Source: Zooshikella harenae
GTDB lineage: Bacteria; Pseudomonadota; Gammaproteobacteria; Pseudomonadales; Zooshikellaceae
Length of the DNA: 64,000 nt
Assembly: GCF_018837975.1 (NCBI RefSeq)
Contig: NZ_JAGSOY010000022.1
Span: 1-64,000, forward strand
Direction of reading: 5' to 3'
Positions 1-64,000 of this stretch are shown here, piece by piece (within the stretch, counting starts at the first letter, position 1; every line of letters begins with the position of its first letter). The notes under the pieces were generated by a model, which was not told the DNA's origin, did no database searches, and saw only the letters and a program-made list of their open reading frames with translations. Made by a program: the position numbers and the translations under genes.

Positions 1-1
1 T

Positions 2-511
2 ATTCTTATCGGGTTAATAACGTCAATTGCTGCTTTGGTTTGGGCTTTTAACCGGCTACAACAGTCCGGTGTTGATTTAAACTCATTCAATCCTTTTCAC
101 TGGTTCAGAAGGCATAAATGGGCAAAGCTTTACTCAATTAAGCCACTGCATCGCTTGGAAAGTGCTATTGAAGGAGCAACTGTGTTGGTTTTGGGGGTTG
201 CAAAACTGCAAGGAGAGATAACAAAAGAAATAAAAGGTACAATTATCCAAACGTTTGTTCATACGTTTTGTCTTTCTGAAAAGCAGGCGCTTGAAGCTTT
301 TACCACAGCGTCTTTTTTATGGAAAGATAGTGCAAATTATATTGCGGAAGTAAAGCATATTGTTGATCCTCTACAGAGTCATTTTTCTAGAGCACAAAAA
401 AAATCTATAATTGAAACACTGAACTATATAGCAAATGTCGATGGCCAGTTAACAGATGAGCAAAGTCTGTTTATTAAATCTGTAGAAAAAGCGTTTGGAA
501 AAGATATTTAA
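2..511 (+). CDS. TerB/DjlA-like domain protein, 5'-truncated by the window
   Basis: The reading frame is open to the left edge, so the true start lies outside the window. What remains begins with a hydrophobic stretch that looks like the end of a membrane segment, followed by a basic linker and an all-helical domain of about 110 residues. Near the C-terminus is an acidic helix pattern (IANVDGQLTDEQ), the metal-binding-type signature seen in TerB and the N-terminal domain of DjlA. Proteins of this kind are usually small membrane-anchored proteins with poorly defined roles in envelope stress. The family is judged from one motif and no neighbour supports a role, so the function is open. A TTG at position 35 would be an internal start, but nothing favours it. 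Confidence 0.6.
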   Translation: MLIGLITSIAALVWAFNRLQQSGVDLNSFNPFHWFRRHKWAKLYSIKPLHRLESAIEGATVLVLGVAKLQGEITKEIKGTIIQTFVHTFCLSEKQALEAFTTASFLWKDSANYIAEVKHIVDPLQSHFSRAQKKSIIETLNYIANVDGQLTDEQSLFIKSVEKAFGKDI

Positions 512-747
512 TTTTATATTTAAAAAAAGCTGAAAGTTTTTTATAAAGATCTCTCTTGTGGGAAGGAAGCTGCTGTTTATAATGCTTTTGTCAAAAAATG
601 CTGTTTTTAGAAGTATCCATTCGTAAATGTCTTGTTTTAATTAACATAATGTGTTTTTTGACACTTAGATGAATAATATCTTACTTTGTTATTTTAGAGG
701 TCATTTAACTAACATCTTTTATCTATCGATTTGTCCTATATTTACTC

Positions 748-767
748 AATATACTCCTAAGTATATT
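748..767. promoter_or_regulatory. Palindrome with 8-bp arms upstream of the EamA gene
   Basis: AATATACT and AGTATATT form perfect 8-bp arms around a 4-bp spacer, 33 bp before the EamA transporter start. Position and symmetry suit a dimeric repressor operator, but the region is AT-rich and no regulator gene lies next to it. A similar core (TATACTTAAGTATA) is seen at 27487-27500. Confidence 0.3.
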
Positions 768-800
768 GCGTGCATAAATCCATGAGAGAAGGACATCATA

Positions 801-1757
801 ATGAACTTCGATCGTAAAGAAACAAAACTACTTGTACGAATTGAGCCTTGGCTTTTATTGATGGTGTTATCCATCATTTGGGGTAGTACATATATTCTCA
901 TTAAGCAAGGTTTAACAGCGTTTAGTTCATTGGACGTTGGTTTACTGCGTACTTTTTTTTCAGGATTTTTCTTTATTCCATTGTATTTTTGGTTACGACC
1001 AACATTAAAACAGTTGTCACTTAATGACTGGAAATATTTAGCACTTACAGGTTTTTTTGGTAGTGTTTTTCCAACATTATTATTTGCGGTAGGGCAGCAG
1101 GTCGTACCTAGTTCCTTAGTGGGGATGTTAAATACATTGCAACCTGTGTTTGTCTTGGTTATTGCATTTTTTGCATTTAATCAGCGTTTTTCTAGGAATG
1201 AGTTGCTAGGAACTGGTTTAGGTTGTTTGGGGGCTATTGTTTTGGTCTCAGCTGGTTCTGATTTAGCTAATAGTACTCATCATCTATTTTATTGTGGTGT
1301 TGTATTACTTGGTATGATCAGCTACGGGATAGCCAGTAACCTGATTCGTCACCGATTAAAGCATATCTCTGCGGTGAGACTGACAGCAATCTCCATCAGT
1401 ATATGGTCTATACCAGCATTTATAGGGATAGTTTTACGTTATTCTGCAGGACAACTGTCCACTACAAATAATACGGTTATTGCATTATTAGCCATTGCCG
1501 TGCTTGCATTATTAGGTACATGTGTTGCGATTTCGCTTTATAGTCGCTTAATTCTTAGGTATGGACTGATTTTTGCCGTATCTATAACCTACTTTATTCC
1601 TATCGTAGCGACCACGTGGGGGGTATTAGATGGTGAAGTAATTTACTTTTTGCACTTCATTGGTCTAATTTTGGTACTTGGTGCGTTATACCTCATTAAT
1701 CATCGTCGGCAAACGAGTGATGAAGTTGTTACTCAAGGTAAGATGAAGGAAGTATGA
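801..1757 (+). CDS. EamA-family (DMT) membrane transporter
   Basis: This 318-residue protein has about ten predicted membrane helices arranged as two EamA repeats (roughly residues 15-150 and 165-305), the normal architecture of drug/metabolite transporters exporting amino acids, metabolites or drugs across the inner membrane. The first helix carries the typical IIWGSTYILIKQGL pattern. The ATG is preceded by GAGAAGGA at good spacing. The gene stands alone, with a palindrome just upstream and an intrinsic terminator 44 bp after its stop, so it is a single-gene transcription unit. The substrate cannot be read from the sequence. Confidence 0.9.
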   Translation: MNFDRKETKLLVRIEPWLLLMVLSIIWGSTYILIKQGLTAFSSLDVGLLRTFFSGFFFIPLYFWLRPTLKQLSLNDWKYLALTGFFGSVFPTLLFAVGQQVVPSSLVGMLNTLQPVFVLVIAFFAFNQRFSRNELLGTGLGCLGAIVLVSAGSDLANSTHHLFYCGVVLLGMISYGIASNLIRHRLKHISAVRLTAISISIWSIPAFIGIVLRYSAGQLSTTNNTVIALLAIAVLALLGTCVAISLYSRLILRYGLIFAVSITYFIPIVATTWGVLDGEVIYFLHFIGLILVLGALYLINHRRQTSDEVVTQGKMKEV

Positions 1758-1800
1758 AGCTTCTTGCTGTTTTAGAGTAGCAAATTAAATTACAGACACA

Positions 1801-1828
1801 AAAAAACCTGCATCCTGCAGGTTTTTTT
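1801..1828 (+). terminator. Intrinsic terminator of the EamA gene
   Basis: A perfect 12-bp stem (AAAAAACCTGCA / TGCAGGTTTTTT) with a 3-base loop runs into a run of seven T. The A-rich left arm means it can also act on leftward transcription. Confidence 0.85.
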
Positions 1829-1870
1829 GTCACCATCCTAGTGATACTTAGTCCTTTAAGTCGTTCCCTA

Positions 1871-1965
1871 ACCCATTCCATTGGGTCCTATCTTAAAACT
1901 TGGCTGGCGCTTCCCTGACGCATCCTTACGAAAGAGCTTCCTTAAACCATCCGTTGGTGCCAGCC
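1871..1965. other. Gene-free stretch with two inverted repeats, possible structured RNA or element relic
   Basis: A small hairpin, ACCCA-TTCCAT-TGGGT (1871-1886), is followed by GGCTGGCGC (1902-1910) pairing with GTGCCAGCC (1957-1965) with one G-T mismatch. The whole gap 1758-2768 (about 1 kb) lacks a convincing gene; besides this structure it holds the element at 2321-2486. Confidence 0.25.
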
Positions 1966-2320
1966 TGTTGTTATATAGTTTGGTCTAACTGGGGTTCGAA
2001 GCAAAGAGTCGATTGTTGTATACCCGTGTAGGATATTTGCCATTGTTATGTAAGTAAACTGAGTTGTCGGGATTTCATTAGTATTTTGCTTGTGAACTAA
2101 AGCAGGTTTGCTGGAATTAGGCTTCAATCTAACAAAGCCATTAATTGATATAAGCAAAAATTAATTTAGTTGTTATGAGTTTTGACTATCCGATTAATAA
2201 GGTCAACTTATAACTTGAAAGCAAGTATAATTAATTATGGTAAAAGTGAATAAAGTTTTATTTTTTCACTGTAAAATATTTCGTGCTATCAAATCAGGGC
2301 TTTGGTTATAATAGCTTTAC

Positions 2321-2486
2321 GGTATACTTCAAGTAACGGGCATCTCTAAACATGCGCTTTTTCCTCGATAACTGTGTTAGCGCTGTACTCGAATCCTCAT
2401 GTATTCCTTATGCACTACGGTTCTCCGTACAGTGTTTCTTTGCTCTCACAAAAAAATCACTATTTTTAGAGATGCTTAGGTATACC
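2321..2486. repeat. MITE-like element with imperfect terminal inverted repeats
   Basis: The left end has GGTATACTTCAAG followed by CATCTCTAAA (2321-2350). The right end has TTTAGAGATG followed by CTTAGGTATACC (2465-2486). The ends are inverted copies of each other apart from a few extra bases in the left arm. Inside is a compact hairpin, CACTACGG-TTCT-CCGTACAGTG, with a two-base bulge. The size of about 166 bp, terminal repeats and lack of coding potential fit a miniature non-autonomous element or intergenic repeat family. No target-site duplication is obvious and no second full copy is in the window. Confidence 0.45.
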
Positions 2487-2768
2487 TCATTGATTTTGAA
2501 AGTAATTAGTACACATATAGCTTTAGGTGAGTAGCTTATATTGAAGTTTATGCATGAGCTTGAGTAATCATTTTTGTGTTGCAGTTAGAGCCTAGGTTAA
2601 TCCCATATATAATAGTTGGATCAAGTAAATGCTTACTGATGATTTTTAAAGGAGAATATTAAAGAACTAGAGCAAGAAGGTAATTGGAGTGCAAAGCGAT
2701 AATAGATTACCCTAATTCACAGCGAATTTCGGCAATGCGGATGATAGTTGCATCAGGGAGGGTCTTCT

Positions 2769-3578
2769 ATGTTAATGGATGTTCCTGTTTCACTTCAGCG
2801 AAAATGTTTATCAGATACTAATCCCCAGTGGTGGTTAACACCTAACCTTAATAATGTTTGTCCTGAAATTAACTTTGCCTGCTGTGAGCCTTTTCAAGTT
2901 ATTTCCGAAAAAGAATTAACTAAATTCATTGATATCATTAACAAAAATAAGTCAAAAGCAGTCCAGTACAGTCGATCATTTACTATTCGTGGTATCCCTG
3001 AGATTGATGAGATTCTTGGTTGCTCAAACTTAGAAATGATACTATCGAAAATTGTTGGCATTGAGCTAAAAATGCACCCCATTAAAGTGGAGCATAGTCA
3101 TGTCAATTTACAGGCTAAAAATGAAGAAAGTGCTGTTGATGATTGGCACTTGGACTACGTTCCCTTCGTATTTGTGATACTTCTGGAAAAAAGTGGTAAA
3201 GAAACTGTGGGGGTTAACAGTGGCCGTTTATGTACAAAAGACTTTGGTGACTTTTCAATGAAACCTGGTGAGGGTATTTTGTTGCAGGGAAGTCATGTTT
3301 TACATAAAGCTGAGATGTGTGAAGAAGGGAGTCGCACCAGTTTGGTTATATCTTTAGTACCTAAAAATATTGAGCTGTATGATTGTACAATGGTTTACAA
3401 GCATCGGCCAACTTATGATGAACAGTCTATTTTTTACGACTTTATAAGCTACCGGATGGCCAATATCAAGGAAATGGGTCAGAATATACTTTCAAGCTAT
3501 CATTCTGATGAAAATATAAAGTTTTGGATATCCAGAATACGTGATGAATGTATGATCATTGAAAACTGTTTAATTTGA
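2769..3578 (+). CDS. Orphan protein with 2OG-Fe(II) oxygenase-like metal motif
   Basis: The chosen ATG gives 269 residues and has GGGAGG eight bases upstream; a TTG 21 bp earlier lacks such a site. The C-terminal half shows H127-L-D129 (in DDWHLDYVPF) and, about 50 residues later, GSHVLHKAEM with candidate distal histidines H176 or H179, followed by an arginine in GSRTSLV. HxD...H...R with this spacing is the iron and 2-oxoglutarate binding pattern of the double-stranded beta-helix oxygenases. The N-terminal 100 residues resemble nothing I know. There is no biosynthetic or peptide-precursor partner next to it, so the substrate is unknown. Composition is AT-rich like the surrounding accessory zone. 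The fold assignment rests on motif spacing alone. Confidence 0.55.
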   Translation: MLMDVPVSLQRKCLSDTNPQWWLTPNLNNVCPEINFACCEPFQVISEKELTKFIDIINKNKSKAVQYSRSFTIRGIPEIDEILGCSNLEMILSKIVGIELKMHPIKVEHSHVNLQAKNEESAVDDWHLDYVPFVFVILLEKSGKETVGVNSGRLCTKDFGDFSMKPGEGILLQGSHVLHKAEMCEEGSRTSLVISLVPKNIELYDCTMVYKHRPTYDEQSIFYDFISYRMANIKEMGQNILSSYHSDENIKFWISRIRDECMIIENCLI

Positions 3579-3660
3579 TCTTTTTACGATAAAAACGGTA
3601 TAAGGTTAATAAAATAAGGGAGGTAATGTCTGTAGTATTGTGTATCTATCCATGGGATAT

Positions 3661-3684
3661 GAAGGGTAGAGACGTTCTACCTTC
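3661..3684 (-). terminator. Weak hairpin after the HEAT-repeat gene
   Basis: GAAGGGTAGA pairs with TCTACCTTC with one bulged base, just past the stop of the leftward gene. There is no T-run on the minus strand, so termination is only possible, not clear. Confidence 0.3.
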
Positions 3685-3692
3685 CATAACTT

Positions 3693-5366
3693 TTATTGTT
3701 CATTAAGGGTGTTGTATAAAACTTCGTATTTCTCTCTCAGTGGAGTAATGGATGTAGTATTCATTCGATGAATAAGTTTAGACTGGTATACCTTCGATAA
3801 AGTGATTTCTGACTTTTGAGATAAATAAACATCAATTATTTCACCTGCAACACTGGGATTGTTTTCAGTTAATAAATGGTCAAAAAGTTTAGATTGATAC
3901 TGTTTATCCCTTGTCAGAATTCGTGCTGCAATCATTCTTTCTTCATAATGCTCGCTGTTTATAAATGGCAATATATTTTGGTTAAGCGCAGATGTCTTTA
4001 AGTTGTTGACTGCAAGTAGGGTGATATAGTGGTTACTATTATCGGTTTTTTGGAGTTGCTCATGAAGAAAGTCAGTAACATTATTGGTTAAATGTTTCGC
4101 ATGATCTCCTAAAATACCTACATTAAGTAATGCCGTATCGGCAATAGTTTGGTTATCAATACGAGTCATTTGTTGTAGAGTATTTAATGCCAAATCAGAG
4201 GTAACATCGCCGAGTTTTGCTATAGAAGTGATTGCTCGAAGCCTATTTTTTTCATCAATTGCTTCATTCAAAATGATTGCAGACAGTATATTGTTAGCTT
4301 CTGGAACACCAGACTGCTCAAGGGCAAATATTAATGCTGACTTTAGGGTATCATTTTGTGAGGAGTTCAGTAGTAATTCTTCTACGAAGGTAAGTCCTGC
4401 ATGTTGAGCTGCATATTGTCCGATCGCGGATATAGTGTAGATATCAGGTGTATTAGTAAATGAGGTTAGTGCACTCATGAGTTCGGTATTATTCTCAATC
4501 TTGAGCTGTTTATCCTGTGCTGAAGTGATAAGTGTATGATGTTTGTTTGCATCATAAGTATAGAGAGCAGGGGAGTCGTCAAAAGAGCGTGGAAATTGAA
4601 TAGAATCAATGGTAATCGACTGGTCAATATTAATAACCTGGTCATTATAGTTAATTTGACGAAATGTTTCGTATTTTAGAGCGCTAGGGTGTAAGGATTC
4701 CTGCAAATGCAAGTCCCATTGGTCAGACTGGGATAAGACATGATAAGTACTTGCTTGTGCTGCGTTATACTCAATATGTGTAGTCTTTCGCTGTACTTGA
4801 AGGTTATGCCGAGTGTATTGAAATGTATATACGCCATCAGCTAATTGGAGTTGAAGTGGTTTATATTGATTGTAGGAAAGTTGGGTTAAAACGGTCTTAG
4901 TAATGGTTAGTGGGTGGTTCTCTGGTAATTGTAGTAGGTCAATATTGTGGAAGTGGCCATTTTGGTAGTTTACTGTAAACGTGAGAAATTTAGGTAGCTT
5001 GTTCGTTGTTTCAGCAAGACTGTTAGCTGTTATTTGGTCAATGCGACCTAACAGAAGTGTCGGCTGATTTGAGTCATTTTTAACAGGTTTTAAGGCTAAA
5101 TTGAAGCGAATGACTGTACTGTTTTTTTCATTGCTAGCATTTGTCATGTTACTGTGTATGGTGACTTGATAGGCTAGTTTTTGCTGTTTAAGCATTATGT
5201 TACTATCAATTTTTTCATTTGATTTATTTAGAGATGATGAGAGTTCAGGTTCAGGCGATGTGTTTCTTGTCGTGGTATTCTCCACACCAAAATAAAGCAG
5301 TCCAGCCACCATACCACTTAATAACGTGGCAACAGAGAAAAAGAGGGTTCGGTGTGTAATACTCAT
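3693..5366 (-). CDS. Membrane-anchored HEAT-repeat protein resembling the vitellogenin-N / lipid-transfer helical domain
   Basis: The 557-residue product starts with an uncleaved-looking signal anchor (about residues 8-28), so the rest should face the periplasm. Residues about 60-290 are predicted beta-rich, with a conserved-looking PKFLTFTVNYQNGHFHNI segment. Residues about 300-545 are a run of paired helices, including TALLNVGILGDHAKHL and LLAVNNLKTSALNQNILPF. A beta-barrel-like N-terminal part followed by a helical superlayer, and these sequence patterns, recall the N-terminal module of large lipid transfer proteins (vitellogenin, MTP, apoB). That similarity is my reading by eye and needs a profile search; a plain HEAT-repeat scaffold is the fallback. 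It lies 160 bp downstream of a secreted-protein gene in the same direction, probably one operon, and the two may work together. Confidence 0.55.
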   Translation of the reverse strand: MSITHRTLFFSVATLLSGMVAGLLYFGVENTTTRNTSPEPELSSSLNKSNEKIDSNIMLKQQKLAYQVTIHSNMTNASNEKNSTVIRFNLALKPVKNDSNQPTLLLGRIDQITANSLAETTNKLPKFLTFTVNYQNGHFHNIDLLQLPENHPLTITKTVLTQLSYNQYKPLQLQLADGVYTFQYTRHNLQVQRKTTHIEYNAAQASTYHVLSQSDQWDLHLQESLHPSALKYETFRQINYNDQVINIDQSITIDSIQFPRSFDDSPALYTYDANKHHTLITSAQDKQLKIENNTELMSALTSFTNTPDIYTISAIGQYAAQHAGLTFVEELLLNSSQNDTLKSALIFALEQSGVPEANNILSAIILNEAIDEKNRLRAITSIAKLGDVTSDLALNTLQQMTRIDNQTIADTALLNVGILGDHAKHLTNNVTDFLHEQLQKTDNSNHYITLLAVNNLKTSALNQNILPFINSEHYEERMIAARILTRDKQYQSKLFDHLLTENNPSVAGEIIDVYLSQKSEITLSKVYQSKLIHRMNTTSITPLREKYEVLYNTLNEQ

Positions 5367-5472
5367 GGAGTGATCTACCCTAATGAGAATAATAACGTGT
5401 TTCTATTAATGATATGGCGAAAGCTCATAGCATTATCTAAGGAGCTTAAGATGTTACTGAATAGTTATCAGT

Positions 5473-5510
5473 GAAGGGTAATGTTTCTTCCTAATCTAAC
5501 GATACCCTTC
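5473..5510. repeat. 8-bp inverted repeat between the two secreted-protein genes
   Basis: GAAGGGTA (5473-5480) and TACCCTTC (5503-5510) are perfect inverted copies separated by 22 bases, in the 160-bp gap between two co-oriented genes. It may form a hairpin in the intercistronic mRNA that sets relative expression. No T-run follows. Confidence 0.3.
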
Positions 5511-5526
5511 GCTATAAGTATAACTA

Positions 5527-6522
5527 TTAGAAATAGTGTGATTTTTCGTAGAACGTTTTTTGGGTTTCGTAGATAGGTTTCCAGCTGATCACTTTGGTTG
5601 AACGGCTAAATATATTCCACACATTGAATAGTTTTACTTCACAATAAAGTGAAATATCCCCATCGCCACCTTTGGCGCTACCAGTCCATTTCAGTTTAGT
5701 ATAATACTGGTATGGATTTTCATTCATTATTGGTAAAGAGGATGCACCTGGTTTATAAGTGATACCACCTTCAATGTGTCCTTCAGTAGACATATTGATT
5801 AGGTTAAGATGACCTTTAACCCCTTTTTCAATACGCTTCATCCCAAGAAAATCAACAGCTGCATAGGCTTTACCTGTGACACTACCTGAAATCCAGGGGC
5901 TAGCTGTCGCATATACGATATCGGGTTGTCTTACGCCCTGTTGAAAAATAGGATCATTGTTTTTTTCGAAGCCACCAATTTTTAGGCCTGCACGAAAATT
6001 AGCTCCAACATTAAAAGCACCACCCACTTTTGCGCCAACTCTAAAGATACCTAAACCATCTAAGGGAACCTCTGGTAGCGTGACTTCTGGGGATGCAATG
6101 GTATGGCTCCAGTCGTAGTTTAACTCCTTGTGTAGTAAGTTTTCACAGCTGGGGCTAATTGAAATGGGTGTTGATGCGCCAATTGAATAAGTAAGGTGTA
6201 GACCTCGAGTACATGCTGCTTGGGTTGGATCAAAGGCAAAGTGAATGTTACCTGTGACAGAACTCATTTGGGTATTATGAGGGCCAACAGTGACATTGAA
6301 GGTTTCTTGAGTATTTCCGATTAACTTGTTTTTGGAGGCGTAAATATAGCCTTTCGCCTTTCGGGTTTGTTTGAAGTTTTTGATAGCTTTATTGGTTTGT
6401 GCCGTATGTGCTTTATTCATCACATTGCCTGGGCTCAGATTGGCAGTGGCATGTATAGAAAAGGCAGTGAGTAAACTGGCCGTTGTGTAAATAAAGAGTT
6501 TTTTTATTTTAACAGGTTTCAT
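5527..6522 (-). CDS. Secreted protein of unknown function, partner of the downstream HEAT-repeat protein
   Basis: I place the start at the internal ATG giving a classic signal peptide (basic MKPVKIKKL, then a hydrophobic core, cleavage near HATA-N) with AGAGAT upstream. The 22-codon in-frame extension would spoil the signal and cover the palindrome at 6542-6562. The mature protein of about 305 residues is rich in glycine and alternating hydrophobic residues, suggesting beta structure, with repeats of the type GAKVGGAFNVGANFRAGLKI and three cysteines outside the signal region. I do not recognise the family. It reads as the first gene of a two-gene unit with the HEAT-repeat protein, which suggests a shared extracytoplasmic job, possibly as ligand or cargo. 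That is inference from position. Confidence 0.6.
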   Translation of the reverse strand: MKPVKIKKLFIYTTASLLTAFSIHATANLSPGNVMNKAHTAQTNKAIKNFKQTRKAKGYIYASKNKLIGNTQETFNVTVGPHNTQMSSVTGNIHFAFDPTQAACTRGLHLTYSIGASTPISISPSCENLLHKELNYDWSHTIASPEVTLPEVPLDGLGIFRVGAKVGGAFNVGANFRAGLKIGGFEKNNDPIFQQGVRQPDIVYATASPWISGSVTGKAYAAVDFLGMKRIEKGVKGHLNLINMSTEGHIEGGITYKPGASSLPIMNENPYQYYTKLKWTGSAKGGDGDISLYCEVKLFNVWNIFSRSTKVISWKPIYETQKTFYEKSHYF

Positions 6523-6541
6523 TGTTATCTCTTTGGTATGC

Positions 6542-6562
6542 TTTTCGCGAGGCTCGCGAAAA
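6542..6562 (-). promoter_or_regulatory. Perfect palindrome in the leader of the secreted-protein gene
   Basis: TTTTCGCGA and TCGCGAAAA are perfect 9-bp arms around a GGC spacer, 20 bp upstream of the start codon. GC-rich arms in an AT-rich leader stand out. It could be an operator for a dimeric regulator or a leader hairpin affecting translation. The rest of the gap up to 6973 is AT-rich with no gene I can support. Confidence 0.5.
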
Positions 6563-6973
6563 CTATCGTTATGAGTAGACGTAGGCACTGATTAATTTTT
6601 AAAATTTTAAACGTGTTGTAAATTTATGTTTAATGAGCAAATATGAGATATGAATATTTTAATTGTTTACTAAAATACGCATAAATTTTTTGAACTAAGT
6701 TTTATGTGCTTGTATATCATACTCACTTTATTTGTGTCGAAAAAAATAAGTAGACAAGTTGAGGCAAATCTCATTTTTTATAATGGCTTAAAAATTATTT
6801 CTGAAATTGCTTCTTTATGAATGAAAAGAACTAGGCAGCATATGGCGGTGTAAGTATTGAAATTATGCTTAGTACTGAAAAAAGAAAAAGGTTTTTAGTG
6901 AGAGGATTAGTCGGAAGAGGCAATTAACAGCATGAAGTGGTGACCATCCTTGGTTCTTTTGTAAAAAGTAAGG

Positions 6974-7414
6974 TTAGGCTTGTAGGCTTTTCTTACGGGA
7001 ATAAGCCATTCCTAAAACACCGAGCCCAAAAAGAATAAGTGAAGTAGGTTCTGGAGTTGGGTCTGGTTCTGGACTGATTTCATTTACAACCAGCTCTACG
7101 CGAGCATCTTCATGGCTAAACCAGAAAACAGCATCGTCACCTGTGCCTAATGTTGTGATTGATCCTCCAATAGCCCATAACCCTGTGGCAGCACTTAAAG
7201 AGGCAAGCGCGCTTGCGTTGAGGCTAGCTTCAACATAACTGCCCACATCACTGGCTGTGACACTGACTGAGCCATAGGATGTACCACTCGCTAAATCACC
7301 AAATGCCGCTAATCCTCCTGTACCACCAGTCAGCGTTGCAATAATGGTGGATACGCTCCATAAAGTCCAAGTTTTTGATGCATCGGTGCTTAGGTAGTAA
7401 GACTGATAAAACAT
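6974..7414 (-). CDS. PEP-CTERM sorting-signal protein, apparently lacking its N-terminus
   Basis: The last 25 residues are a textbook PEP-CTERM tail: PEPTSLILFGLGVLGMAYS followed by basic RKK, the signal recognised by exosortases for processing and envelope or matrix attachment. The preceding 120 residues are Gly/Ala/Ser/Thr-rich and acidic, as usual for such exported proteins. However the only ATG gives MFYQSYYLSTDAS with no signal peptide and no ribosome site, and upstream the frame continues about 20 codons without a start to a stop. A run of nine A (7424-7432) sits just before the ATG. The gene is therefore probably 5'-truncated or frameshifted. No exosortase is in the window. Confidence 0.6.
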   Translation of the reverse strand: MFYQSYYLSTDASKTWTLWSVSTIIATLTGGTGGLAAFGDLASGTSYGSVSVTASDVGSYVEASLNASALASLSAATGLWAIGGSITTLGTGDDAVFWFSHEDARVELVVNEISPEPDPTPEPTSLILFGLGVLGMAYSRKKSLQA

Positions 7415-7625
7415 TAAATTTTGAAAAAAAAACGATACCTGAACTGTTAATTCTGTTGATAGTTTTTGATTACTCCGTTGGGAGTATGTAAAGGATTATT
7501 TTTATTTGGTAAAGCTAAGATTATAGTGAAAAAGTGCTTTTATCTATATGTTTTAGCTACACTCATTGTTGTAAATTAATTTAATTTTAATTAAACGAAT
7601 ATTCGTTAATGAATAGGGGGGAGTT

Positions 7626-8291
7626 ATGCCTGTTAAGCAAATTTTTTATGAAGATGCTCGTCCTTTGATGCAGCCAGGTGATGTCATAGCTTTTGGTGGC
7701 AAGGGGCATTTCTCAGAAATTATAAAATTTTCAACATTTTCAGATGTTTCTCATGTGGGCGTAATATTGCAGACAAAAATAACTAGTGATGATACGAACA
7801 GATTTTTTAATCAAATTATTGAATCAACATCACTTCACGGTTTTAATGGTGTTAATATTTCGCGATTTAGTGATCGAATAAATACCTATGATGGCGAACT
7901 TTGGTGGTTGCCGCTTAATGAGATGCTAAGAAAAACACGCTTTAAGCAAAAAGAATTTTATAATTTTTTGTTTAACCAGGCGAAAGCCAGAAAACCCTAT
8001 GATATGCCACAGGCAATTAAATCTGCATTAGATGCACTGGATGAACTTCCATTGGGGATGCATGGCCTGGGGTATAATAGAGAAGATTTTAGCAAGTTTT
8101 TTTGTTCGGAATTAGTTGCGGCAGCACTTGAAGTTAGCACGTTGGTTGATAGTGTGAATGCCTCTGAAGTCACCCCTATTGATTTGTGCCGCTGGAAAAT
8201 ATATCAAGATACATACTATCAGTTGAAAGGTGATAACAACAAAAAAATATCTCGCTTTAATACTGCTAACCCTGCTGATTGGAATACATAA
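7626..8291 (+). CDS. Permuted papain-like amidase/hydrolase (YiiX/YebB-type, NlpC/P60 superfamily)
   Basis: This 221-residue protein shows the circularly permuted NlpC/P60 order: the histidine first (H43 in DVSHVGVIL, after MQPGDVIAFGG) and the nucleophile cysteine late (C160 in FFCSELVAAAL). Proteins of this fold hydrolyse amide or ester bonds in peptidoglycan, proteins or lipids. There is no signal peptide, so it appears cytoplasmic unless exported another way. The ATG follows TAGGGGGGAG, a strong ribosome site. Neighbours give no pathway. The gene is AT-rich like the rest of this accessory zone. The fold is well supported; the substrate is unknown. Confidence 0.75.
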   Translation: MPVKQIFYEDARPLMQPGDVIAFGGKGHFSEIIKFSTFSDVSHVGVILQTKITSDDTNRFFNQIIESTSLHGFNGVNISRFSDRINTYDGELWWLPLNEMLRKTRFKQKEFYNFLFNQAKARKPYDMPQAIKSALDALDELPLGMHGLGYNREDFSKFFCSELVAAALEVSTLVDSVNASEVTPIDLCRWKIYQDTYYQLKGDNNKKISRFNTANPADWNT

Positions 8292-8418
8292 TACAGTTCT
8301 CCAGTGAATTTCTGGAATGAAACGTGTGTAAAATGTCGTTTTTTGAATAGGTCGACTTGCAGGATAAAACCTCTAACTTATACTCACCGTTTTATTAATT
8401 TGTGAAGGAAAGTAGGCT

Positions 8419-9033
8419 ATGAGTTGGTGTTTTAAGCGCGGATTACTCTGTGTGTTTGTATTGTCGAACTTATTATTTCAAATTGTTTATGCTACCGATA
8501 ATCGCTTTCTTGTCGATCCAATTCACTCTGTAGGCTAAATAACGCCTAACTCAACTGAAGCTGAATTAATTAAACGCTATGGTACTGAGCATGTAAAACG
8601 TACGGAAATTCCAGTGGGAGAGGGAGAAGCAATCAAGGGTACATCATTATTTCCCAAGACTAAAAATGAGCTATTAATTGAATGGAAGCATAACTTTACT
8701 CAACCTCTTCGAATCACTATTAAACAACCAAATACACAATGGAAAACTCGTAGTGGATTAACTATTGGGGCAACACTTGCCGAAGTTGAAAAAGCAAACC
8801 GAAAAGTGTTTAAACTCACTGGATTGGGGTGGGATTATGAAGGGAGAACAACTTCTTGGGAGTCTGGTGATTTACCAAATCAACTGCGGTTAGTGTTTGA
8901 CTATGATGCAGAGAATCTTGCTACCTCTGAATATCGGAAGGTTTCAGGAGATAGCGCTTTCAATTCCAATCATGAGGTATTTAAAAAATTAAAAATGACT
9001 GTGAGTTCAATGATTATTGAGTGGGATAACTAA
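8419..9033 (+). pseudogene. Secreted-protein gene interrupted by an in-frame TAA
   Basis: An ATG at 8419 with GGAAAGTAGG upstream starts a clear signal peptide (basic start, hydrophobic core, VYA cleavage). At codon 40 the frame meets TAA (8536-8538), then continues open in the same frame for 165 codons to 9033. The continuation directly after the stop (ITPNSTEAELIKRYGTEHV) reads as the natural sequel of the upstream part (RFLVDPIHSVG), so one base change, for example AAA to TAA, would restore a protein of about 204 residues. A GTG at 8614 could start a shortened cytoplasmic product but has no reason to be used. It could be a recent pseudogene, stop readthrough, or a sequencing error. I do not know the function; the family looks like small secreted proteins with a GxIT...ST..L...YG motif. 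Confidence 0.6.
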
Positions 9034-9039
9034 GTTATC

Positions 9040-9087
9040 AATCCTAGCCTCAAAAGCCTATGAAGACATAGCTTTTAGGCTAGGATT
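9040..9087. terminator. Bidirectional hairpin between convergent genes
   Basis: AATCCTAGCCT-C-AAAAGC-C-TATG pairs with CATAGCTTTTAGGCTAGGATT around a 4-base loop: over 20 paired bases with two single-base bulges. It lies between convergent genes, where a shared terminator is expected. Confidence 0.65.
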
Positions 9088-9102
9088 TAGAACTATTTAA
9101 AG

Positions 9103-9867
9103 TTAGGGCATGCTCAGGGATTTTTCATATTTTTGGGTTAAATTAGTAATAAATCCTTCATTGCGCATTTCATTAAGTACTTGATTAAGCTGGTCTATAT
9201 ACTTTTGAGGTGTATCTTTATGCATTGCTAAATAAAGCTCAGATTTTCTCACTGTATATACGGGCTTGATATTGGTAACACCTGCTTCTTTAGCAAAATA
9301 GCTACCAGAGTAGCCACCAGATATCCACAAATCTATAAGTCCGGTTGCTAGGCGTTTAGGGTTAACACGATCATTGTCAACCGTGGATACGGTAAAACCC
9401 TTGGATTTAAGGTATTCCGCTCGGACATCACCTTTATAAGCCCCAATTTTATAAGGCTTTAGATCTTCTTCCGACTCTATACGATCATTGAAATCAGCTT
9501 TAGCAAATAGCATCCAATCATTGCTGATTAGTGGTCCAACCCATTTAAATAATGGTTTACGAGCCTCTGTCAGTGTTGTACCAAAAACGCCGCGGAAGGG
9601 ACGACGTTGAGCATAAGCATATGCGTAATTCCATTGGCGTAGCTTCATTGAGTAGGGATAACCTGCCCGTTGGAAAAGTTCTTGAACAACTTCGACAGCC
9701 AAGCCACCAATGTTTTTTTCCTTATGTTCATATGGGTTTTTATGAATACTGTAGTTGTAGGGAGGGAAGTTTTCAGTAATTAAGCGAAACTTTACATCTT
9801 CTGCTGAGCTATAACCGCTTAATAGAGTCAAAAAGGTACACAAGAATAACCAGTAGCGCATAAACAC
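9103..9867 (-). CDS. Orphan periplasmic solute-binding protein, family 3
   Basis: The 254-residue product has a signal peptide (MFMRYWLFLCTFLTLLSGYSSA) and a mature part with the two-lobe family 3 binding-protein pattern: ITENFPPYNY near the N-terminus, then GGLAVEVVQELFQRAG, a central KIGAYKGDVRAEYL and IDLWISGG. Such proteins normally bind polar amino acids or similar small molecules in the periplasm for an ABC importer or a sensor. No permease or ATPase gene is adjacent, so this is a stand-alone member, common in marine gammaproteobacteria. A paralogue of the same type lies at 26482-27297. The ligand cannot be predicted. Confidence 0.8.
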   Translation of the reverse strand: MFMRYWLFLCTFLTLLSGYSSAEDVKFRLITENFPPYNYSIHKNPYEHKEKNIGGLAVEVVQELFQRAGYPYSMKLRQWNYAYAYAQRRPFRGVFGTTLTEARKPLFKWVGPLISNDWMLFAKADFNDRIESEEDLKPYKIGAYKGDVRAEYLKSKGFTVSTVDNDRVNPKRLATGLIDLWISGGYSGSYFAKEAGVTNIKPVYTVRKSELYLAMHKDTPQKYIDQLNQVLNEMRNEGFITNLTQKYEKSLSMP

Positions 9868-10497
9868 CTTGCCTATGGTTGAGATATTGTTATGAAATTT
9901 AATATGTATAAAGTTTAGTCAAAATTCGTGTAACTGATCAATGAATAAGCGATTGCTGCTTAATTGAGTTAGCTTGACGAACTAAATGCATATATACCTT
10001 TGTTGAGTATTTTTTAGGATATGGCTTTCTTTCCTTGCCTTACTCATTTCAGCTTGCTTTTCGCTAACGGTTTGAATTAATACATAAACTGTCAGTGTGA
10101 AGCAGTTCCTAAAAGATAATTCACTTGAGGTATATCGTGTGAATGATTGTTTAACGAGCACTTATAGAATGAACCAAGCAATAATCATTATGTGTTATAC
10201 ATGGTCCTTTATATTAAGTACTTGTTAAGCCATTCACTTTATATATTTTTATTGAGTCATTATTTTCGGCTGATTATAAACAGTTCGTTTGTAAAGACAA
10301 GCTAGCTTTTAAACCATAAGGTTATGTAATTGGGTTATTTGATTTCTTTTAATAATCTTAATGGGTGAGGAGTGGCAGAGTGTTTGTGACAAGAGATCCA
10401 AATTAAACTGAGGGGGGGATGATCGAATTGTAAATGATTTACGCTGGTATAGTGATGATAAAGAGATGTCTTAAATGAAGAAGGTTTTGGGCAGGAA
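9868..10497. other. Gene-free AT-rich gap
   Basis: About 630 bp between the solute-binding protein gene (its promoter side) and the folD terminator. I see no supported coding region, RNA gene or strong repeat here. Confidence 0.5.
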
Positions 10498-10538
10498 AAG
10501 AATCCCTTCAAACGGTAAGTGTTGTTGAAGGGATTCTT
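10498..10538 (-). terminator. Terminator downstream of folD
   Basis: AAGAATCCCTTCAA and TTGAAGGGATTCTT form a perfect 14-bp stem with a 13-base loop, followed on the minus strand by a short T-run (TTTTCC). It ends folD transcription. Confidence 0.75.
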
Positions 10539-10549
10539 GTATACATCAG

Positions 10550-11413
10550 TTATTGATGTAATCCATGAAGTTCAGTGGCAGTGTAGAATGTATTTTCAAT
10601 TAACGTTGCTACGGTCATTTGTCCTACACCGCCAGGAACTGGAGTTATCCAACTGGCGCGCGGTTGCGCTTCTTCAAACTCTACATCCCCGACAAGTTTA
10701 CCACTTGGTAATCGATTAATGCCGACATCAATGACTATGGCACCAGGTTTGATCCACTCACCTTTAACCAGTCCAGGCTTACCTGCACCAACTACGACAA
10801 TATCTGCGGCAGCAACCTCTGCAGCAAGGTCTTGGGTGAATCGGTGGCAGGTTGTGACTGTTGCCCCAGCAAGTAATAGTTCTAGCGACATAGGTCTACC
10901 CACTATATTAGAGGCTCCAACAATTGTTGCCTTACTACCTCGTACTTTGGCATTGATCGTTTCCAAGAGAGTCATAATCCCTTTAGGCGTACAAGGCCTC
11001 AGTACAGGCATGCGAAGGGCTAAGCGACCCATATTATAGGGGTGAAAACCATCAACATCTTTAGATGGGTCTATACGTTCAATCACTAATTCTTGATTGA
11101 TATGTGCAGGTAAAGGGAGTTGGACAAGAATACCATCAACTGTGACATCATTATTCAGTTGATCAATGAGAGCAAGTAACGACTGCTCTGTCGTTTCTGG
11201 GGGAAGGTCAAATGCTTTAGAAACGATACCTGCTTTTTCGCAAGCTCTACGTTTATTGTTTACATAAACTTGTGAGGCTGGGTCTTCCCCAACAAGGATG
11301 ACTGCCAAGCCTGGTGGACGTTGACCGGCTGCAGTAAGATTTGCTACTTGCTGACCGATGCGCTCAATCAATTGGGTGGCAATTGCTCTGCCATCGATGA
11401 TATTTCCGCTCAT
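10550..11413 (-). CDS. folD: FolD: methylenetetrahydrofolate dehydrogenase/cyclohydrolase
   Basis: This bifunctional cytoplasmic enzyme oxidises 5,10-methylene-THF to methenyl-THF with NADP and hydrolyses that to 10-formyl-THF, feeding purine and formyl-Met synthesis. The start at [12 protein letters not shown] gives 287 residues, the usual length; a 29-codon in-frame extension is unlikely to be translated. Signatures seen: [14 protein letters not shown] with the catalytic lysine, [26 protein letters not shown], the Rossmann motif [11 protein letters not shown], and [14 protein letters not shown] near the C-terminus. It is a single gene, divergent from the tRNA/tig side, as in Pseudomonas. 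Confidence 0.97.
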
Positions 11414-11530
11414 GGTGCTTATTAAAGTGCCTTGTAAATTAGGAGTCAGTTGGGGCTTATTGGGGCGTGCATTGTCGCATGCACGTTGGGGTATTAGCAA
11501 TTGGCATCATTACTTAAAGAGGGAGTGCTA

Positions 11531-11725
11531 ATGAATAAAGGAGGTATTGATAATCAATGTACATCTATAAGTGATGAAAAAGGACTGCAATCTATTAAGC
11601 CATATTTTAGTGTACAGCATCTGTTTTGGTTAATAAGTAAACATCAGGCTAACTGGTTGATAAAAAAGTGCTTTAAAGCGTTGACGGCAGTTGGGTCAGC
11701 AAGTATTATGCGCACCACTTGCTGA
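11531..11725 (+). CDS. Doubtful small protein, 64 residues
   Basis: An ATG preceded by GAGGGAG opens a 64-codon frame with no recognisable motif, signal peptide or membrane segment. It lies between folD and the tRNA genes. The ribosome-site match is the only support; chance is quite possible. Confidence 0.2.
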   Translation: MNKGGIDNQCTSISDEKGLQSIKPYFSVQHLFWLISKHQANWLIKKCFKALTAVGSASIMRTTC

Positions 11726-11924
11726 GCAGCACAGCTTCAAGCAACCTGAGTTCTAGTAACTTAGCTGAATAAGCGTTAGATTAAATACTAGTGCTTCAGT
11801 TGTGTGAGTAATAAGGCCAGCAGTTAAGGGTTACTGATAAGAGCGCTTAACTATAGGTGATTACTAACACTAAAGAGTGGCAGAAATTAAGAGCTTGAAT
11901 TTTTTAAAAGGTGCTGTAAGATGA

Positions 11925-12001
11925 GCGCCCGTAGCTCAGCTGGATAGAGCATCCGCCTTCTAAGCGGATGGTCGCAGGTTCGAGTCCTGCCGGGCGCGCC
12001 A
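11925..12001 (+). tRNA. tRNA-Arg (anticodon TCT)
   Basis: A full cloverleaf can be drawn: acceptor stem GCGCCCG/CGGGCGC, D-arm AGCTCAGCTGGATAGAGC, anticodon stem TCCGC/GCGGA with loop CTTCTAA, T-arm GCAGGTTCGAGTCCTGC, discriminator G and encoded CCA. It decodes AGA. It is first of three tRNA genes that form one unit upstream of tig. Confidence 0.97.
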
Positions 12002-12058
12002 GTCTCTAATTAAATGAAGTCGGGCTGGTTAAGCTAGAATTGAAGTTACGATTTTTAT

Positions 12059-12135
12059 GGTGGGCGTAGCTCAGTTGGTAGAGCACAGGATTGTGACTCC
12101 TGTGGTCGTGGGTTCAAGTCCCATCGTCCACCCCA
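12059..12135 (+). tRNA. tRNA-His (anticodon GTG)
   Basis: The acceptor stem GTGGGCG/CGTCCAC is extended by the histidine-specific extra 5' G (12059) opposite C73. The anticodon loop is TTGTGAC and the T-arm GTGGGTTCAAGTCCCAT, with CCA encoded. It lies 57 bp after tRNA-Arg. Confidence 0.97.
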
Positions 12136-12179
12136 GTTTTGATAGTTGATCGAATGGTGAGCTATTAGTTTAAGTTAAA

Positions 12180-12264
12180 GCGGAAGTGGTGAAATTGGTA
12201 GACACGCTGGATTTAGGTTCCAGTGCCGAAAGGTGTGAGAGTTCGAGTCTCTCCTTCCGCACCA
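12180..12264 (+). tRNA. tRNA-Leu (anticodon TAG)
   Basis: A class II tRNA with a long variable arm (TGCCGAAAGGTGTG region): acceptor GCGGAAG/CTTCCGC, anticodon stem CTGGA/TCCAG with loop TTTAGGT, T-arm GAGAGTTCGAGTCTCTC and encoded CCA. It decodes CTA/CTG. It is last in the three-tRNA unit and directly precedes a strong terminator. Confidence 0.97.
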
Positions 12265-12271
12265 AGATCAA

Positions 12272-12305
12272 AAAAATGGGGATAAGGTGACTTATCCCCA
12301 TTTTT
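12272..12305 (+). terminator. Terminator of the tRNA operon
   Basis: AAAAATGGGGATAAG and CTTATCCCCATTTTT form a perfect 15-bp stem with a GTGA loop, ending in a T-run. Confidence 0.92.
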
Positions 12306-12337
12306 GTATTGTCGGCAGAAAAAGTTAGGGGTTCGTG

Positions 12338-12358
12338 AGACTATCGCGTTGATAGTCT
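12338..12358 (+). promoter_or_regulatory. Hairpin in the tig leader
   Basis: AGACTATC-GCGTT-GATAGTCT is a perfect 8-bp hairpin with a 5-base loop, 57 bp before the tig start. It has no T-run, so a 5'-UTR structure or protein site is likelier than a terminator. Confidence 0.35.
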
Positions 12359-12415
12359 GATAACATTTTGCTTTGATTAGGCCCTTCGAAGAATTTGTTT
12401 TAACGAGGAACAACG

Positions 12416-13768
12416 ATGCAAGTCTCACTCGAAGCGACTTCTGGTCTGGAGCGTCGCCTGACCATTACGGTACCCGCGGAGCAAGTGGAAGCAAAAGTCA
12501 CTGAGCGTTTAAAAGACACCGCAAAGAAAATACGTCTTGATGGCTTCCGTCCTGGTAAGGTACCACTAAGTGTGGTTAAGCGTCGTTTCGGCAAGTCTAC
12601 ACGCCAGGAAGTTGTAGGTGATGTAATGCAGTCTTCTTTTATAGAAGCGATTCAAAAAGAATCATTACGTCCTGCAGGTATGCCCTCAGTTGAACCTGTC
12701 AAAATGGAGCCGGGTGAAGACTTTGAGTTTATTGCGACTTTTGAGGTTTACCCTGAGCTCGCTCTGAAAGGTTATGAAGGCATTGTCATTGAAAAGCCCA
12801 GTGCAGAAGTCACTGATGCTGATGTAGAACAAATGCTGGAAACACTTCGTACTCAAAACCGTGAGTGGCAGACTGTAGAGCGTGAAGCCAAAGATGGCGA
12901 TCAAGTAACGATTGACTTTGTGGGTCGTAAAGATGGTGAAGAGTTTGAAGGTGGAAATGCTGAAGACTTCAAACTAGAGCTAGGCTCAGGTCAAATGATT
13001 GAAGGTTTTGAGTCAAACTTAGTGGGTAGCAAAGCTGGTGAAGAAAAAGTTATTAATGTTACTTTTCCAGAAGACTACCAAGCTGAGTCATTGGCTGGTC
13101 AACCAGCAGAATTCACAATTCAGGTTAAAGACGTGGCAGAATCCGTATTACCAGAATTGAATGATGAATTTTTTGCTAAGTTTGGTGTTTCAGAAGGTGG
13201 ACTTGATGCTTTTAAAGCAGAAGTGCGCAAAAACATGGAACGCGAGCTGCAGCATGCGACCAAAAACAAAATTAAAAACCAAGTAATGGATGGTCTGCTT
13301 GCTGAGAACGAAGTTGACGTACCTACGGCGTTATTGGATGATGAAATTAATCGGATGCGTCAACAAGCGGCACAACAGATATTCGGTGGCGAAAACCAAG
13401 TAGATCCTGCTAAACTGCCAGCAGAGCTATTTAAAGATCGTGCACTTAAGCGGGTAAAACTAGGCTTGGTGGTTGCTGAAGTTGTTAAACAGCATGACAT
13501 TAAAGTTGACGATGAGCGTGTAAAATCTTTAGTTGAAGATATTGCTTCAGCCTATGAACAACCTGAACAGGTCGTTAGCTGGTATTTTAGTAATGAACGT
13601 CAAATGGCTGAAGTGCGTTCAATTGTACTTGAAGATCAGGTGGTTGATACTGTCCTGGGAGCAGCGCAAGTTACTGTGAAAGAATGCAGTTATGAAGAAG
13701 CTATTAAGCCTGCTCAGGAAAGTGAAACCGAGAAAGAACAACAAGCTGAGACCGACGTAGCCAGTTGA
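12416..13768 (+). CDS. tig: Trigger factor, ribosome-associated chaperone and prolyl isomerase
   Basis: Trigger factor binds L23 at the ribosome exit tunnel and shields nascent chains. The 450-residue product has the ribosome-binding N-domain (residues 1-145) with the [17 protein letters not shown] signature loop, a central FKBP-type isomerase domain (about 155-245; [16 protein letters not shown] and [19 protein letters not shown]), and the helical C-terminal chaperone arms (about 250-430). It is slightly longer than the E. coli protein through an acidic Glu/Gln-rich tail. The ATG follows GAGGAA. It heads the tig-clpP-clpX cluster; a hairpin with a short T-run separates it from clpP. Confidence 0.97.
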
Positions 13769-13775
13769 TCTCTAT

Positions 13776-13800
13776 AAACAGCCGGTTATTCCGGCTGTTT
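13776..13800 (+). terminator. Hairpin between tig and clpP
   Basis: AAACAGCCGG-TTATT-CCGGCTGTTT is a perfect 10-bp stem starting 8 bp after the tig stop. The T-run is short, so it probably gives partial termination and leaves read-through into clpP. Confidence 0.65.
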
Positions 13801-13833
13801 GGTCACTGTGTCCACAAGGGGGATAGCAAGGAC

Positions 13834-14478
13834 ATGTCCAACTCTTTCATTTATGATGGTCATTCCGAAAAAGTGATTACTAATAGCTCTTTGGTTCCCA
13901 TGGTTGTTGAGCAGACTGCGCGTGGCGAACGTTCATATGATATCTACTCAAGGCTGCTTAAAGAGCGTGTCATATTCCTTGTGGGGCAGGTTGAAGACCA
14001 CATGGCAAATTTGATCGTTGCGCAGCTATTGTTTTTAGAGTCGGAGAACCCAGATAAAGATATACATCTTTATATAAACTCACCTGGTGGCTCAGTAACG
14101 GCAGGTATGTCAATTTATGACACCATGCAGTTTATTAAGCCTGATGTTAGTACAATGTGTATAGGGCAAGCCGCGAGTATGGGCGCTCTTTTATTGACTG
14201 CAGGTGCACCAGGTAAGCGTTACTGTCTGCCACACTCAAGAGTTATGATTCACCAACCATTAGGTGGATTTCAAGGGCAAGCTTCAGATATTGAAATTCA
14301 TGCGCGTGAAATTTTGCAGATTCGTGAGCGCTTGAATAAAGTCTTATCCCATCATACTGGACAGCCCCTTGAAGTAGTTTCGAAGGATACAGATCGTGAC
14401 TACTTTATGAGTGCTGAAGAAGCAGTCAATTATGGCTTAGTAGATAAAGTCATCGCTAAGCGGGCTGCGGCAGAATAA
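13834..14478 (+). CDS. clpP: ClpP: ATP-dependent protease proteolytic subunit
   Basis: ClpP forms the tetradecameric serine protease chamber fed by ClpX or ClpA. The ATG at 13834 gives 214 residues and the usual short propeptide; an in-frame TTG overlapping the tig stop would place 23 odd residues in front across the tig-clpP hairpin. The catalytic triad is visible: Ser115 in [10 protein letters not shown], His140 in [11 protein letters not shown] and an Asp near 185 in KDTDRDYF. The oligomerisation motif [19 protein letters not shown] is intact. clpX follows 114 bp later in the standard clpP-clpX order, giving the cell matching protease and unfoldase. Confidence 0.97.
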
Positions 14479-14592
14479 TCTAAGCTAAAGTAAGGGGAGT
14501 GTGATCACTCTTCTTCTTGCCATCTACTTGAAAAACAATGTAGCAGGCTACATTTAGCAAAGTAGACTCGTTGTCTCAGTAGGGTAAATCGA

Positions 14593-15876
14593 ATGACTGA
14601 CGAAAAAAACGGCAAAGGCGAAGATGGCGGAAAGTTGCTTTATTGCTCTTTCTGTGGGAAAAGTCAGCATGAGGTGCGTAAACTAATTGCAGGCCCCTCT
14701 GTCTTCATTTGTGATGAATGTGTCGATTTATGTAATGACATCATCCGTGAAGAGGTTCAAGAAAACAGCCCTGACAGTACCTCAGACAAATTGCCTACCC
14801 CAAAAGAGATCAACGCCATTCTCGATGAGTATGTCATTGGTCAGTATCGTGCCAAGAAAGTTCTGTCTGTTGCGGTTTATAATCATTATAAACGGCTGCA
14901 GAAGGGTAACAAGAAAGATGATGTTGAGCTGGGTAAGAGTAATATCCTGTTAATTGGTCCTACAGGTAGTGGTAAAACCCTGCTGGCTGAAACATTGGCA
15001 AGGCTATTGAACGTGCCATTTACAATTGCTGATGCCACAACACTCACTGAGGCAGGCTATGTCGGTGAGGATGTTGAAAACATCATTCAGAAATTATTGC
15101 AAAAGTGTGACTATGATGTAGAAAAAGCTCAAATGGGCATAGTCTACATCGATGAAATTGACAAAATTTCTCGAAAATCTGATAACCCATCGATTACCCG
15201 AGATGTTTCGGGAGAGGGTGTACAACAAGCACTGTTAAAACTTATCGAAGGTACAGTCGCTTCAGTCCCTCCTCAAGGAGGCCGAAAGCACCCACAGCAG
15301 GAATTTTTGCAGGTTGATACTGGAAACATTCTTTTTATCTGTGGTGGTGCATTTGCGGGCTTAGAAAAAGTCATTCGTGATCGCTCTGAAAAGGGTGGGA
15401 TTGGCTTCTCAGCTGAAGTGAAGAGTAAAGATTTATCGAAGAAGGTTGGTGAAACGCTCAAAGATGTTGAGCCTGAAGATTTAGTTCGTTATGGTTTGAT
15501 ACCTGAATTTGTGGGCCGTTTACCTGTAATTGCTACGCTGGATGAGTTGGATGAGGATGCATTAGTTAGCATTTTAACTGATCCTAAGAATGCATTGACC
15601 AAACAATACAGTAAGTTGTTTGAAATGGAAGATGTTGAGATTGACTTTCGTGAAGATGCTTTGCGTGCCATTTCTAAGAAAGCTATGGAACGTAAAACAG
15701 GTGCTCGAGGTTTACGCTCAATTCTGGAAAATGTACTTCTTGATAGTATGTACGAAATTCCATCTATTGCGAATGTGTCAAAGGTTGTTATTGATGACTC
15801 AGTGATCAAGGGTGATTCTGAACCTTTGCTGATTTATGAAAATAATAATGAGCAAAAAGCATTACCTGAAGACTAA
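14593..15876 (+). CDS. clpX: ClpX: AAA+ unfoldase of the ClpXP protease
   Basis: This 427-residue protein has the N-terminal zinc-binding domain with its two cysteine pairs (CSFCGKS and CDECVDLC), which binds substrates and adaptors, then the AAA+ module: Walker A GPTGSGKT, Walker [11 protein letters not shown], the sensor and arginine-finger region [12 protein letters not shown], and the C-terminal small domain with [15 protein letters not shown]. It unfolds SsrA-tagged and other substrates and feeds them to ClpP. The length is standard. A terminator follows at 15977, so lon is transcribed separately. Confidence 0.97.
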
Positions 15877-15976
15877 TAGGATTATTTTGTATAAAAAATA
15901 TACAAATAAAGGCGGTTGCTTATGAGTAAGCTGTTATTTATTTGTAATTTATCGTAAATAACGAAAATATATATTT

Positions 15977-16003
15977 AAAAAGGGGCTATGTGCTCCTTTT
16001 TTT
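15977..16003 (+). terminator. Terminator of the clpX transcript
   Basis: AAAAAGGGGC-TATGT-GCTCCTTTTT pairs over 10 bp with one G-T wobble and ends in T residues, 100 bp after the clpX stop. Confidence 0.75.
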
Positions 16004-16460
16004 ATATCCAGAATAATAGCTTCATTGGTTCTGTAAAATTGTCAGCTTCTTATTTAATTAAAAGAAAAAAGGTTTAATTAGTTGTCAATATGTATGGTAT
16101 ACATTCAGTGAAAAGCAGATTACTGACTACATACTTGAGCTTTCGTACCGCTTGAAAGTTATTTGAAAGTGAATAGAAATAACCTTGTTTCGTTAATGGG
16201 CTTATTAAAAGGATTTTATGAAAGGCAACTTCTTACTATATTTTTGTTATCTAAACCTTCAGATTGAACATTAACCTGTCATAGAAGCATTATGATGTTT
16301 GTGAAATAGAGAAGAATATAGCCGTGCGTTGATATTGAGTTAATGTGTAGGTGTTGCTAAGTACTTGACATTGAATACTTTTTATTTTGTTAATCGATGG
16401 GCTTGTTAATTATTAATTGCGTTGAGTTCTTTTCATAAAAAAAATAATCAACAAGATTTC
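16004..16460. other. Gene-free upstream region of lon
   Basis: No supported gene. A TTGACA at 16365-16370 could be the -35 of a sigma-70 promoter, but the matching -10 (TGTTAA at 16388) is weak. Confidence 0.35.
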
Positions 16461-16461
16461 G

Positions 16462-16490
16462 CTTGTAATTTGCAACAATTAGCCCCATCT
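16462..16490 (+). promoter_or_regulatory. Sigma-32 (heat-shock) promoter of lon
   Basis: CTTGTAA (16462-16468), 14 bases, then CCCCATCT (16483-16490) closely matches the RpoH consensus CTTGAAA-N(11-16)-CCCCATNT. It is about 85 bp upstream of lon, a known heat-shock gene in other gammaproteobacteria. This implies induction on protein-folding stress. Confidence 0.8.
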
Positions 16491-16574
16491 TAAAACGATA
16501 ATCAAGTTTTGAGTCAAAGTTAGGATGTTAAATGTACGACCTGACGCCACATAGAAGTTTTGAGGGGGCCATAA

Positions 16575-19019
16575 ATGGATAATCCTACAATCTCCAACCA
16601 CATGGAGGGTATAGCATTACCTCTGTTACCCTTACGTGATGTGGTCGTTTACCCACATATGGTTATCCCTTTATTTGTGGGCAGAGAAAAGTCGATAAAG
16701 GCGCTAGAAGCCGCTATGGCTGCCGACAAGCAGATAATGCTTGTTGCTCAAAAGAATGCATCTGATGACGAGCCAACACGTGATGATATTTTCCCTATTG
16801 GAACTGTTGCCACGATTTTGCAGTTACTAAAATTACCTGATGGTACAGTTAAACTACTGGTTGAAGGTGGGTATCGAGCACATATTGAAGCCTTTAATGA
16901 TGATGAAGGTTACTTCAAAGTAACGGCTACTGCATTGCCTGTACTTGCCATAGATGAGAGAGAAGGTGATGTACTCACACGCTCCCTGTTATCTCAGTTT
17001 GAGCAGTATGTTCAGCTAAGTCGCAAAGTACCAAGTGAAGTTTTGACATCATTGTCGACTATTGACGAGCCTGGGCGACTCAGTGATACCGTTGCCGCAC
17101 ATATGAGTTTGAAGATTGCTGACAAGCAGCAAATTCTTGAGGTTGCTGATGTTAGCGAGCGAATTGAACAGTTAATGACCCTGATAGAGTCTGAAATAGA
17201 CTTAATGCAGGTGGAAAAGAGAATTCGTGGTCGTGTTAAAAAGCAGATGGAGAAATCCCAGCGTGAGTATTATTTGAATGAGCAGATGAAAGCCATTCAA
17301 AAAGAACTGGGGGACATGGATGAGGCGCCGAATGAAATAGAAGAATTACAGCAGCGAATTGAAGATGCTGGTATGTCAAAAGAGGCGCAGGAAAAAGTTC
17401 AAGCAGAACTAAATAAGCTAAAGCTAATGTCTCCAATGTCTGCTGAAGCTACAGTAGTGCGTAGTTATATTGACTGGATGATTAATCTGCCTTGGAAAAA
17501 GCGAAGCAAAATACGACATGATTTGGTTAAGGCAGAAGAAATTTTAGAACATGATCACTATGGGTTGGAAGAAGTCAAAGAGCGTATACTTGAATATCTG
17601 GCTGTTCAGCAACGTGTTCGCAAATTAAAAGGTCCAGTGCTTTGTCTTGTGGGTCCTCCTGGGGTTGGTAAGACATCATTGGGGGAGTCCTTAGCAAGAG
17701 CAACTAATCGTAAATTTGTGAGGATGGCGCTGGGTGGTGTTAGAGATGAGGCTGAAATACGTGGGCATCGACGCACTTATATCGGTTCAATGCCTGGTAA
17801 ATTGCTACAAAAGATGTCTAAAGTAGGTGTAAAAAATCCACTCTTTTTATTAGATGAAATTGATAAAATGGGTGCAGATATGAGAGGTGATCCATCTTCT
17901 GCACTTCTTGAAGTACTTGATCCGGAACAAAATAACACCTTTAATGATCATTATCTTGAGGTTGATTACGACTTGTCGGATGTCATGTTTGTGTGTACTT
18001 CAAATTCAATGAATATTCCAGGACCTTTATTGGATAGGATGGAGGTAATTCGAATTCCTGGTTATACCGAAGATGAAAAAGTTAATATATCTATACGTTA
18101 CCTAATACCTAAACAAATTAAATTGAATGGGTTAAAAGCGGATGAAATTGAGTTAAAAGAACAAACAATTCGTGATTTAATTCGATATTATACTCGAGAA
18201 TCCGGGGTGCGTGGGCTTGAAAGGCAAATTGCAAAAATATGTCGTAAAGTTGTAAAAGCACATGCATTACAAAAAGGTAAGCAACAAGAAGCCCTTGCTA
18301 AGGTTGTGGTTGCGCCTGAAAATTTAGAACAATATTCTGGTGTACGCCAGTATAAGTATGGTATTGCGGAAGAGCAGGATCAGGTTGGTCAGGTTACAGG
18401 ACTTGCTTGGACTCAGGTGGGTGGAGAACTGCTCACAATTGAGGCTGTTGCAGTTCCAGGAAAAGGACATCATGTGAAGACTGGTTCTCTGGGTGAGGTG
18501 ATGCAGGAATCTATCCAAGCTGCATTGACAGTCGTGAGAAGCCGTGCGAAAGTGCTGGGCGTACCGAAAGACTTCCATGAAAAGAATGATATTCATATCC
18601 ATGTTCCTGAAGGTGCTACACCAAAAGATGGTCCTAGTGCGGGTATTGCAATGTGTACGGCACTGGTATCGGTATTAACAGGAATCCCTGTGCGTGCAGA
18701 TGTAGCAATGACAGGGGAAATAACCCTTCGAGGACAAGTGTTGGCTATTGGCGGGTTGAAAGAAAAATTGTTAGCTGCTCATCGAGGGGGGATCAAAACG
18801 GTTATCATTCCTGATGAAAATGAGCGCGACTTGAAAGAAATTCCTGATAATATTAAACAAGACCTTGATATCAGGCCAGTTAAATGGATTGATCAAGTTT
18901 TAGAAGTTGCACTGCAGTATATGCCTGATCCTTTATCAGAAGAGACCGTGCAAAATGAAATTGTTGCCGGTGAAGATGTTAAAGAAAGTGAGGCCGGCGA
19001 GCGAATAAATACGCACTAG
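16575..19019 (+). CDS. lon: Lon: ATP-dependent serine protease
   Basis: Lon degrades misfolded and short-lived regulatory proteins in the cytoplasm. The 814-residue product shows the full LonA layout: N-terminal substrate-binding domain (about 12-205, starting LPLLPLRDVVVYPHMVIPLF), coiled-coil helical region (to about 320, with EYYLNEQMKAIQKELG), AAA+ ATPase with Walker A GPPGVGKTS and Walker B PLFLLDEIDKM, and the C-terminal protease domain with the catalytic Ser in PKDGPSAGIAM and Lys in GGLKEKLLAAHRGG. The C-terminal tail after the protease fold is acidic. The ATG follows GAGGGGG. A sigma-32-type promoter lies upstream and a weak hairpin after the stop. Confidence 0.98.
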   Translation: MDNPTISNHMEGIALPLLPLRDVVVYPHMVIPLFVGREKSIKALEAAMAADKQIMLVAQKNASDDEPTRDDIFPIGTVATILQLLKLPDGTVKLLVEGGYRAHIEAFNDDEGYFKVTATALPVLAIDEREGDVLTRSLLSQFEQYVQLSRKVPSEVLTSLSTIDEPGRLSDTVAAHMSLKIADKQQILEVADVSERIEQLMTLIESEIDLMQVEKRIRGRVKKQMEKSQREYYLNEQMKAIQKELGDMDEAPNEIEELQQRIEDAGMSKEAQEKVQAELNKLKLMSPMSAEATVVRSYIDWMINLPWKKRSKIRHDLVKAEEILEHDHYGLEEVKERILEYLAVQQRVRKLKGPVLCLVGPPGVGKTSLGESLARATNRKFVRMALGGVRDEAEIRGHRRTYIGSMPGKLLQKMSKVGVKNPLFLLDEIDKMGADMRGDPSSALLEVLDPEQNNTFNDHYLEVDYDLSDVMFVCTSNSMNIPGPLLDRMEVIRIPGYTEDEKVNISIRYLIPKQIKLNGLKADEIELKEQTIRDLIRYYTRESGVRGLERQIAKICRKVVKAHALQKGKQQEALAKVVVAPENLEQYSGVRQYKYGIAEEQDQVGQVTGLAWTQVGGELLTIEAVAVPGKGHHVKTGSLGEVMQESIQAALTVVRSRAKVLGVPKDFHEKNDIHIHVPEGATPKDGPSAGIAMCTALVSVLTGIPVRADVAMTGEITLRGQVLAIGGLKEKLLAAHRGGIKTVIIPDENERDLKEIPDNIKQDLDIRPVKWIDQVLEVALQYMPDPLSEETVQNEIVAGEDVKESEAGERINTH

Positions 19020-19048
19020 GCTTGATGCTTTCTTGACAGTGAGCAAAA

Positions 19049-19072
19049 CGAGTTGGTATAAATCCCAACTCG
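19049..19072 (+). terminator. Hairpin after lon
   Basis: CGAGTTGG-TATAAATC-CCAACTCG is a perfect 8-bp stem 29 bp past the lon stop, followed only by CTTT. It is probably a weak terminator. Confidence 0.5.
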
Positions 19073-19286
19073 CTTTGGTATCACAAGGTCAGGCGGATAC
19101 CGGCTGTTTCATACCACACCAGGCGAGTGTTAAAAAACTATGACATTGCGTTATGGGGGGATTTTTGCAAGCAGCGTGTTTTTTTAATTTGACTGTTTTT
19201 AAATTGTGTGCGTAATTAATATACGCATGTCTTATTATCTGCTTACCTTGAGCGTTTACTGAAGATCTCAATAGAAGGGGAATAGA

Positions 19287-19559
19287 GTGAATAAATCAGA
19301 ATTAATAGATGCCATCGCAGCTTCTGCAGATATTTCTAAAGCGGCTGCCGGACGTGCTCTTGACGCCATGATCGGTTCTGTAACCAAAGCGTTGAAAGAT
19401 GGTGATCAAGTGGTTTTGGTTGGTTTTGGTACTTTTTCTGTTAAAGAGCGTGCTGCACGTACCGGGCGTAATCCTCAAACAGGTGAACCCATTCAGATTG
19501 CAGCGGCTAAAGTGCCAAGCTTTAAAGCGGGCAAAGCACTGAAGGATGCTGTAAACTAA
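19287..19559 (+). CDS. hupB: HU-beta, histone-like DNA-binding protein
   Basis: HU is a small basic nucleoid protein that bends DNA without sequence preference and acts as a dimer. The 90-residue product starts at GTG, preceded by AGAAGGGGA, and has the standard HU body: [11 protein letters not shown], two helices, then the DNA-binding arm with the proline hinge region [26 protein letters not shown]. Length and composition match HupB. It sits between lon and ppiD, the conserved lon-hupB-ppiD order, with its own terminator at 19694. Confidence 0.97.
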
Positions 19560-19693
19560 GGCGCCTTCCCGAAGGTCAGCATGTTAAGCTGGCCTTGGCA
19601 AGTCAATACTTGAGATAGTGCTCGTTCATGCGGCATGCTTGGTTATACAACAAGTAAGTTTGTTACCGTGCGTACCGCTACAAGTCAATCAAG

Positions 19694-19719
19694 GCGCATC
19701 AATGATGCGCTTTTTTTTT
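19694..19719 (+). terminator. Terminator of hupB
   Basis: GCGCAT-CAATG-ATGCGC followed by nine T. It is compact and strong, 135 bp after the hupB stop. Confidence 0.88.
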
Positions 19720-19759
19720 GTTAACGTTTTGCAAGATAGGCGATGCTGCTGAGGTTATT

Positions 19760-21649
19760 ATGCTGCAAACGATGAGGGATAATGCGCAGAGTTGGGTCGT
19801 TAAGGTAATTGTATTTCTTATCATTTTTGTATTTGCAATTTTTGGATTGGAATCATTACGACTGGTGACGACCAATAACGCTGTGGCTACTGTCAATGAT
19901 GAGGAGATTTCTCAGAGAGAGTTAGCTAGGGCTGTTAATATTCGAATAAATCAAATGGCTCAAAGTGAAAAATTTGACCCTACAAAAGTGGATGAAAAGA
20001 AAATAAAAAATTCTGTTCTTGACCAGTTAATTGATCGCTCTCTACTGACTCAGACAGCCAAAAATTATGGTTTATTCTTTCCTGAACAAGCCGTAGACCA
20101 GGAAATAATTTCTCAAGATGCTTTCAAAGAAGACGGTAAATACAGTCCTACACGTTTTGAACAGCTTATAAGACAGGCAGGTTTTACACCTCGGCAATAT
20201 AAGGATGCCATGATTGAGGATATGCTGACCACACAGCTGCAGTATGGACTCGCGGGTAGTGAATTTTTAACCTCTGCAGAAGCCAAGCGCTTACAACAGC
20301 TTGAGCAGCAAACACGCAGTTTTAAAATGCTGACATTGCCAATTGCAGAGATAAAAAATAATGTTGAAGTAACAGAGGATGAAATCAAATCCTATTATCA
20401 GCAACATGAAAAAGAATTTATGTCTGCAGAGTCAGTCAAAGTTAATTATCTGACGCTAGAAAAAACTGATTTACTTGATGCTGTAAAAGTTGATGAAGAT
20501 GATGTTAAAGCACGATACAACCAGTTTGTTGAAGCTTTTAAAAAGAATGAACCTCCACGTCCTAAGGCAGCACACATATTATTAGAAATAAAAGATGATC
20601 GTGATGCTAAAGCAACGAAGGCATTAGCTGCGGAAATTGAGCAAAAGTTGCAAAAGGGTGAAAGCTTTGCTGAATTAGCTAAGCAGTATTCTGATGATCA
20701 AGTTTCAGCAGAAAAAGGTGGGGAGCTGGGTTTTGTTGAAGAAGGAATATTTGGCGAAGACTTTGATAAAACATTAGCAGAATTAAAAGCGGGTGAAGTT
20801 TCTAAACCATTAGAAACTGGCTATGGCATACAGTTAATAAAACTTGTGGAAATGGTGCAGCCAGATGTGCCAAGTTTTGCAGAAAAGCAGGAAGAATTAA
20901 CAAATGCACTAAAAGAATCCAAAGCTGAGCCATTGTTTGTGGAAAAAAGGCAGCAGCTTGAAGATTTAAGTTATCAGGCGGCAGACTTGCAAGAGCCTGC
21001 AGAAAAACTGAAGCTGAAAATTAAGACATCAGACTTCTTTTCAAAAGACAATAGTAAAGGTATTTTTGCTAATGAAAAGGTCGTTAAGCAAGCATTTTCT
21101 CCTGAAGTACTGACGGATAAAATGAACAGTGCAGTGATTGATTTATCAAAAGATAAAGTCATGGTTTTACATGTACTTGAGCATAAACCTGCTAAGTTGC
21201 AAGCATTAGAAGACGTTAAAAAAGAGCTAGTGGTTAAACTAAAAGATCAAAAGGCAGTAAAACAGTTAGAAGAAAAGTCTGCTTCTTTGGTAGCTGCGCT
21301 TCGTGAAGGTAAGCAGAAACTTGATGAAATTGCTCAAAAAGGGCAAACTTGGAAAGCTTATACTGATGCTAAGCGTATGATGACTGAAGCGCCCAGAGAG
21401 GTGGTACAACAAGTATTTAAACTACCACATCCTCAGGATGACCACCCACAATATGGTGTTGCAACATTAACCAGTGGCGATCAGGCAATCATTGAGCTAA
21501 CGAAAGTTACGACATCTGAAACTATTGAGGGTGAAGAACAACAGCAAGCATTTATGAAACGCTATATGGCAATGCAACGACAACAAATAGTGCGTCAGCA
21601 ATTGCAACAAAATTTGCGAGAGTCTGCAGAAATTAACAAAAACCTCTAA
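19760..21649 (+). CDS. ppiD: PpiD: periplasmic peptidyl-prolyl isomerase-type chaperone
   Basis: PpiD is anchored in the inner membrane near SecYEG and helps newly exported proteins fold. The start MLQTMRDNAQSWVVKV matches the family and is preceded by GAGG at correct spacing; an earlier TTG start would lie in the T-run of the hupB terminator. The 629-residue product has one N-terminal membrane anchor (about 15-37), a SurA-type chaperone region, one parvulin domain (about 255-355; PRPKAAHILLEIKDD and GGELGFVEEGIFG), then a long alpha-helical C-terminal region rich in Lys/Glu/Gln. A near-perfect bidirectional terminator follows. Confidence 0.95.
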   Translation: MLQTMRDNAQSWVVKVIVFLIIFVFAIFGLESLRLVTTNNAVATVNDEEISQRELARAVNIRINQMAQSEKFDPTKVDEKKIKNSVLDQLIDRSLLTQTAKNYGLFFPEQAVDQEIISQDAFKEDGKYSPTRFEQLIRQAGFTPRQYKDAMIEDMLTTQLQYGLAGSEFLTSAEAKRLQQLEQQTRSFKMLTLPIAEIKNNVEVTEDEIKSYYQQHEKEFMSAESVKVNYLTLEKTDLLDAVKVDEDDVKARYNQFVEAFKKNEPPRPKAAHILLEIKDDRDAKATKALAAEIEQKLQKGESFAELAKQYSDDQVSAEKGGELGFVEEGIFGEDFDKTLAELKAGEVSKPLETGYGIQLIKLVEMVQPDVPSFAEKQEELTNALKESKAEPLFVEKRQQLEDLSYQAADLQEPAEKLKLKIKTSDFFSKDNSKGIFANEKVVKQAFSPEVLTDKMNSAVIDLSKDKVMVLHVLEHKPAKLQALEDVKKELVVKLKDQKAVKQLEEKSASLVAALREGKQKLDEIAQKGQTWKAYTDAKRMMTEAPREVVQQVFKLPHPQDDHPQYGVATLTSGDQAIIELTKVTTSETIEGEEQQQAFMKRYMAMQRQQIVRQQLQQNLRESAEINKNL

Positions 21650-21720
21650 TCATTTTTTGATTAACTGGATTAAGCCAGTACTAAAAAAAGTTACCGGATT
21701 GTTGTAAAAAGTTTAGGTAT

Positions 21721-21756
21721 GTATAAAAAAACCGCCAGTTGGCGGTTTTTTTATAC
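21721..21756. terminator. Strong bidirectional terminator between ppiD and the nuclease gene
   Basis: GTATAAAAAAACCGCC and GGCGGTTTTTTTATAC are perfect 16-bp arms around AGTT. The A-run and T-run let it stop the convergent transcripts from both sides. Confidence 0.93.
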
Positions 21757-21772
21757 GTAAAGTTTATTTTAT

Positions 21773-24700
21773 TTAGCGTAATACAAAGAATGAAAAATTA
21801 AAGTTAATACGTCGTTGACTTGAAAACCATGTGATTTTTTGGAGAAGTTTAAGCGTTGTATTATTAACTTTGCTTTGGTTAACTTGATCATTGGTTAAAA
21901 TGTTTTTTGCATGCAGAATAAATTCATCCATTTGTTGAATAGCAGTTTTGGGGTAGTACCATAAGCGGTAAGTGTTATTTGCTTGTTGCAACAAGCTTTC
22001 AGCTATCTGGACAACAGCAGATAAACCGGCTTTGTTAACGGCCGTCATAGGATGCTGTAAAGTAGCTATAGCATGTTGTAAACGGCTAACAGCCTGCTGT
22101 ATATATTGCTCAGAAGCCATAGAGTTATTTTGTACTTCTAATGCAAAAAAGAGTGCTTGCATCAACTTCATTTGAGTATGAATAGGGTAGGTCCCTAATG
22201 GTGCACGAACTACTTTTTTATAATGAGTCCATGCACTTGAGATGAGTTGATTCAAGGTTTCTTTAGTTGTTTTTTTTTCAGTAAAAGAGATGCTTAGTAG
22301 CAATGGGTCGTGGTCAGAAGCACTGAAGTGATCTTCGCTTTTTGGTAATTGACCAGAATATTTTTTACTGTATTCAAATAAACTATTTTCTAAAGAGTTT
22401 ATATGCCAGTGAGTAATGTCTTTTACTTTTTTAGCCAGTGTGGTTGATGCCAAAGCATGATCTAAACTGCCAAGTTCACCATCAAATGAATAACTAAAAG
22501 ATTTTAGTCCATGGTGTTCACGCGTTAGATCCACGAAGCCAAAACCATTGGGTACGGTAGCAAAGGGACGCCAAGTTTTGCCTTCCAGGCTCGTGTGCTT
22601 AGCTGTTTGGATGAGTCGTTGTTCTTTGCCTGTATAATCAGTGAGAACCCGCATAGGATCTTCTTGTGCGTAGGCATTGAAATCACCAATCAGTAGTATA
22701 TTGCTGCCATACTGTTGTGGTTTGGATGTTAAATGCTGGGCAAGGTGAACGGCAGCAGAGACCCTGAACTCATTACAGCTACCTTGTAAGTCATCGACAT
22801 AGCCTGGTGCAGGTTTCCCTTTAACTTTGTTTTTGCCATCCAGTGCCACTTTACCGTCAACAGCATACTCTTGATAGTCTTCAAAACACATTGAGCCTTT
22901 TGATTTGAAGTGGTTTACCGCTATGGTAAGTGTTTCACCACTGGTTAAGTGTTTGAATGATTGGACCAAGGTATGGCGTTGTTGTTTGGTAATTGTTTTT
23001 TGCTTATTTTCTGTGGTAGTGAGGGTGAAATGCTGTTCAGGCATTGGAATAATTGAGGGTTGGCCTTTTAAAGCGACTTTGCTTGGGCGGAAAAGGAGTC
23101 CAACGGTTATTGCATCGCTTCCAATAAAACCACCTGCGGGCGTTGATACAAACTGATAATTATTATTTTTGTCTGTCTGTTGGGCGTTTAATGCTGTAAC
23201 CAGATCATAGATAGCACTGTTCTCAGAGAAACCATTGTTTTCAATTTCCATCAAGCCAATAATATCGGCATCCATTCGGGTTATAGCATTTACAATTTTA
23301 GTACGTTGTAAATAGAAATCGTCAAGTTTAGTTGCGCCTCGATTGGAATTATTAGCCGCATTGTCCGCAGCATCTGGTACCACCCGATTAAAGTAATTTA
23401 ATACATTAAAGCTGGCGACTTTCAGGTTGCCTTCCTGCGTTAATTGCGGTGTGTCAGTACGAGGGTATTCTTGATGATCAAAGTCACTTCCACTTAATGT
23501 GACTGTTGGTATAACACCATAACGCCCATAACTATATTGAATGACGCCAGTTATGTTTTGTAGCGTATCACCAATTCTAATATAGTTTTGATAAGGCCCA
23601 AAGTCTGGGAAGTAACTAATGACACCGTTAGTTTGTTTACTAACATCCGTTTCAATCGTAATACTCTGTTGCTTGTTTGAACTGGCTAAAGTTTGGGCTT
23701 CTTTAGAAAGTGCAGGGAATAGTTGGGTTGGTTTATAGAGAGGTTGATCTTTACTTAACACCATTTCATTACGAAAAGAGGTGTAGTTAAAGCTAAAGTT
23801 TTTAGTTACTTTAAGGGCGGAGTTACCACTCCAGTTAACCAGCATACCTTCATAGGATTCAAGGGCTTGCAAGGGCGTGTCAGCAGATACTTGCAGTGGC
23901 TGAATAACTTCTTGTTGTAAGCCACACTTGCTGTATGCAACTAAGTCAAGTTGCGTTTGGTTGTAATATTCTTTTACTTTACCTTTAACTCTGACTTTTT
24001 CGCCAACGGTTAGTCCTGGTGCTTGCCCATAAACAAAAATACCTTCAGAGGTTGCAGGGTTGCCATCACTGTCCCACGATTCTTCCTGTATGAAAAAACC
24101 TTTAAAACGATTAGGTGTTGTTTGTGTCACTATACCTTCGACAATGACTTCTGGACCTTCGTATTTGCCTTCTGGGACAAGTGGGCTTTTGTTTCCTGAT
24201 CCTTGAATTTGACTGATTAAACGAGGTGTACCTGTCGTGCAAGAAATTTGTGGTTTGGGTTGAGTATCTGCACTATGATTACCTAACGTTTTGGCCATCT
24301 CTTGTGCAGAGCGAGCAGAGATAATTTGCCAGTCTGAGGTATTATAAGTATCACTTGCCTGCTGGGTTAAACGAATTAACTGCTGATCTTTACCAAATGA
24401 TTGCCCACCAAATTCACCCACCAGGTCGATTTGGGTATTGTGGTGATAAAGTGCAATTGGATCATCACCATTAAAATTAAGAATATTATGTTTTTTTACT
24501 ACACTTGCTTTATCTGTCAGCGCTTTTTCCGCTTGTTGATGTACTAGTACAAACGTCTTTCCTGGCGCAAGTTGTCCCGTAAGAGGGTAATCGTGGCTAC
24601 TGGAATTTTTGCCATTAATATATTTCTTTAATGTGAATTGGGATAGGTCTAATGTTTCCTTCCCTCCATTAAATAATTCTATTGCTTTATTAAAGCCTTT

Positions 24701-24799
24701 ACCTTCAATATATTCTGAAATAAATAACGAAGGCGTTGCTGCAGCTGTATGAGTTGCTAATGCGAGAGCTGTTAGTGAAAAAACTGTTTTATAGCACAT
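21773..24799 (-). CDS. ExeM/NucH-type extracellular endonuclease
   Basis: A 1008-residue exported nuclease. Order of parts: signal peptide (1-21, ending TAAA), lamin-tail domain (about 22-140; FISEYIEGKGFNKAIELFN and LSQFTLKKYINGKNSS), OB-fold YhcR-type domain (about 190-300; EVIVEGIVTQTTPNRFKGFF), the exonuclease/endonuclease/phosphatase catalytic domain (about 455-845) with LKVASFNVLNYFN, DADIIGLMEIENNG, AVNHFKSKGSMC, LLIGDFNAYAQEDP and FSASDHDPLLLSI, then about 160 helical residues of unknown role. ExeM in Shewanella degrades extracellular DNA for phosphate supply and biofilm dispersal. No GlyGly-CTERM or other sorting tail is visible. It lies between ppiD and fabI, which are neighbours in Pseudomonas, so it looks inserted. 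Confidence 0.88.
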   Translation of the reverse strand: MCYKTVFSLTALALATHTAAATPSLFISEYIEGKGFNKAIELFNGGKETLDLSQFTLKKYINGKNSSSHDYPLTGQLAPGKTFVLVHQQAEKALTDKASVVKKHNILNFNGDDPIALYHHNTQIDLVGEFGGQSFGKDQQLIRLTQQASDTYNTSDWQIISARSAQEMAKTLGNHSADTQPKPQISCTTGTPRLISQIQGSGNKSPLVPEGKYEGPEVIVEGIVTQTTPNRFKGFFIQEESWDSDGNPATSEGIFVYGQAPGLTVGEKVRVKGKVKEYYNQTQLDLVAYSKCGLQQEVIQPLQVSADTPLQALESYEGMLVNWSGNSALKVTKNFSFNYTSFRNEMVLSKDQPLYKPTQLFPALSKEAQTLASSNKQQSITIETDVSKQTNGVISYFPDFGPYQNYIRIGDTLQNITGVIQYSYGRYGVIPTVTLSGSDFDHQEYPRTDTPQLTQEGNLKVASFNVLNYFNRVVPDAADNAANNSNRGATKLDDFYLQRTKIVNAITRMDADIIGLMEIENNGFSENSAIYDLVTALNAQQTDKNNNYQFVSTPAGGFIGSDAITVGLLFRPSKVALKGQPSIIPMPEQHFTLTTTENKQKTITKQQRHTLVQSFKHLTSGETLTIAVNHFKSKGSMCFEDYQEYAVDGKVALDGKNKVKGKPAPGYVDDLQGSCNEFRVSAAVHLAQHLTSKPQQYGSNILLIGDFNAYAQEDPMRVLTDYTGKEQRLIQTAKHTSLEGKTWRPFATVPNGFGFVDLTREHHGLKSFSYSFDGELGSLDHALASTTLAKKVKDITHWHINSLENSLFEYSKKYSGQLPKSEDHFSASDHDPLLLSISFTEKKTTKETLNQLISSAWTHYKKVVRAPLGTYPIHTQMKLMQALFFALEVQNNSMASEQYIQQAVSRLQHAIATLQHPMTAVNKAGLSAVVQIAESLLQQANNTYRLWYYPKTAIQQMDEFILHAKNILTNDQVNQSKVNNTTLKLLQKITWFSSQRRINFNFSFFVLR

Positions 24800-26065
24800 A
24801 ACACTACTCTTTATGTTGTAAAAATTATAGTTAGATTGTTTGAAAGTTAATTAGAATAAACAACTATGTTTTAGTTTGAGGTTTTACATGTTTTCGTCCT
24901 CTTATTTAAAAGTTGTTAATAAATATGAATGTGTTGGGGTAATATTCCCTTAACATATAAAAGGTGGGAATTAGTACTAGAGATGCTATCAATTAAATAT
25001 TGATACATCAGTAAAATATCGATTTTTATAATTGTTTTATGCGTGATGATGCATATGATAATATTGTGCAGTAGCGTAAACTGAGAATGAAAAGAACTAA
25101 AAATAATGTTTACACTATCGTGAGTTGAAGATTTGATGAGTGATAATTTACTACTCGCACTGCACATCATTGGGCTTAGGCCTATCACCAAAAATAGTTA
25201 TATTTTTTTATGGTAAATATTCTACATATTATGCACTTCGGGTGATTACGAATCACCACTCATAATGGGTATGTTATTACTCGTTTTAAATGAAGTATCA
25301 GATAATAGTATACTGTATGTGGTAACCTATTTTGATATTAGCGTACATATATGAGTATGTTATAAATGGCTTTTATTACATTTATATATTTCTTAAAATA
25401 AAATTGCATGCTTGTTTTTTTAATAAACTAAGGCGTTATTATGAACGTACCACAAGCGCGTATAATATTTACATTAATTGTGGGTGAAGAGTATATATGA
25501 GTAAAGTATACTATTTATTGACTTATACCGTTTAATAGGTTGTTTTTAAATATACCAATTTGTATTAGGTTCTTTATGAAAAAGTTGTGTTAAAAGTTTT
25601 GATCTAATGAGCCTAGGTGTCACCTGGGTTAATGTAAGATTATACTAAATTAATATTTTTTGACTAATAGGCAAACCTATATAGGTATAAATTACAAACT
25701 AAGAGCAATGCCATCTAAATTAGCAAGCTTTAATGTTATGCGCTTTTTGTCGCATATGTGGTACGCTTTTTAATATAAAATTATGTTATTGTCCAGTGTT
25801 TTGCTGTGAATTTATCTGTCTATTAGGGCTAGACTTGATCAAGGTAGGTCGTTGAGTATTGTTATTAGCTGTAAAATGCTGCTATTTAGCTGAGTTTATA
25901 TCTCCATTGTAAAATTTTTATGCGTTGGTCAGTAGGAGGTAACGTATCTGGAATTCAAGTTTACTTTTACGTGATCTATACTTAGGCCATATAATTGTCA
26001 TACAAAAAATAGGGAATTGGTTTGCGTGGTTGCCTTAGTGTTGCACTTATGTATAAGGAGTTGAT
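24800..26065. other. 1.27 kb AT-rich gene-free region
   Basis: No supported gene on either strand. Apart from short palindromes, among them the inverted repeat at 25241-25257, I see nothing I can name. It may hold long leaders or a decayed gene. Confidence 0.5.
25229..25267. repeat. Nested inverted repeat
   Basis: GGTGATT-ACG-AATCACC (25241-25257) is a perfect 7-bp hairpin with a 3-base loop, framed by ATTATG (25229-25234) and CATAAT (25262-25267). It could be an operator or RNA structure in an otherwise featureless region. Confidence 0.35.
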
Positions 26066-26464
26066 ATGGACGAGCAAGAACAAAAGCCAGTTAAGCAAGA
26101 GAATGATCCTTCATTGAGTGTTGTTCCTTCTGCAGAAGAACGTAACTGGGCCATGGCCTGTCATCTTTCAGCATTTGCAGGTTTATTGTTTCCTTTCGGT
26201 TTTATCATTGCACCACTCATCATTTGGTTGCTTAAAAAGGATACGATGCCTTTAGTGGCAAAACATGGTGCTGAGTCGCTTAACTTTCAAATAACTTTTT
26301 TGGTTATTTATATTATTTGTATTGTGCTGCTTATTGTATTTATTGGACTTATACTCTTGCCAATCGCAATGCTTGTGCATGGTATTTTTATATTTATCGC
26401 CAGTGTAAAAGTCAGTAATGGAGAGGATTATCGGTATCCATTTGCAATTCGTCTGGTTAATTAA
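26066..26464 (+). CDS. DUF4870-family membrane protein
   Basis: This 132-residue protein has an acidic/basic soluble N-terminus (about 1-25), then the DUF4870 signature beginning ERNWAMACHLSAFAGLLFPFG, three hydrophobic segments, and the usual GAESLNFQIT motif between the first and second. The C-terminus ends YRYPFAIRLV, typical of the family. The function of the family is unknown. It stands alone and converges with a solute-binding protein gene 17 bp away. ATAAGGAG precedes the ATG. Confidence 0.85.
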   Translation: MDEQEQKPVKQENDPSLSVVPSAEERNWAMACHLSAFAGLLFPFGFIIAPLIIWLLKKDTMPLVAKHGAESLNFQITFLVIYIICIVLLIVFIGLILLPIAMLVHGIFIFIASVKVSNGEDYRYPFAIRLVN

Positions 26465-26481
26465 ACTAAGAAGAAGAGTGG

Positions 26482-27297
26482 CTAATGCACCTTAAGATCG
26501 CTGGGTGTCAGCTTTTCAATCGTTTTTGGATATTGTGTGAGGGGGAGCCAGTTTTGATGTAGCTTCTTCATCCAACCATTTTGATGAAGCTGTTGGAGGC
26601 GTTGATGCCAGTTATTGATAATTGCAGGATGTGTCCCTTTGGAAAAAGCGATATAAAGTAAGTTCTCGTTGAGTGTGAATACACGCTTGATAATATTAGC
26701 AGGTATGTTTGCTTTTTTTAGAATACTATCGATAGTGAGATCTGCGGTGCACCATAAATCAATGCGGCCCTGAACTAACTGTTGTGCAGAGTATACAGGC
26801 TTGGAAACAATGACTAAATTATTAAAATTGTGAGCTTCGAGTAACTGTTGTTCCACGGCATCACGATAAACGCCAACTTTTGCTATACGCCTTATATCTT
26901 CTAGCGTGTTAATTTCAATCTGGCTGTTCCATGTGGCATAAAAATTAGTTTGTCCAATAGCAACTGGGCCAATAAGGGTAAATTGTTGCTGTCGCTGAGG
27001 TGTAAGTGTCATGGTGAATAAAACAATATTGGGCTCAGTGGTGATCATTTTCCACCCTCTAGCCCAAGGTACGACTTGTATGTTTAGTTTCTGATTCTGC
27101 ATGGTGAGAATTTTTTGAATGAGCTCAACAGCATAGCCTTTAGGTTTGTTGTTTTCACTATAAGTGATGGGTGGCCATTCCTCAGTGTAAAGTTTGAGAG
27201 GGGGTAGTTGTGCCGAGGGAGTGGTTGTCGAATCTGCTTGGCTAATACAAGCGATAAGCGTGAGAAAAACTGCGGTGGCAAAAGGAGAACAGTTCAT
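26482..27297 (-). CDS. Orphan periplasmic solute-binding protein, family 3
   Basis: The start is placed at the ATG (MNCSPFATAV) rather than a TTG three codons earlier, giving 271 residues. A signal peptide ends near SQADS. The mature part has the family 3 pattern: LYTEEWPPITYSENNKPKGYAVELIQKIL, a central KVGVYRDAVEQQLL and GRIDLWCTAD. It should bind a small polar ligand in the periplasm, but no transporter subunits are adjacent. It is the same type as the 9103-9867 protein though clearly diverged. It lies in the block inserted between ppiD and fabI. Confidence 0.78.
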   Translation of the reverse strand: MNCSPFATAVFLTLIACISQADSTTTPSAQLPPLKLYTEEWPPITYSENNKPKGYAVELIQKILTMQNQKLNIQVVPWARGWKMITTEPNIVLFTMTLTPQRQQQFTLIGPVAIGQTNFYATWNSQIEINTLEDIRRIAKVGVYRDAVEQQLLEAHNFNNLVIVSKPVYSAQQLVQGRIDLWCTADLTIDSILKKANIPANIIKRVFTLNENLLYIAFSKGTHPAIINNWHQRLQQLHQNGWMKKLHQNWLPLTQYPKTIEKLTPSDLKVH

Positions 27298-27486
27298 AGG
27301 AAACAAATAAGTAAATATGTCTGTTGAGCTACCTGAATTGACACATTTTTGATGGTAAACATAAAAGCGACTGATGAATGAAGTCAGTAAAACAAAGAGC
27401 TTACTTTGCCAGTTTTTTCACATAGACGCCTAGTGTTTCTCTTTTGGGTTAGAAAGCACCTCGAGAAATAAGTCGTTTTTTCTGAG

Positions 27487-27500
27487 TATACTTAAGTATA
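27487..27500. promoter_or_regulatory. 14-bp perfect palindrome
   Basis: TATACTTAAGTATA lies in the 482-bp gap (27298-27779) upstream of the solute-binding protein gene and beyond the fabI stop. It resembles the palindrome at 748-767. A regulator site is possible; AT-rich chance symmetry is the alternative. I see nothing else in this gap. Confidence 0.3.
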
Positions 27501-27779
27501 TCGCTTGATTTAAGTTGCTGTATCTTTTTGTGTCAGATAATGCTTTTCCAACCTTATTTTTTGAGTACTCTTTTATATACGTTTTTATACAGACTGAAGT
27601 ACTGGTTATATATAGCTAAAGCCAAATGATTGGATAAAAGTGTTGGTGTAAGTTGATCTTTTAGAGAGGGAAAAGGAAGGGGATGAGTCAGTGAGCTAAT
27701 CGATTCTCAACCCCCTGCAATGATAGGATCAAGCAGGAAGTCGAGGTTTAATAGGGGCTAAAGAAACTATTACTATAAA

Positions 27780-28577
27780 TTAGTTTTGCTCTAGTTGTCC
27801 CATTGCTGTGCTACTAAAACCACCATCAACATGAGTGATCTCACCTGTGATACCACTGGCCAGGTCTGAACATAGAAAAGCACCCACATTACCCACTTCT
27901 TCAATGGTGACATTACGACGAAGGGGCGTATTTTGCTCACTAAAGCTGAGCATTTTGCGGAAGCTCTTAATGCCAGAGGCGGCAAGCGTACGAATAGGTC
28001 CTGCAGAAATGGCATTCACACGAGTACCTTCTGGTCCCATCGCTGCAGCTGCATAACGAACAGATGCTTCTAAGCTGGCTTTTGCCAAGCCCATGACATT
28101 GTAATTAGGAATAGTCCGCTCAGCGCCAAGGTATGACAGCGTCAATAGGGCTCCATTGCGTCCACGCATCATTTCACGGCCAGCTTTGGCGAGGGCAACA
28201 AAGCTGTAGGCACTGATGTCATGAGCAATTTTGAAGCCTTCACGCGTTGTAACATCAACGAAATCACCATCAAGCTGGTCACCAGGGGCAAACCCTACAG
28301 AGTGCACAATAATATCCAGGCCATCCCATTGTTTTGAAAGTCCAGTGAAGACGTTTTCAATATCTTCATCTTGGCTCACATCACAGGGAAAACAGAGGTC
28401 TGCTGATGAGTCTAATTTGACAGCTAAATCTTCAACGCGAGATTTGAGCTTGTCATTCTGATATGTAAATGCCAACTCAGCGCCTTCACGACGCATTGCT
28501 TCTGCAATACCTGAAGCAATAGAGAGTTTACTGGCTACACCTACGATTAATGCTTTCTTTCCAGCAAGAAAACCCAT
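27780..28577 (-). CDS. fabI: FabI: enoyl-ACP reductase (NADH)
   Basis: FabI reduces trans-2-enoyl-ACP in the last step of each fatty acid elongation cycle. The 265-residue product is a short-chain dehydrogenase-type protein: N-terminal [20 protein letters not shown], the FabI active-site pattern with [20 protein letters not shown] (catalytic Tyr and Lys of Y-x6-K) and [15 protein letters not shown], then the C-terminal [14 protein letters not shown]. The start has AGGAAA upstream. It lies next to the yej transporter, as in Pseudomonas. It complements the FabA/FabB genes at 57-59 kb in the same pathway. Confidence 0.97.
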
Positions 28578-28723
28578 ATGTTGTTTCCTATTGTTTGGGA
28601 GGGACTATAAATCCCAAGAAATGGTTGGGTTGACTTAAAGGCTGTGAAGTATAGAGAATCAAAGCCTCGCTGGCGAGACCTATCAGTGTGTCTTTATGTT
28701 AACCAGCCTTTTTTTCCTCTAAG

Positions 28724-30304
28724 CTACCAAAAGGCAGCCTGTAGTAAGCTTTGTGTGTAGTGGTGTTGGGGATCTTCAAGTACCTGCTGCGCGGCCCCTT
28801 GCTCCACAACTTTACCAAACTGCATAACAATCACTTTGTGGCTGATAGCTTTCACTACCGCTAAATCATGACTGATGAAAATATAACTGAGTTGATACTT
28901 TTGTTGTAATGTCTTTAATAAATCAAGTATCTGCCGTTGAATTGTGCGGTCTAGCGCTGAAGTAGGTTCATCTAAAATAATTAACTCTGGACGTAAAACC
29001 AAGGCACGAGCGATCGCAATTCGCTGCCGTTGACCTCCAGAAAACTCATGTGGGTAACGGTGCTGAACTTCAATCGGCAAGCCAACATCCTCTAGGGCTT
29101 GTGCTATCCATTGTGCATGTTGATCTTTGTGTTTGGCTTGATGGACAATTAGTCCCTCGCCAATGATCTGTGCAATCGTCATTCTGGGGTTTAAGCTACC
29201 AAAGGGGTCCTGAAACACAATTTGGATTGAACGTCTCAGTGGCCGGAATGCTTTTTGTTTTAACTGATGGATGGGGTTGCCATTAAATGAAATTGAGCCT
29301 TGAGCATTGACTAGCTTCAGTAAAGCAAAGCCCAGCGTTGACTTTCCTGAGCCACTTTCGCCAACAATACCCAGGGTTTCTCCTTGCTTAAGGGAAAAGC
29401 TAATATCATCAACGGCACGAATATGCCCTGAAATACGTTTAAAGATGCCTTTGTAGATTGGAAACCACACTTTTAACTGGTCAACGGTCAAAATCGTTTT
29501 TGCTTGCTCTGCTAACGGTTGAGGTGAACCAGAAGGGACTGATGCAAGTAAATGCTGGGTATAATCGTGTTGTGGTGATTTAAACACAGACTCCACTAAG
29601 CCTTGCTCAACTACCTGTCCTTGTTGCATGACACAGACATTATCGGCCATATGCTCAACCAGGTTCAGGTCATGACTAATGAGCAGGAGTGCCATATTTG
29701 TTTGCTGTTGCAAGGATTTTAACAATTCTAAGATCTGTCGTTGGACAGTGACATCTAATGCCGTCGTTGGTTCATCAGCGATGAGCATGTCAGGTTTATT
29801 AGCTAATGCCATCGCAATCATCACCCGCTGTCGCTGCCCCCCTGAAAGCTCGTGAGGGAAGGCCTGTAGGCGGCGTTTGGCATCACGAATACCGACTTGT
29901 TCAAGCAAGGAAAGTGTTTGCTGGCGAGCTTCATGCTGGGTAGCGCCACGGTGTAACAAAATGGTTTCACTGATTTGTTTTTCAACGGTGTGTAATGGGT
30001 TGAGCGAGGTCATGGGCTCCTGAAATATCATACTGACACGGTTGCCGCGAAGACGCCTTAACGCTTCATTTGTTGCACCTAGTAGCTCTTGTCCTCGCCA
30101 ACGTATACTCCCTTTAGGAAAGTGAGCTTGACTGGGTAAAAGCCCTAAAGTGGCCAAAGCTGTGACTGACTTTCCTGACCCACTTTCTCCGACCAGCGCT
30201 AGTGTTTTACCCCTATTCAAAACAAAGCTAATTTCACTGACAGCCGTTTGCTTGCCAAACTGAATCATTAGGTTTTCAACTTCCAGTAAGGGTGGGTGAT
30301 TCAT
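28724..30304 (-). CDS. yejF: YejF: duplicated ATPase of a microcin C/oligopeptide ABC importer
   Basis: The 526-residue protein holds two complete ABC ATPase domains (about 1-250 and 275-525). Each has Walker A GESGSGKS, an ABC signature LSGGQRQR or FSGGQRQR, and Walker B (MLIADEPTTALD, LIILDEPTSALD). A fused double ATPase is typical of the YejABEF peptide transporter. The start ATG overlaps the yejE stop in ATGA, so translation is coupled. It is the last gene of the leftward unit yejA-yejA-yejB-yejE-yejF. Confidence 0.94.
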   Translation of the reverse strand: MNHPPLLEVENLMIQFGKQTAVSEISFVLNRGKTLALVGESGSGKSVTALATLGLLPSQAHFPKGSIRWRGQELLGATNEALRRLRGNRVSMIFQEPMTSLNPLHTVEKQISETILLHRGATQHEARQQTLSLLEQVGIRDAKRRLQAFPHELSGGQRQRVMIAMALANKPDMLIADEPTTALDVTVQRQILELLKSLQQQTNMALLLISHDLNLVEHMADNVCVMQQGQVVEQGLVESVFKSPQHDYTQHLLASVPSGSPQPLAEQAKTILTVDQLKVWFPIYKGIFKRISGHIRAVDDISFSLKQGETLGIVGESGSGKSTLGFALLKLVNAQGSISFNGNPIHQLKQKAFRPLRRSIQIVFQDPFGSLNPRMTIAQIIGEGLIVHQAKHKDQHAQWIAQALEDVGLPIEVQHRYPHEFSGGQRQRIAIARALVLRPELIILDEPTSALDRTIQRQILDLLKTLQQKYQLSYIFISHDLAVVKAISHKVIVMQFGKVVEQGAAQQVLEDPQHHYTQSLLQAAFW

Positions 30305-31338
30305 ACAGGGAGTTTCCTGGGATCAAAAGCATCACGTGCGGCTTCACCAACAAAGACCAGTAATGTCAATATTAAGCTCAGGGTTATAAAAGCTGACAGT
30401 CCCAGCCAGGGAGCTTGCAGATTATTCTTACCTTGAGCAACCAGTTCACCCAACGAAGGTGAGCCGACAGGTAGGCCAAAGCCTAAAAAGTCTAATGAGG
30501 TTAATGTTGAAATAGCGGCAGTTAAGATGAATGGTAAGTAAGTCAGGGTGGCAACCATTGCATTTGGCAGCATATGTCTGAACATAATGATGAAGTTACT
30601 GATACCCAGCGCTCTGGCTGCACGCACATACTCCAGGTTTCTGGCCCGTAAAAACTCTGCTCGCACTAAATCCACCAGTTGCATCCAGCTGAATAACAAC
30701 ATAATGCCCAGTAGCCACCAAAAGTTAGGATTCACAAAGCTGGATAAAATAATCAGTAAATACAAAGTAGGTAACCCAGAAAATACTTCGATCAGACGTT
30801 GACCAATTAAGTCAACTTTGCCGCCATAATAGCCTTGAGCTGCACCGACAATAATGCCAATAATGGAACTAAAGATAGTAAGTGTCAGGGCGAACAAAAC
30901 AGAAATACGAAAGCCGTATATAATTCTAGCCACTACATCTCGGGCCTTATCATCACTGCCTAACCAGTTGTCTGAGGAGGGGGGAGCCGGAGCAGGTACA
31001 GGAAGATCTTTGATAATGGTGTCATAATTGTAGGGGATGGGGGGCCAAACCAGCCAACCATCAGCTGCAATTAATTCTTGTACATAAGGGTCTGTGTAGT
31101 CGGCTTCTGTCGCAAATTCTCCGCCAAAGTCGGTTTCAAAATAGGTTTTGATTACAGGGAAGTAATAACTGTTCTGAAACTTAATAAGAACGGGCTTATC
31201 GTTGGCTATCCATTCAGCCGCAAGTGAAGACCCAAACAGAATGATAAAAACCCATAGTGAGTAATAACCTCGCCGATTATTTTTAAATATTTGCCAACGA
31301 CGCTGATTAATGGGACTCAGCTTTTGCATAATCCACAT
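30301..31338 (-). CDS. yejE: YejE: inner-membrane permease of the peptide ABC importer
   Basis: A permease of the DppC/OppC type with the YejE-specific long periplasmic loop (about residues 55-140) between the first membrane helix and the core of five helices (about 145-340). The EAA-type coupling motif is seen at RAARALGISNFIIMFRHMLPNA. The start at ATG 31338 has GGAAGG at good spacing; a TTG overlapping the yejB stop and a later ATG (MQKLSPIN) are alternatives. The soluble N-terminus NQRRWQIFKNNRRGYYS is characteristic. It pairs with YejB. Confidence 0.93.
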   Translation of the reverse strand: MWIMQKLSPINQRRWQIFKNNRRGYYSLWVFIILFGSSLAAEWIANDKPVLIKFQNSYYFPVIKTYFETDFGGEFATEADYTDPYVQELIAADGWLVWPPIPYNYDTIIKDLPVPAPAPPSSDNWLGSDDKARDVVARIIYGFRISVLFALTLTIFSSIIGIIVGAAQGYYGGKVDLIGQRLIEVFSGLPTLYLLIILSSFVNPNFWWLLGIMLLFSWMQLVDLVRAEFLRARNLEYVRAARALGISNFIIMFRHMLPNAMVATLTYLPFILTAAISTLTSLDFLGFGLPVGSPSLGELVAQGKNNLQAPWLGLSAFITLSLILTLLVFVGEAARDAFDPRKLPV

Positions 31339-31340
31339 AG

Positions 31341-32417
31341 TCAACCTTCCCGGCTTTCAAAATCAATTCTGGGATCAATAATCATGTAGGTGATATCGCC
31401 AACTAACTTCAGGAGTAAGCCTATTAAGGTGTAGATATACACGGTGGCAAAAACCACGGGATAGTCACGGCTTAAGGCTGCCTCAAAGCCAAGTAAACCT
31501 AAGCCATCAAGGGAGAAAACCACTTCAATTAATAAAGAGCTGGTCAAAAAAATACCCACTAATGCGGCAGGGATTTGGGCAATGACAATAAGCATTGCAT
31601 TACGAAAGACATGTCCATATAGCACCCGTTTTTCAGATAGCCCCTTAGCTTTTGCTGTTAAGACATACTGCTTATGTATTTCATCTAAGAAAGAATTTTT
31701 GGTTAGCATGGTAAGTGTTGCAAAGCCACTCACCACCATCGCGGTAATAGGCAACACCAAATGCCAAAAATAATCGAGCACTTGCTGCCAAAAGGGGAGT
31801 TGGTCAAAATTATTGGAGGTGAGTCCTCGTAAGGGAAACCAATTAAAGTAGCTACCACCGGCAAAGAGTACGATCAGTAAAATGGCAAACAAAAAGTTGG
31901 GAATGGCATAGCCTACAATAATGGTTGTTGATGTCCAAATATCAAACCGGCTGCCATGTTTGACAGCTTTTTTAATGCCTAAGGGAATGGATATTAAATA
32001 GACTAATAAGGTTGTCCAAAGCCCCAGTGATATTGATACGGGTAATTTATCAATAATTAAATCAATGACATCCTGATCCCTGAAAAAGCTCTGGCCAAAG
32101 TTAAATGATGCGTAGTTTTTTAACATCATCCAGAAGCGCTCAGAGGGAGGTTTATCAAACCCATAAAGCTTCTTGATTTCGGCAATTAACTCTGGACGCA
32201 GACCCTGAGCACCTCGGTATTGTCCATTTGTTGGGGCAATATCGGCACCAGTACCACCGAGACGACTGCCAGCACCCGTCTGAAGTCCTTGGAGTTGGGC
32301 CAGCATCTGCTCAACAGGGCCACCAGGGGCAGTCTGTATAATAATAAAGTTAATGAGCATGATGCCGAATATAGTTGGAATGATCAGCAATAAGCGTCGG
32401 ATGATATAAACCAGCAT
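31341..32417 (-). CDS. yejB: YejB: inner-membrane permease of the peptide ABC importer
   Basis: The 358-residue DppB/OppB-type permease has an N-terminal helix ([20 protein letters not shown]), the periplasmic segment with [13 protein letters not shown], and five or more further helices including the coupling motif [22 protein letters not shown]. It ends [16 protein letters not shown], typical of the family. It overlaps or abuts yejE, so the two permeases are made together. The substrates of the E. coli system include microcin C and oligopeptides. Confidence 0.94.
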
Positions 32418-32448
32418 GAATAAGCCTCTTAAAGCAATTTACATGACA

Positions 32449-34332
32449 TTAGTTGGCTTTTTTACGCAAAGACTTTATCTTTTCCGCTTTTTGGGGATCT
32501 TCCCACCAAGTATCTAAAGTAAAACTGTATTTAGGTGCGATCTTGGGCTGTCCAAATTTGTTCCAATAAACCATACGATGTTGATTGATATGATACTGAG
32601 GGATCACATAGTGATTCCATAATAAAACACGGTCTAATGCACGGCAGTAGTTAATTAATGTTTCACGACTGGATGCGCTAATAATTTTATCAATAAGTTG
32701 ATCAACAACAGGGTTTTTGATGCCAATATAGTTACGACTGCCTTGAATATCTGCCTGTGAAGAGTGCCAAAAGTCTCTTTGCTCATTGCCCGGTGACTGA
32801 CTTTGCCCAAATCCACCAATGATCATATCAAAGTTAAAACTTTGTACGCGTTTGACATACTGCTGAGCATCAACTTGTCGGATGGTCATGTCGATACCAA
32901 GCTTTTTTAAGCTTTCTTGAAACGGTAGAACCACTCTTTCCATTTCGGGTTGAGCGAGTAGTATTTCGAAGGTAAAAGGTTTATTGGTTTTTTGATTGAC
33001 GAGTTTGCCTTCTTTTAAGGTATATCCTGCTTCTTTGAGTAATCGAAGTGCTTGCCGTAATTGTTGTCGGTTATTACCTGAGCCATCAGTCTTAGGTAGT
33101 TCAAAAGGTTGAGTGAAAAGCGCTTTAGGAAGTTGGTCTTTAAATGGTTCTAGGATTTTTACTTCTTCAGGTGATGGAAGACCTGAGGAGGCCATTTCAG
33201 AGTTTTCAAAAAAACTGTCAGTACGTTCGTAGCTATTATAAAACAAATTTTTATTGGCCCATTCAAAGTCGTAGGCATAGCTTAATGCTTGACGTACTTT
33301 GCTATCAGCAAAAATAGGGCGACGAATGTTGTATACAAAGCCCTGCAAGCCTGCACGCGATAAGTCGGGTAGGGTTTTCTTGACCATTGCCTGACGGGTG
33401 AATAGCTTGCCCTGATACTGGGTAGCCCAGTTTTTAGCACTGTTTTCTAATCGAAAATCATATTCACCGGCTTTTAGCGCTTCAATGGCAACGGTTGGAT
33501 CTCTGTAGTAATCATAGCGAATGGTATCAAAATTGTATTTTCCACGGTTGACTGGGAGGTCTTTACCCCAATAGTTAGGGTCTCGCTTATAAGTGATGGA
33601 GCGTCCCGCATCAACGTGACTGATGGTATAGGGACCACTGCCAATAGGTGGGGTCAGTGAGGTTTTATTAAACGTGTGCTGGCTCCAGTAGTGTTTCGGC
33701 AGAACGGCAAACTGGCCGATAATCATTGCCAGCTCCCGGTTATCACCTGGCGTAAAGGTAAATTTAACCCGCCATTTATCTAAGGCCTCGACTTGTTCAA
33801 CATTAGCATAATAGGTTTTGTAGATAGGGTGTCCTTCTTTTTGCAGCAAGTTAAAGCTAAATACGACATCTTCAGCCGTTAGGGGGGGGCCATCATGAAA
33901 ATGAATGTTCTTACGCAGGTGAAAAATAATCCAAGCACGATTTTCAGGCCATTCCATTTGTTCTGCCAATAAGCCATACATGGTAAAAGGCTCATCTTCG
34001 CTGTGATAAAGCAAGGTGTCATAAAAATAGTTATTGTAGAGAGCGGTCATACCACTAGCAGCAATCCCTTTAACAATAAAAGGGTTTAAACTATCAAAGC
34101 CACTTGAGGAGATGGATGCAAGGCGTAAAGTGCCACCTTTAGGCGCATCTGGGTTAACAAAATCAAAGTGGGTAAAGTCAGCAGGGTACTTGGGGTCACC
34201 ATGAATGGTAATAGCATGACTTTTATGGATCTTTTCTTCAGCTTGAACACCAAAGACTAAGCTTAGCAAGGTTGCCAGTAAAAAAAGTACGTTGATTGGA
34301 TGATGTTTTCTTTTTAATTGGCAAGTTGACAT
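32449..34332 (-). CDS. yejA: YejA-type periplasmic oligopeptide-binding protein (copy 1)
   Basis: A 627-residue family 5 extracellular solute-binding protein with a signal peptide (hydrophobic core VLFLLATLLSLVFGVQA). Mature landmarks are HGDPKYPADFTHFDFVNPDA near the N-terminus, FNPF/SLNPFIVKG, ENRAWIIFHLRKNIHFHDG, PPIGSGPYTISHVDAGRSI and a Trp-rich end. It captures peptides for YejBEF and lies 31 bp upstream of yejB. The copy next to it at 34353-36272 has the same domain plan but is clearly diverged. Confidence 0.92.
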   Translation of the reverse strand: MSTCQLKRKHHPINVLFLLATLLSLVFGVQAEEKIHKSHAITIHGDPKYPADFTHFDFVNPDAPKGGTLRLASISSSGFDSLNPFIVKGIAASGMTALYNNYFYDTLLYHSEDEPFTMYGLLAEQMEWPENRAWIIFHLRKNIHFHDGPPLTAEDVVFSFNLLQKEGHPIYKTYYANVEQVEALDKWRVKFTFTPGDNRELAMIIGQFAVLPKHYWSQHTFNKTSLTPPIGSGPYTISHVDAGRSITYKRDPNYWGKDLPVNRGKYNFDTIRYDYYRDPTVAIEALKAGEYDFRLENSAKNWATQYQGKLFTRQAMVKKTLPDLSRAGLQGFVYNIRRPIFADSKVRQALSYAYDFEWANKNLFYNSYERTDSFFENSEMASSGLPSPEEVKILEPFKDQLPKALFTQPFELPKTDGSGNNRQQLRQALRLLKEAGYTLKEGKLVNQKTNKPFTFEILLAQPEMERVVLPFQESLKKLGIDMTIRQVDAQQYVKRVQSFNFDMIIGGFGQSQSPGNEQRDFWHSSQADIQGSRNYIGIKNPVVDQLIDKIISASSRETLINYCRALDRVLLWNHYVIPQYHINQHRMVYWNKFGQPKIAPKYSFTLDTWWEDPQKAEKIKSLRKKAN

Positions 34333-34352
34333 AAGTAGTATTTTTCCTGTCC

Positions 34353-36272
34353 TTATTGATCATTTACCCACCAGCACTCAAAACAGAATGAATAGGGCGG
34401 TGAAATAGCAGGCCTTTGCAAATGTTTCCAATACGCTACACGGTGATAATTTAAGTACCAATGTGGAATAATAAAGTAATGCCAGAGCAGTATTCTATCC
34501 AAACTACGAGTATATAGCTGAAGCGCTTTGCGGGTGTGTGCCTCAGTTATCATCGTGAGGAGTCGGTCCACGGCAGGTAATTGTATACCCGACAAGTTAA
34601 GTGAACCGGGTATAGTGGCTTGCGATGAGTGAAACAGTGATTTCAAATTTTGACCAGGAGCAAGTGACTGTGAAAGCGCCAGTGTTGTCATATCAAAATC
34701 AAACTGCTTGAGTCGTTCCTGGTAAGAAGCGCTATCAACAATGCGAATACGCATATCAATGCCTATTCGTTTTAGGTTTTTTTGTAAGGGGAGTAGTATT
34801 CGCGAACTACTTTGTTGGTAGTCTAATGCTTCAAAAGTAAACGGTATACCTTGAGTATTGACCAACTTACCTTTTTGCATACGCCAACCTGCAGCGCTCA
34901 GTTTTTTTAAGGCCATACGTTGTCGATCGCGAATTGTGCCATCATGAATATTGGGCAATTTGAAGGATTTTTCTTTAATTTTTGTTGGTAGTTTAAACTG
35001 TGAGAGTAACTTTCGCTCTTCTGGGGTCGGAGGACCAAAACTACCTAAGTCGGAATTGGCGAATAAGCTGTTTGAGCGCTGGTATGCCTCATGAAACAGG
35101 ACCTTGTTAGTCCACTCAAAATCAAATGCCCAGGCAATTGCCTCTCGGGCGGCAATGTCATTAAACGGAAAGTGTCGGCTGTTTAAAAAAAAACCTTGCA
35201 ATGGTGCCGGCTCACGATGAGAAATGACTTCTTTGATGACCTTACCCGATTGGACTGCAGGAAAATGGTAAGATGTTTCCCATTGTCTGGCTATATGTTC
35301 CAGGCGAAAGTCGTACTGGTTTGCTTTAAACGCTTCAAATGCTACAGTGCTTTCTTGAAAAAAAAGATACTCAACTGTATCAAAATTATATCGCCCGCGA
35401 TTGATGGATAATGATTTCCCCCAGTAATTTTTTTCTCGTTTAAAGGTAATACTTCGCCCTGGTTCTACTTTAGTTATTCGATAAGGCCCACTGTTAAGGG
35501 GGGGCTTAAGGGAGGTGGCGGCAAAATTTCGATCGGCCCAATAGGTTGCAGATAATACAGGTAGCTCGCCAAGGCGAAGAATCAGACTACGCCGACTATT
35601 ACCTGTGAGTAAGAATTTGACCTGCTGTTTTGACAGTGCAATAGCATCTTTAACGTTTGTATAAACCAGTTTATAGCGGGGGTGACCTTGCTTAATGAGT
35701 GTGTTAAAGGAAAAGACAACATCTTGTGCTGTAATTGAGGTGTTATCATGAAAACGCGCTTCTGGTCGTATGTGGAAAATGACCCAGTCATAATTAGTCG
35801 GAAACTCAATGTATTCTGCAATCAAACCATAGGCAGTTTGATGTTCATCACCCACACGGTTATCACCTGTTGTACCCATTAATAGGGTTTCATTATTCTC
35901 ATTAATGCCATAAACGTAAAACCCAGGCGTGTTTACAGGACTGGTGCCTTTTAAGGTATAAGGATTTAATGTATCAAAGGTACCAAGTGCAGAAAGGGTG
36001 ATTTTCCCACCTCTGGGGGCATTAGGATTCACATAATTAAAGTGCTTAAAATCGGCGGGGTATTGAGGTTCACCGTGTAGTGCTATAGCTGATACTTTAG
36101 TTGTTGTAGGATAGGGTTCTGCTTTTTGTATTGCCACGGTTAAAGGCGTTTCACTTGCAAAGGCATGGTAGCAAGCAATAAACCCTGCGACTAAAACAAG
36201 CCATTGTAACTCTCTAAAAAAGGCCCAATACTTTCCTGAGTGATTTGCGCGTGGCAAAGCCTGTTGGTGCAT
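34353..36272 (-). CDS. YejA-type periplasmic oligopeptide-binding protein (copy 2)
   Basis: The ATG at 36272, with GAGGG upstream, gives 639 residues; a TTG four codons earlier is less likely. A membrane-spanning signal (about 25-45) precedes the family 5 binding protein body: HGEPQYPADFKHFNYVNPNA, FDTLNPYTLKG, NYDWVIFHIRPEARFHDN and PLNSGPYRITKVEPGRSI. It is the first gene of the five-gene yej unit, 20 bp before copy 1. Two tandem binding proteins suggest a wider ligand range for one transporter. From memory, Pseudomonas also has two here (PA1810/PA1811). Confidence 0.9.
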   Translation of the reverse strand: MHQQALPRANHSGKYWAFFRELQWLVLVAGFIACYHAFASETPLTVAIQKAEPYPTTTKVSAIALHGEPQYPADFKHFNYVNPNAPRGGKITLSALGTFDTLNPYTLKGTSPVNTPGFYVYGINENNETLLMGTTGDNRVGDEHQTAYGLIAEYIEFPTNYDWVIFHIRPEARFHDNTSITAQDVVFSFNTLIKQGHPRYKLVYTNVKDAIALSKQQVKFLLTGNSRRSLILRLGELPVLSATYWADRNFAATSLKPPLNSGPYRITKVEPGRSITFKREKNYWGKSLSINRGRYNFDTVEYLFFQESTVAFEAFKANQYDFRLEHIARQWETSYHFPAVQSGKVIKEVISHREPAPLQGFFLNSRHFPFNDIAAREAIAWAFDFEWTNKVLFHEAYQRSNSLFANSDLGSFGPPTPEERKLLSQFKLPTKIKEKSFKLPNIHDGTIRDRQRMALKKLSAAGWRMQKGKLVNTQGIPFTFEALDYQQSSSRILLPLQKNLKRIGIDMRIRIVDSASYQERLKQFDFDMTTLALSQSLAPGQNLKSLFHSSQATIPGSLNLSGIQLPAVDRLLTMITEAHTRKALQLYTRSLDRILLWHYFIIPHWYLNYHRVAYWKHLQRPAISPPYSFCFECWWVNDQ

Positions 36273-36448
36273 TTTATCCCTCAAGCGTTAATTCGTCATT
36301 GGTCGGAAGCACTACACAAGATGTAGTTTTTATTATTACGCCAGTAACACGATCTAAAATGATTACTCTTATCAGTATATCTGGCGTGCAGGATAATGTT
36401 GGGTGGATTGATATTTCTTAATGATAAAAAACGCACTAAGGAGGGAGG

Positions 36449-36480
36449 CTATAACCTATTAAATCGTTAATAGGCTATAG
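36449..36480. repeat. Imperfect inverted repeat after mltD
   Basis: CTATAACCTATTAA (36449-36462) and TTAATAGGCTATAG (36467-36480) pair with a single mismatch around ATCG. It may be a 3' stem for mltD, although no T-run follows on the minus strand. Confidence 0.4.
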
Positions 36481-36515
36481 TCCATTGACAAGGTAGCAGG
36501 TGACAATACTGACTA

Positions 36516-38195
36516 TTAAGTGCCAGTCACATTGACAAATAAGGTAAGGGCTTGCCCTGGTTTTAAATTGGTGTGCTGTAGTTGGTTCCAGTCTTGGATA
36601 TCACCGACACGGACATTAAAACGTGAGGCAATTCTATAGAGAGAGTCACCTTTACGTACTTTATAGTTGACCTTGCGTTTTACTTTTCTTTGTTGATTGG
36701 GAGTGTGGGCACTGGATGGTGCTTTATTTAACTGTACAACTAAGCGTTGGCCAGGTTTTAGAGTGTCTCTTGGTGATAGGTTATTCCATCGGCTCAATGC
36801 TCTTACACTGACATCATATTGGCGGGCAATGTGCCAAAATGAGTCGCCTCGCTTAACTTTGTAATACACTGATTTGCCTTGAGCCGCAACTCTGGCCTGT
36901 TTACCCCGGCGGCGCTGAGCACGAGTTTTGGTGTATTGGCTCAGTAGCTGGCTTGCTTGAGGTATAAGTAATGTTTGCCCTATACGAATTCGATGGCTAG
37001 ACAGCTTATTGGCCTGCTGAATCACTTTGGTTCGTGTTTGGAATCGGTTGGCAATAGCGATCAGTGAGTCTCCCCGTCTAACTTTATAGCGTTGCCATTG
37101 CATACGCTTCTTTGGGGGGAGCTTTTGTAAGGCATGCTGAAATTGTTTTGCTTGGGTGATGGGAAGGAGTAAGTAATGGGGCCCATTAGGATCAGTTGCC
37201 CACTGATTAAACCCAGGATTTAATTGGTAAAGGGTATCCAGTGGCAAAGCCGCCATATCAGCTGCTAGGGCTAAGTCAATTTGGCCCTGAGTCTTGATCT
37301 TTTGAAAGAATGGTTTGTTGGCGACTGAAGGCATCTTGATGCCATAGCGATCAGTATTAGCGAGGATATGTGCTAAAGCCAGTAAGCGCGGAACATATTG
37401 CTCTGTTTCTCTGGGAAGGTCGAGGGACCAGTAATCCTGTGGTTTCCCTGAGGCTTTATTACGGCGCATCGCTTTAAGAATAGTTCCCTCACCCGCATTA
37501 TAAGAGGCTAATGCCAACTCCCAGTCACCGAGGTGTGTATACAGCTTGCTTAAGTAGTCGAGCGCTGCATTTGTAGAGGCAACCACATCGCGGCGGCCGT
37601 CATACCACCAGTTTTGCTTGAGACCAAAGTATTTCCCTGTACTGGGAATAAACTGCCAAAGTCCTGAAGCGCGTCCAGGAGAGTAAGCAAAAGGATCATA
37701 AGCACTTTCAATCACGGGGAGCAAGGCAAGTTCAGTTGGAAGCCCACGCTGCTCCACAAGCTCAGCGATGTAAAACAGGTAGGGTTCTGCCCTTTGGTTC
37801 ACTCGTTGAATGTATTTGGGATGTTTTTTGAACCAGGCAATTTCCCGTTGTATACGTGGATGATCAATAGGATAGGGCAAGGAGAATTGTTGACTCAATC
37901 TTAACCAGACATTATTGAATTGTGTGGTATTTGATGATGCTGTGGTGGACTGCTTTAATGTTTCTTGGTCTGCACGTGCAGCAGCTTCAGCAGAGAGAGA
38001 CTGGGTTGCAGGTTCTTGATGAAACCAGGAAAAAACGGATTGAGGCGTATCAGGATCAGGAGTTTGATTGGATGTGAGAGGTTTACTGGTTTGACAGCCT
38101 GATAGCAGGACTGTACCTGTAAGCCCAAGACAACAGAGTAATAGGCGGTAGGCTTTTCTGCCCCCAAAAGAGTCATTTTGATAATACAACATCAT
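36516..38195 (-). CDS. mltD: MltD: membrane-bound lytic murein transglycosylase with three LysM domains
   Basis: MltD cleaves glycan strands of peptidoglycan, leaving 1,6-anhydro ends. The protein is a lipoprotein: hydrophobic signal then lipobox LLSGC. The GH23/SLT domain (about 120-290) carries the catalytic Glu in VIESAYDPFAYSPGRASGLW and the motif SYNAGEGTILKAMRR. Three LysM peptidoglycan-binding repeats follow, recognised by YKVRRGDSLIAIANRF, YKVKRGDSFWHIARQY and YKVRKGDSLYRIASRF. I use the ATG-ATG start (559 residues); a GTG seven codons earlier is possible. It lies next to gloB as in many gammaproteobacteria. Confidence 0.94.
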   Translation of the reverse strand: MMLYYQNDSFGGRKAYRLLLCCLGLTGTVLLSGCQTSKPLTSNQTPDPDTPQSVFSWFHQEPATQSLSAEAAARADQETLKQSTTASSNTTQFNNVWLRLSQQFSLPYPIDHPRIQREIAWFKKHPKYIQRVNQRAEPYLFYIAELVEQRGLPTELALLPVIESAYDPFAYSPGRASGLWQFIPSTGKYFGLKQNWWYDGRRDVVASTNAALDYLSKLYTHLGDWELALASYNAGEGTILKAMRRNKASGKPQDYWSLDLPRETEQYVPRLLALAHILANTDRYGIKMPSVANKPFFQKIKTQGQIDLALAADMAALPLDTLYQLNPGFNQWATDPNGPHYLLLPITQAKQFQHALQKLPPKKRMQWQRYKVRRGDSLIAIANRFQTRTKVIQQANKLSSHRIRIGQTLLIPQASQLLSQYTKTRAQRRRGKQARVAAQGKSVYYKVKRGDSFWHIARQYDVSVRALSRWNNLSPRDTLKPGQRLVVQLNKAPSSAHTPNQQRKVKRKVNYKVRKGDSLYRIASRFNVRVGDIQDWNQLQHTNLKPGQALTLFVNVTGT

Positions 38196-38352
38196 ATGGC
38201 CAGGATTGTGTAACACACTTTTTATTAAGCGAGCCTACTAACAGGAAGGTCGCAGTGTTTATGGTAACTTTAGGTCATTGTGGTTAATTTTGGTGAAATA
38301 TATCTATAAAAAAGTGCGTAGCATATCATCAAAATACTGTGAAATGTAAAGA

Positions 38353-38377
38353 ATAAAAAAGCCGCAAAAAGCGGCTT
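38353..38377 (-). terminator. Terminator of gloB
   Basis: AAGCCGC-AAAAA-GCGGCTT, which on the minus strand runs into TTTTTTATT. It lies 63 bp past the gloB stop and before mltD. Confidence 0.8.
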
Positions 38378-38439
38378 AGAAGTAATAATGTGGTTATATT
38401 TTACTGTATCGCGTGGTTTTAATGGTAAGTATCAGTCTA

Positions 38440-39219
38440 TCAAAAGTGGTCTTTCCAGCGGCGCAATGTAGCAAAGACATCAATAGGGCTGACAAGATCT
38501 TGCTGAATATGCGACTCACAGCGATGCTTTACAGAAGGTTCGGCACAGCGCAAAAAGGGGTTGGTACTCAACTCATCAGCAATGGTTGACGGTAAAGTGG
38601 GTTGATGATGGTTGCGCAATTGAGCAACGTGTTGTCGTCGCTTATTAAGTTCGGTGTTATCTGGCTCAACAGCATGAGCAAAGGCTAAATTGTTTTGGGT
38701 ATATTCGTGAGCACAATAAACGAGTGTATTTGCCGGTAAGAGAGTCAGTTGTTGTAAAGATTGGTACAGTTGTTGGGCTGTGCCTTCAAATAACCGACCG
38801 CAACCTCCGGCAAAAAGAGTATCACCACAGAATAAAACAGGTTGGTTTAAGTGTGATTCTGAAAAGTAAGCAATGTGGTCAAGGGTATGACCAGGCACAG
38901 CAATTACCTTAAACGTGTGCTCCAGTACAGTCAGGGTATCATCAGCAGAAAGAGGCACGTCAATGTCATGAATAGCATCACTCTTAGGGCCATAAGTGAC
39001 AGGTTTAAAAAGTTTTTTGAGCGCCTTCAAGCCACCAACATGATCGAAGTGGTGGTGGGTAATAAGGATACCTTCTAGTTGTAACTGTTTTTCTTGTAGG
39101 GTGTCGATGACTACCTTAGCGTCACCTGGATCGACAACCCACGCCTTGTTTGTTTTGGTCTCACTGATGAGCCAGATATAATTATCGTTAAATGCAGGAA
39201 TCGGTGAAATAGAAAGCAT
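38440..39219 (-). CDS. gloB: GloB: hydroxyacylglutathione hydrolase (glyoxalase II)
   Basis: GloB hydrolyses S-lactoylglutathione to lactate and glutathione, the second step of methylglyoxal detoxification. The 259-residue metallo-beta-lactamase-fold enzyme shows the binuclear metal motif THHHFDHVGGLK, then VPGHTLDHIAYF, FCGDTLFAGGCGRLFEGT with the metal-bridging Asp, and CAHEYTQNNLAFA. The C-terminal helical domain ends TLRRWKDHF. It is divergent from the methyltransferase gene, sharing a 75-bp promoter region. Confidence 0.97.
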   Translation of the reverse strand: MLSISPIPAFNDNYIWLISETKTNKAWVVDPGDAKVVIDTLQEKQLQLEGILITHHHFDHVGGLKALKKLFKPVTYGPKSDAIHDIDVPLSADDTLTVLEHTFKVIAVPGHTLDHIAYFSESHLNQPVLFCGDTLFAGGCGRLFEGTAQQLYQSLQQLTLLPANTLVYCAHEYTQNNLAFAHAVEPDNTELNKRRQHVAQLRNHHQPTLPSTIADELSTNPFLRCAEPSVKHRCESHIQQDLVSPIDVFATLRRWKDHF

Positions 39220-39294
39220 AAGTCGCGCACCTGACTTTTTAATAATAGTAAAACATTAATGGTATTATACGGTAGTTAGCTTAATGAGCGTGTT

Positions 39295-40068
39295 ATGAAA
39301 TTATGGCGTAACGTCAGACAGCGACCCAGTTATTCGGCAATACTGCCTGTTTTACATCAATGGTTACAGACCGGCGTTGGTAAGCGTTTTCTCGCGTCGG
39401 GTCATCAGCTACTGGATCATACACTGGATACCGTATTTGGTTATCATGGTGTCGTTGTCAGTATCTGCGAGACACCCTCTATTTTGCAGGCTAGTCGTGT
39501 CGCTCATCATACATTAATAACACCTTTTACTTTACCTGAGTGGGGAGAACAGCAAGTCATTGCTTCACCCAGCAGCTGGCCGCTAAGACCAAGAAGTGTG
39601 GATATGGTTTTATTACATCATGGCTTAGACTATGTCGAGCGCCCTCACCGATTGCTAAGAGAAGCCTGCAAAGTAGTCATTCCGGGGGGCAAAATCATTA
39701 TTATTGGGTTTAATCCCTGGAGCTTGTGGGGGGCATCACGGCGGATACGAGAGGGCTATAAACGGGGAGGAAAGTATGCCAATTTTATTGCTGTTCGCCG
39801 TTTGCAAGATTGGTTAACGTTGCTGAACTTCTCTGTTGATCACTTACAATATGCAGGGTTTACGCTGCCTATTGCTCAGGGAAGAATAGCCGAGCCAGCC
39901 TGGGAAAAGCGTTGTGAGCGTTGGCATTTACCTTTTGGAAGTTTGTATTTACTAAAAGCAACCCGAGAACTTGCGGGTATGACACCTATTCGCCCTGTTT
40001 GGCGTCAGCTAAGAGAGTCTCTTGCTACGCCGACCTTGGTGGAACCTAATACACGACGAAAGATTTAA
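39295..40068 (+). CDS. SAM-dependent methyltransferase, YafS-like
   Basis: A 257-residue class I methyltransferase-like protein. Motifs are partial: a core DMVLLHHGLDYVERPHRLLREA and VIPGGKIIIIGFNPWSLWG match the post-motif I and motif II region of the Methyltransf_11 type; the glycine-rich first motif is not obvious. The substrate is unknown. The gloB / yafS / rnhA / dnaQ neighbourhood is the same as in E. coli and Pseudomonas, which supports the family call. rnhA starts within 15 bp of its stop, so the two are co-transcribed. Confidence 0.82.
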   Translation: MKLWRNVRQRPSYSAILPVLHQWLQTGVGKRFLASGHQLLDHTLDTVFGYHGVVVSICETPSILQASRVAHHTLITPFTLPEWGEQQVIASPSSWPLRPRSVDMVLLHHGLDYVERPHRLLREACKVVIPGGKIIIIGFNPWSLWGASRRIREGYKRGGKYANFIAVRRLQDWLTLLNFSVDHLQYAGFTLPIAQGRIAEPAWEKRCERWHLPFGSLYLLKATRELAGMTPIRPVWRQLRESLATPTLVEPNTRRKI

Positions 40069-40080
40069 GTGGAGAATAGT

Positions 40081-40536
40081 TTGAGTCAGGTAGTAGAGAT
40101 TTTTACAGATGGTGCGTGTAAAGGTAATCCTGGCCCAGGAGGGTGGGGCGTGTTACTTCGCTACAAAAATCAGGAAAAGACCTTATGTGGTGGAGAATTG
40201 GAAACCACAAATAATCGTATGGAACTGATGGCTGCTATTGAGGGCTTAAATGCACTGAAACGTGCTTGCAATGTGCGTTTGACTACAGATTCAGAGTATT
40301 TACGTAAAGGTATTTCGGAGTGGATGCCTAACTGGAAGCGTAGGAACTGGCGAACAGCCAGTAAATCTCCAGTTAAAAATGCTGACCTTTGGCAAGCATT
40401 AGATACAGCCGCACAACGCCATCAGGTGGAGTGGTGTTGGGTTAAGGCGCACAATGGACATCCTGATAATGAACGAGCTGACCAGTTGGCTAACCAAGGC
40501 GTGATACAGGTTTTATCATCATCCGCTAATGAGTGA
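40081..40536 (+). CDS. rnhA: RnhA: ribonuclease HI
   Basis: RNase HI removes RNA from RNA-DNA hybrids (R-loops, primers). The acidic active site is complete: Asp in [16 protein letters not shown], Glu in [13 protein letters not shown], Asp in [11 protein letters not shown] and the C-terminal Asp in [11 protein letters not shown], with the His in VKAHNGH. I favour the TTG at 40081 (MSQVVEIF), because GGAG lies six bases before it and the length of 151 residues then matches the family; a GTG directly after the methyltransferase stop (40069) is the alternative. dnaQ follows, as in Pseudomonas. Confidence 0.95.
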
Positions 40537-40586
40537 TGTTGGGTTTTTGTTAAAGTGATATTGAATTTAAGTAAAGAAGAGCCGCC

Positions 40587-41309
40587 ATGCGTATAGTTGT
40601 CTTGGATACCGAAACAACAGGTCTTGAACCCTCTCAGGGGCATCGAATTATTGAAATTGGTTGTGTTGAGTTGGAAAACCGTCGTTATACAGGACGCAGT
40701 TTTCACTGTTATATCCAACCTGACCGTGAGGTGGATGAAGGGGCTGTTCAGGTTCATGGTATTACCAGTGAGTTTTTACAGGACAAACCACGATTCCAGG
40801 AAATTGTTGAAGAGTTTGTGTCATTTGTGAAAGGGGCTGAACTGGTTATTCATAATGCTCCCTTTGATGTGGGTTTTATTAACCATGAATTCAAGCTTCT
40901 CACCACACCCTTACCTGGGGTGGATACCATATGTCAGATCACTGACAGCTTGGTGATGGCACGTAAAAAGCATCCAGGCCAGAAAAATAGCTTGGATGCA
41001 TTGTGTAAGCGTTATGGTGTAGATAACTCTGCTCGGACCTATCATGGTGCATTACTAGATGCAGAGATTTTGGCAGATGTTTATCTGGCGATGACTGGTG
41101 GACAAACCATGTTGTCGTTAAGTTCAACAGATAATGATGATGGCGAAGGTGCTAGTCGTATTCACCGGGTTTCTTGTGATCGTCCACCGCTACCAATCAT
41201 TATGGCCTCTGCAGAAGAGATCGATGCCCACCAGGCAAAACTACAACAGATGGCTGACAGTGGTGCGTGCTTGTGGCATGAGTTAGAAGGCACTGAAGGG
41301 CAAAGCTAA
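40587..41309 (+). CDS. dnaQ: DnaQ: DNA polymerase III epsilon subunit, proofreading exonuclease
   Basis: The 240-residue protein is a DEDDh exonuclease: Exo I VLDTETTGLEPSQGHRIIEIG, Exo II VIHNAPFDVGFINHEF, Exo III with HGALLDAEILADVYLAM. After the catalytic domain a GGQTMLSLS segment corresponds to the beta-clamp-binding motif, and a C-terminal tail of about 55 residues matches the alpha-subunit-binding part. It edits errors in the replicative holoenzyme. It runs in the same direction as rnhA; in E. coli these two are divergent. Confidence 0.96.
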   Translation: MRIVVLDTETTGLEPSQGHRIIEIGCVELENRRYTGRSFHCYIQPDREVDEGAVQVHGITSEFLQDKPRFQEIVEEFVSFVKGAELVIHNAPFDVGFINHEFKLLTTPLPGVDTICQITDSLVMARKKHPGQKNSLDALCKRYGVDNSARTYHGALLDAEILADVYLAMTGGQTMLSLSSTDNDDGEGASRIHRVSCDRPPLPIIMASAEEIDAHQAKLQQMADSGACLWHELEGTEGQS

Positions 41310-41356
41310 GAAAGGATAAACACACTTTACACTATGGTGTAAGTATTGTGAGTTAT

Positions 41357-41383
41357 AACCAACCACCCTTTGAGTGGTTGGTT
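41357..41383. terminator. Hairpin between convergent dnaQ and nhaB
   Basis: AACCAACCAC-CCTTTGA-GTGGTTGGTT is a perfect 10-bp stem in the 81-bp gap between convergent genes. It lacks a clear T-run but its place suggests a shared terminator. Confidence 0.6.
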
Positions 41384-41390
41384 AGCAAGC

Positions 41391-42908
41391 TTAAATAAGG
41401 GTTGATACGCAGATATAACCTACCAGCGTTAATACAATCGTATAAGGTAAGGCCATAATAACCATTCGGCCATAACTCAGTCGAATGAGTGGTGCTAATG
41501 CCGATGTTAGCAAGAATAGAAATGCGGCTTGACCATTCGGTGTGGCAACGCTGGGTAAGTTGGTTCCAGTGTTGATGGCTATTGCTAATGTATCAAGGTG
41601 CTCGCGAGAAATGATGTTGGCTTTGTAAGCTTCAACGACTTCATTAATGTAAACAGTTGCTACAAATACGTTATCACTGATCATGGATAAAATACCATTT
41701 GCCAAAAAGAACATGCCAGGCTGAGCAGACTTTTCCATTTCCAGAACGGCATGAATAATGGGGGTAAATAAATGTTGATCGTGAATAACTGCAACTATGC
41801 CAAAAAAGACTACTAGAAGCGCCGTAAAGGGTAGGGCTTCTTCAAAGGCTTTTCCAAGTTGGTGCTCTTCTATAATACCTGTAAAAGCAGTAATCAAAAC
41901 AATGACCAGTAAACCAATAAAGCCTACTTCTGCAATGTGAAAGGCGAGTCCAAGCACTAAGATAACACCTGCAACCGCTTGGATAATGAGGGCAGCAATG
42001 TCTTTGTTTGTGCGTTTTTCAGCTTCAACATCTGCATATTCTGTTAATACTTCACGTACAGCAATTGGCAGTGTTGCTCCATAACCAAACCAGCCGGTTT
42101 TCTCTAGAATAACCAGAGTCAAAAGTCCTGCAACTAAAACAGGCATAGTGACAGGAGCCATTCGTAAAAAGAACTCAACAAACTCCCAGTTTATTTTATC
42201 AGCAATGAGTAAGTTTTGGGGTTCACCCACCACAGTACATACACCTCCGAGTGCAGTACCAATTGCAGCGTGCATCATGAGATTACGAAGGAAGGCACGG
42301 AAGTACTCAAGGTCGGAGCGATGCAGTTCAATCACCATATCGTCTTGGTTGTGATTGTGGTCTGGGTGTTGGAGTTTTTTACCTGAGGCAATCTTGTGGT
42401 AAACCGAATAGAAGCCTACCGCGACACTAATAATGACAGCCGTTACTGTTAAAGCATCTAAAAAGGCAGACAACACTGCAGAAACAATAGAAAAGAGAAG
42501 CGATAGAACAAGTTTTGAACGTACACCAATGAGTATCTTAGTAAATATAAAGAGCAGCAGGTCTTTCATAAAATAGATACCTGCCACCATAAACATCAGG
42601 AGTAGGATGACAGGGAAGTTCTGGAACACCTCATTCTTCAGGGTCTCTGGTGTGGTTAGGTGTAAAAGCATGGCTTCGATGACGAGAAGCCCTCCAGGCT
42701 GAAGGGGATAACACTTTAATGCCATAGCCAGCGTAAAAATAAACTCTAATACTAGACACCAAGAGGTTACCGTTGGGCCAATCTCTGGGGGTAAGCCAAA
42801 TAGAAGCAATGGGTTAATGACTAAAAATGCCAGAATGGTGTACTTGTACCAATCCGCTGAGTTTCCCAGAAAGTTGTGCATGAATGCACTTTTAACAGAA
42901 CTAGGCAT
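41391..42908 (-). CDS. nhaB: NhaB: Na+/H+ antiporter
   Basis: The 505-residue inner-membrane protein has about twelve membrane segments and an N-terminus typical of NhaB ([18 protein letters not shown]). The central [20 protein letters not shown] and [18 protein letters not shown] motifs are conserved in this family, as is [20 protein letters not shown] near the C-terminus. NhaB expels sodium in exchange for protons, fitting a marine lifestyle. AGGAAGAG precedes the ATG. It is a single gene; the upstream 920 bp hold structured elements that might affect its expression. Confidence 0.95.
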
Positions 42909-43203
42909 ACGCTCTTCCTAACTAAATTTACTGGCCATGTTGATATACACAAACATGTTAACAACTGAACACTGCAACCAGTGGTCATAGATGCCAATAT
43001 CCATTAATGCGGGGGACACTTAAGCTTTGCATGCCATGAAGGGCGTCGTTGCGAAAAGCAGAGGTGTACCACACAGGTTCAGTGACTAATCCGGCTATTG
43101 AAAATATGTGAATTCACGTAGCTGCGAATAAAGGTTAGTACACTGAATGCCATTACTGGATATGGCATGTTGCAACTAAAGATGGTTGCTTGTGGCACCG
43201 CCT
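42909..43203. other. Gene-free stretch upstream of nhaB
   Basis: No gene. Two small hairpins lie near its end: TGCCAT with ATGGCA (43148 to about 43167) and GCAAC with GTTGC (43172-43189), directly before the large folded element. Confidence 0.4.
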
Positions 43204-43288
43204 CGCCTTTGGTGGTAAGACCTGCTCACCTTTTAGGTGAGTTGCTTCAGGTTAAGGTATCTGAGGTCAGATCTTACCACCAAAGGCG
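43204..43288. ncRNA. Three-way-junction inverted-repeat element, candidate RNA or MITE
   Basis: Outer arms of 21 bp (43204-43224 and 43268-43288; sharing CGCCTTTGGTGGTAAGA) are inverted copies with one mismatch. Inside are two more hairpins: CTCACCT-TTT-AGGTGAG (43225-43241) and CTTCAG with CTGAGG (43245-43266). Nearly every base of the 85 can pair. It may be a small RNA, a cis-acting mRNA structure or a palindromic mobile-type repeat. The strand cannot be decided. Confidence 0.4.
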
Positions 43289-43696
43289 ACACGCGCACTT
43301 TAATATAGTAAACCACTAATTTAGTGGCGATGATATAAATCAGTTTAAGGCAATGTGAGGAGAATTATAACGACTTTCTCTTGGAAAAGCAGTTTCTATC
43401 AAGAATTTCAGCAGGTAAAGCACATTGCTCATAAATAACCCACTCGCTTTTTAGGGGGTAGTTGTTATATTTAACAGAGGTATAGTAACGATTTTTGCAT
43501 GAATTCATGTGTTATAAGTAGAGAGCACTTATGCAGCTATACTGCTTAACGCTGTGTTTATCATTAAAATAATGACATACTTAAAGTCATAACCCTTATG
43601 TTGATGTGTTGTTATTGGGCATAATGTAGGAGAGACTAGCATGTCTATCAGGGGAGTCAGCACTTAGCCTGAGTGGATTCGTTGCTGTTTAACAGG

Positions 43697-43790
43697 CATA
43701 CTACGGGTGTTCCCTACTAATGCACTTAACTTGTAGTATGTTTACTACATAAACTGATTTAGACAAAGCCTGTGTTAACCCAGGTTTTTT
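43697..43790 (+). ncRNA. Structured leader or small RNA ending in a terminator before fimL
   Basis: CATACTAC (43697-43704) pairs with GTAGTATG (43733-43740), with a small GGG-TGTT-CCC hairpin at the base of the loop. Then AAAGCCTG-TGTTAACC-CAGGTTTTTT (43765-43790) forms a terminator with one G-T wobble. Something transcribed rightward would stop 39 bp before fimL: either an attenuated fimL leader or a separate small RNA. Confidence 0.4.
43765..43790 (+). terminator. Terminator upstream of fimL
   Basis: Stem AAAGCCTG / CAGGTTTT (one G-T pair) with an 8-base loop and a run of six T. No protein gene precedes it on this strand. Confidence 0.6.
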
Positions 43791-43828
43791 CACGCTGTTA
43801 ATACCATGATGTTTGGAGTTACTATCTG

Positions 43829-45538
43829 ATGGCGGGTGCTTCTTCTTTAAGCTTGGTTCGTGATGAACTGGAAGCCACAATCCAGAATGCCGAACACAGT
43901 TTGGAAAGTTTTATTGAGGATCGTGAAAATGGTTCTCATATCCAGTCGTGTGTAGATTATTTGCAGCAAATTCGAGGTACGCTCAATCTTATCGAAGTGA
44001 GTGGTGCTGAGTTATTAGCTCAAGAAATGCTTGAGCTGGCTACTGATATTCCAGAGGGTGCTTCAGCTGAAAAAGACGAAACGTTGAGCGCATTGGGCAA
44101 TGGCCTTTTTGTATTGAACCGTTACCTGGAGTATTTACAGCTTAATCGGAACGAAATCCCAGAACTGTTAATTACAGTTATCAATGAGTTGCGAAGTGCA
44201 CGGAAAAAGGCGGCACTTCCAGAAAGTCATTTCTTTACTGTACGTCTTGATTCTTCTATTCCTCAGCCAGATGAATCGGCAGAACTGTCTTCTCAGGAGT
44301 TGGGGCAAAGTACACGTCGGCTACGTCAAATGTATCAAGTTGGCCTATTGGGGTTAATTCGGGAAGAGAATGTTTATTCCAGCGCTCGGTTGATGTCTCG
44401 TGCTTTGACGCGGCTTTACAGACTTTATGGAAAACAGTCCTTTGCCAAGTTACTGTGGGTTGGCAGTGCAGCTTTAGAGTCATTTGCGGATGCAGAGATG
44501 CAGGTAACTAAACCTAGGAAGATGCTGTTTGCATCTGTTGACCGGCAGATAAAGCGTTTGCAGTCTCCTCCAGAAGAGCTGGCAAAAATTGAGCCTCCAA
44601 AAGCGATTCTCAAAGAACTGCTTTATTATATAGCGCTTGCCACTAGTAAAGGTTCACTTGCTTCTGCAGTGCAAAAAACATTTGGCTTGCTACCGTTACC
44701 CTTTAATGATCATCGGCTTGCCGAAGAGCGTTCGATCTTGGCGGGTCCAGGTAATGAAGTTTACCGTTCTGTATCCAGTGCGATTAAGGAAGAGTTAGCC
44801 ACTATTAAAGATATGTTGGATTTGCTTGAGCGAGGTGCAGGTCATACTGAGAATGACTTCTCTGATATGCGTGATAGCTTGGGCCGTTTAGCCAACACTT
44901 TAATTGTCGTTGGTTTGCTATCAGCAGCTAAATCCCTCAAAGCTCAGCAACAGGTTGTGGTGGGCTGGCAACAAGCTGGCGAGGTCCAAGACCAAGAACA
45001 ATTGCTGAAGCTGGCAGATACGGTTTTATATGTAGAATCTCTGGTTTCCAGCTTAGAAAGCTCGATGGTAAAAGCCTCTCGTCATGATGCTACGCCAGGA
45101 AGCGAGTCATCAACGATGGCGAGCACTCAACTGACTGAAGCAAAAATTGTTGTGGTTGAAGAGTCACAAGCAGGGTTAGCCTTGGCGAAACGAGCTATTA
45201 CCGCTTTTATGGAGTCAAACTGGGATAAGATGCATTTAGGCAATCTTCCTGCTACGTTAGATGCTGTGCGAGGTGGACTCTTCTTTTTGGGGCTTGAACG
45301 CGCTTCAGCAGTACTTGATGCCTGCAATCGCTTTATCCAGGAGCGCATTATGAAAGGTGCGGAGCCACCTTCTACTGAAATGCTTGAAACACTGGCTGAT
45401 GCGCTCACTAGTTTGGAGTATTTTTTGGAAGGGATGGAAAGTACGCAGCAGGCTGCTCAGGAAGTGCTTGAACTTGCTGAAACAAGTTTGGCTGACTTAG
45501 GTTATAAAACCAATTATCAAACGGCTCCTGCTTCATAA
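43829..45538 (+). CDS. fimL: FimL: Hpt-like regulator of twitching motility and cAMP signalling
   Basis: The 569-residue protein resembles the N-terminal Hpt-repeat part of the ChpA/PilL chemosensory kinase but has no kinase or receiver domain, which is the definition of FimL. Near residue 45, CVDYLQQIRGTLNLIEVSGAE matches an Hpt active-site helix in which the phospho-accepting His is replaced by Gln. It is helical throughout and cytoplasmic. In Pseudomonas aeruginosa FimL links FimV and PilG to adenylate cyclase CyaB and type IV pili. nudC follows directly, as in Pseudomonas. The family call is from length, Hpt-like pattern and synteny. Confidence 0.82.
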   Translation: MAGASSLSLVRDELEATIQNAEHSLESFIEDRENGSHIQSCVDYLQQIRGTLNLIEVSGAELLAQEMLELATDIPEGASAEKDETLSALGNGLFVLNRYLEYLQLNRNEIPELLITVINELRSARKKAALPESHFFTVRLDSSIPQPDESAELSSQELGQSTRRLRQMYQVGLLGLIREENVYSSARLMSRALTRLYRLYGKQSFAKLLWVGSAALESFADAEMQVTKPRKMLFASVDRQIKRLQSPPEELAKIEPPKAILKELLYYIALATSKGSLASAVQKTFGLLPLPFNDHRLAEERSILAGPGNEVYRSVSSAIKEELATIKDMLDLLERGAGHTENDFSDMRDSLGRLANTLIVVGLLSAAKSLKAQQQVVVGWQQAGEVQDQEQLLKLADTVLYVESLVSSLESSMVKASRHDATPGSESSTMASTQLTEAKIVVVEESQAGLALAKRAITAFMESNWDKMHLGNLPATLDAVRGGLFFLGLERASAVLDACNRFIQERIMKGAEPPSTEMLETLADALTSLEYFLEGMESTQQAAQEVLELAETSLADLGYKTNYQTAPAS

Positions 45539-45597
45539 AAAGTGTTGGCAACTAAGGTTACTGTGAACGACAACTGAAGAGCTTACAAGGTAGTATC

Positions 45598-46431
45598 ATG
45601 AAAGTTTTGCTCGACCCTTTGCCCTTTACACCCTATGTATCTTCTAACTTATCAGCCTATACAAAGCATGTTGTGTTTATTGATGGGCAAATTGTTTGTT
45701 GCACAGTGACTCAGTCTCCGTTGTTAACCGCATCTCAATGGCAAGCATTGCAGTCAACCTTAACCTGTCAGGCTTTATCGTTTAGCTTAGCATTATTTCA
45801 GCAGCAACATGTGGCTGGACATGTGTTACCTGCTGACGCTGTTCTTCCCAAATCCTTTGAACTTATGCCTCTTAGGACCGTGCTTTTGTCGTTAGCTGCG
45901 GATGCAGCAGGATTACTGAATTATGCAATGCAATTGGCTGACTGGCATGATTTGCATCGTTATTGTGGGCGGTGTAGCCAGCCATTAGTGGATCATCCTA
46001 CAGAGCGTGCCAAAGTATGTCGCTGTGGAGCAAGAAGTCGATACCCGACGATTAGTCCTTGTGTCATTGTGTTAATAACAAGGGGAGAGCAAATGTTGCT
46101 GGCTCGGGCACCTCACCACCCTGAAGGTTGGTATAGTACCATTGCCGGTTTTTTAGAGCCTGGTGAAAGTGTTGAGCAGGGGTTAAAGCGGGAAGTTAAA
46201 GAAGAGGTGGGGGTTGAAGTATGTAACCTTGAGTATAAAGCCAGCCAACCTTGGCCATTTCCTAATTCACTTATGTTAGGGTTTCGCGCTGATCATAAAG
46301 CGGGTGAAATCGAAATTGATAACCATGAAATTGTTGCCGCTGACTGGTTCAGCCCCAATAATCTACCACAACTACCTCCTCCAATTTCAATTGCACGCTG
46401 GTTGATTGATGATTTTTTATCATCGGGATGA
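45598..46431 (+). CDS. nudC: NudC: NAD(H) pyrophosphatase / RNA deNADding enzyme
   Basis: NudC hydrolyses NADH to NMNH and AMP and can remove NAD caps from RNA. The 277-residue product has the N-terminal beta domain, a zinc ribbon with four cysteines (RYCGRCSQPLVDH and KVCRCGARSR), and the Nudix box GFLEPGESVEQGLKREVKEE, followed by the NudC motif SQPWPFPNSLMLGF. Length is normal. It starts 60 bp after fimL and is probably co-transcribed with it. Confidence 0.95.
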   Translation: MKVLLDPLPFTPYVSSNLSAYTKHVVFIDGQIVCCTVTQSPLLTASQWQALQSTLTCQALSFSLALFQQQHVAGHVLPADAVLPKSFELMPLRTVLLSLAADAAGLLNYAMQLADWHDLHRYCGRCSQPLVDHPTERAKVCRCGARSRYPTISPCVIVLITRGEQMLLARAPHHPEGWYSTIAGFLEPGESVEQGLKREVKEEVGVEVCNLEYKASQPWPFPNSLMLGFRADHKAGEIEIDNHEIVAADWFSPNNLPQLPPPISIARWLIDDFLSSG

Positions 46432-46669
46432 ACTGCGTTTGTTCCTTCCTACTCTCTCGTCGTCTTTTGCTTAAGAAAAGGCTTACTCTTTTCGTTAAGT
46501 CGCCATAAGAAATTTCAGATTGCTGATTTTTTTGACTAGTCTTTGACTATGCCTATTTGGTTAGGTTTTACCTGTCTATTATTCTGTTAATTTGGTGCTT
46601 ATTATTTTAGCTATGATAAACACTAGTGATCTGTACAGTGCCTGTCATAAAAGGTGAAGGGATGCGACT

Positions 46670-47398
46670 ATGATGTATCTGGCTATTGCTGGAGTCATGT
46701 GTTTTATTGCGCTACTCATGTTTTTGCTAGGATTGCGACTATTATTTTCTGTGCATTGGATTCTTGGCTGGTTGCGAGGTACGGTTGGGTTACTGGCGTT
46801 GGCAGTGAGTTTATTTTTAACGTGGGCTGCCTTAGATGTGACTGATTATGATGAACTGGCGCTTAACGAAGCGTTAGCAACAGTGCGTTTTAAAGAAAAT
46901 CAGCCTAATCAATTTCAAGTCACGTTTAGTGAAACTCAAGGTGTCAGTCATTATTTGCATTTAAATGGTAGTCAGTGGCAAGTCACTATATATAGTTTAA
47001 TGACAACCCCTACATTACAGAATTTTGGTATTCCTGCGGGGTTTAAGTTTGTCAAAATAGAAGGGGTTGATGACCAGCAAGTAATTAGTCATAAAATGTT
47101 GACAGAAAGCCGGTATGGACTGGATGTTTGGCATGTTTTGCAACGTTTTAGCTGGCTTGTACCACAGGTGACGGCTAAAGATTTTGTCTCAACACCGCAT
47201 CCTACTAAAGCGGATGCGTTATACCGGATATCAATGACTATGAAAGGGGTTGAGGTTAAAGTATTAAGTAGTGGTCAGCAGGGAAGTAAAGTTAGTCTTC
47301 AACCAGATGAGTCAGATACAACATCATCAGAACACGTTGGGTTGCCTGAAGAAAGTTCAACGAAAGATCAATCTTCATCTGGCACTGAGTCTGAATGA
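46670..47398 (+). CDS. Conserved membrane protein of unknown function
   Basis: The 242-residue protein has two N-terminal membrane helices (about 1-27 and 32-58) and a soluble region of about 150 residues that should be on the outer face, then a low-complexity Ser/Thr/Glu-rich tail. Similar proteins, sometimes loosely named cation/multidrug efflux pump, sit after fimL-nudC in Pseudomonas (PA1824 region, from memory). Two helices cannot make a pump on their own, so that name should not be trusted. No motif points to an activity. Confidence 0.75.
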   Translation: MMYLAIAGVMCFIALLMFLLGLRLLFSVHWILGWLRGTVGLLALAVSLFLTWAALDVTDYDELALNEALATVRFKENQPNQFQVTFSETQGVSHYLHLNGSQWQVTIYSLMTTPTLQNFGIPAGFKFVKIEGVDDQQVISHKMLTESRYGLDVWHVLQRFSWLVPQVTAKDFVSTPHPTKADALYRISMTMKGVEVKVLSSGQQGSKVSLQPDESDTTSSEHVGLPEESSTKDQSSSGTESE

Positions 47399-47571
47399 AC
47401 GTCTGTTACTCAATACCGAAAGTGAAGTATCTAATGTTTTATGAGGTCTGTTTGCGGGCGTAAGCCTGTATACTTTTAAGCAAGTGTACTATGCAGCTTA
47501 CGCCTGGCTATATTCCTTTGTGGATTTAAAAGGAACATAAAAATAATCTTAACAATAACTGCTACGCTTCA

Positions 47572-47889
47572 CTAACTAATAGGAAATAGTTCGCTAAGTT
47601 TCGTGGCTAGCATTACATCACCTTCTGCGCGCAAGTTGCCAGCCATAAATGCTTGCATTCCATCAACTTCCCCCGTCATGATGCCATCTAGTGTTTCAGC
47701 ATTCATAATTAGAGTGACAGAAGGATCATCCGAAGGGCCATCAATGATTTCACAAGTACCTTCCTTCACAATAATGTGGTAGGTGTCACCATCTTCAATA
47801 TCAAGCTGGAAAATAACATCAAGACCTGCGGCAGCCTCAGGGTTGAACTTTTCCTTCATGTCTTGGAGTGTATTAGCAACAGTTGTCAT
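47572..47889 (-). CDS. SCP2 sterol-carrier-domain protein
   Basis: This 105-residue protein is a single SCP2 domain: KFNPEAAAGLDVIFQLDIEDG, the central DPSVTLIMNAETLDGIMTGEVDG, and the C-terminal FMAGNLRAEGDVMLATKLSELF, all hallmarks of the family. It makes a hydrophobic pocket that binds lipids or fatty acyl groups. It is cytoplasmic, with no signal peptide. It stands alone. The natural ligand in bacteria is not known. Confidence 0.9.
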   Translation of the reverse strand: MTTVANTLQDMKEKFNPEAAAGLDVIFQLDIEDGDTYHIIVKEGTCEIIDGPSDDPSVTLIMNAETLDGIMTGEVDGMQAFMAGNLRAEGDVMLATKLSELFPIS

Positions 47890-48376
47890 CGTCGAAATCT
47901 CACAAGGTTAGTTTATTAGTACAAAGTTTAAAAACAGAAAAACTGTTCCTTAGAAAGCATGCTTCACTATGCGTGATTTTTATTGAGCATGTAAGCCTTC
48001 CATGCTTTTAACAGAGGTATAACATAGGTTTATACCTATTAGTGTTATAGCGTGTCTGTGCTGTGTTCTCGTTCGAGTATACTGAAACTGGTGAAAACTT
48101 GTTGTTTAAAAATATTGGTGCCAGCAGATTATGCAGTTTAAGCTATGCTGTCAACCCGGAATCATACAATTGTTTGAATATGAGGGAGGGCATGCTTATG
48201 GCGTACTAAGTCGTTTTATATTTTCGAGAGGTGTTCAGTTTATAAATTGCTGAAATAAAAATACGTGGTGTTAATGCTCGGTCTTTAGGGTTGTTTTTGC
48301 TAGAATAGCGCCCTATTTTGACAAAGTTTGGCGACGTGGATGTGCTTTATCCGTTGTGTTTTATGGGAGGATAACC
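47890..48376. other. Gap between the SCP2 gene and sohB
   Basis: No gene I can support. TATAAC-ATAGGT-TTAT-ACCTAT with GTTATA (48018-48049) forms a 12-bp stem with a 4-base bulge. TAGAAT at about 48301, in GCTAGAATAGCGCC, could be the -10 box of the sohB promoter. Confidence 0.35.
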
Positions 48377-49417
48377 TTGGAATTTTTGGCTGAATACGGT
48401 TTGTTCATTGCTAAGGTCGTTACAGTAGTTGTTGCTGTATTGATTTTAGTGGCTGGCATTGTGGCAATAAATAGTCGACATAAGAAGTCAGTAGCTGGAC
48501 ATATTGAAGTTAAAAACTTGTCTAAACATTATACTGAAGTAAAAGATACGCTACGTAATGCGGTATTGGATAAAGAAACTTTAAAAGCATTACATAAAGA
48601 GGAAAAAAAGCAGGAAAAACAAGCACAGAAAAAGACTGATGATGAGACTGAATCACGTCGTTCTCGTTTATATGTAGTTGACTTTCATGGGGATATTAAA
48701 GCGTCTCAGGTCGATTCGTTACGAGAAGAAATCACTGCTATTCTGAGTATCGCTGAGTCACAGGATGAAGTGCTTGTACGCTTAGAAAGTGCTGGAGGTG
48801 TAGTACACGGCTATGGGCTGGCTGCAGCTCAGTTAAATAGAGTGCGTGACAAAGGTATTCCACTGACCATTGCTGTTGATAAAGTGGCTGCCAGTGGTGG
48901 CTATATGATGGCTTGTGTGGCTAATAAAATTATTGCAGCACCATTTGCTATTCTAGGTTCTATAGGTGTTGTTGCGCAGTTACCCAACTTACATCGACTG
49001 CTGAAAAAATATGACATTGATTTTGAACTACATACGGCTGGTGAGTACAAACGTACATTGACTGTTTTTGGCGAAAACACAGATCAGGGACGTAAAAAGT
49101 TTATTGATGACCTGGAAGATACTCACGAGCTATTTAAAGTATTTGTTCAAGAACATCGTCCTATTCTGGATATGGAAAAGATCGCAACAGGTGAGATTTG
49201 GTTTGGGCGTCGAGCACAAGCGGTGAGCCTGGTTGATGAGCTAAAAACCAGTGATGAATATTTAACCGCTAAAGTCGATGATGTGGATATTTATCATGTG
49301 GTGTATGAGCATAAAAAATCACTACCAGAAAAGTTGGGTATAGCCGTGCAGACAGCCGCAGACCGTTTGCTTTTACGTTGGCTGCAGACATTACAATGGG
49401 GTCGCTTTTTTTCTTAA
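48377..49417 (+). CDS. sohB: SohB: inner-membrane peptidase of the S49 family
   Basis: SohB is a signal-peptide-peptidase-like serine protease with its catalytic domain in the periplasm. I use the TTG at 48377, because GGGAGG lies just before it and the protein then begins MEFLAEYGLFIAKVVTVVV, matching E. coli SohB; the GTG 21 bp upstream includes the ribosome site itself. The 346-residue product has an N-terminal membrane anchor, a charged linker with many Lys/Glu (about 50-100), and the S49 domain with catalytic Ser in VAASGGYMMACVANKI and Lys in HTAGEYKRTLTVF. Confidence 0.93.
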   Translation: MEFLAEYGLFIAKVVTVVVAVLILVAGIVAINSRHKKSVAGHIEVKNLSKHYTEVKDTLRNAVLDKETLKALHKEEKKQEKQAQKKTDDETESRRSRLYVVDFHGDIKASQVDSLREEITAILSIAESQDEVLVRLESAGGVVHGYGLAAAQLNRVRDKGIPLTIAVDKVAASGGYMMACVANKIIAAPFAILGSIGVVAQLPNLHRLLKKYDIDFELHTAGEYKRTLTVFGENTDQGRKKFIDDLEDTHELFKVFVQEHRPILDMEKIATGEIWFGRRAQAVSLVDELKTSDEYLTAKVDDVDIYHVVYEHKKSLPEKLGIAVQTAADRLLLRWLQTLQWGRFFS

Positions 49418-49457
49418 CGGCGCCGGCTGCTATTAGGTTTCTCAGTCCGGAGGTTAA

Positions 49458-50459
49458 ATGACACAGTTTAAGGCATTATGGGTTGAAAAGGATGCTAAGC
49501 AGAATAGTTATGTCCAACGGATTGTAACACGAGACACTGCAGATTTGCCGACAGGGGAGGTGTTGATTCGTGTTCACTACTCCTCTCTCAACTTTAAAGA
49601 TGCCTTATCTGCCATGGGCAATCGAGGCGTTACCAAGCACTATCCTCACACACCAGGTGTTGATGCTTCGGGTATTGTTGTATCAAGTGATCATCCCGAC
49701 TGGCAAGCAGGACAAGAAGTGATTGTGACGGGTTATGATCTGGGTATGAATACACCAGGTGGGTTTGGTCAATATATTCGTGTACCTGCTCAGTGGCTAG
49801 TTCCTTTACCTGCTGGACTGTCTCTTTATGATGCAATGGCGCTGGGTACGGCTGGACTGACAGCCGCGTTATGTATTAATAAGCTGTTACGTATGGGACT
49901 CACCCCTGAGTCAGGTTACGTTTTTGTCACAGGAGCGACTGGAGGGGTGGGAAGTTTAAGTGTGTCGCTCCTTAATCAGCTTGGTTATTCTGTTGCAGCG
50001 AGTACTGGCAAGCTAGAACAAGCAGACTACTTGAGCCGGTTAGGCGCTAATATGATACTCGATCGGGAAACTTTATTTGAAGGCAATGATAAGCCTTTGC
50101 TTAAACCCCGTTGGGCGGCAGCAATTGATACAGTGGGTGGTGATATTCTGTTTAATGTGATTAAGTCGCTGCAATATGGTGGTATGGTTGCCTGTTGTGG
50201 CATGGTCGCTTCGCCTGAGTTCAGCGCCAATGTATATCCTTTTATTTTACGTAGTGTCAGTTTGCTTGGGGTTGATTCTGTTGAAGAAGCAATTAAAACC
50301 AAGCAATTAATGTGGCAAAAGCTAGCATCTGAGTGGCGAATTAAAGTATTACCAAGTATTGCTCGAGAAATACCATTAACACTTTTACCTGAATATATTC
50401 AGCAGATTTTTCGAGGTAAAGTGGTGGGTAGAGTTGTCGTTAATATGCAGTCGGTTTAA
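49458..50459 (+). CDS. YhdH/AcuI-type medium-chain quinone oxidoreductase
   Basis: A 333-residue medium-chain dehydrogenase without the zinc ligands. The NADPH motif [21 protein letters not shown] is intact, with the N-terminal family signatures [17 protein letters not shown] and [10 protein letters not shown]. Members of the YhdH/AcuI group reduce acryloyl-CoA to propionyl-CoA, relevant for DMSP breakdown in marine bacteria and for acrylate detoxification. Whether this protein does so cannot be decided from sequence alone. It lies 40 bp after sohB and 17 bp before yjbQ and may be in an operon with them. Confidence 0.9.
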
Positions 50460-50476
50460 GAGGGGTAAGTCATCTC

Positions 50477-50902
50477 ATGTGGGCACAAAAGACGATTAAG
50501 CTGCGTTCACGTCCACGAGGCTTTCATTTAGTTACGGATGAAGTACTCCAGCAGCTTCCTGAATTGTCGCATTTAAAAATTGGCTTGCTGCATTTATTTA
50601 TTAAACATACTTCAGCATCACTTGCTTTAAATGAAAATGCTGATCCCACTGTTCGAGAAGATCTAGAAGTGTTTTTGAATGAACAAGTGCCTGAAGATGC
50701 ACCCTATTTTCAACATATTTATGAAGGACCTGATGATATGCCAGCGCATATCAAGTCAATCATGATCGGTACATCTTTGTCTTTGCCAGTTAGCGAGGGA
50801 CGGCTACAACTTGGAACATGGCAAGGTATTTACTTAGGTGAACATCGAGAAAAAGGAGGCTCCAGGCTTCTTGTTGCAACGATTCAGGGGGAGTACTTTT
50901 AG
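50477..50902 (+). CDS. yjbQ: YjbQ-family protein (UPF0047)
   Basis: The 141-residue product carries the family motifs [31 protein letters not shown], and [18 protein letters not shown], with conserved His residues clustering in the known structures. Overexpressed members show weak thiamine-phosphate synthase activity and the true role is uncertain. It is short, soluble and without a signal. It follows the YhdH-type gene by 17 bp. Confidence 0.92.
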
Positions 50903-51048
50903 TCGTACGTAATGCGTTGACTTGTTAAGCTACACTGGCAAAACAATAAACTCTGCACCATAGTAATTATACTCAGAATATATCTATTCCTGATTAAGTG
51001 AATAGATGTATGGAGAGTGTATTTGTCATGGATTGCAGGAATTAACGC

Positions 51049-54024
51049 ATGAGAGATTGTGGGCGGGATCTAGCAGGGTACTGGCTATGGTTTAGTCTTT
51101 TAATCAGTAGCTTGCTAAGTATCCACACTGATGTACACGCGTTACAAGGTGTAGAGTTAAGTGAAACCCCTGATTGGGTAGAACGTTATCCAGTTAATTT
51201 ACCTGAACCTGTGCCGGTAGAAGAAGCCATAGGGGGGGAGTATTATTTACTGGTTGATCAGCAAACTCGTGCCATTGATACGCTACAAAACTTTTTTCAC
51301 TATGCTGTAGTTGCACTGAATACACAGGGTGTAGAAAGTGTTGCTCAAATTAGTGTGACCTATGATCCTTCCTATGAGCAATTGCAGCTCCATGACATAA
51401 AAGTACATCGTAATGGTCAGTATCTTGACCGACTTCATTCTGCTGATATTAAACTAATGCAGCGCGAGTCTGAGCTCGATGCGCAAATTTATGATGGGCG
51501 CATGACTGCGAATATTATTTTAAGTGATGTACGGGTTGGTGATGTCATTGAGTACAGCTACTCAATTATTGGTCAAAATCCTGTGTATCAGAATATATTT
51601 GCTGATCGGTTGGAGCTACAGTGGTCGGTGCCTGTCTATCAGCAGTTTTTTAGGTTGCTTTGGCCAAAAAATAAGCCGTTAAATACACTGCCCGTTAATA
51701 CAAAGTTAACATTGGTCCAGCGAGAATTGGATGAATTTACGGAGTATCGTTTAGAGCAGCAACAAATTTCTTCATTAACACGAGAAAGTGAAACACCTGG
51801 TTGGTATAACCCTTATCCTCGAATTTATCTTAGTGAGTTACAACAATGGCAACAAGTTGCTGATTGGGCTCGTCCACATTATCAACTTCCTACAGAATTA
51901 TCATCCGAGATTCAACATTTACATAAACAAATAATAAAAGAAGGCTCCACATCTGAAGCAAGAGTGGTAAAAGCACTGCATTATGCTCAAACTGAAATTC
52001 GTTATTTAGGCATCGAGATTGGCGTGAGTTCGCATGTACCCAGTGCACCAGAAATTACACTTAATAGGCGGTTTGGTGACTGTAAAGACAAAACCATGCT
52101 TTTATTAGCATTGCTTAAATTGCAAGGTATAGAGGCTTATCCTGCGTTAGTACACTCCCGTTATCGTCATACGGTTGCTAATTATTTGCCAACGCCTAAT
52201 GCGTTTAATCATGTTATTGTTTACGCTAACGTGAATAACCAGTGGTATTGGCTTGATCCAACTTTACTTTATCAATTGGATAGTTTGCAGTCGTTGTATC
52301 AGCCCGATTATGGTGTGGCGCTAGTCTTGAGAGAAGGAGAGCAAGCATTAACATCACTTGAGACAAAACCTCACGCAAAAAAGGAAGTAAAAGAATGGAT
52401 TGATTTATCAGGTGGTGTGGGTGAGCCTGCGACCTATCGTATTGAAACACATTATTTTGGTAAGGAAGCTGAAGATTTTAGAGCCTATTTAGCGTTAAGT
52501 GGTAAGCAGAAAATACAACAAGAATATATTAACTACTACAGTAAATTTTATCCTTCTATACAGCCCTTGATGCCGCTAAAAATTAATAATAATAACGCTG
52601 ATTTTATAGTCACTGAAGAGTTTTATGTGATACCCGAGTATTGGCGTAGAGATGAAGACACGAGTCGAACAGAAACTTATTTTTATTCTAATGCACTGTA
52701 TCCTTATGTTATTAAACCTAAAATAGTTCGGCGTCAGGCGCCTTTGGTCGTGGCTTATCCTGCTGATGTTAAACAGTCAATTGAAGTGCAGTTGCCTTTT
52801 GCATGGCAAGTGGAAACTGATGATTATGATAATGATAATAGTTTTTTTCAGTACAGTGATAGTGTCTCTTATGATCATTCATTAAATACGTTAATACTAA
52901 ATTATCATTATAAAAGTAAAGTCAGCTATGTGCCTCCAGATAATCTCAACGAGTATTTAAGTCTAATTAAGCAAATAGATAAACGACTGGATTACTATAT
53001 TTTTCATCAGTATGAACAAAAGGGGATAACTCCCACGTTAACAGCTGAGCAAAACTCATGGGGTGGGAAGTGGCATCTTATTATCATCGCAACACTAACA
53101 TTAGTATTTGCTGCATTTACTTATGCAGGTATTGAATACAGTTATGATCGACAGCTTCGATCTCCTATTTATGTCGTTAGCTTTGTAAAATTTATTACGT
53201 TAACCATATGTACATTTAATTTGTATTGTTTGTATTGGTATTGGATGAATCGACGTATCATCATGGGATCTGTAGGTTATGCTCGAGCATGTTTGATGGT
53301 ATTCTTATTCCCTGTTGCATTACCTTTTCTTTATTATTCAGCTATGCATGCTAATCATCATAAATATCCCTTATGGGGATTTATGTTGGGCATAGGGTAT
53401 TTTGTGCTATTAACATCTTTCTGGTGGTTACCTGCTCCTTGGAATTTTATAGCCTTGTTTTCAGGCATTTTTTTGCTGCCATTAGTTAAGCAAGTAAATA
53501 ACTATGTTAAATGTTTTGAAAATGATACTCGAAGAGACCATGAGTGGCGGGCTCGACATGTACTGTTAACCGTAGTTTCCTGCTTTTTTATTATGTATCA
53601 GTTCGCTACCTATTTGAGTTTTATGCCAAGTAGTGAAGTCATTGCTGGTGATCAACTATGGAAAAAAGATTTAAAGTTTATGCATCGTAATGGTTTGTTG
53701 CGTACTGATGAGAAATTACTGTATTTTTATTCTGATGGTTTATTTTCTTTTCAGGAAGATGGGAATGCTGTGACTAATAAAAGGGTATTATCGTATTGGC
53801 GTGATGACTTGACTCAACAGCTAAATGTTGAAACTGCGGGATTCAATGAAATTACCAATATTGATGTGGATCGTCAGATGCTTAAGGATAGCACTATTAT
53901 TACCGTGACTAGAACGGATGGTTCGCAATTTATTTTATTTGTCTCTCAGAAAGGGAGAAAAGACCACTTTTTCACGCAAAAGCTATTAACCCTCTGGCAG
54001 GGAGAAGGGCAAACGCCCTTATAG
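51049..54024 (+). CDS. DUF3857/transglutaminase membrane protein with C-terminal PH-like domain
   Basis: The 991-residue protein has a signal-like N-terminus (residues about 8-31), DUF3857 (about 75-240), and a transglutaminase-like core with a complete triad: Cys in RRFGDCKDKTMLLL, His in NAFNHVIVYA and Asp in WYWLDPTLL. After a beta-rich region (about 440-660) come five or so membrane helices (about 670-870). The last 100 residues (GNAVTNKRVLSYWRD, ITNIDVDRQ, ILFVSQKGRKDHFF) look like a bacterial PH domain. DUF3857-transglutaminase proteins are thought to be periplasmic peptidases or cross-linkers of unknown substrate. The added membrane and PH-like portion is unusual in my experience. It is a single gene. 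Confidence 0.8.
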   Translation: MRDCGRDLAGYWLWFSLLISSLLSIHTDVHALQGVELSETPDWVERYPVNLPEPVPVEEAIGGEYYLLVDQQTRAIDTLQNFFHYAVVALNTQGVESVAQISVTYDPSYEQLQLHDIKVHRNGQYLDRLHSADIKLMQRESELDAQIYDGRMTANIILSDVRVGDVIEYSYSIIGQNPVYQNIFADRLELQWSVPVYQQFFRLLWPKNKPLNTLPVNTKLTLVQRELDEFTEYRLEQQQISSLTRESETPGWYNPYPRIYLSELQQWQQVADWARPHYQLPTELSSEIQHLHKQIIKEGSTSEARVVKALHYAQTEIRYLGIEIGVSSHVPSAPEITLNRRFGDCKDKTMLLLALLKLQGIEAYPALVHSRYRHTVANYLPTPNAFNHVIVYANVNNQWYWLDPTLLYQLDSLQSLYQPDYGVALVLREGEQALTSLETKPHAKKEVKEWIDLSGGVGEPATYRIETHYFGKEAEDFRAYLALSGKQKIQQEYINYYSKFYPSIQPLMPLKINNNNADFIVTEEFYVIPEYWRRDEDTSRTETYFYSNALYPYVIKPKIVRRQAPLVVAYPADVKQSIEVQLPFAWQVETDDYDNDNSFFQYSDSVSYDHSLNTLILNYHYKSKVSYVPPDNLNEYLSLIKQIDKRLDYYIFHQYEQKGITPTLTAEQNSWGGKWHLIIIATLTLVFAAFTYAGIEYSYDRQLRSPIYVVSFVKFITLTICTFNLYCLYWYWMNRRIIMGSVGYARACLMVFLFPVALPFLYYSAMHANHHKYPLWGFMLGIGYFVLLTSFWWLPAPWNFIALFSGIFLLPLVKQVNNYVKCFENDTRRDHEWRARHVLLTVVSCFFIMYQFATYLSFMPSSEVIAGDQLWKKDLKFMHRNGLLRTDEKLLYFYSDGLFSFQEDGNAVTNKRVLSYWRDDLTQQLNVETAGFNEITNIDVDRQMLKDSTIITVTRTDGSQFILFVSQKGRKDHFFTQKLLTLWQGEGQTPL

Positions 54025-54309
54025 AAGCTTAGCGTGTACTAAGCATATCGCTTACCCTATAAAAAGAGTATTTCCCCTTTGCTGCAGGCCAGTTTTTCTT
54101 CATTGTATGTTGAAATGTAGGTTAGTTAATATTGCAATTTAATGCTATTTCTCTAACAATATTGGAGACACATGTAGTATAGTTATGGCGATACACGTTT
54201 GTAAGTAAGTCCTTAATGAGCCACATTAATCTTTTTTATTACTACAGGTTTACAGCTTTAGGATGTGAGGGGAATAACTGGGAATGAGTGAAGGTGTACC
54301 CAAAACGAA

Positions 54310-54398
54310 GGGTATATATCCCATAGGTAAGTGGCGCTATGGATAGTGCGTGTATATGTTGTTGGTGTATACCCTGGATAAGGGGTATATGTCCTATA
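54310..54398 (+). repeat. Direct repeats and hairpin in the leader of the ProQ-like gene
   Basis: GGGTATATATCCCATA (54310-54325) and GGGTATATGTCCTATA (54383-54398) match at 14 of 16 bases. The second copy can also pair with TATACCC (54368-54374) to form a hairpin just before the ribosome site AGGAATAGGA. The spacing suggests a leader site for a repressor or for the RNA-binding product itself. The rest of the gap 54025-54309 shows nothing else. Confidence 0.4.
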
Positions 54399-54414
54399 AG
54401 GAATAGGAATTATT

Positions 54415-54948
54415 ATGGTTGAAATGCAGGTAGCTGATCACCAGGTCAGGAAGATCGTTCGTAAAAAAAAGCAAGTTTTTCATGTGAACAATGGTAAAAT
54501 TAAGGTTGTAACCCGTCGTAAGCGGCAAAATACAACTTCTCTCACCTCTTCTCATAAATCATCATTAGCTGACGTTTCTCAAGCAACAGACCAGAGCGTG
54601 GTCAAGAAAACTGAAGAAAAACACATCTTGCCTATACCTCCAGAACTAACATCATTACGTTTATCTGGTCGAGCTCGATCACGTTATCTTCGAGGTTATC
54701 GCAGCTATCTTTTATTAGCTGAACAATGGCCGAAGGCATTTGATATTAAATGCCCTAAACCATTAAAAGTAGGTATCAAAGAAGACTTGCTAAAGGTAAC
54801 TGATGTCAGTGAAGGACAGGTTAAACAAGGACTTCGTTGGTATTGTCATCGTTCAGTGTATGAAAAAACATTAAAGCAAGGTGCTGTGCGGATAGATCAA
54901 TTTGGTGAACCTGCAGGCTTAGTCTCCAAAGACGAAGCTAAAGTTTGA
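54415..54948 (+). CDS. ProQ/FinO-domain RNA-binding protein
   Basis: The 177-residue protein has a basic, Lys/Arg-rich N-terminal region (about 1-75) and a C-terminal ProQ/FinO domain (about 80-170): QWPKAFDIKCPKPLKVGIKED, the helix LRWYCHRSVYEKTLKQGAVR and the ending RIDQFGEPAGLVS. FinO/ProQ proteins bind the 3' terminator hairpins of small RNAs and mRNAs and act as RNA chaperones. This one has its disordered basic part in front of the domain, unlike E. coli ProQ, where the extension follows it. AGGAATAGGA precedes the ATG, and the leader carries repeats that could give autoregulation. Confidence 0.85.
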   Translation: MVEMQVADHQVRKIVRKKKQVFHVNNGKIKVVTRRKRQNTTSLTSSHKSSLADVSQATDQSVVKKTEEKHILPIPPELTSLRLSGRARSRYLRGYRSYLLLAEQWPKAFDIKCPKPLKVGIKEDLLKVTDVSEGQVKQGLRWYCHRSVYEKTLKQGAVRIDQFGEPAGLVSKDEAKV

Positions 54949-55023
54949 ATCTTTGAGTTTTACAGCTGCTCACTCTTCAATGCTTTTTCTTTTGGGAGTG
55001 AGCGAAGCTATTCTCTGTGCTTA

Positions 55024-55629
55024 TTACAGAAAGTGGGTGTTAGTTTGAATGTTATTGGTCTTTGGTTGAGGTGGGGAAATGAAGTTAGGCAGTGTTTGCA
55101 TGCGACTGACCCATTTTAGAATGTGTGGGTAGTCTTTGAATATTGCATCCTCAATGCCAGTAGCGGTTAGTAAAGGGTAGCAAGCGATGTCAGCAATCGT
55201 TGGGCGATGTCCAATTAACCAGCTCGCTATTTCCAGTTGCTGTTCTATCAAACTAAGCCCAACATCTAAATGCTGCCACTGTTGCTGTATAGTTAAATGA
55301 TGGTTAGCGCGAGGTAGCCAATCGCCTCTAGCAATGTTGAGCCACTGATTAACACGGGCTAGCGCGGGAGGTGTTGATGGCATCCATAACTCGCTGGCAT
55401 AGGCTCGACTTAGGTAGATAAGCATGGCACTCGTTTGGAATAACTTTAACGTGCCATCATGCATAACAGGCATTGCACCTAAGCCATTAGCCGCCCAGGA
55501 CGCATAATGTTGTTCGTGTTGAGGTGCTTCACCGAAAGGACGTTGCCTGAAATTAACGCCCAAAATCGACATCATTAAATGAATGCTATAAGCATTGAGA
55601 GAATCTTCGCAGCTAAAAAAAGTGACCAT
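55024..55629 (-). CDS. Glutathione S-transferase family protein
   Basis: The 201-residue protein has the N-terminal thioredoxin-like domain (about 1-75; a putative active-site Ser in SCEDSLNAYSIHL, then GAMPVMHDGTLKLFQTSAML with the cis-Pro and the glutathione-binding Gln-Thr-Ser) and the helical C-terminal domain (about 85-180; the N-cap motif in RPTIADIACYPLL). Family members conjugate or reduce varied substrates with glutathione. The class and substrate are not clear. It is a single gene. Confidence 0.88.
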   Translation of the reverse strand: MVTFFSCEDSLNAYSIHLMMSILGVNFRQRPFGEAPQHEQHYASWAANGLGAMPVMHDGTLKLFQTSAMLIYLSRAYASELWMPSTPPALARVNQWLNIARGDWLPRANHHLTIQQQWQHLDVGLSLIEQQLEIASWLIGHRPTIADIACYPLLTATGIEDAIFKDYPHILKWVSRMQTLPNFISPPQPKTNNIQTNTHFL

Positions 55630-55931
55630 ATTAGCCTCTACCTTTGAGACTTAATTCAAGACAAATACTCAGCATTGAGTATTAGTAATAAAGCAAATTA
55701 CTATAAAGTTAAGCTTTCCAGCAATAATATGTGTTACATAACCTGCTTAGCTTAGGTTGATCACCTTAGTGTTAGTATACTACAAGTGTTTTTCTTCTAT
55801 GAGAAATTATCGTCATAAAACATAGGTTATTGTCTAGCCTAGCTATAATGCGGCAGTCCTTGTTAATGGTTATTTACTTTTAGTTATGATTGGTTGCTTG
55901 CATAAATAGCGAAAATGAGATTACTTATTTT
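55630..55931. other. Gap upstream of the GST gene
   Basis: About 300 bp of AT-rich sequence with a short palindrome, TAGTATACTA, at 55773-55782. I see no gene. Confidence 0.35.
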
Positions 55932-56699
55932 TCAAGTACAAGCACCCGCTTGGAGTAAGCCTTGAAAATGGGTTTTGGGGACAATTAACTTAAGTGTTGG
56001 CGGTTCTTCCTGTTGGCTGGGATGCATAGGTTGTAAATAAGGGGATGGGTGACAGTATTTATTGTCCACTTGTTGGAAGCGGCTGTTTTTGTTCCAGCGT
56101 AAGCAGTTACTATGGTTTTTAATAAATAACATGCCCTTTTGGTTCCAGGTTAGATCTTTAGGTTCCAGCTCAACTAAGGACAAATCCCAGGCAGGTGTTG
56201 TATATTCGGCAATGAGATTTAAATTCTCATCAAGGAGTTGTAGGCATTGCTCACAGCCAATGCTTAGCCGAATATCTTTTACTGTGAACTCTCCCGTTTT
56301 TGTTAATAAAATAGGATCGCCTTCAGTAGAATAACCTACTACAGCAACATGGTCTAAGTCTGAGCAGCCGAGGCCCTGAGTAAAAATAGCCTTCGTTATA
56401 TGATAGCGTTTGGTTTTTTTATCATTTGGAAGTGTGCCACGAACAGGGAATGAAACCAGTGTGTAACTGGGGGTTAGCATGGCTTCTCGTTCAATATAGT
56501 CATCCCAGTCAACAGAACTTAAGTTTAGAGACATGGTTACACACTCGGGAAGATGAGCGGGGCATTCTGCCAGTAAGACGAGAGGTTCAGTCTTACCTGC
56601 TGTTGCTTGAAAAGAAAGTGATAACCCTGCAAGAAGTCCTGTAATCCATGTAGTAAAGATGGTTAGTGGTTTAAGTGAGGGGGCTGGGTTATTTGTCAT
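55932..56699 (-). CDS. Putative exported protein of unknown function
   Basis: A 255-residue protein whose N-terminus has a hydrophobic segment (about 12-33, TIFTTWITGLLAGLSLSFQATA) that looks like a signal peptide. The mature part has eight or so cysteines, including CPAHLPEC and GCEQCL, suggesting disulphide bonds in the periplasm or outside. I do not recognise the family and see no catalytic motif. It lies between the GST and the fabB terminator as a single leftward gene. Cysteine-rich character is the only distinct feature. Confidence 0.6.
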   Translation of the reverse strand: MTNNPAPSLKPLTIFTTWITGLLAGLSLSFQATAGKTEPLVLLAECPAHLPECVTMSLNLSSVDWDDYIEREAMLTPSYTLVSFPVRGTLPNDKKTKRYHITKAIFTQGLGCSDLDHVAVVGYSTEGDPILLTKTGEFTVKDIRLSIGCEQCLQLLDENLNLIAEYTTPAWDLSLVELEPKDLTWNQKGMLFIKNHSNCLRWNKNSRFQQVDNKYCHPSPYLQPMHPSQQEEPPTLKLIVPKTHFQGLLQAGACT

Positions 56700-56926
56700 A
56701 CGAAACCTTTTGCATAAAAAAATAAACTTGCCGTATAAAGTGGTTGTTTAGCAAGTTATTTTTCCTACAGGGTGATCTATGTGGAAAAATAGATCGTATT
56801 ATGGGTATATGGTTCCGGTTTGTAGGGAAGAGAGCGATAACAGAAAAATTAAACAAATGTTTGTTTGGTGTGTGTTATACTGAATCTGCTTTTGTTTTCT
56901 TAGGAAAACATTTCAGAATGAGGCAT

Positions 56927-56965
56927 AAAAAAAGCGGTGTTGGGACAAGCAACACCGCTTTTTTT
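56927..56965. terminator. Bidirectional terminator at the end of fabB
   Basis: AAAAAAAGCGGTGTTG and CAACACCGCTTTTTTT form a perfect 16-bp stem with a 7-base loop. It terminates the leftward fabA-fabB transcript and, being symmetric, also rightward transcripts. Confidence 0.92.
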
Positions 56966-56993
56966 GTGGCACCTGGTTGTTCGGAACGTTCTT

Positions 56994-58205
56994 TTAGAAC
57001 TTACGGAACACTAAGGTTGCATTGGTACCGCCAAAGCCGAAACTATTGCTCATGACAGTGTTAAGCTCAACATTTTGCTGAGTGGTTGTCACTAGGGGCA
57101 TACCGATTACGGCTTCATCTGGCGTTGTCACATTAGCGGATGCACAAATGAATTTTGATTCCATCATTAGCAAGCAGTAAATTGCTTCATGGACGCCTGC
57201 AGCGCCAAGAGAATGGCCAGAGAGTGATTTGGTTGAACTGAATACAGGGATTGAGTCGCCAAACACTTGTTTCATGGCACCTAACTCAGCTACGTCTCCT
57301 ACTGGCGTGCTGGTGCCATGGACATTGATGTAGTCTATAGGTGAATCAACAGTGTTTAATGCCTGTTGCATACAGCGAACAGCACCTTCACCAGAAGGGG
57401 CAACCATGTCATAGCCGTCAGATGTGGCACCATAACCTATAACCTCAGCATAAATCTTTGCGCCACGTGCTTTAGCATGTTCTAACTCTTCAAGTACCAG
57501 CATGCCGCCACCACCTGCGATGATAAATCCATCACGAGTTGCATCATAGGGGCGAGATGCTGTTTCAGGGGTATCATTGTATTTGGTTGAGAGTGCTCCC
57601 ATAGCATCAAATAGTGCTGTTTGAGACCAGTGTTCCTCTTCACCACCACCTGCAAAAACGATGTCTTGTTTACCCAGCTGAATCTGCTCAACTGCGTTAC
57701 CTATACAGTGTGCACTAGTAGCACAAGCAGAAGTAATCGAGTAATTCACACCTTTAATTTTGAAAGGTGTTGCAAGACAGGCTGAAACCGTACTGCCCAT
57801 GGTCCGTGGAACACGGTAGGGGCCAACACGCTTGATGCCTTTTTCGCGAAGGATGTCAGCAGCTTCAACGATATTTTCTGAAGATGCACCACCAGATCCG
57901 GCAATAAGTCCAGTACGTGGGTTGGATACATCGGTTTCAGAAAGTCCTGCATCCTCAATGGCTTGTTTCATTGACAGAAAAGCATAAGCAGCAGCTTGTC
58001 CCATAAAACGCAATTGTTTACGGTCGATATGCTCACTTAACTCAATGTTGACTGTACCAGAGACCTGGCTGCGAAAGTTTTTGTCAGCATAGCTTGGGTT
58101 AAAGCGAATACCCGATTGGCCTGCTTGTAGGGAAGCCAGTACAGAGGCTTTGTCATTACCCAGACAGGAAGTGATCCCAATGCCTGTAACAACTACACGT
58201 TTCAT
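56994..58205 (-). CDS. fabB: FabB: beta-ketoacyl-ACP synthase I
   Basis: FabB extends unsaturated fatty acyl chains made by FabA. The 403-residue product has the thiolase-fold active site: Cys about 163 in [20 protein letters not shown], His in [11 protein letters not shown] and His in [12 protein letters not shown], with Lys in the same segment. The ATG ([11 protein letters not shown]) is used, with AAGG upstream; a TTG two codons earlier is an alternative. It ends [16 protein letters not shown] as expected. fabA lies 29 bp upstream of it, so the two form the fabAB operon. Confidence 0.97.
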
Positions 58206-58234
58206 TGACAATTAACCTTGTTTTCGTTGTGCAT

Positions 58235-58750
58235 TCAGAATGAGTCAGGCGTTGTAAATAAACCTACACGCAGATTATCTGCGGTATAGATATCTTTGCC
58301 ATCAACATTGACTATACCATTAGCAATACCCAGTACAAGTTTACGCGATATGACTCGCTTAATATGGATATGGTATGTGACTTTTTTATGAGTCGGTAAA
58401 ATTTGTCCAGCAAATTTAACTTCACCACTACCTAATGCGCGTCCACGGCCAGGAAGTCCTTTCCAACCAAGGTAAAAGCCAACCAGTTGCCACATGGCAT
58501 CGAGTCCAAGACAGCCAGGCATCACCGGGTCACCAGGGAAGTGACAGGCAAAAAACCATAGGTCAGGGTTAATATCCAGTTCAGCGATGATTTCGCCTTT
58601 TTTGAACTCACCTCCGGTTTCATTGATATCTGTGATACGGTCAACCATCAGCATATCAGGGATAGGTAACTGTGCGTTACCAGGACCAAACATCTCACCT
58701 CGACCACAGGCTAGGAGTTCTTCACGAGTAAATGCGTGTTTACGGGTCAT
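58235..58750 (-). CDS. fabA: FabA: 3-hydroxydecanoyl-ACP dehydratase/isomerase
   Basis: FabA makes trans-2-decenoyl-ACP and isomerises it to the cis-3 form, the branch point to unsaturated fatty acids. The 171-residue hot-dog-fold enzyme keeps the catalytic pair at the standard numbers, His70 in [15 protein letters not shown] and Asp84 in [12 protein letters not shown]. Length and numbering match E. coli FabA. Together with fabB it defines the anaerobic unsaturated fatty acid route. I saw no obvious FabR or FadR operator upstream but could not scan systematically. Confidence 0.97.
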
Positions 58751-58961
58751 CAGTTATTCCTAGTCGAATCACATAACAAGATAGTGCATGTTGCAACGCA
58801 ACGCATGAGACCTTGCGAATTAGTTTTAGTTAATGTGCAAGGTGTGGGGTGACATGATTATGTTACGGATAGAACAAAAACACCGACTCATTGCACCAAG
58901 CCGGCAACTATATCATTAAACTAAGACACGATTAATGGCTGTTTGAATTTTTTAACAAAAT

Positions 58962-60854
58962 TCAAACATTTGATGGCTTGACGTTATGTGAACGATTGTT
59001 CTGCTGGTGGGAGGAAAACGCTTTCAGATAATGTGCCAGCTTGTCATGTAACTGGTTACGTGTAAATGGTTTATTCAGGAAATCATCCATACCACAGGCG
59101 ATGCATTGTTTTTTTACCTCTGAGGAGGTTTCGGTGATCAGCGCAATAATAGGCGTTTGTTGTTGGCTATTGGCTTGTTGCTGCTTTATTTGGCGACAGC
59201 ATTGAAAACCATCAATATCCGGAAGATAGAGATCCATTAGGATGAGCGCATAGTGTTGTGTTGTCGCTTTTTGGAATGCTTTTACACCATTTTCGGCTGT
59301 ATCAACCTGAAAACCCATCACACCTAGCATACCTGTAATAACGGTTTGATTAACAGGGTTATCTTCCACCAGTAACACTGTGGCTGTTTGGGGAGAGGAC
59401 ATAGATGTTTTGAGGACTGGAGAGACTTTTGTTTGAGTGCTACTGACTTGAATGGGAATACTAAAGCTAAATGTTGACCCTTGTTCTTCTACGCTTTTTA
59501 CTGTTAGCGCTCCGCCCATGAGACTAATCAGTGTTTTGGCAATGCTTAAGCCAAGGCCACTACCACTATACTTTCGTACTTTAAAGGTGTCTGCTTGTTG
59601 AAAAGGGTTGAATATATGATCTAGACGATCTTTGGCTATGCCTATTCCAGTATCAATAATATGGCAGGTAAGCAATGTAGGTTGTTTGTCTCGTTCTTTA
59701 ATTTGCGCTTTGAGGGTGATAGAACCCTGGTGGGTAAATTTTACTGCATTACTGATTAAGTTGATGATGACTTGCTTAAGTCTTGTAGCATCAGCAATCA
59801 CCTGTAATCCAGGTGGTATACTGGAAAACTGGGTAACCAGTTGTAGACCTTTGGTTGCAGCATGATGTTGGAATGTGCGAGCACAGCTTTTTAGCACTTC
59901 ATGCAGATTAAACACGCCTTCTTCAAGGGTGAGCTGTCCTCGCTCAATTCGGGAAAAGTCTAGAATATCATTTATCACTTTCAGTAAATGCTCCGTAGAG
60001 TTACTGGCAATCTTGATATATTCCCGTTGTTCATGGTTAAGTTCAGTGCAATCCAGCAGTTGTAGCATACCTAAAACACCATTCATTGGGGTGCGCAATT
60101 CATGTGTCATCATGGCTAGAAAATCACTCTTTGCTCGACTGGCCATTTTTGCTTGGTGATTGGTTTGTATAAGTTCATTGGTATAGTGTTGACGCTGCTG
60201 CTCAGCTTGCGTTAATGCTCTCCCTAAATGATTAACCGCAGCTACCAGGGGGCGGAGTACGCCCGCTTTTTGAGGGGGAAGCTGTATGGTGTTGAAAAGA
60301 TTGGATTCAAAGTGTTGAAGGGTTTGAGTGATGTGTTGAATGGGTTCAGTAATAGACTTGGCCAGATAATTAGCAATTAGAAAGGCGATCAGTAATGTAA
60401 TACTACCAGCGACAATAACGGTGACTAAATACGGCAATTGACCAGTATGCTCATAGTCTCTAGAAAGTCCAACAGTGATTTGGCCTTGATAAAATGGTGA
60501 TGCAGGTGAGTAGTTAAGATTAAGCTGATATTCAATCCGTTCATTATATCCCTCATAGTCATCTTCTATGAGTGATATAAGTGGGGAACCGTCGTGATAC
60601 TCTATACGGATATAACAAAGCACATCTTCATCAATCAGCGACTTAAGCTTTTGCTGGACCTGTGGCCATGGATTATGGTCAAGGGCTTGAGCAATGTGTA
60701 AGGCGTGTGATTGAAGGCGATGTGAAATGCTGATCTCCAACAGTTGCTGGTTAGAAATGATGGTGTAGCTAATGAGTAAAAAAAACATGACGATACACGG
60801 CAGCATACCGAGTAAAAGAGCTTGATGCTTTATCGTCCACCATCCTTGTCGCAT
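58962..60854 (-). CDS. Hybrid sensor histidine kinase, PA1611/BarA-like
   Basis: The 630-residue protein has a first membrane helix (about 12-32), a periplasmic segment of about 110 residues, a second helix (about 145-168), HAMP (about 168-220), HisKA with phospho-His in FLAMMTHELRTPMNGVLG, an HATPase domain with N box LKQVIINLISNAVKFTH, G1 DTGIGIAKDRL and G2 SGSGLGLSIAKTL, and a C-terminal receiver domain (about 490-610) with phospho-Asp in LILMDLYLPDIDG. There is no Hpt domain, so a separate phosphotransfer protein is needed, unlike BarA. In Pseudomonas the PA1611 kinase lies in the same place beside fabA and interacts with RetS; orthology is inferred from gene order. Confidence 0.88.
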   Translation of the reverse strand: MRQGWWTIKHQALLLGMLPCIVMFFLLISYTIISNQQLLEISISHRLQSHALHIAQALDHNPWPQVQQKLKSLIDEDVLCYIRIEYHDGSPLISLIEDDYEGYNERIEYQLNLNYSPASPFYQGQITVGLSRDYEHTGQLPYLVTVIVAGSITLLIAFLIANYLAKSITEPIQHITQTLQHFESNLFNTIQLPPQKAGVLRPLVAAVNHLGRALTQAEQQRQHYTNELIQTNHQAKMASRAKSDFLAMMTHELRTPMNGVLGMLQLLDCTELNHEQREYIKIASNSTEHLLKVINDILDFSRIERGQLTLEEGVFNLHEVLKSCARTFQHHAATKGLQLVTQFSSIPPGLQVIADATRLKQVIINLISNAVKFTHQGSITLKAQIKERDKQPTLLTCHIIDTGIGIAKDRLDHIFNPFQQADTFKVRKYSGSGLGLSIAKTLISLMGGALTVKSVEEQGSTFSFSIPIQVSSTQTKVSPVLKTSMSSPQTATVLLVEDNPVNQTVITGMLGVMGFQVDTAENGVKAFQKATTQHYALILMDLYLPDIDGFQCCRQIKQQQANSQQQTPIIALITETSSEVKKQCIACGMDDFLNKPFTRNQLHDKLAHYLKAFSSHQQNNRSHNVKPSNV

Positions 60855-61110
60855 GTAACCAAACCTTTGTGTGATGACTTACACAGCTGCAAAAGCGCTT
60901 TCTATCGACATCATACTCGTGCTTAAGGGTTAAGCAGCTCTCATAGGTGCTTATAAGTCATACTAGGTGAAGTTAAACAAAAGTGAGTAAAGCGAAACAA
61001 AATAAACACATAAGTGTGTATACCTGGGTAGACGAAATCTGTCGTCCCTCTATAGTATGGTATAAATAGTAATACATAAGCTTTGAATTCAATCAGTTGG
61101 AAAGTAAGGC

Positions 61111-62157
61111 ATGAGTGATAAGGGTATGGGCAGTAAGCAGTTGATTGCTGAGTATAAAGTCACTGTCGTGGGGGGAGGTAGCTTTGGTAGTGCTTTGGCT
61201 GATATTGTCGCCGCGAACAAATTTAGTGTTCGCCAATGGATGCGCAGTCAATCCCAGGCTGATGAAGTGAATCAGCACCATACGAATACCAGGTACTTAC
61301 CTGATTACCCATTACATCCTGCCATTGAAGCAACCACTGGTTTAGCATATGCCCTAGAAGGTTCTGACGTTATTCTGGTTGCAATTCCCAGTAAATCATT
61401 CCGCACAGTTGTGCGCCAAATGCGACCTTTTGTACAGCAACAGATGGTTGTTAGCACAACAAAAGGCATTGAAGCAGACTCCTTTAAATTAATGAGCCAA
61501 ATTCTTGAAGAGGAGCTACCAACAGCAACAGTAGGTGTTATCAGTGGACCTAATTTAGCCAAGGAGATTGTTGCTAAAGCATTGACTGCAACTGTTGTGG
61601 CCAGTGATAGTGACGTTTTAAGTCAAACGTTGCAGAAGTTATTACATACTGATTATTTTCGCGTTTATTCAAGTACGGATAGATATGGTGTTGAGTTAGG
61701 TGGTGCTTTAAAAAATATTTATGCCATTGTTTGTGGCATGGGTAATGCCTTAAATATGGGTGCAAATACACAAAGTATGCTGATGACACGCGCATTGGCA
61801 GAAATGAGCCGCTTTGCTGTTATGTTGGGGGCTAACCCACTCACCTTTTTAGGGTTGGCAGGGGTCGGTGACTTAATCGTGACTTGTACGTCACCATTAA
61901 GCCGAAATTTTCGCGTGGGCTATGCCGTGGGCAAAGGCAAGTCATTGGATGACGCTGAAGCTGAGCTGGGACAGGTCGCAGAGGGGGTGAATACCCTGCG
62001 TCTGGTTAAGACGAAAGCGGATGAGCTTGGGGTCTATATGCCTATTGTTCAGGGACTTTATGCCATCCTTGAAGAGCAAAAGCCTATTGCACGAGTCATT
62101 CGTCAGCTTATGCTGGGTGAACAAAAAGATGATGTTGAGTTTATTCTGCATTCTTAA
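61111..62157 (+). CDS. gpsA: GpsA: glycerol-3-phosphate dehydrogenase [NAD(P)+]
   Basis: GpsA reduces dihydroxyacetone phosphate to sn-glycerol 3-phosphate, the backbone for phospholipids. The 348-residue product shows the Rossmann motif [14 protein letters not shown], the [10 protein letters not shown] segment, STTKGIE, the catalytic Lys in [18 protein letters not shown], and [19 protein letters not shown]. The N-terminus is about 16 residues longer than average, so the start could lie at a later codon. It fits with the adjoining fatty acid genes as a membrane lipid cluster, with sixA 21 bp downstream. Confidence 0.96.
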
Positions 62158-62178
62158 TAGATCAATAAACGGGTTGAG

Positions 62179-62649
62179 ATGTTGGCTATGAAAGTAATGA
62201 TTATGCGTCATGGAGAAGCAGAGGCAATTGCCCTTTCGGATGGCGAGCGGCCATTGACTGCAGAAGGGATTAATGAAGTAACACAGGTCGCTGAGCTGGT
62301 TGCAGAAGAGTATAGCGTGTCAAAAGTATTGGCAAGTCCATTGCTTCGAGCACAACAGACGGCTTCATTGATGGCTGCGGGGTTAAACTTGGCTGGCGTT
62401 GAGACGTTAGATGAACTGGCACCAGACCATAAGCCTGAAAGTGTGTTTAAAGTGTTAGCTGATGTGGAAGCGGAAGTTTTATTGTTAGTCAGTCATATGC
62501 CTTTAGTGGATCAATTAGCGGGTTGGTTGCTTGATGGCACACGAAAGAGTCCGATAACTTTTCCTACAGCCACGGTGGCTGTGCTACATACAGAGCATTT
62601 AGCGCCTGGTGTTGCTGAGCTGGAGCGTGTTTTTTTAGCGCCAAGTTGA
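62179..62649 (+). CDS. sixA: SixA: phosphohistidine phosphatase
   Basis: SixA removes phosphate from histidine residues of phosphotransfer proteins (ArcB Hpt domain, NPr) in the cytoplasm. The 156-residue product carries the RHG signature MIMRHGEAEAI, the second Arg in SPLLRAQQTASLM and the His in LLVSHMPLVDQLAGWLLDG. The start may be the ATG at 62179 or the one three codons later (MKVMIMRHG), which fits the family better but has a weaker ribosome site. The gene follows gpsA closely. It lies near the hybrid kinase, but a functional link is only a guess. Confidence 0.92.
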   Translation: MLAMKVMIMRHGEAEAIALSDGERPLTAEGINEVTQVAELVAEEYSVSKVLASPLLRAQQTASLMAAGLNLAGVETLDELAPDHKPESVFKVLADVEAEVLLLVSHMPLVDQLAGWLLDGTRKSPITFPTATVAVLHTEHLAPGVAELERVFLAPS

Positions 62650-62933
62650 TTAGTAAGGGAGTATTTTTATATTTGTTTTGGAGAGAGGTGAAGATGGACT
62701 TGCTAGTTGATAAAAAGGGATGAGTAAATAGAGTCTTCTTTCATAATGGCTGATCGTGGTATTATCTTCTTGTAAAAGTATTTACACATAAAAGTAAAAA
62801 ATAAAAACACCCATATTTATGCAACAGTTTATGTGTATATGAGCCAGATTGAAATAACTGCTTGCTCATTGCTGTTTGGATAAAACAGGATTGTTTTACC
62901 ATTTTATCATTATTAGTATGTTATTTATTAAAC

Positions 62934-63746
62934 ATGTCATCAACTCAGATTCACTTTTCTCATGCAAATGGTTTTCCTGCCCCCAGTTATCAACAACTGT
63001 TTACATATTTAGGTAGCTTCGGGTATAGCGTAGGGTATTTAGCTCAACATGGTCATAACCCGCGTTTTCCCGTCAATGATAACTGGGAATATTTGGTTGC
63101 AGAGCTCATTCATACCGTTCGGCAGCAATATCAACAGCCCGTGGTGGCGGTTGGGCATTCACTGGGTGGTTTATTATCATTGTTAGCTGCCAGTCAGCAG
63201 CCTCAGCTGTTTCGTGCTGTTGTTATGCTTGACTCGCCATTACTCACACGTATGGATCAAACTGTTGTCAGGTTAGCAAAAAGACTAGGTTTTATTGACC
63301 GAATTACTCCGGCAGGCCGAACCCAGGGGCGTCGCACAAGTTGGCCTGATATAGACCAGGCCAAGGCCTATTTTGCAAGTAAATCATTATTTAAATACTT
63401 TGAACCTGCCTGTTTGCATGATTATTTGACCTATGGCTTACAGGAAAATAATCAAGGTGTATCGCTGCGTTATGATGTGGCAACGGAACTACAGATTTAC
63501 CGAACCATTCCTCATCAGCCACTCAGAGCAAAACTAACAGTGCCTACAGCATTACTCTTTGGACAACATAGTCGTGTTGTGGCTCACCGGCACCGTCGAA
63601 TGATTACTGGACGTTATCGTGCACTGGTCAGGGAAGTTCCAGGAGGGCATATGTTTCCCTTTGAGCATTCCAAGGAAACAGCCGAACAGATTCATCAAGT
63701 TATTACTCACTTATTGATGAGAGGGGAATATGCAGTCTCCGCCTGA
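62934..63746 (+). CDS. Alpha/beta hydrolase
   Basis: The start at MSSTQIHFSHANGFPA gives 270 residues; an in-frame extension upstream is not protein-like. The nucleophile elbow is VAVGHSLGGLLS, the oxyanion region is HANGFP, and the catalytic His is in VPGGHMFPFEH near the end. It resembles Pseudomonas hydrolases of the PA1621/1622 type. The substrate (ester or lipase-like) is unknown. A second hydrolase gene starts 17 bp before its stop, so the two are translationally coupled. Confidence 0.86.
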   Translation: MSSTQIHFSHANGFPAPSYQQLFTYLGSFGYSVGYLAQHGHNPRFPVNDNWEYLVAELIHTVRQQYQQPVVAVGHSLGGLLSLLAASQQPQLFRAVVMLDSPLLTRMDQTVVRLAKRLGFIDRITPAGRTQGRRTSWPDIDQAKAYFASKSLFKYFEPACLHDYLTYGLQENNQGVSLRYDVATELQIYRTIPHQPLRAKLTVPTALLFGQHSRVVAHRHRRMITGRYRALVREVPGGHMFPFEHSKETAEQIHQVITHLLMRGEYAVSA

Positions 63747-64000
63747 GTCGCTATCCATCAAGCTGCCTTCAGGCCTGACTTTAGCAGGCTTACGTTGGGG
63801 AGCATCTCACCGCCCCTTGGTATTGGCTCTCCATGGCTGGTTGGATAATGCTGCAACATTTAATGAACTAGCGCCTTTGTTATCTGACTTTCAAATACTT
63901 GCCATTGATTTTGCGGGGCATGGTTTGTCAGATCATCGACCTTATGGTGTGTCCTATCATATCTGGGACAATATAACGGATGTGGTAGGGTTAATGAATG
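63730..64000 (+). CDS. Alpha/beta hydrolase, 3'-truncated by the window end
   Basis: An ATG with GAGGGG four bases upstream opens a frame that runs to the window edge (90 codons seen). LVLALHGWLDNAATFNEL and ILAIDFAGHGLSDHRP are the oxyanion-hole and strand motifs of alpha/beta hydrolases. It overlaps the preceding hydrolase gene, and the family is probably related but not the same. The nucleophile lies outside the window. Confidence 0.85.
   Translation, partial: MQSPPESLSIKLPSGLTLAGLRWGASHRPLVLALHGWLDNAATFNELAPLLSDFQILAIDFAGHGLSDHRPYGVSYHIWDNITDVVGLMN

Follow-up and report, generated by a model that had tools for sequence, protein, structure and literature searches.

Bacteria possess a family of proteins, here named B, that shares homology with the N-terminal module, comprising an N-sheet and a helical domain, of the animal large lipid transfer proteins (LLTPs). 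The genes of this family are paired, across distant bacteria, with a gene for a second protein, named A, that contains a common beta-amphipathic core. One such pair is encoded in the window, i.e. the whole stretch of 64,000 nucleotides of Zooshikella harenae that was analysed.

The gene pair in the window

The earlier note had described a two-gene unit, and both open reading frames are indeed present on the same (minus) strand (Table 1). Gene A starts at a conserved ATG at 6522 and its stop codon ends at 5527, while the mechanical ORF opens at a GTG at 6588. Terminator-like sites were absent across positions 3500-7700, and plasmid searches gave no match. The same A/B gene order was found in the sister species (G001), with an identity of 91.5% for A and 70.5% for B; the third-site divergence is similar for the two genes and the B protein evolves faster than A.

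Table 1. Features of the A-B locus (positions in the window)
Feature	Position	Strand	Basis
Gene B, very probably of the LLTP-N-like family; membrane-anchored HEAT protein, 557 aa	3693..5366	-	ORF, profile-profile match
B helical HEAT half, residues 291-557	3696..4496	-	HEAT_2, modelled helices
B beta half, residues 59-272, predicted counterpart of the LLTP N-sheet	4551..5192	-	model pLDDT <50, family alignment
B transmembrane anchor, residues 8-26	5289..5345	-	hydropathy
A-B gap, 160 bp	5367..5526	-	terminator-like sites absent
Gene A, putative secreted beta-rich protein, 331 aa	5527..6522	-	ORF, sister-species conservation, A-core profile
A-core domain, about residues 149-316, beta-amphipathic	5575..6078	-	HMM, hhalign, beta moment
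Likely signal peptide of A, residues 1-27, ends ATA	6442..6522	-	sequence read by eye

The membrane anchoring claimed for the larger protein, B, agrees with the presence of a single hydrophobic N-terminal stretch (Kyte-Doolittle 1.94, with nothing above 0.79 past residue 60), and its body is predicted to reside in the periplasm, an orientation that was read from the sequence only. The protein contains no cysteines. The proposed order of a beta half followed by HEAT repeats is backed by HEAT_2 matches and by the AlphaFold2 model, in which strands with one helix between them (pLDDT <50) precede 19 helices, with means of the helical blocks of up to pLDDT 92. In Pfam, the HEAT_2 match stays below the cut-off for the window protein (E 4.8e-5) and exceeds it for the B protein of the sister species (E 8.4e-7). 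Besides HEAT_2, nothing credible was recovered for window B in sequence searches of Pfam, NCBIfam and PDB.

Kinship of the B family with animal lipid transfer proteins

The LLTP superfamily, which includes vitellogenin/lipovitellin, the MTP large subunit, apoB and apolipophorin, is characterized by strands, a helix and again strands, followed by a helical domain. The same order is seen in the AlphaFold2 model of a B protein from a Magnetococcales relative (L079; pLDDT 86.9, block pLDDT mostly >80), which shows 11 strands, interrupted by one helix, and then a long helical domain (21 helices). When all PDB chains were searched with this model, the six best matches comprised only MTP (2.2e-13), lipovitellin (1.6e-12) and honey-bee vitellogenin, and the next match after the LLTPs was an artificial HEAT protein at 5.8e-6. 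The beta half matched lipovitellin and the barrel region of apoB. In VIA, lipovitellin was aligned over 528 residues (Z 17.2, rmsd 9.2); an artificial HEAT protein came within 1 of this Z score (Z 16.7, rmsd 4.5), but over only 214 residues. The layering of the helices in B was judged via the fold match only, using the definition of the helical domain given in an excerpt of PMC5538283.

On the level of sequence, Pfam Vitellogenin_N was found above cut-off in 15 of the 25 B proteins scanned, with scores of up to 55.5 bits (G191 B, with 24.4 bits in one search and unlisted by hmmscan, was counted as none). Ordinary HEAT proteins match this model too, and hence the HEAT part of the match is not specific: eight of nine controls reached 16.6-35.8 bits, four of them over the cut-off. 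These controls are nine ORFs of L013-L028, selected from 18 candidate places among which L011 and L012 turned out to be true B relatives. Considering that window B on its own matches HEAT_2 only and that control proteins also reach the Vitellogenin_N cut-off, B could be taken for an ordinary HEAT-repeat protein whose resemblance to vitellogenin reflects cross-talk between helical repeats. We regard this as very improbable, and at the family level it is already largely refuted. Although HEAT repeats are common to both groups, the controls show a much stronger HEAT_2 match (120-264 bits, against 37-64 in ten B proteins from the subgroup of Magnetococcales type) and yet mostly a weaker one to Vitellogenin_N (none or 17-36 bits, against 32-56); several of them carry a kinase domain. 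Moreover, beta halves without HEAT match Vitellogenin_N, the L079 model aligns with lipovitellin over 528 residues, and the controls lack a significant profile match to window B. The isolated beta halves that matched were from one subgroup (7 of 9, E 6.1e-6 to 0.045, one over cut-off). In a first set none of 14 matched Vitellogenin_N, nothing consistent appeared in Pfam, and a profile search of the same 14 against the PDB gave no match; in a PDB profile search with 14 full B proteins the 52 matches listed were dominated by artificial and other HEAT proteins and included no LLTP.

The resemblance to the vitellogenin N-terminus that had been proposed for window B thus holds for the family (Pfam, beta halves and fold) and not for window B alone, for which no Vitellogenin_N match was obtained in Pfam. 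The finding of generic HEAT repeats only, which the earlier note had named as evidence against its proposal, is literally true of window B in Pfam but not of its family. The motifs quoted in support (TALLNVGILGD, LLAVNNLK, ILPFI) fall within the HEAT half of B, which is its least specific part. The beta half of window B alone was not recognised by sequence (2.5 bits; hhalign probability 1.1%). In a Foldseek search with the window B model the top 7 were all LLTPs, but the input alignment of the model had been built from relatives, and in VIA LLTP and other matches were not told apart. In a profile-profile comparison with 22 relatives, window B aligned over residues 62-514, thus including both halves, with E 1.2e-13, versus E 0.0077 over 53 columns with the nine HEAT controls; with three subgroup B HMMs, HEAT controls outscored window B in 1, 7 and 6 of 10 cases. 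Because its own beta half is unrecognised by sequence and is modelled below pLDDT 50, the family membership of window B is derived from its relatives and its neighbour; we consider it very probable.

The B proteins differ from animal LLTPs in being bacterial, in their N-terminal anchor (a hydrophobic stretch was present in 23 of the 23 proteins computed) and in having a separate partner gene. Furthermore, the aligned proteins end with the helical domain and lack the C-sheet and A-sheet, which hold lipid in the animal LLTPs, and the 23 proteins counted contain only 0-2 cysteines. A cysteine pair within the beta half is found in the B proteins of G461 (3 cysteines) and G398 (2), which were counted apart; by eye, both have signal-peptide-like starts in place of the membrane anchor. 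According to the labels of the sequence records the family is spread over several phyla. Six genomes were matched only via other open frames (952-1,747 aa, E 1e-8 to 1e-12), which were not counted as B, and weak matches in G256 and G157 proved on reading to be unrelated ORFs and were discarded.

Protein A and its linkage to B

The smaller protein had been presented as a secreted protein. It is beta-rich, and its N-terminus resembles a signal peptide as judged by eye only, so that its putative export signals reflect a reading of the amino acid sequence. Direct searches of Pfam, NCBIfam and PDB with window A gave nothing credible. A pooled A-core profile of 13 sequences, built with window A left out, matched the protein with 19.0-19.1 bits (E 2.3e-4; best true decoy 5.3), and a profile-profile comparison with the A-core gave E 1e-5, against 0.39 for another beta domain used as control; the matched part spans residues 189-326 (HMM) or 204-325 (hhalign). 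Among the profile HMMs used, the pooled one is the only one that detects the predicted core of window A: its scores with three subgroup A profiles (3.0, 6.7 and 1.1 bits) did not exceed those of decoys, and a two-sequence profile of window A did not find other A proteins.

The core is beta-amphipathic, with a beta moment of z 3.42 in window A (37 window ORFs: mean -0.18, maximum 2.17) and a mean z of 2.94 over 20 A cores, compared to the same -0.18. Amphipathic strands, however, occur in many beta proteins that are exposed, and the B beta half has a mean z of 2.03. The reading of the core as an outer-membrane barrel was dropped because it is internal in long A proteins.

Linkage of the two genes in relatives, which the earlier note had set as a test of its proposal, was observed in both directions. 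An A-core gene directly adjoins B in 22 of the 24 informative loci found through B, and among 96 genomes of two orders all 13 with an A core have a B or B-like gene nearby. A clear B is present in 12 of these; the remaining genome, G398, has downstream, at a distance of about 33 bp, a B-like gene that was found only via its A core and was kept apart from the 22/24 count. The window likewise contains a B-type protein with a directly adjoining A-core gene. In L090 no A core was present within 2.3 kb before or 7.2 kb after B, and in G481 a distance of 4.6 kb, containing two ORFs, separates B from the A gene upstream of it; in G473 a longer stretch was read, revealing the A core directly upstream of B.

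The gene order bears on the possibility, which we consider rather unlikely, of a split LLTP, in which the A core would supply the sheets missing from B and the A-B complex would hold lipid and move it across the envelope, a task that in animals falls to one LLTP chain. This would suit a B that equals the LLTP N-module without C- and A-sheets, an amphipathic A core, and the order in L085, where B precedes A with about 26 bp between them, in the same sequence as the domains of an LLTP. In the other 21 adjoining loci, however, A lies upstream of B (L088 has A on both sides), no A-B fusion was encountered among the loci read, and for the A core neither a PDB chain nor a Pfam family was matched consistently. 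We find doubtful the wider proposal that tethered B and the A core jointly form a lipid-carrying particle for secretion or a surface protein, with animal vitellogenin, apoB and MTP descending from such a two-protein system by fusion.

The A proteins range from 331 to >3,000 aa, window A being the smallest among those found, and may contain extra domains (crystallin-type, PD40 and aspartyl-protease, with fn3 and CARDB matches below cut-off). Some appear lipoprotein-like and others have plain signal peptides, as read by eye. Given this variation in size and domains, the task of B should concern the common core, and B might be a periplasmic scaffold or sorting receptor that passes A, variable extra domains included, to a machine for secretion or surface display, the LLTP-like fold of B serving protein binding only; the two types of A N-terminus would be compatible with this. 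We consider such a role unlikely, as the known role of the LLTP fold is in assembly linked to lipid.

B as a candidate assembly factor for A

The explanation that we favour, at about an even chance, is that B is a membrane-tethered periplasmic LLTP-N homologue serving the neighbouring protein A as a chaperone or loading factor. B would be anchored in the inner membrane, its body projecting into the periplasm, and A would be exported through Sec. While folding, the amphipathic beta core of A would bind to the N-sheet and helical cradle of B, during which lipid might be taken up from the membrane, and finished A would be released to the outer membrane or the medium. We infer the binding, the chaperoning and the involvement of lipid; proximity alone also fits other A-B partnerships.

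Lif genes adjoin their lipase genes. The lipase foldase LipH/Lif and LipA combine a secreted protein with an N-terminally anchored periplasmic helper, LipH being the membrane-anchored chaperone of LipA (excerpt of PMC13381987); A and B would share this layout, with A in the place of the client. The fold of B is different, however, no foldase family is present among its Pfam and NCBIfam matches, and family scans of the A proteins revealed no lipase match. In its proposed role, B would do for A the job of MTP, an essential chaperone for apoB (excerpts of PMC3337244 and PMC5538283), in the lipase/LipH layout of a secreted client with a membrane-anchored chaperone. By analogy, each pair would consist of a helper with the LLTP fold and a client whose beta structure is amphipathic. 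In contrast to B, MTP carries lipid-binding sheets and pairs with PDI (excerpt of PMC5538283), and the A core is likened to apoB by analogy.

In the literature matches listed and their excerpts, LLTPs are treated as animal proteins acting in yolk and blood lipid transport; none of these matches concerned bacterial or pre-animal members, the search for earlier reports being weak. The bacterial pair represents a simple relative of proteins known chiefly from animals. With a bacterial B family, ideas on the origin of vitellogenin, apoB and MTP become testable, and together with its one linked partner domain the family provides a minimal system for the role that the LLTP N-module had before carrying fat. 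The window pair, having the smallest A found, is expected to present the fewest difficulties in expression and purification.

The gene pair and its surroundings

The earlier note described a two-gene unit for a secreted beta-rich protein and a membrane-anchored HEAT protein, and genes A and B indeed form such a unit on the minus strand, in the order A, B and 160 bp apart. The start of A is a signal-peptide-like stretch. The membrane anchor of B was recovered as a single N-terminal helix (residues 8-26), and both its beta half and its HEAT half were seen; the protein contains no cysteine. Inverted repeats with a common ACCCTTC, hairpin-like by eye, follow both genes and were not called as terminators in the terminator check. 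A PEP-CTERM protein is encoded directly upstream of A, where the sister species has no ORF of 100 aa; the window's genome also encodes an exosortase-family protein (G000:C223, 228 bits).

Coordinates of the pair, its neighbours and features at related loci (L numbers: stretches compared)
Feature	Stretch	Positions	Strand	Length	Remark
Gene A	window	5527-6522	-	331 aa	
Gene B	window	3693-5366	-	557 aa	
Repeats after B	window	3640-3690			
Repeats after A	window	5440-5526			
PEP-CTERM gene	window	6974-7414	-		
Neighbouring gene	window	7626-8291	+		resembles permuted papain-like C92 peptidases weakly (E 2.4e-4, under the Pfam cut-off); 94% identical in sister species
Gene adjoining B downstream	window	2748-3578	+		convergent with B; resembles halogenase HalD weakly (E 0.0029, under the cut-off)
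A-core gene	L088	1-3318	+		
Gene B	L088	3494-5491	+		
A-core gene	L088	5731-15488	+		
A-core open frame	L108 (G473)	1-17661	+	6,563 aa	directly upstream of B
ORF between A and B	L107 (G481)	12209-12874	-	221 aa	
B-like gene	L110 (G398)	5971-7773		600 aa	cysteines 40/222
Gene B	L066 (G461)	7544-9301			cysteines 30/211
Repeat-rich frames	L075	11663-13184	+		downstream of B; SIPAHAGEP, YPRTCGGT, LSPHMRGN

Distribution and linkage of A and B

The pair is kept in G001, the other species of the genus examined, and neither gene was found in three sister-genus genomes at the thresholds used. Between the two species A is 91.5% identical (91.1-94.1% in three nearby genes) and B only 70.5%, far below A, with third-site divergence alike. 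The first relative of B, of 667 aa, came from a gamma-proteobacterial genome (G086), where a 1,204-aa secreted protein with an A-like domain is encoded directly upstream. Growing profiles, searched through orders, class and phylum, brought in additional B proteins, and one scan of named genomes gave 13 loci, labelled in their records as Magnetococcales, Halobeggiatoa, Parabeggiatoa, Thiotrichales, Desulfobacteraceae, Desulfatirhabdium, Desulfamplus, an unplaced proteobacterium and an Anaeromyxobacter bin. B is rare: at E 1e-15 it was present in 4 of 369 genomes of the class and 5 of 299 of the phylum, the window's own counted in both.

Linkage was assessed at 24 B loci with informative flanks, using HMMs of the domain common to A proteins (the A core) built without the tested locus; genes at contig ends (L083, G491, G498, G424) stayed outside the count. 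At first pass an A-core gene adjoined B on the same strand at 21 loci, overlapping it by up to 36 bases or separated from it by at most 360 bp, and lay upstream in 20 of these, L085 alone having it downstream only. Adding G473 from a longer stretch brought the number to 22. In G481 the A gene lies 4.6 kb upstream of B with two ORFs between, and no A-core gene was found in the stretch examined of L090. Conversely, all seven A-core genomes among 42 of one order carry B (G491 and G498 hold B fragments and no A core). In another order five of the six A-core genomes among 54 had a B already found, and the sixth, G398, has a B-like gene about 33 bp downstream of A, whose product scores 39.5 bits, lower than most ordinary bacterial HEAT proteins used as controls; G424 holds a B fragment and no A core. 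Co-occurrence in other genomes, on which the earlier note had made its proposal depend, is thus borne out at 22 of the 24 loci and in 13 of 13 A-core genomes, counting the B-like gene.

Several loci depart from the common layout. Large A-core genes flank B on both sides in L088. The intervening ORFs of G481 (one on the opposite strand, the other of 910 aa) look as if inserted, and the former presumably resembles a REP-type transposase. The B or B-like proteins of G398 and G461 have signal-peptide-like starts in place of the anchor, and in each the beta half contains two cysteines that may form a disulphide, judged from sequence. The frames downstream of B in L075 look like a translated CRISPR array.

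Family membership and the vitellogenin N-module

With three subgroup HMMs, HEAT controls beat window B in 1, 7 and 6 of 10 cases. The two-protein HMM of the window's genus scored five relatives at 19-27 bits and four below the best HEAT control (3.6 bits). In profile-profile comparison the same two proteins matched 22 relatives with 98.1% probability (E 1.2e-13) across residues 62-514, against 5.1% (E 0.0077, 53 columns) for nine HEAT controls. The beta halves alone were co-linear at an insignificant level (1.1%, E 0.048), and the window's scored 2.5 bits with the HMM of its relatives' beta halves. Independent support comes from the neighbour: window A scored 19.1 bits (E 2.3e-4) with a pooled A-core HMM built without window-genus sequences, the best of 203 decoy ORFs reaching 5.3 (one further 'decoy' was the A gene of G064 itself), and by profiles it matched 18 other cores at 82.3% (E 1e-5) versus 0.1% (E 0.39) for another beta domain, that of B. 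Subgroup A-core HMMs gave window A only 3.0, 6.7 and 1.1, and its own two-sequence HMM did not find the other A proteins. In all likelihood, window B is a member of the bacterial B family.

By Pfam, the Vitellogenin_N resemblance claimed earlier for the window protein held for the family and not for window B or its beta half. In the scan 15 of 25 B proteins scored 25.1 to 55.5 bits, above the cut-off of 24; three scored 21-23, and seven, window B among them, were not listed; in two the match spans both halves (profile 79-567 and 76-526). Since eight of nine HEAT controls also matched (16.6-35.8 bits, four above cut-off), cross-talk is a real danger and the isolated beta halves matter. None of the 14 in an initial set, which contained the window's, matched, and seven of nine of the Magnetococcales-type subgroup did, at positions 70-243 of the profile and with E from 6.1e-6 to 0.045 (one above cut-off), the window's tested beside them again giving no match. 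No NCBIfam family fits this subgroup well (best E 4.3e-6, a phycobilisome HEAT protein).

An AlphaFold2 model of a Magnetococcales B (13 sequences, pLDDT 86.9, pTM 0.77) has 11 strands with one helix amid them, followed by 21 helices. In the PDB its top six hits are MTP (6i7s, two chains; 8eoj), lipovitellin 1lsh and two entries for honey-bee vitellogenin, with E from 2.2e-13 to 2.8e-8 and a TM-score of 0.35-0.50 by query length; an artificial HEAT protein comes seventh (E 5.8e-6). By VIA its alignment with lipovitellin covers 528 residues (Z 17.2, rmsd 9.2), and the one with a structure of the apoB barrel covers 304 (Z 16.2, rmsd 7.1). Alignments with artificial HEAT proteins are equal in Z (16.7, rmsd 4.5) but confined to the helical half (214 residues). 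For window B the beta half is modelled poorly; with that model Foldseek put seven chains of large lipid transfer proteins (LLTPs) on top (E from 4.1e-7), a result that is not independent because its input alignment consists of relatives, and VIA did not single LLTPs out. The B family very probably shares the LLTP N-module. Unlike LLTPs, B lacks lipid-holding sheets and conserved disulphides and is therefore filed as containing the N-module, not as a full LLTP. The literature matches listed, mostly to freely accessible papers and in several cases the top-ranked of many, included no bacterial or pre-animal LLTPs; given the reach of the Pfam model, B proteins may already carry the Vitellogenin_N name in databases without comment.

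The A core and the proposed role of B

The A proteins range from 331 aa in the window to more than 3,000 aa, apart from the one frame of 6,563 aa, and around the core they carry crystallin-type, PD40 or aspartyl-protease domains, with fn3 and CARDB matches below cut-off. A sorting scaffold that handles such proteins is a rather improbable role for B. Searches with the core gave no PDB match and no consistent Pfam family. The core is beta-amphipathic, with z averaging 2.94 in 20 cores and standing at 3.42 in the window's (two of the 20, L055 and L057, lack the property), compared with a mean of -0.18 and a maximum of 2.17 in 37 window ORFs, which were not chosen as beta proteins. That A and B make up a split LLTP, a putative lipid carrier, seems unlikely to us.

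B would be tethered to the inner membrane with its body in the periplasm and would serve the A core, the sole thing its partners have in common. Among the nearest functional parallels is MTP-apoB, MTP being described as a chaperone essential to apoB (PMC3337244; PMC5538283); in layout the pair parallels lipase and LipH, its membrane-anchored foldase (PMC13381987). We give an even chance to the reading that B is an assembly chaperone for A.
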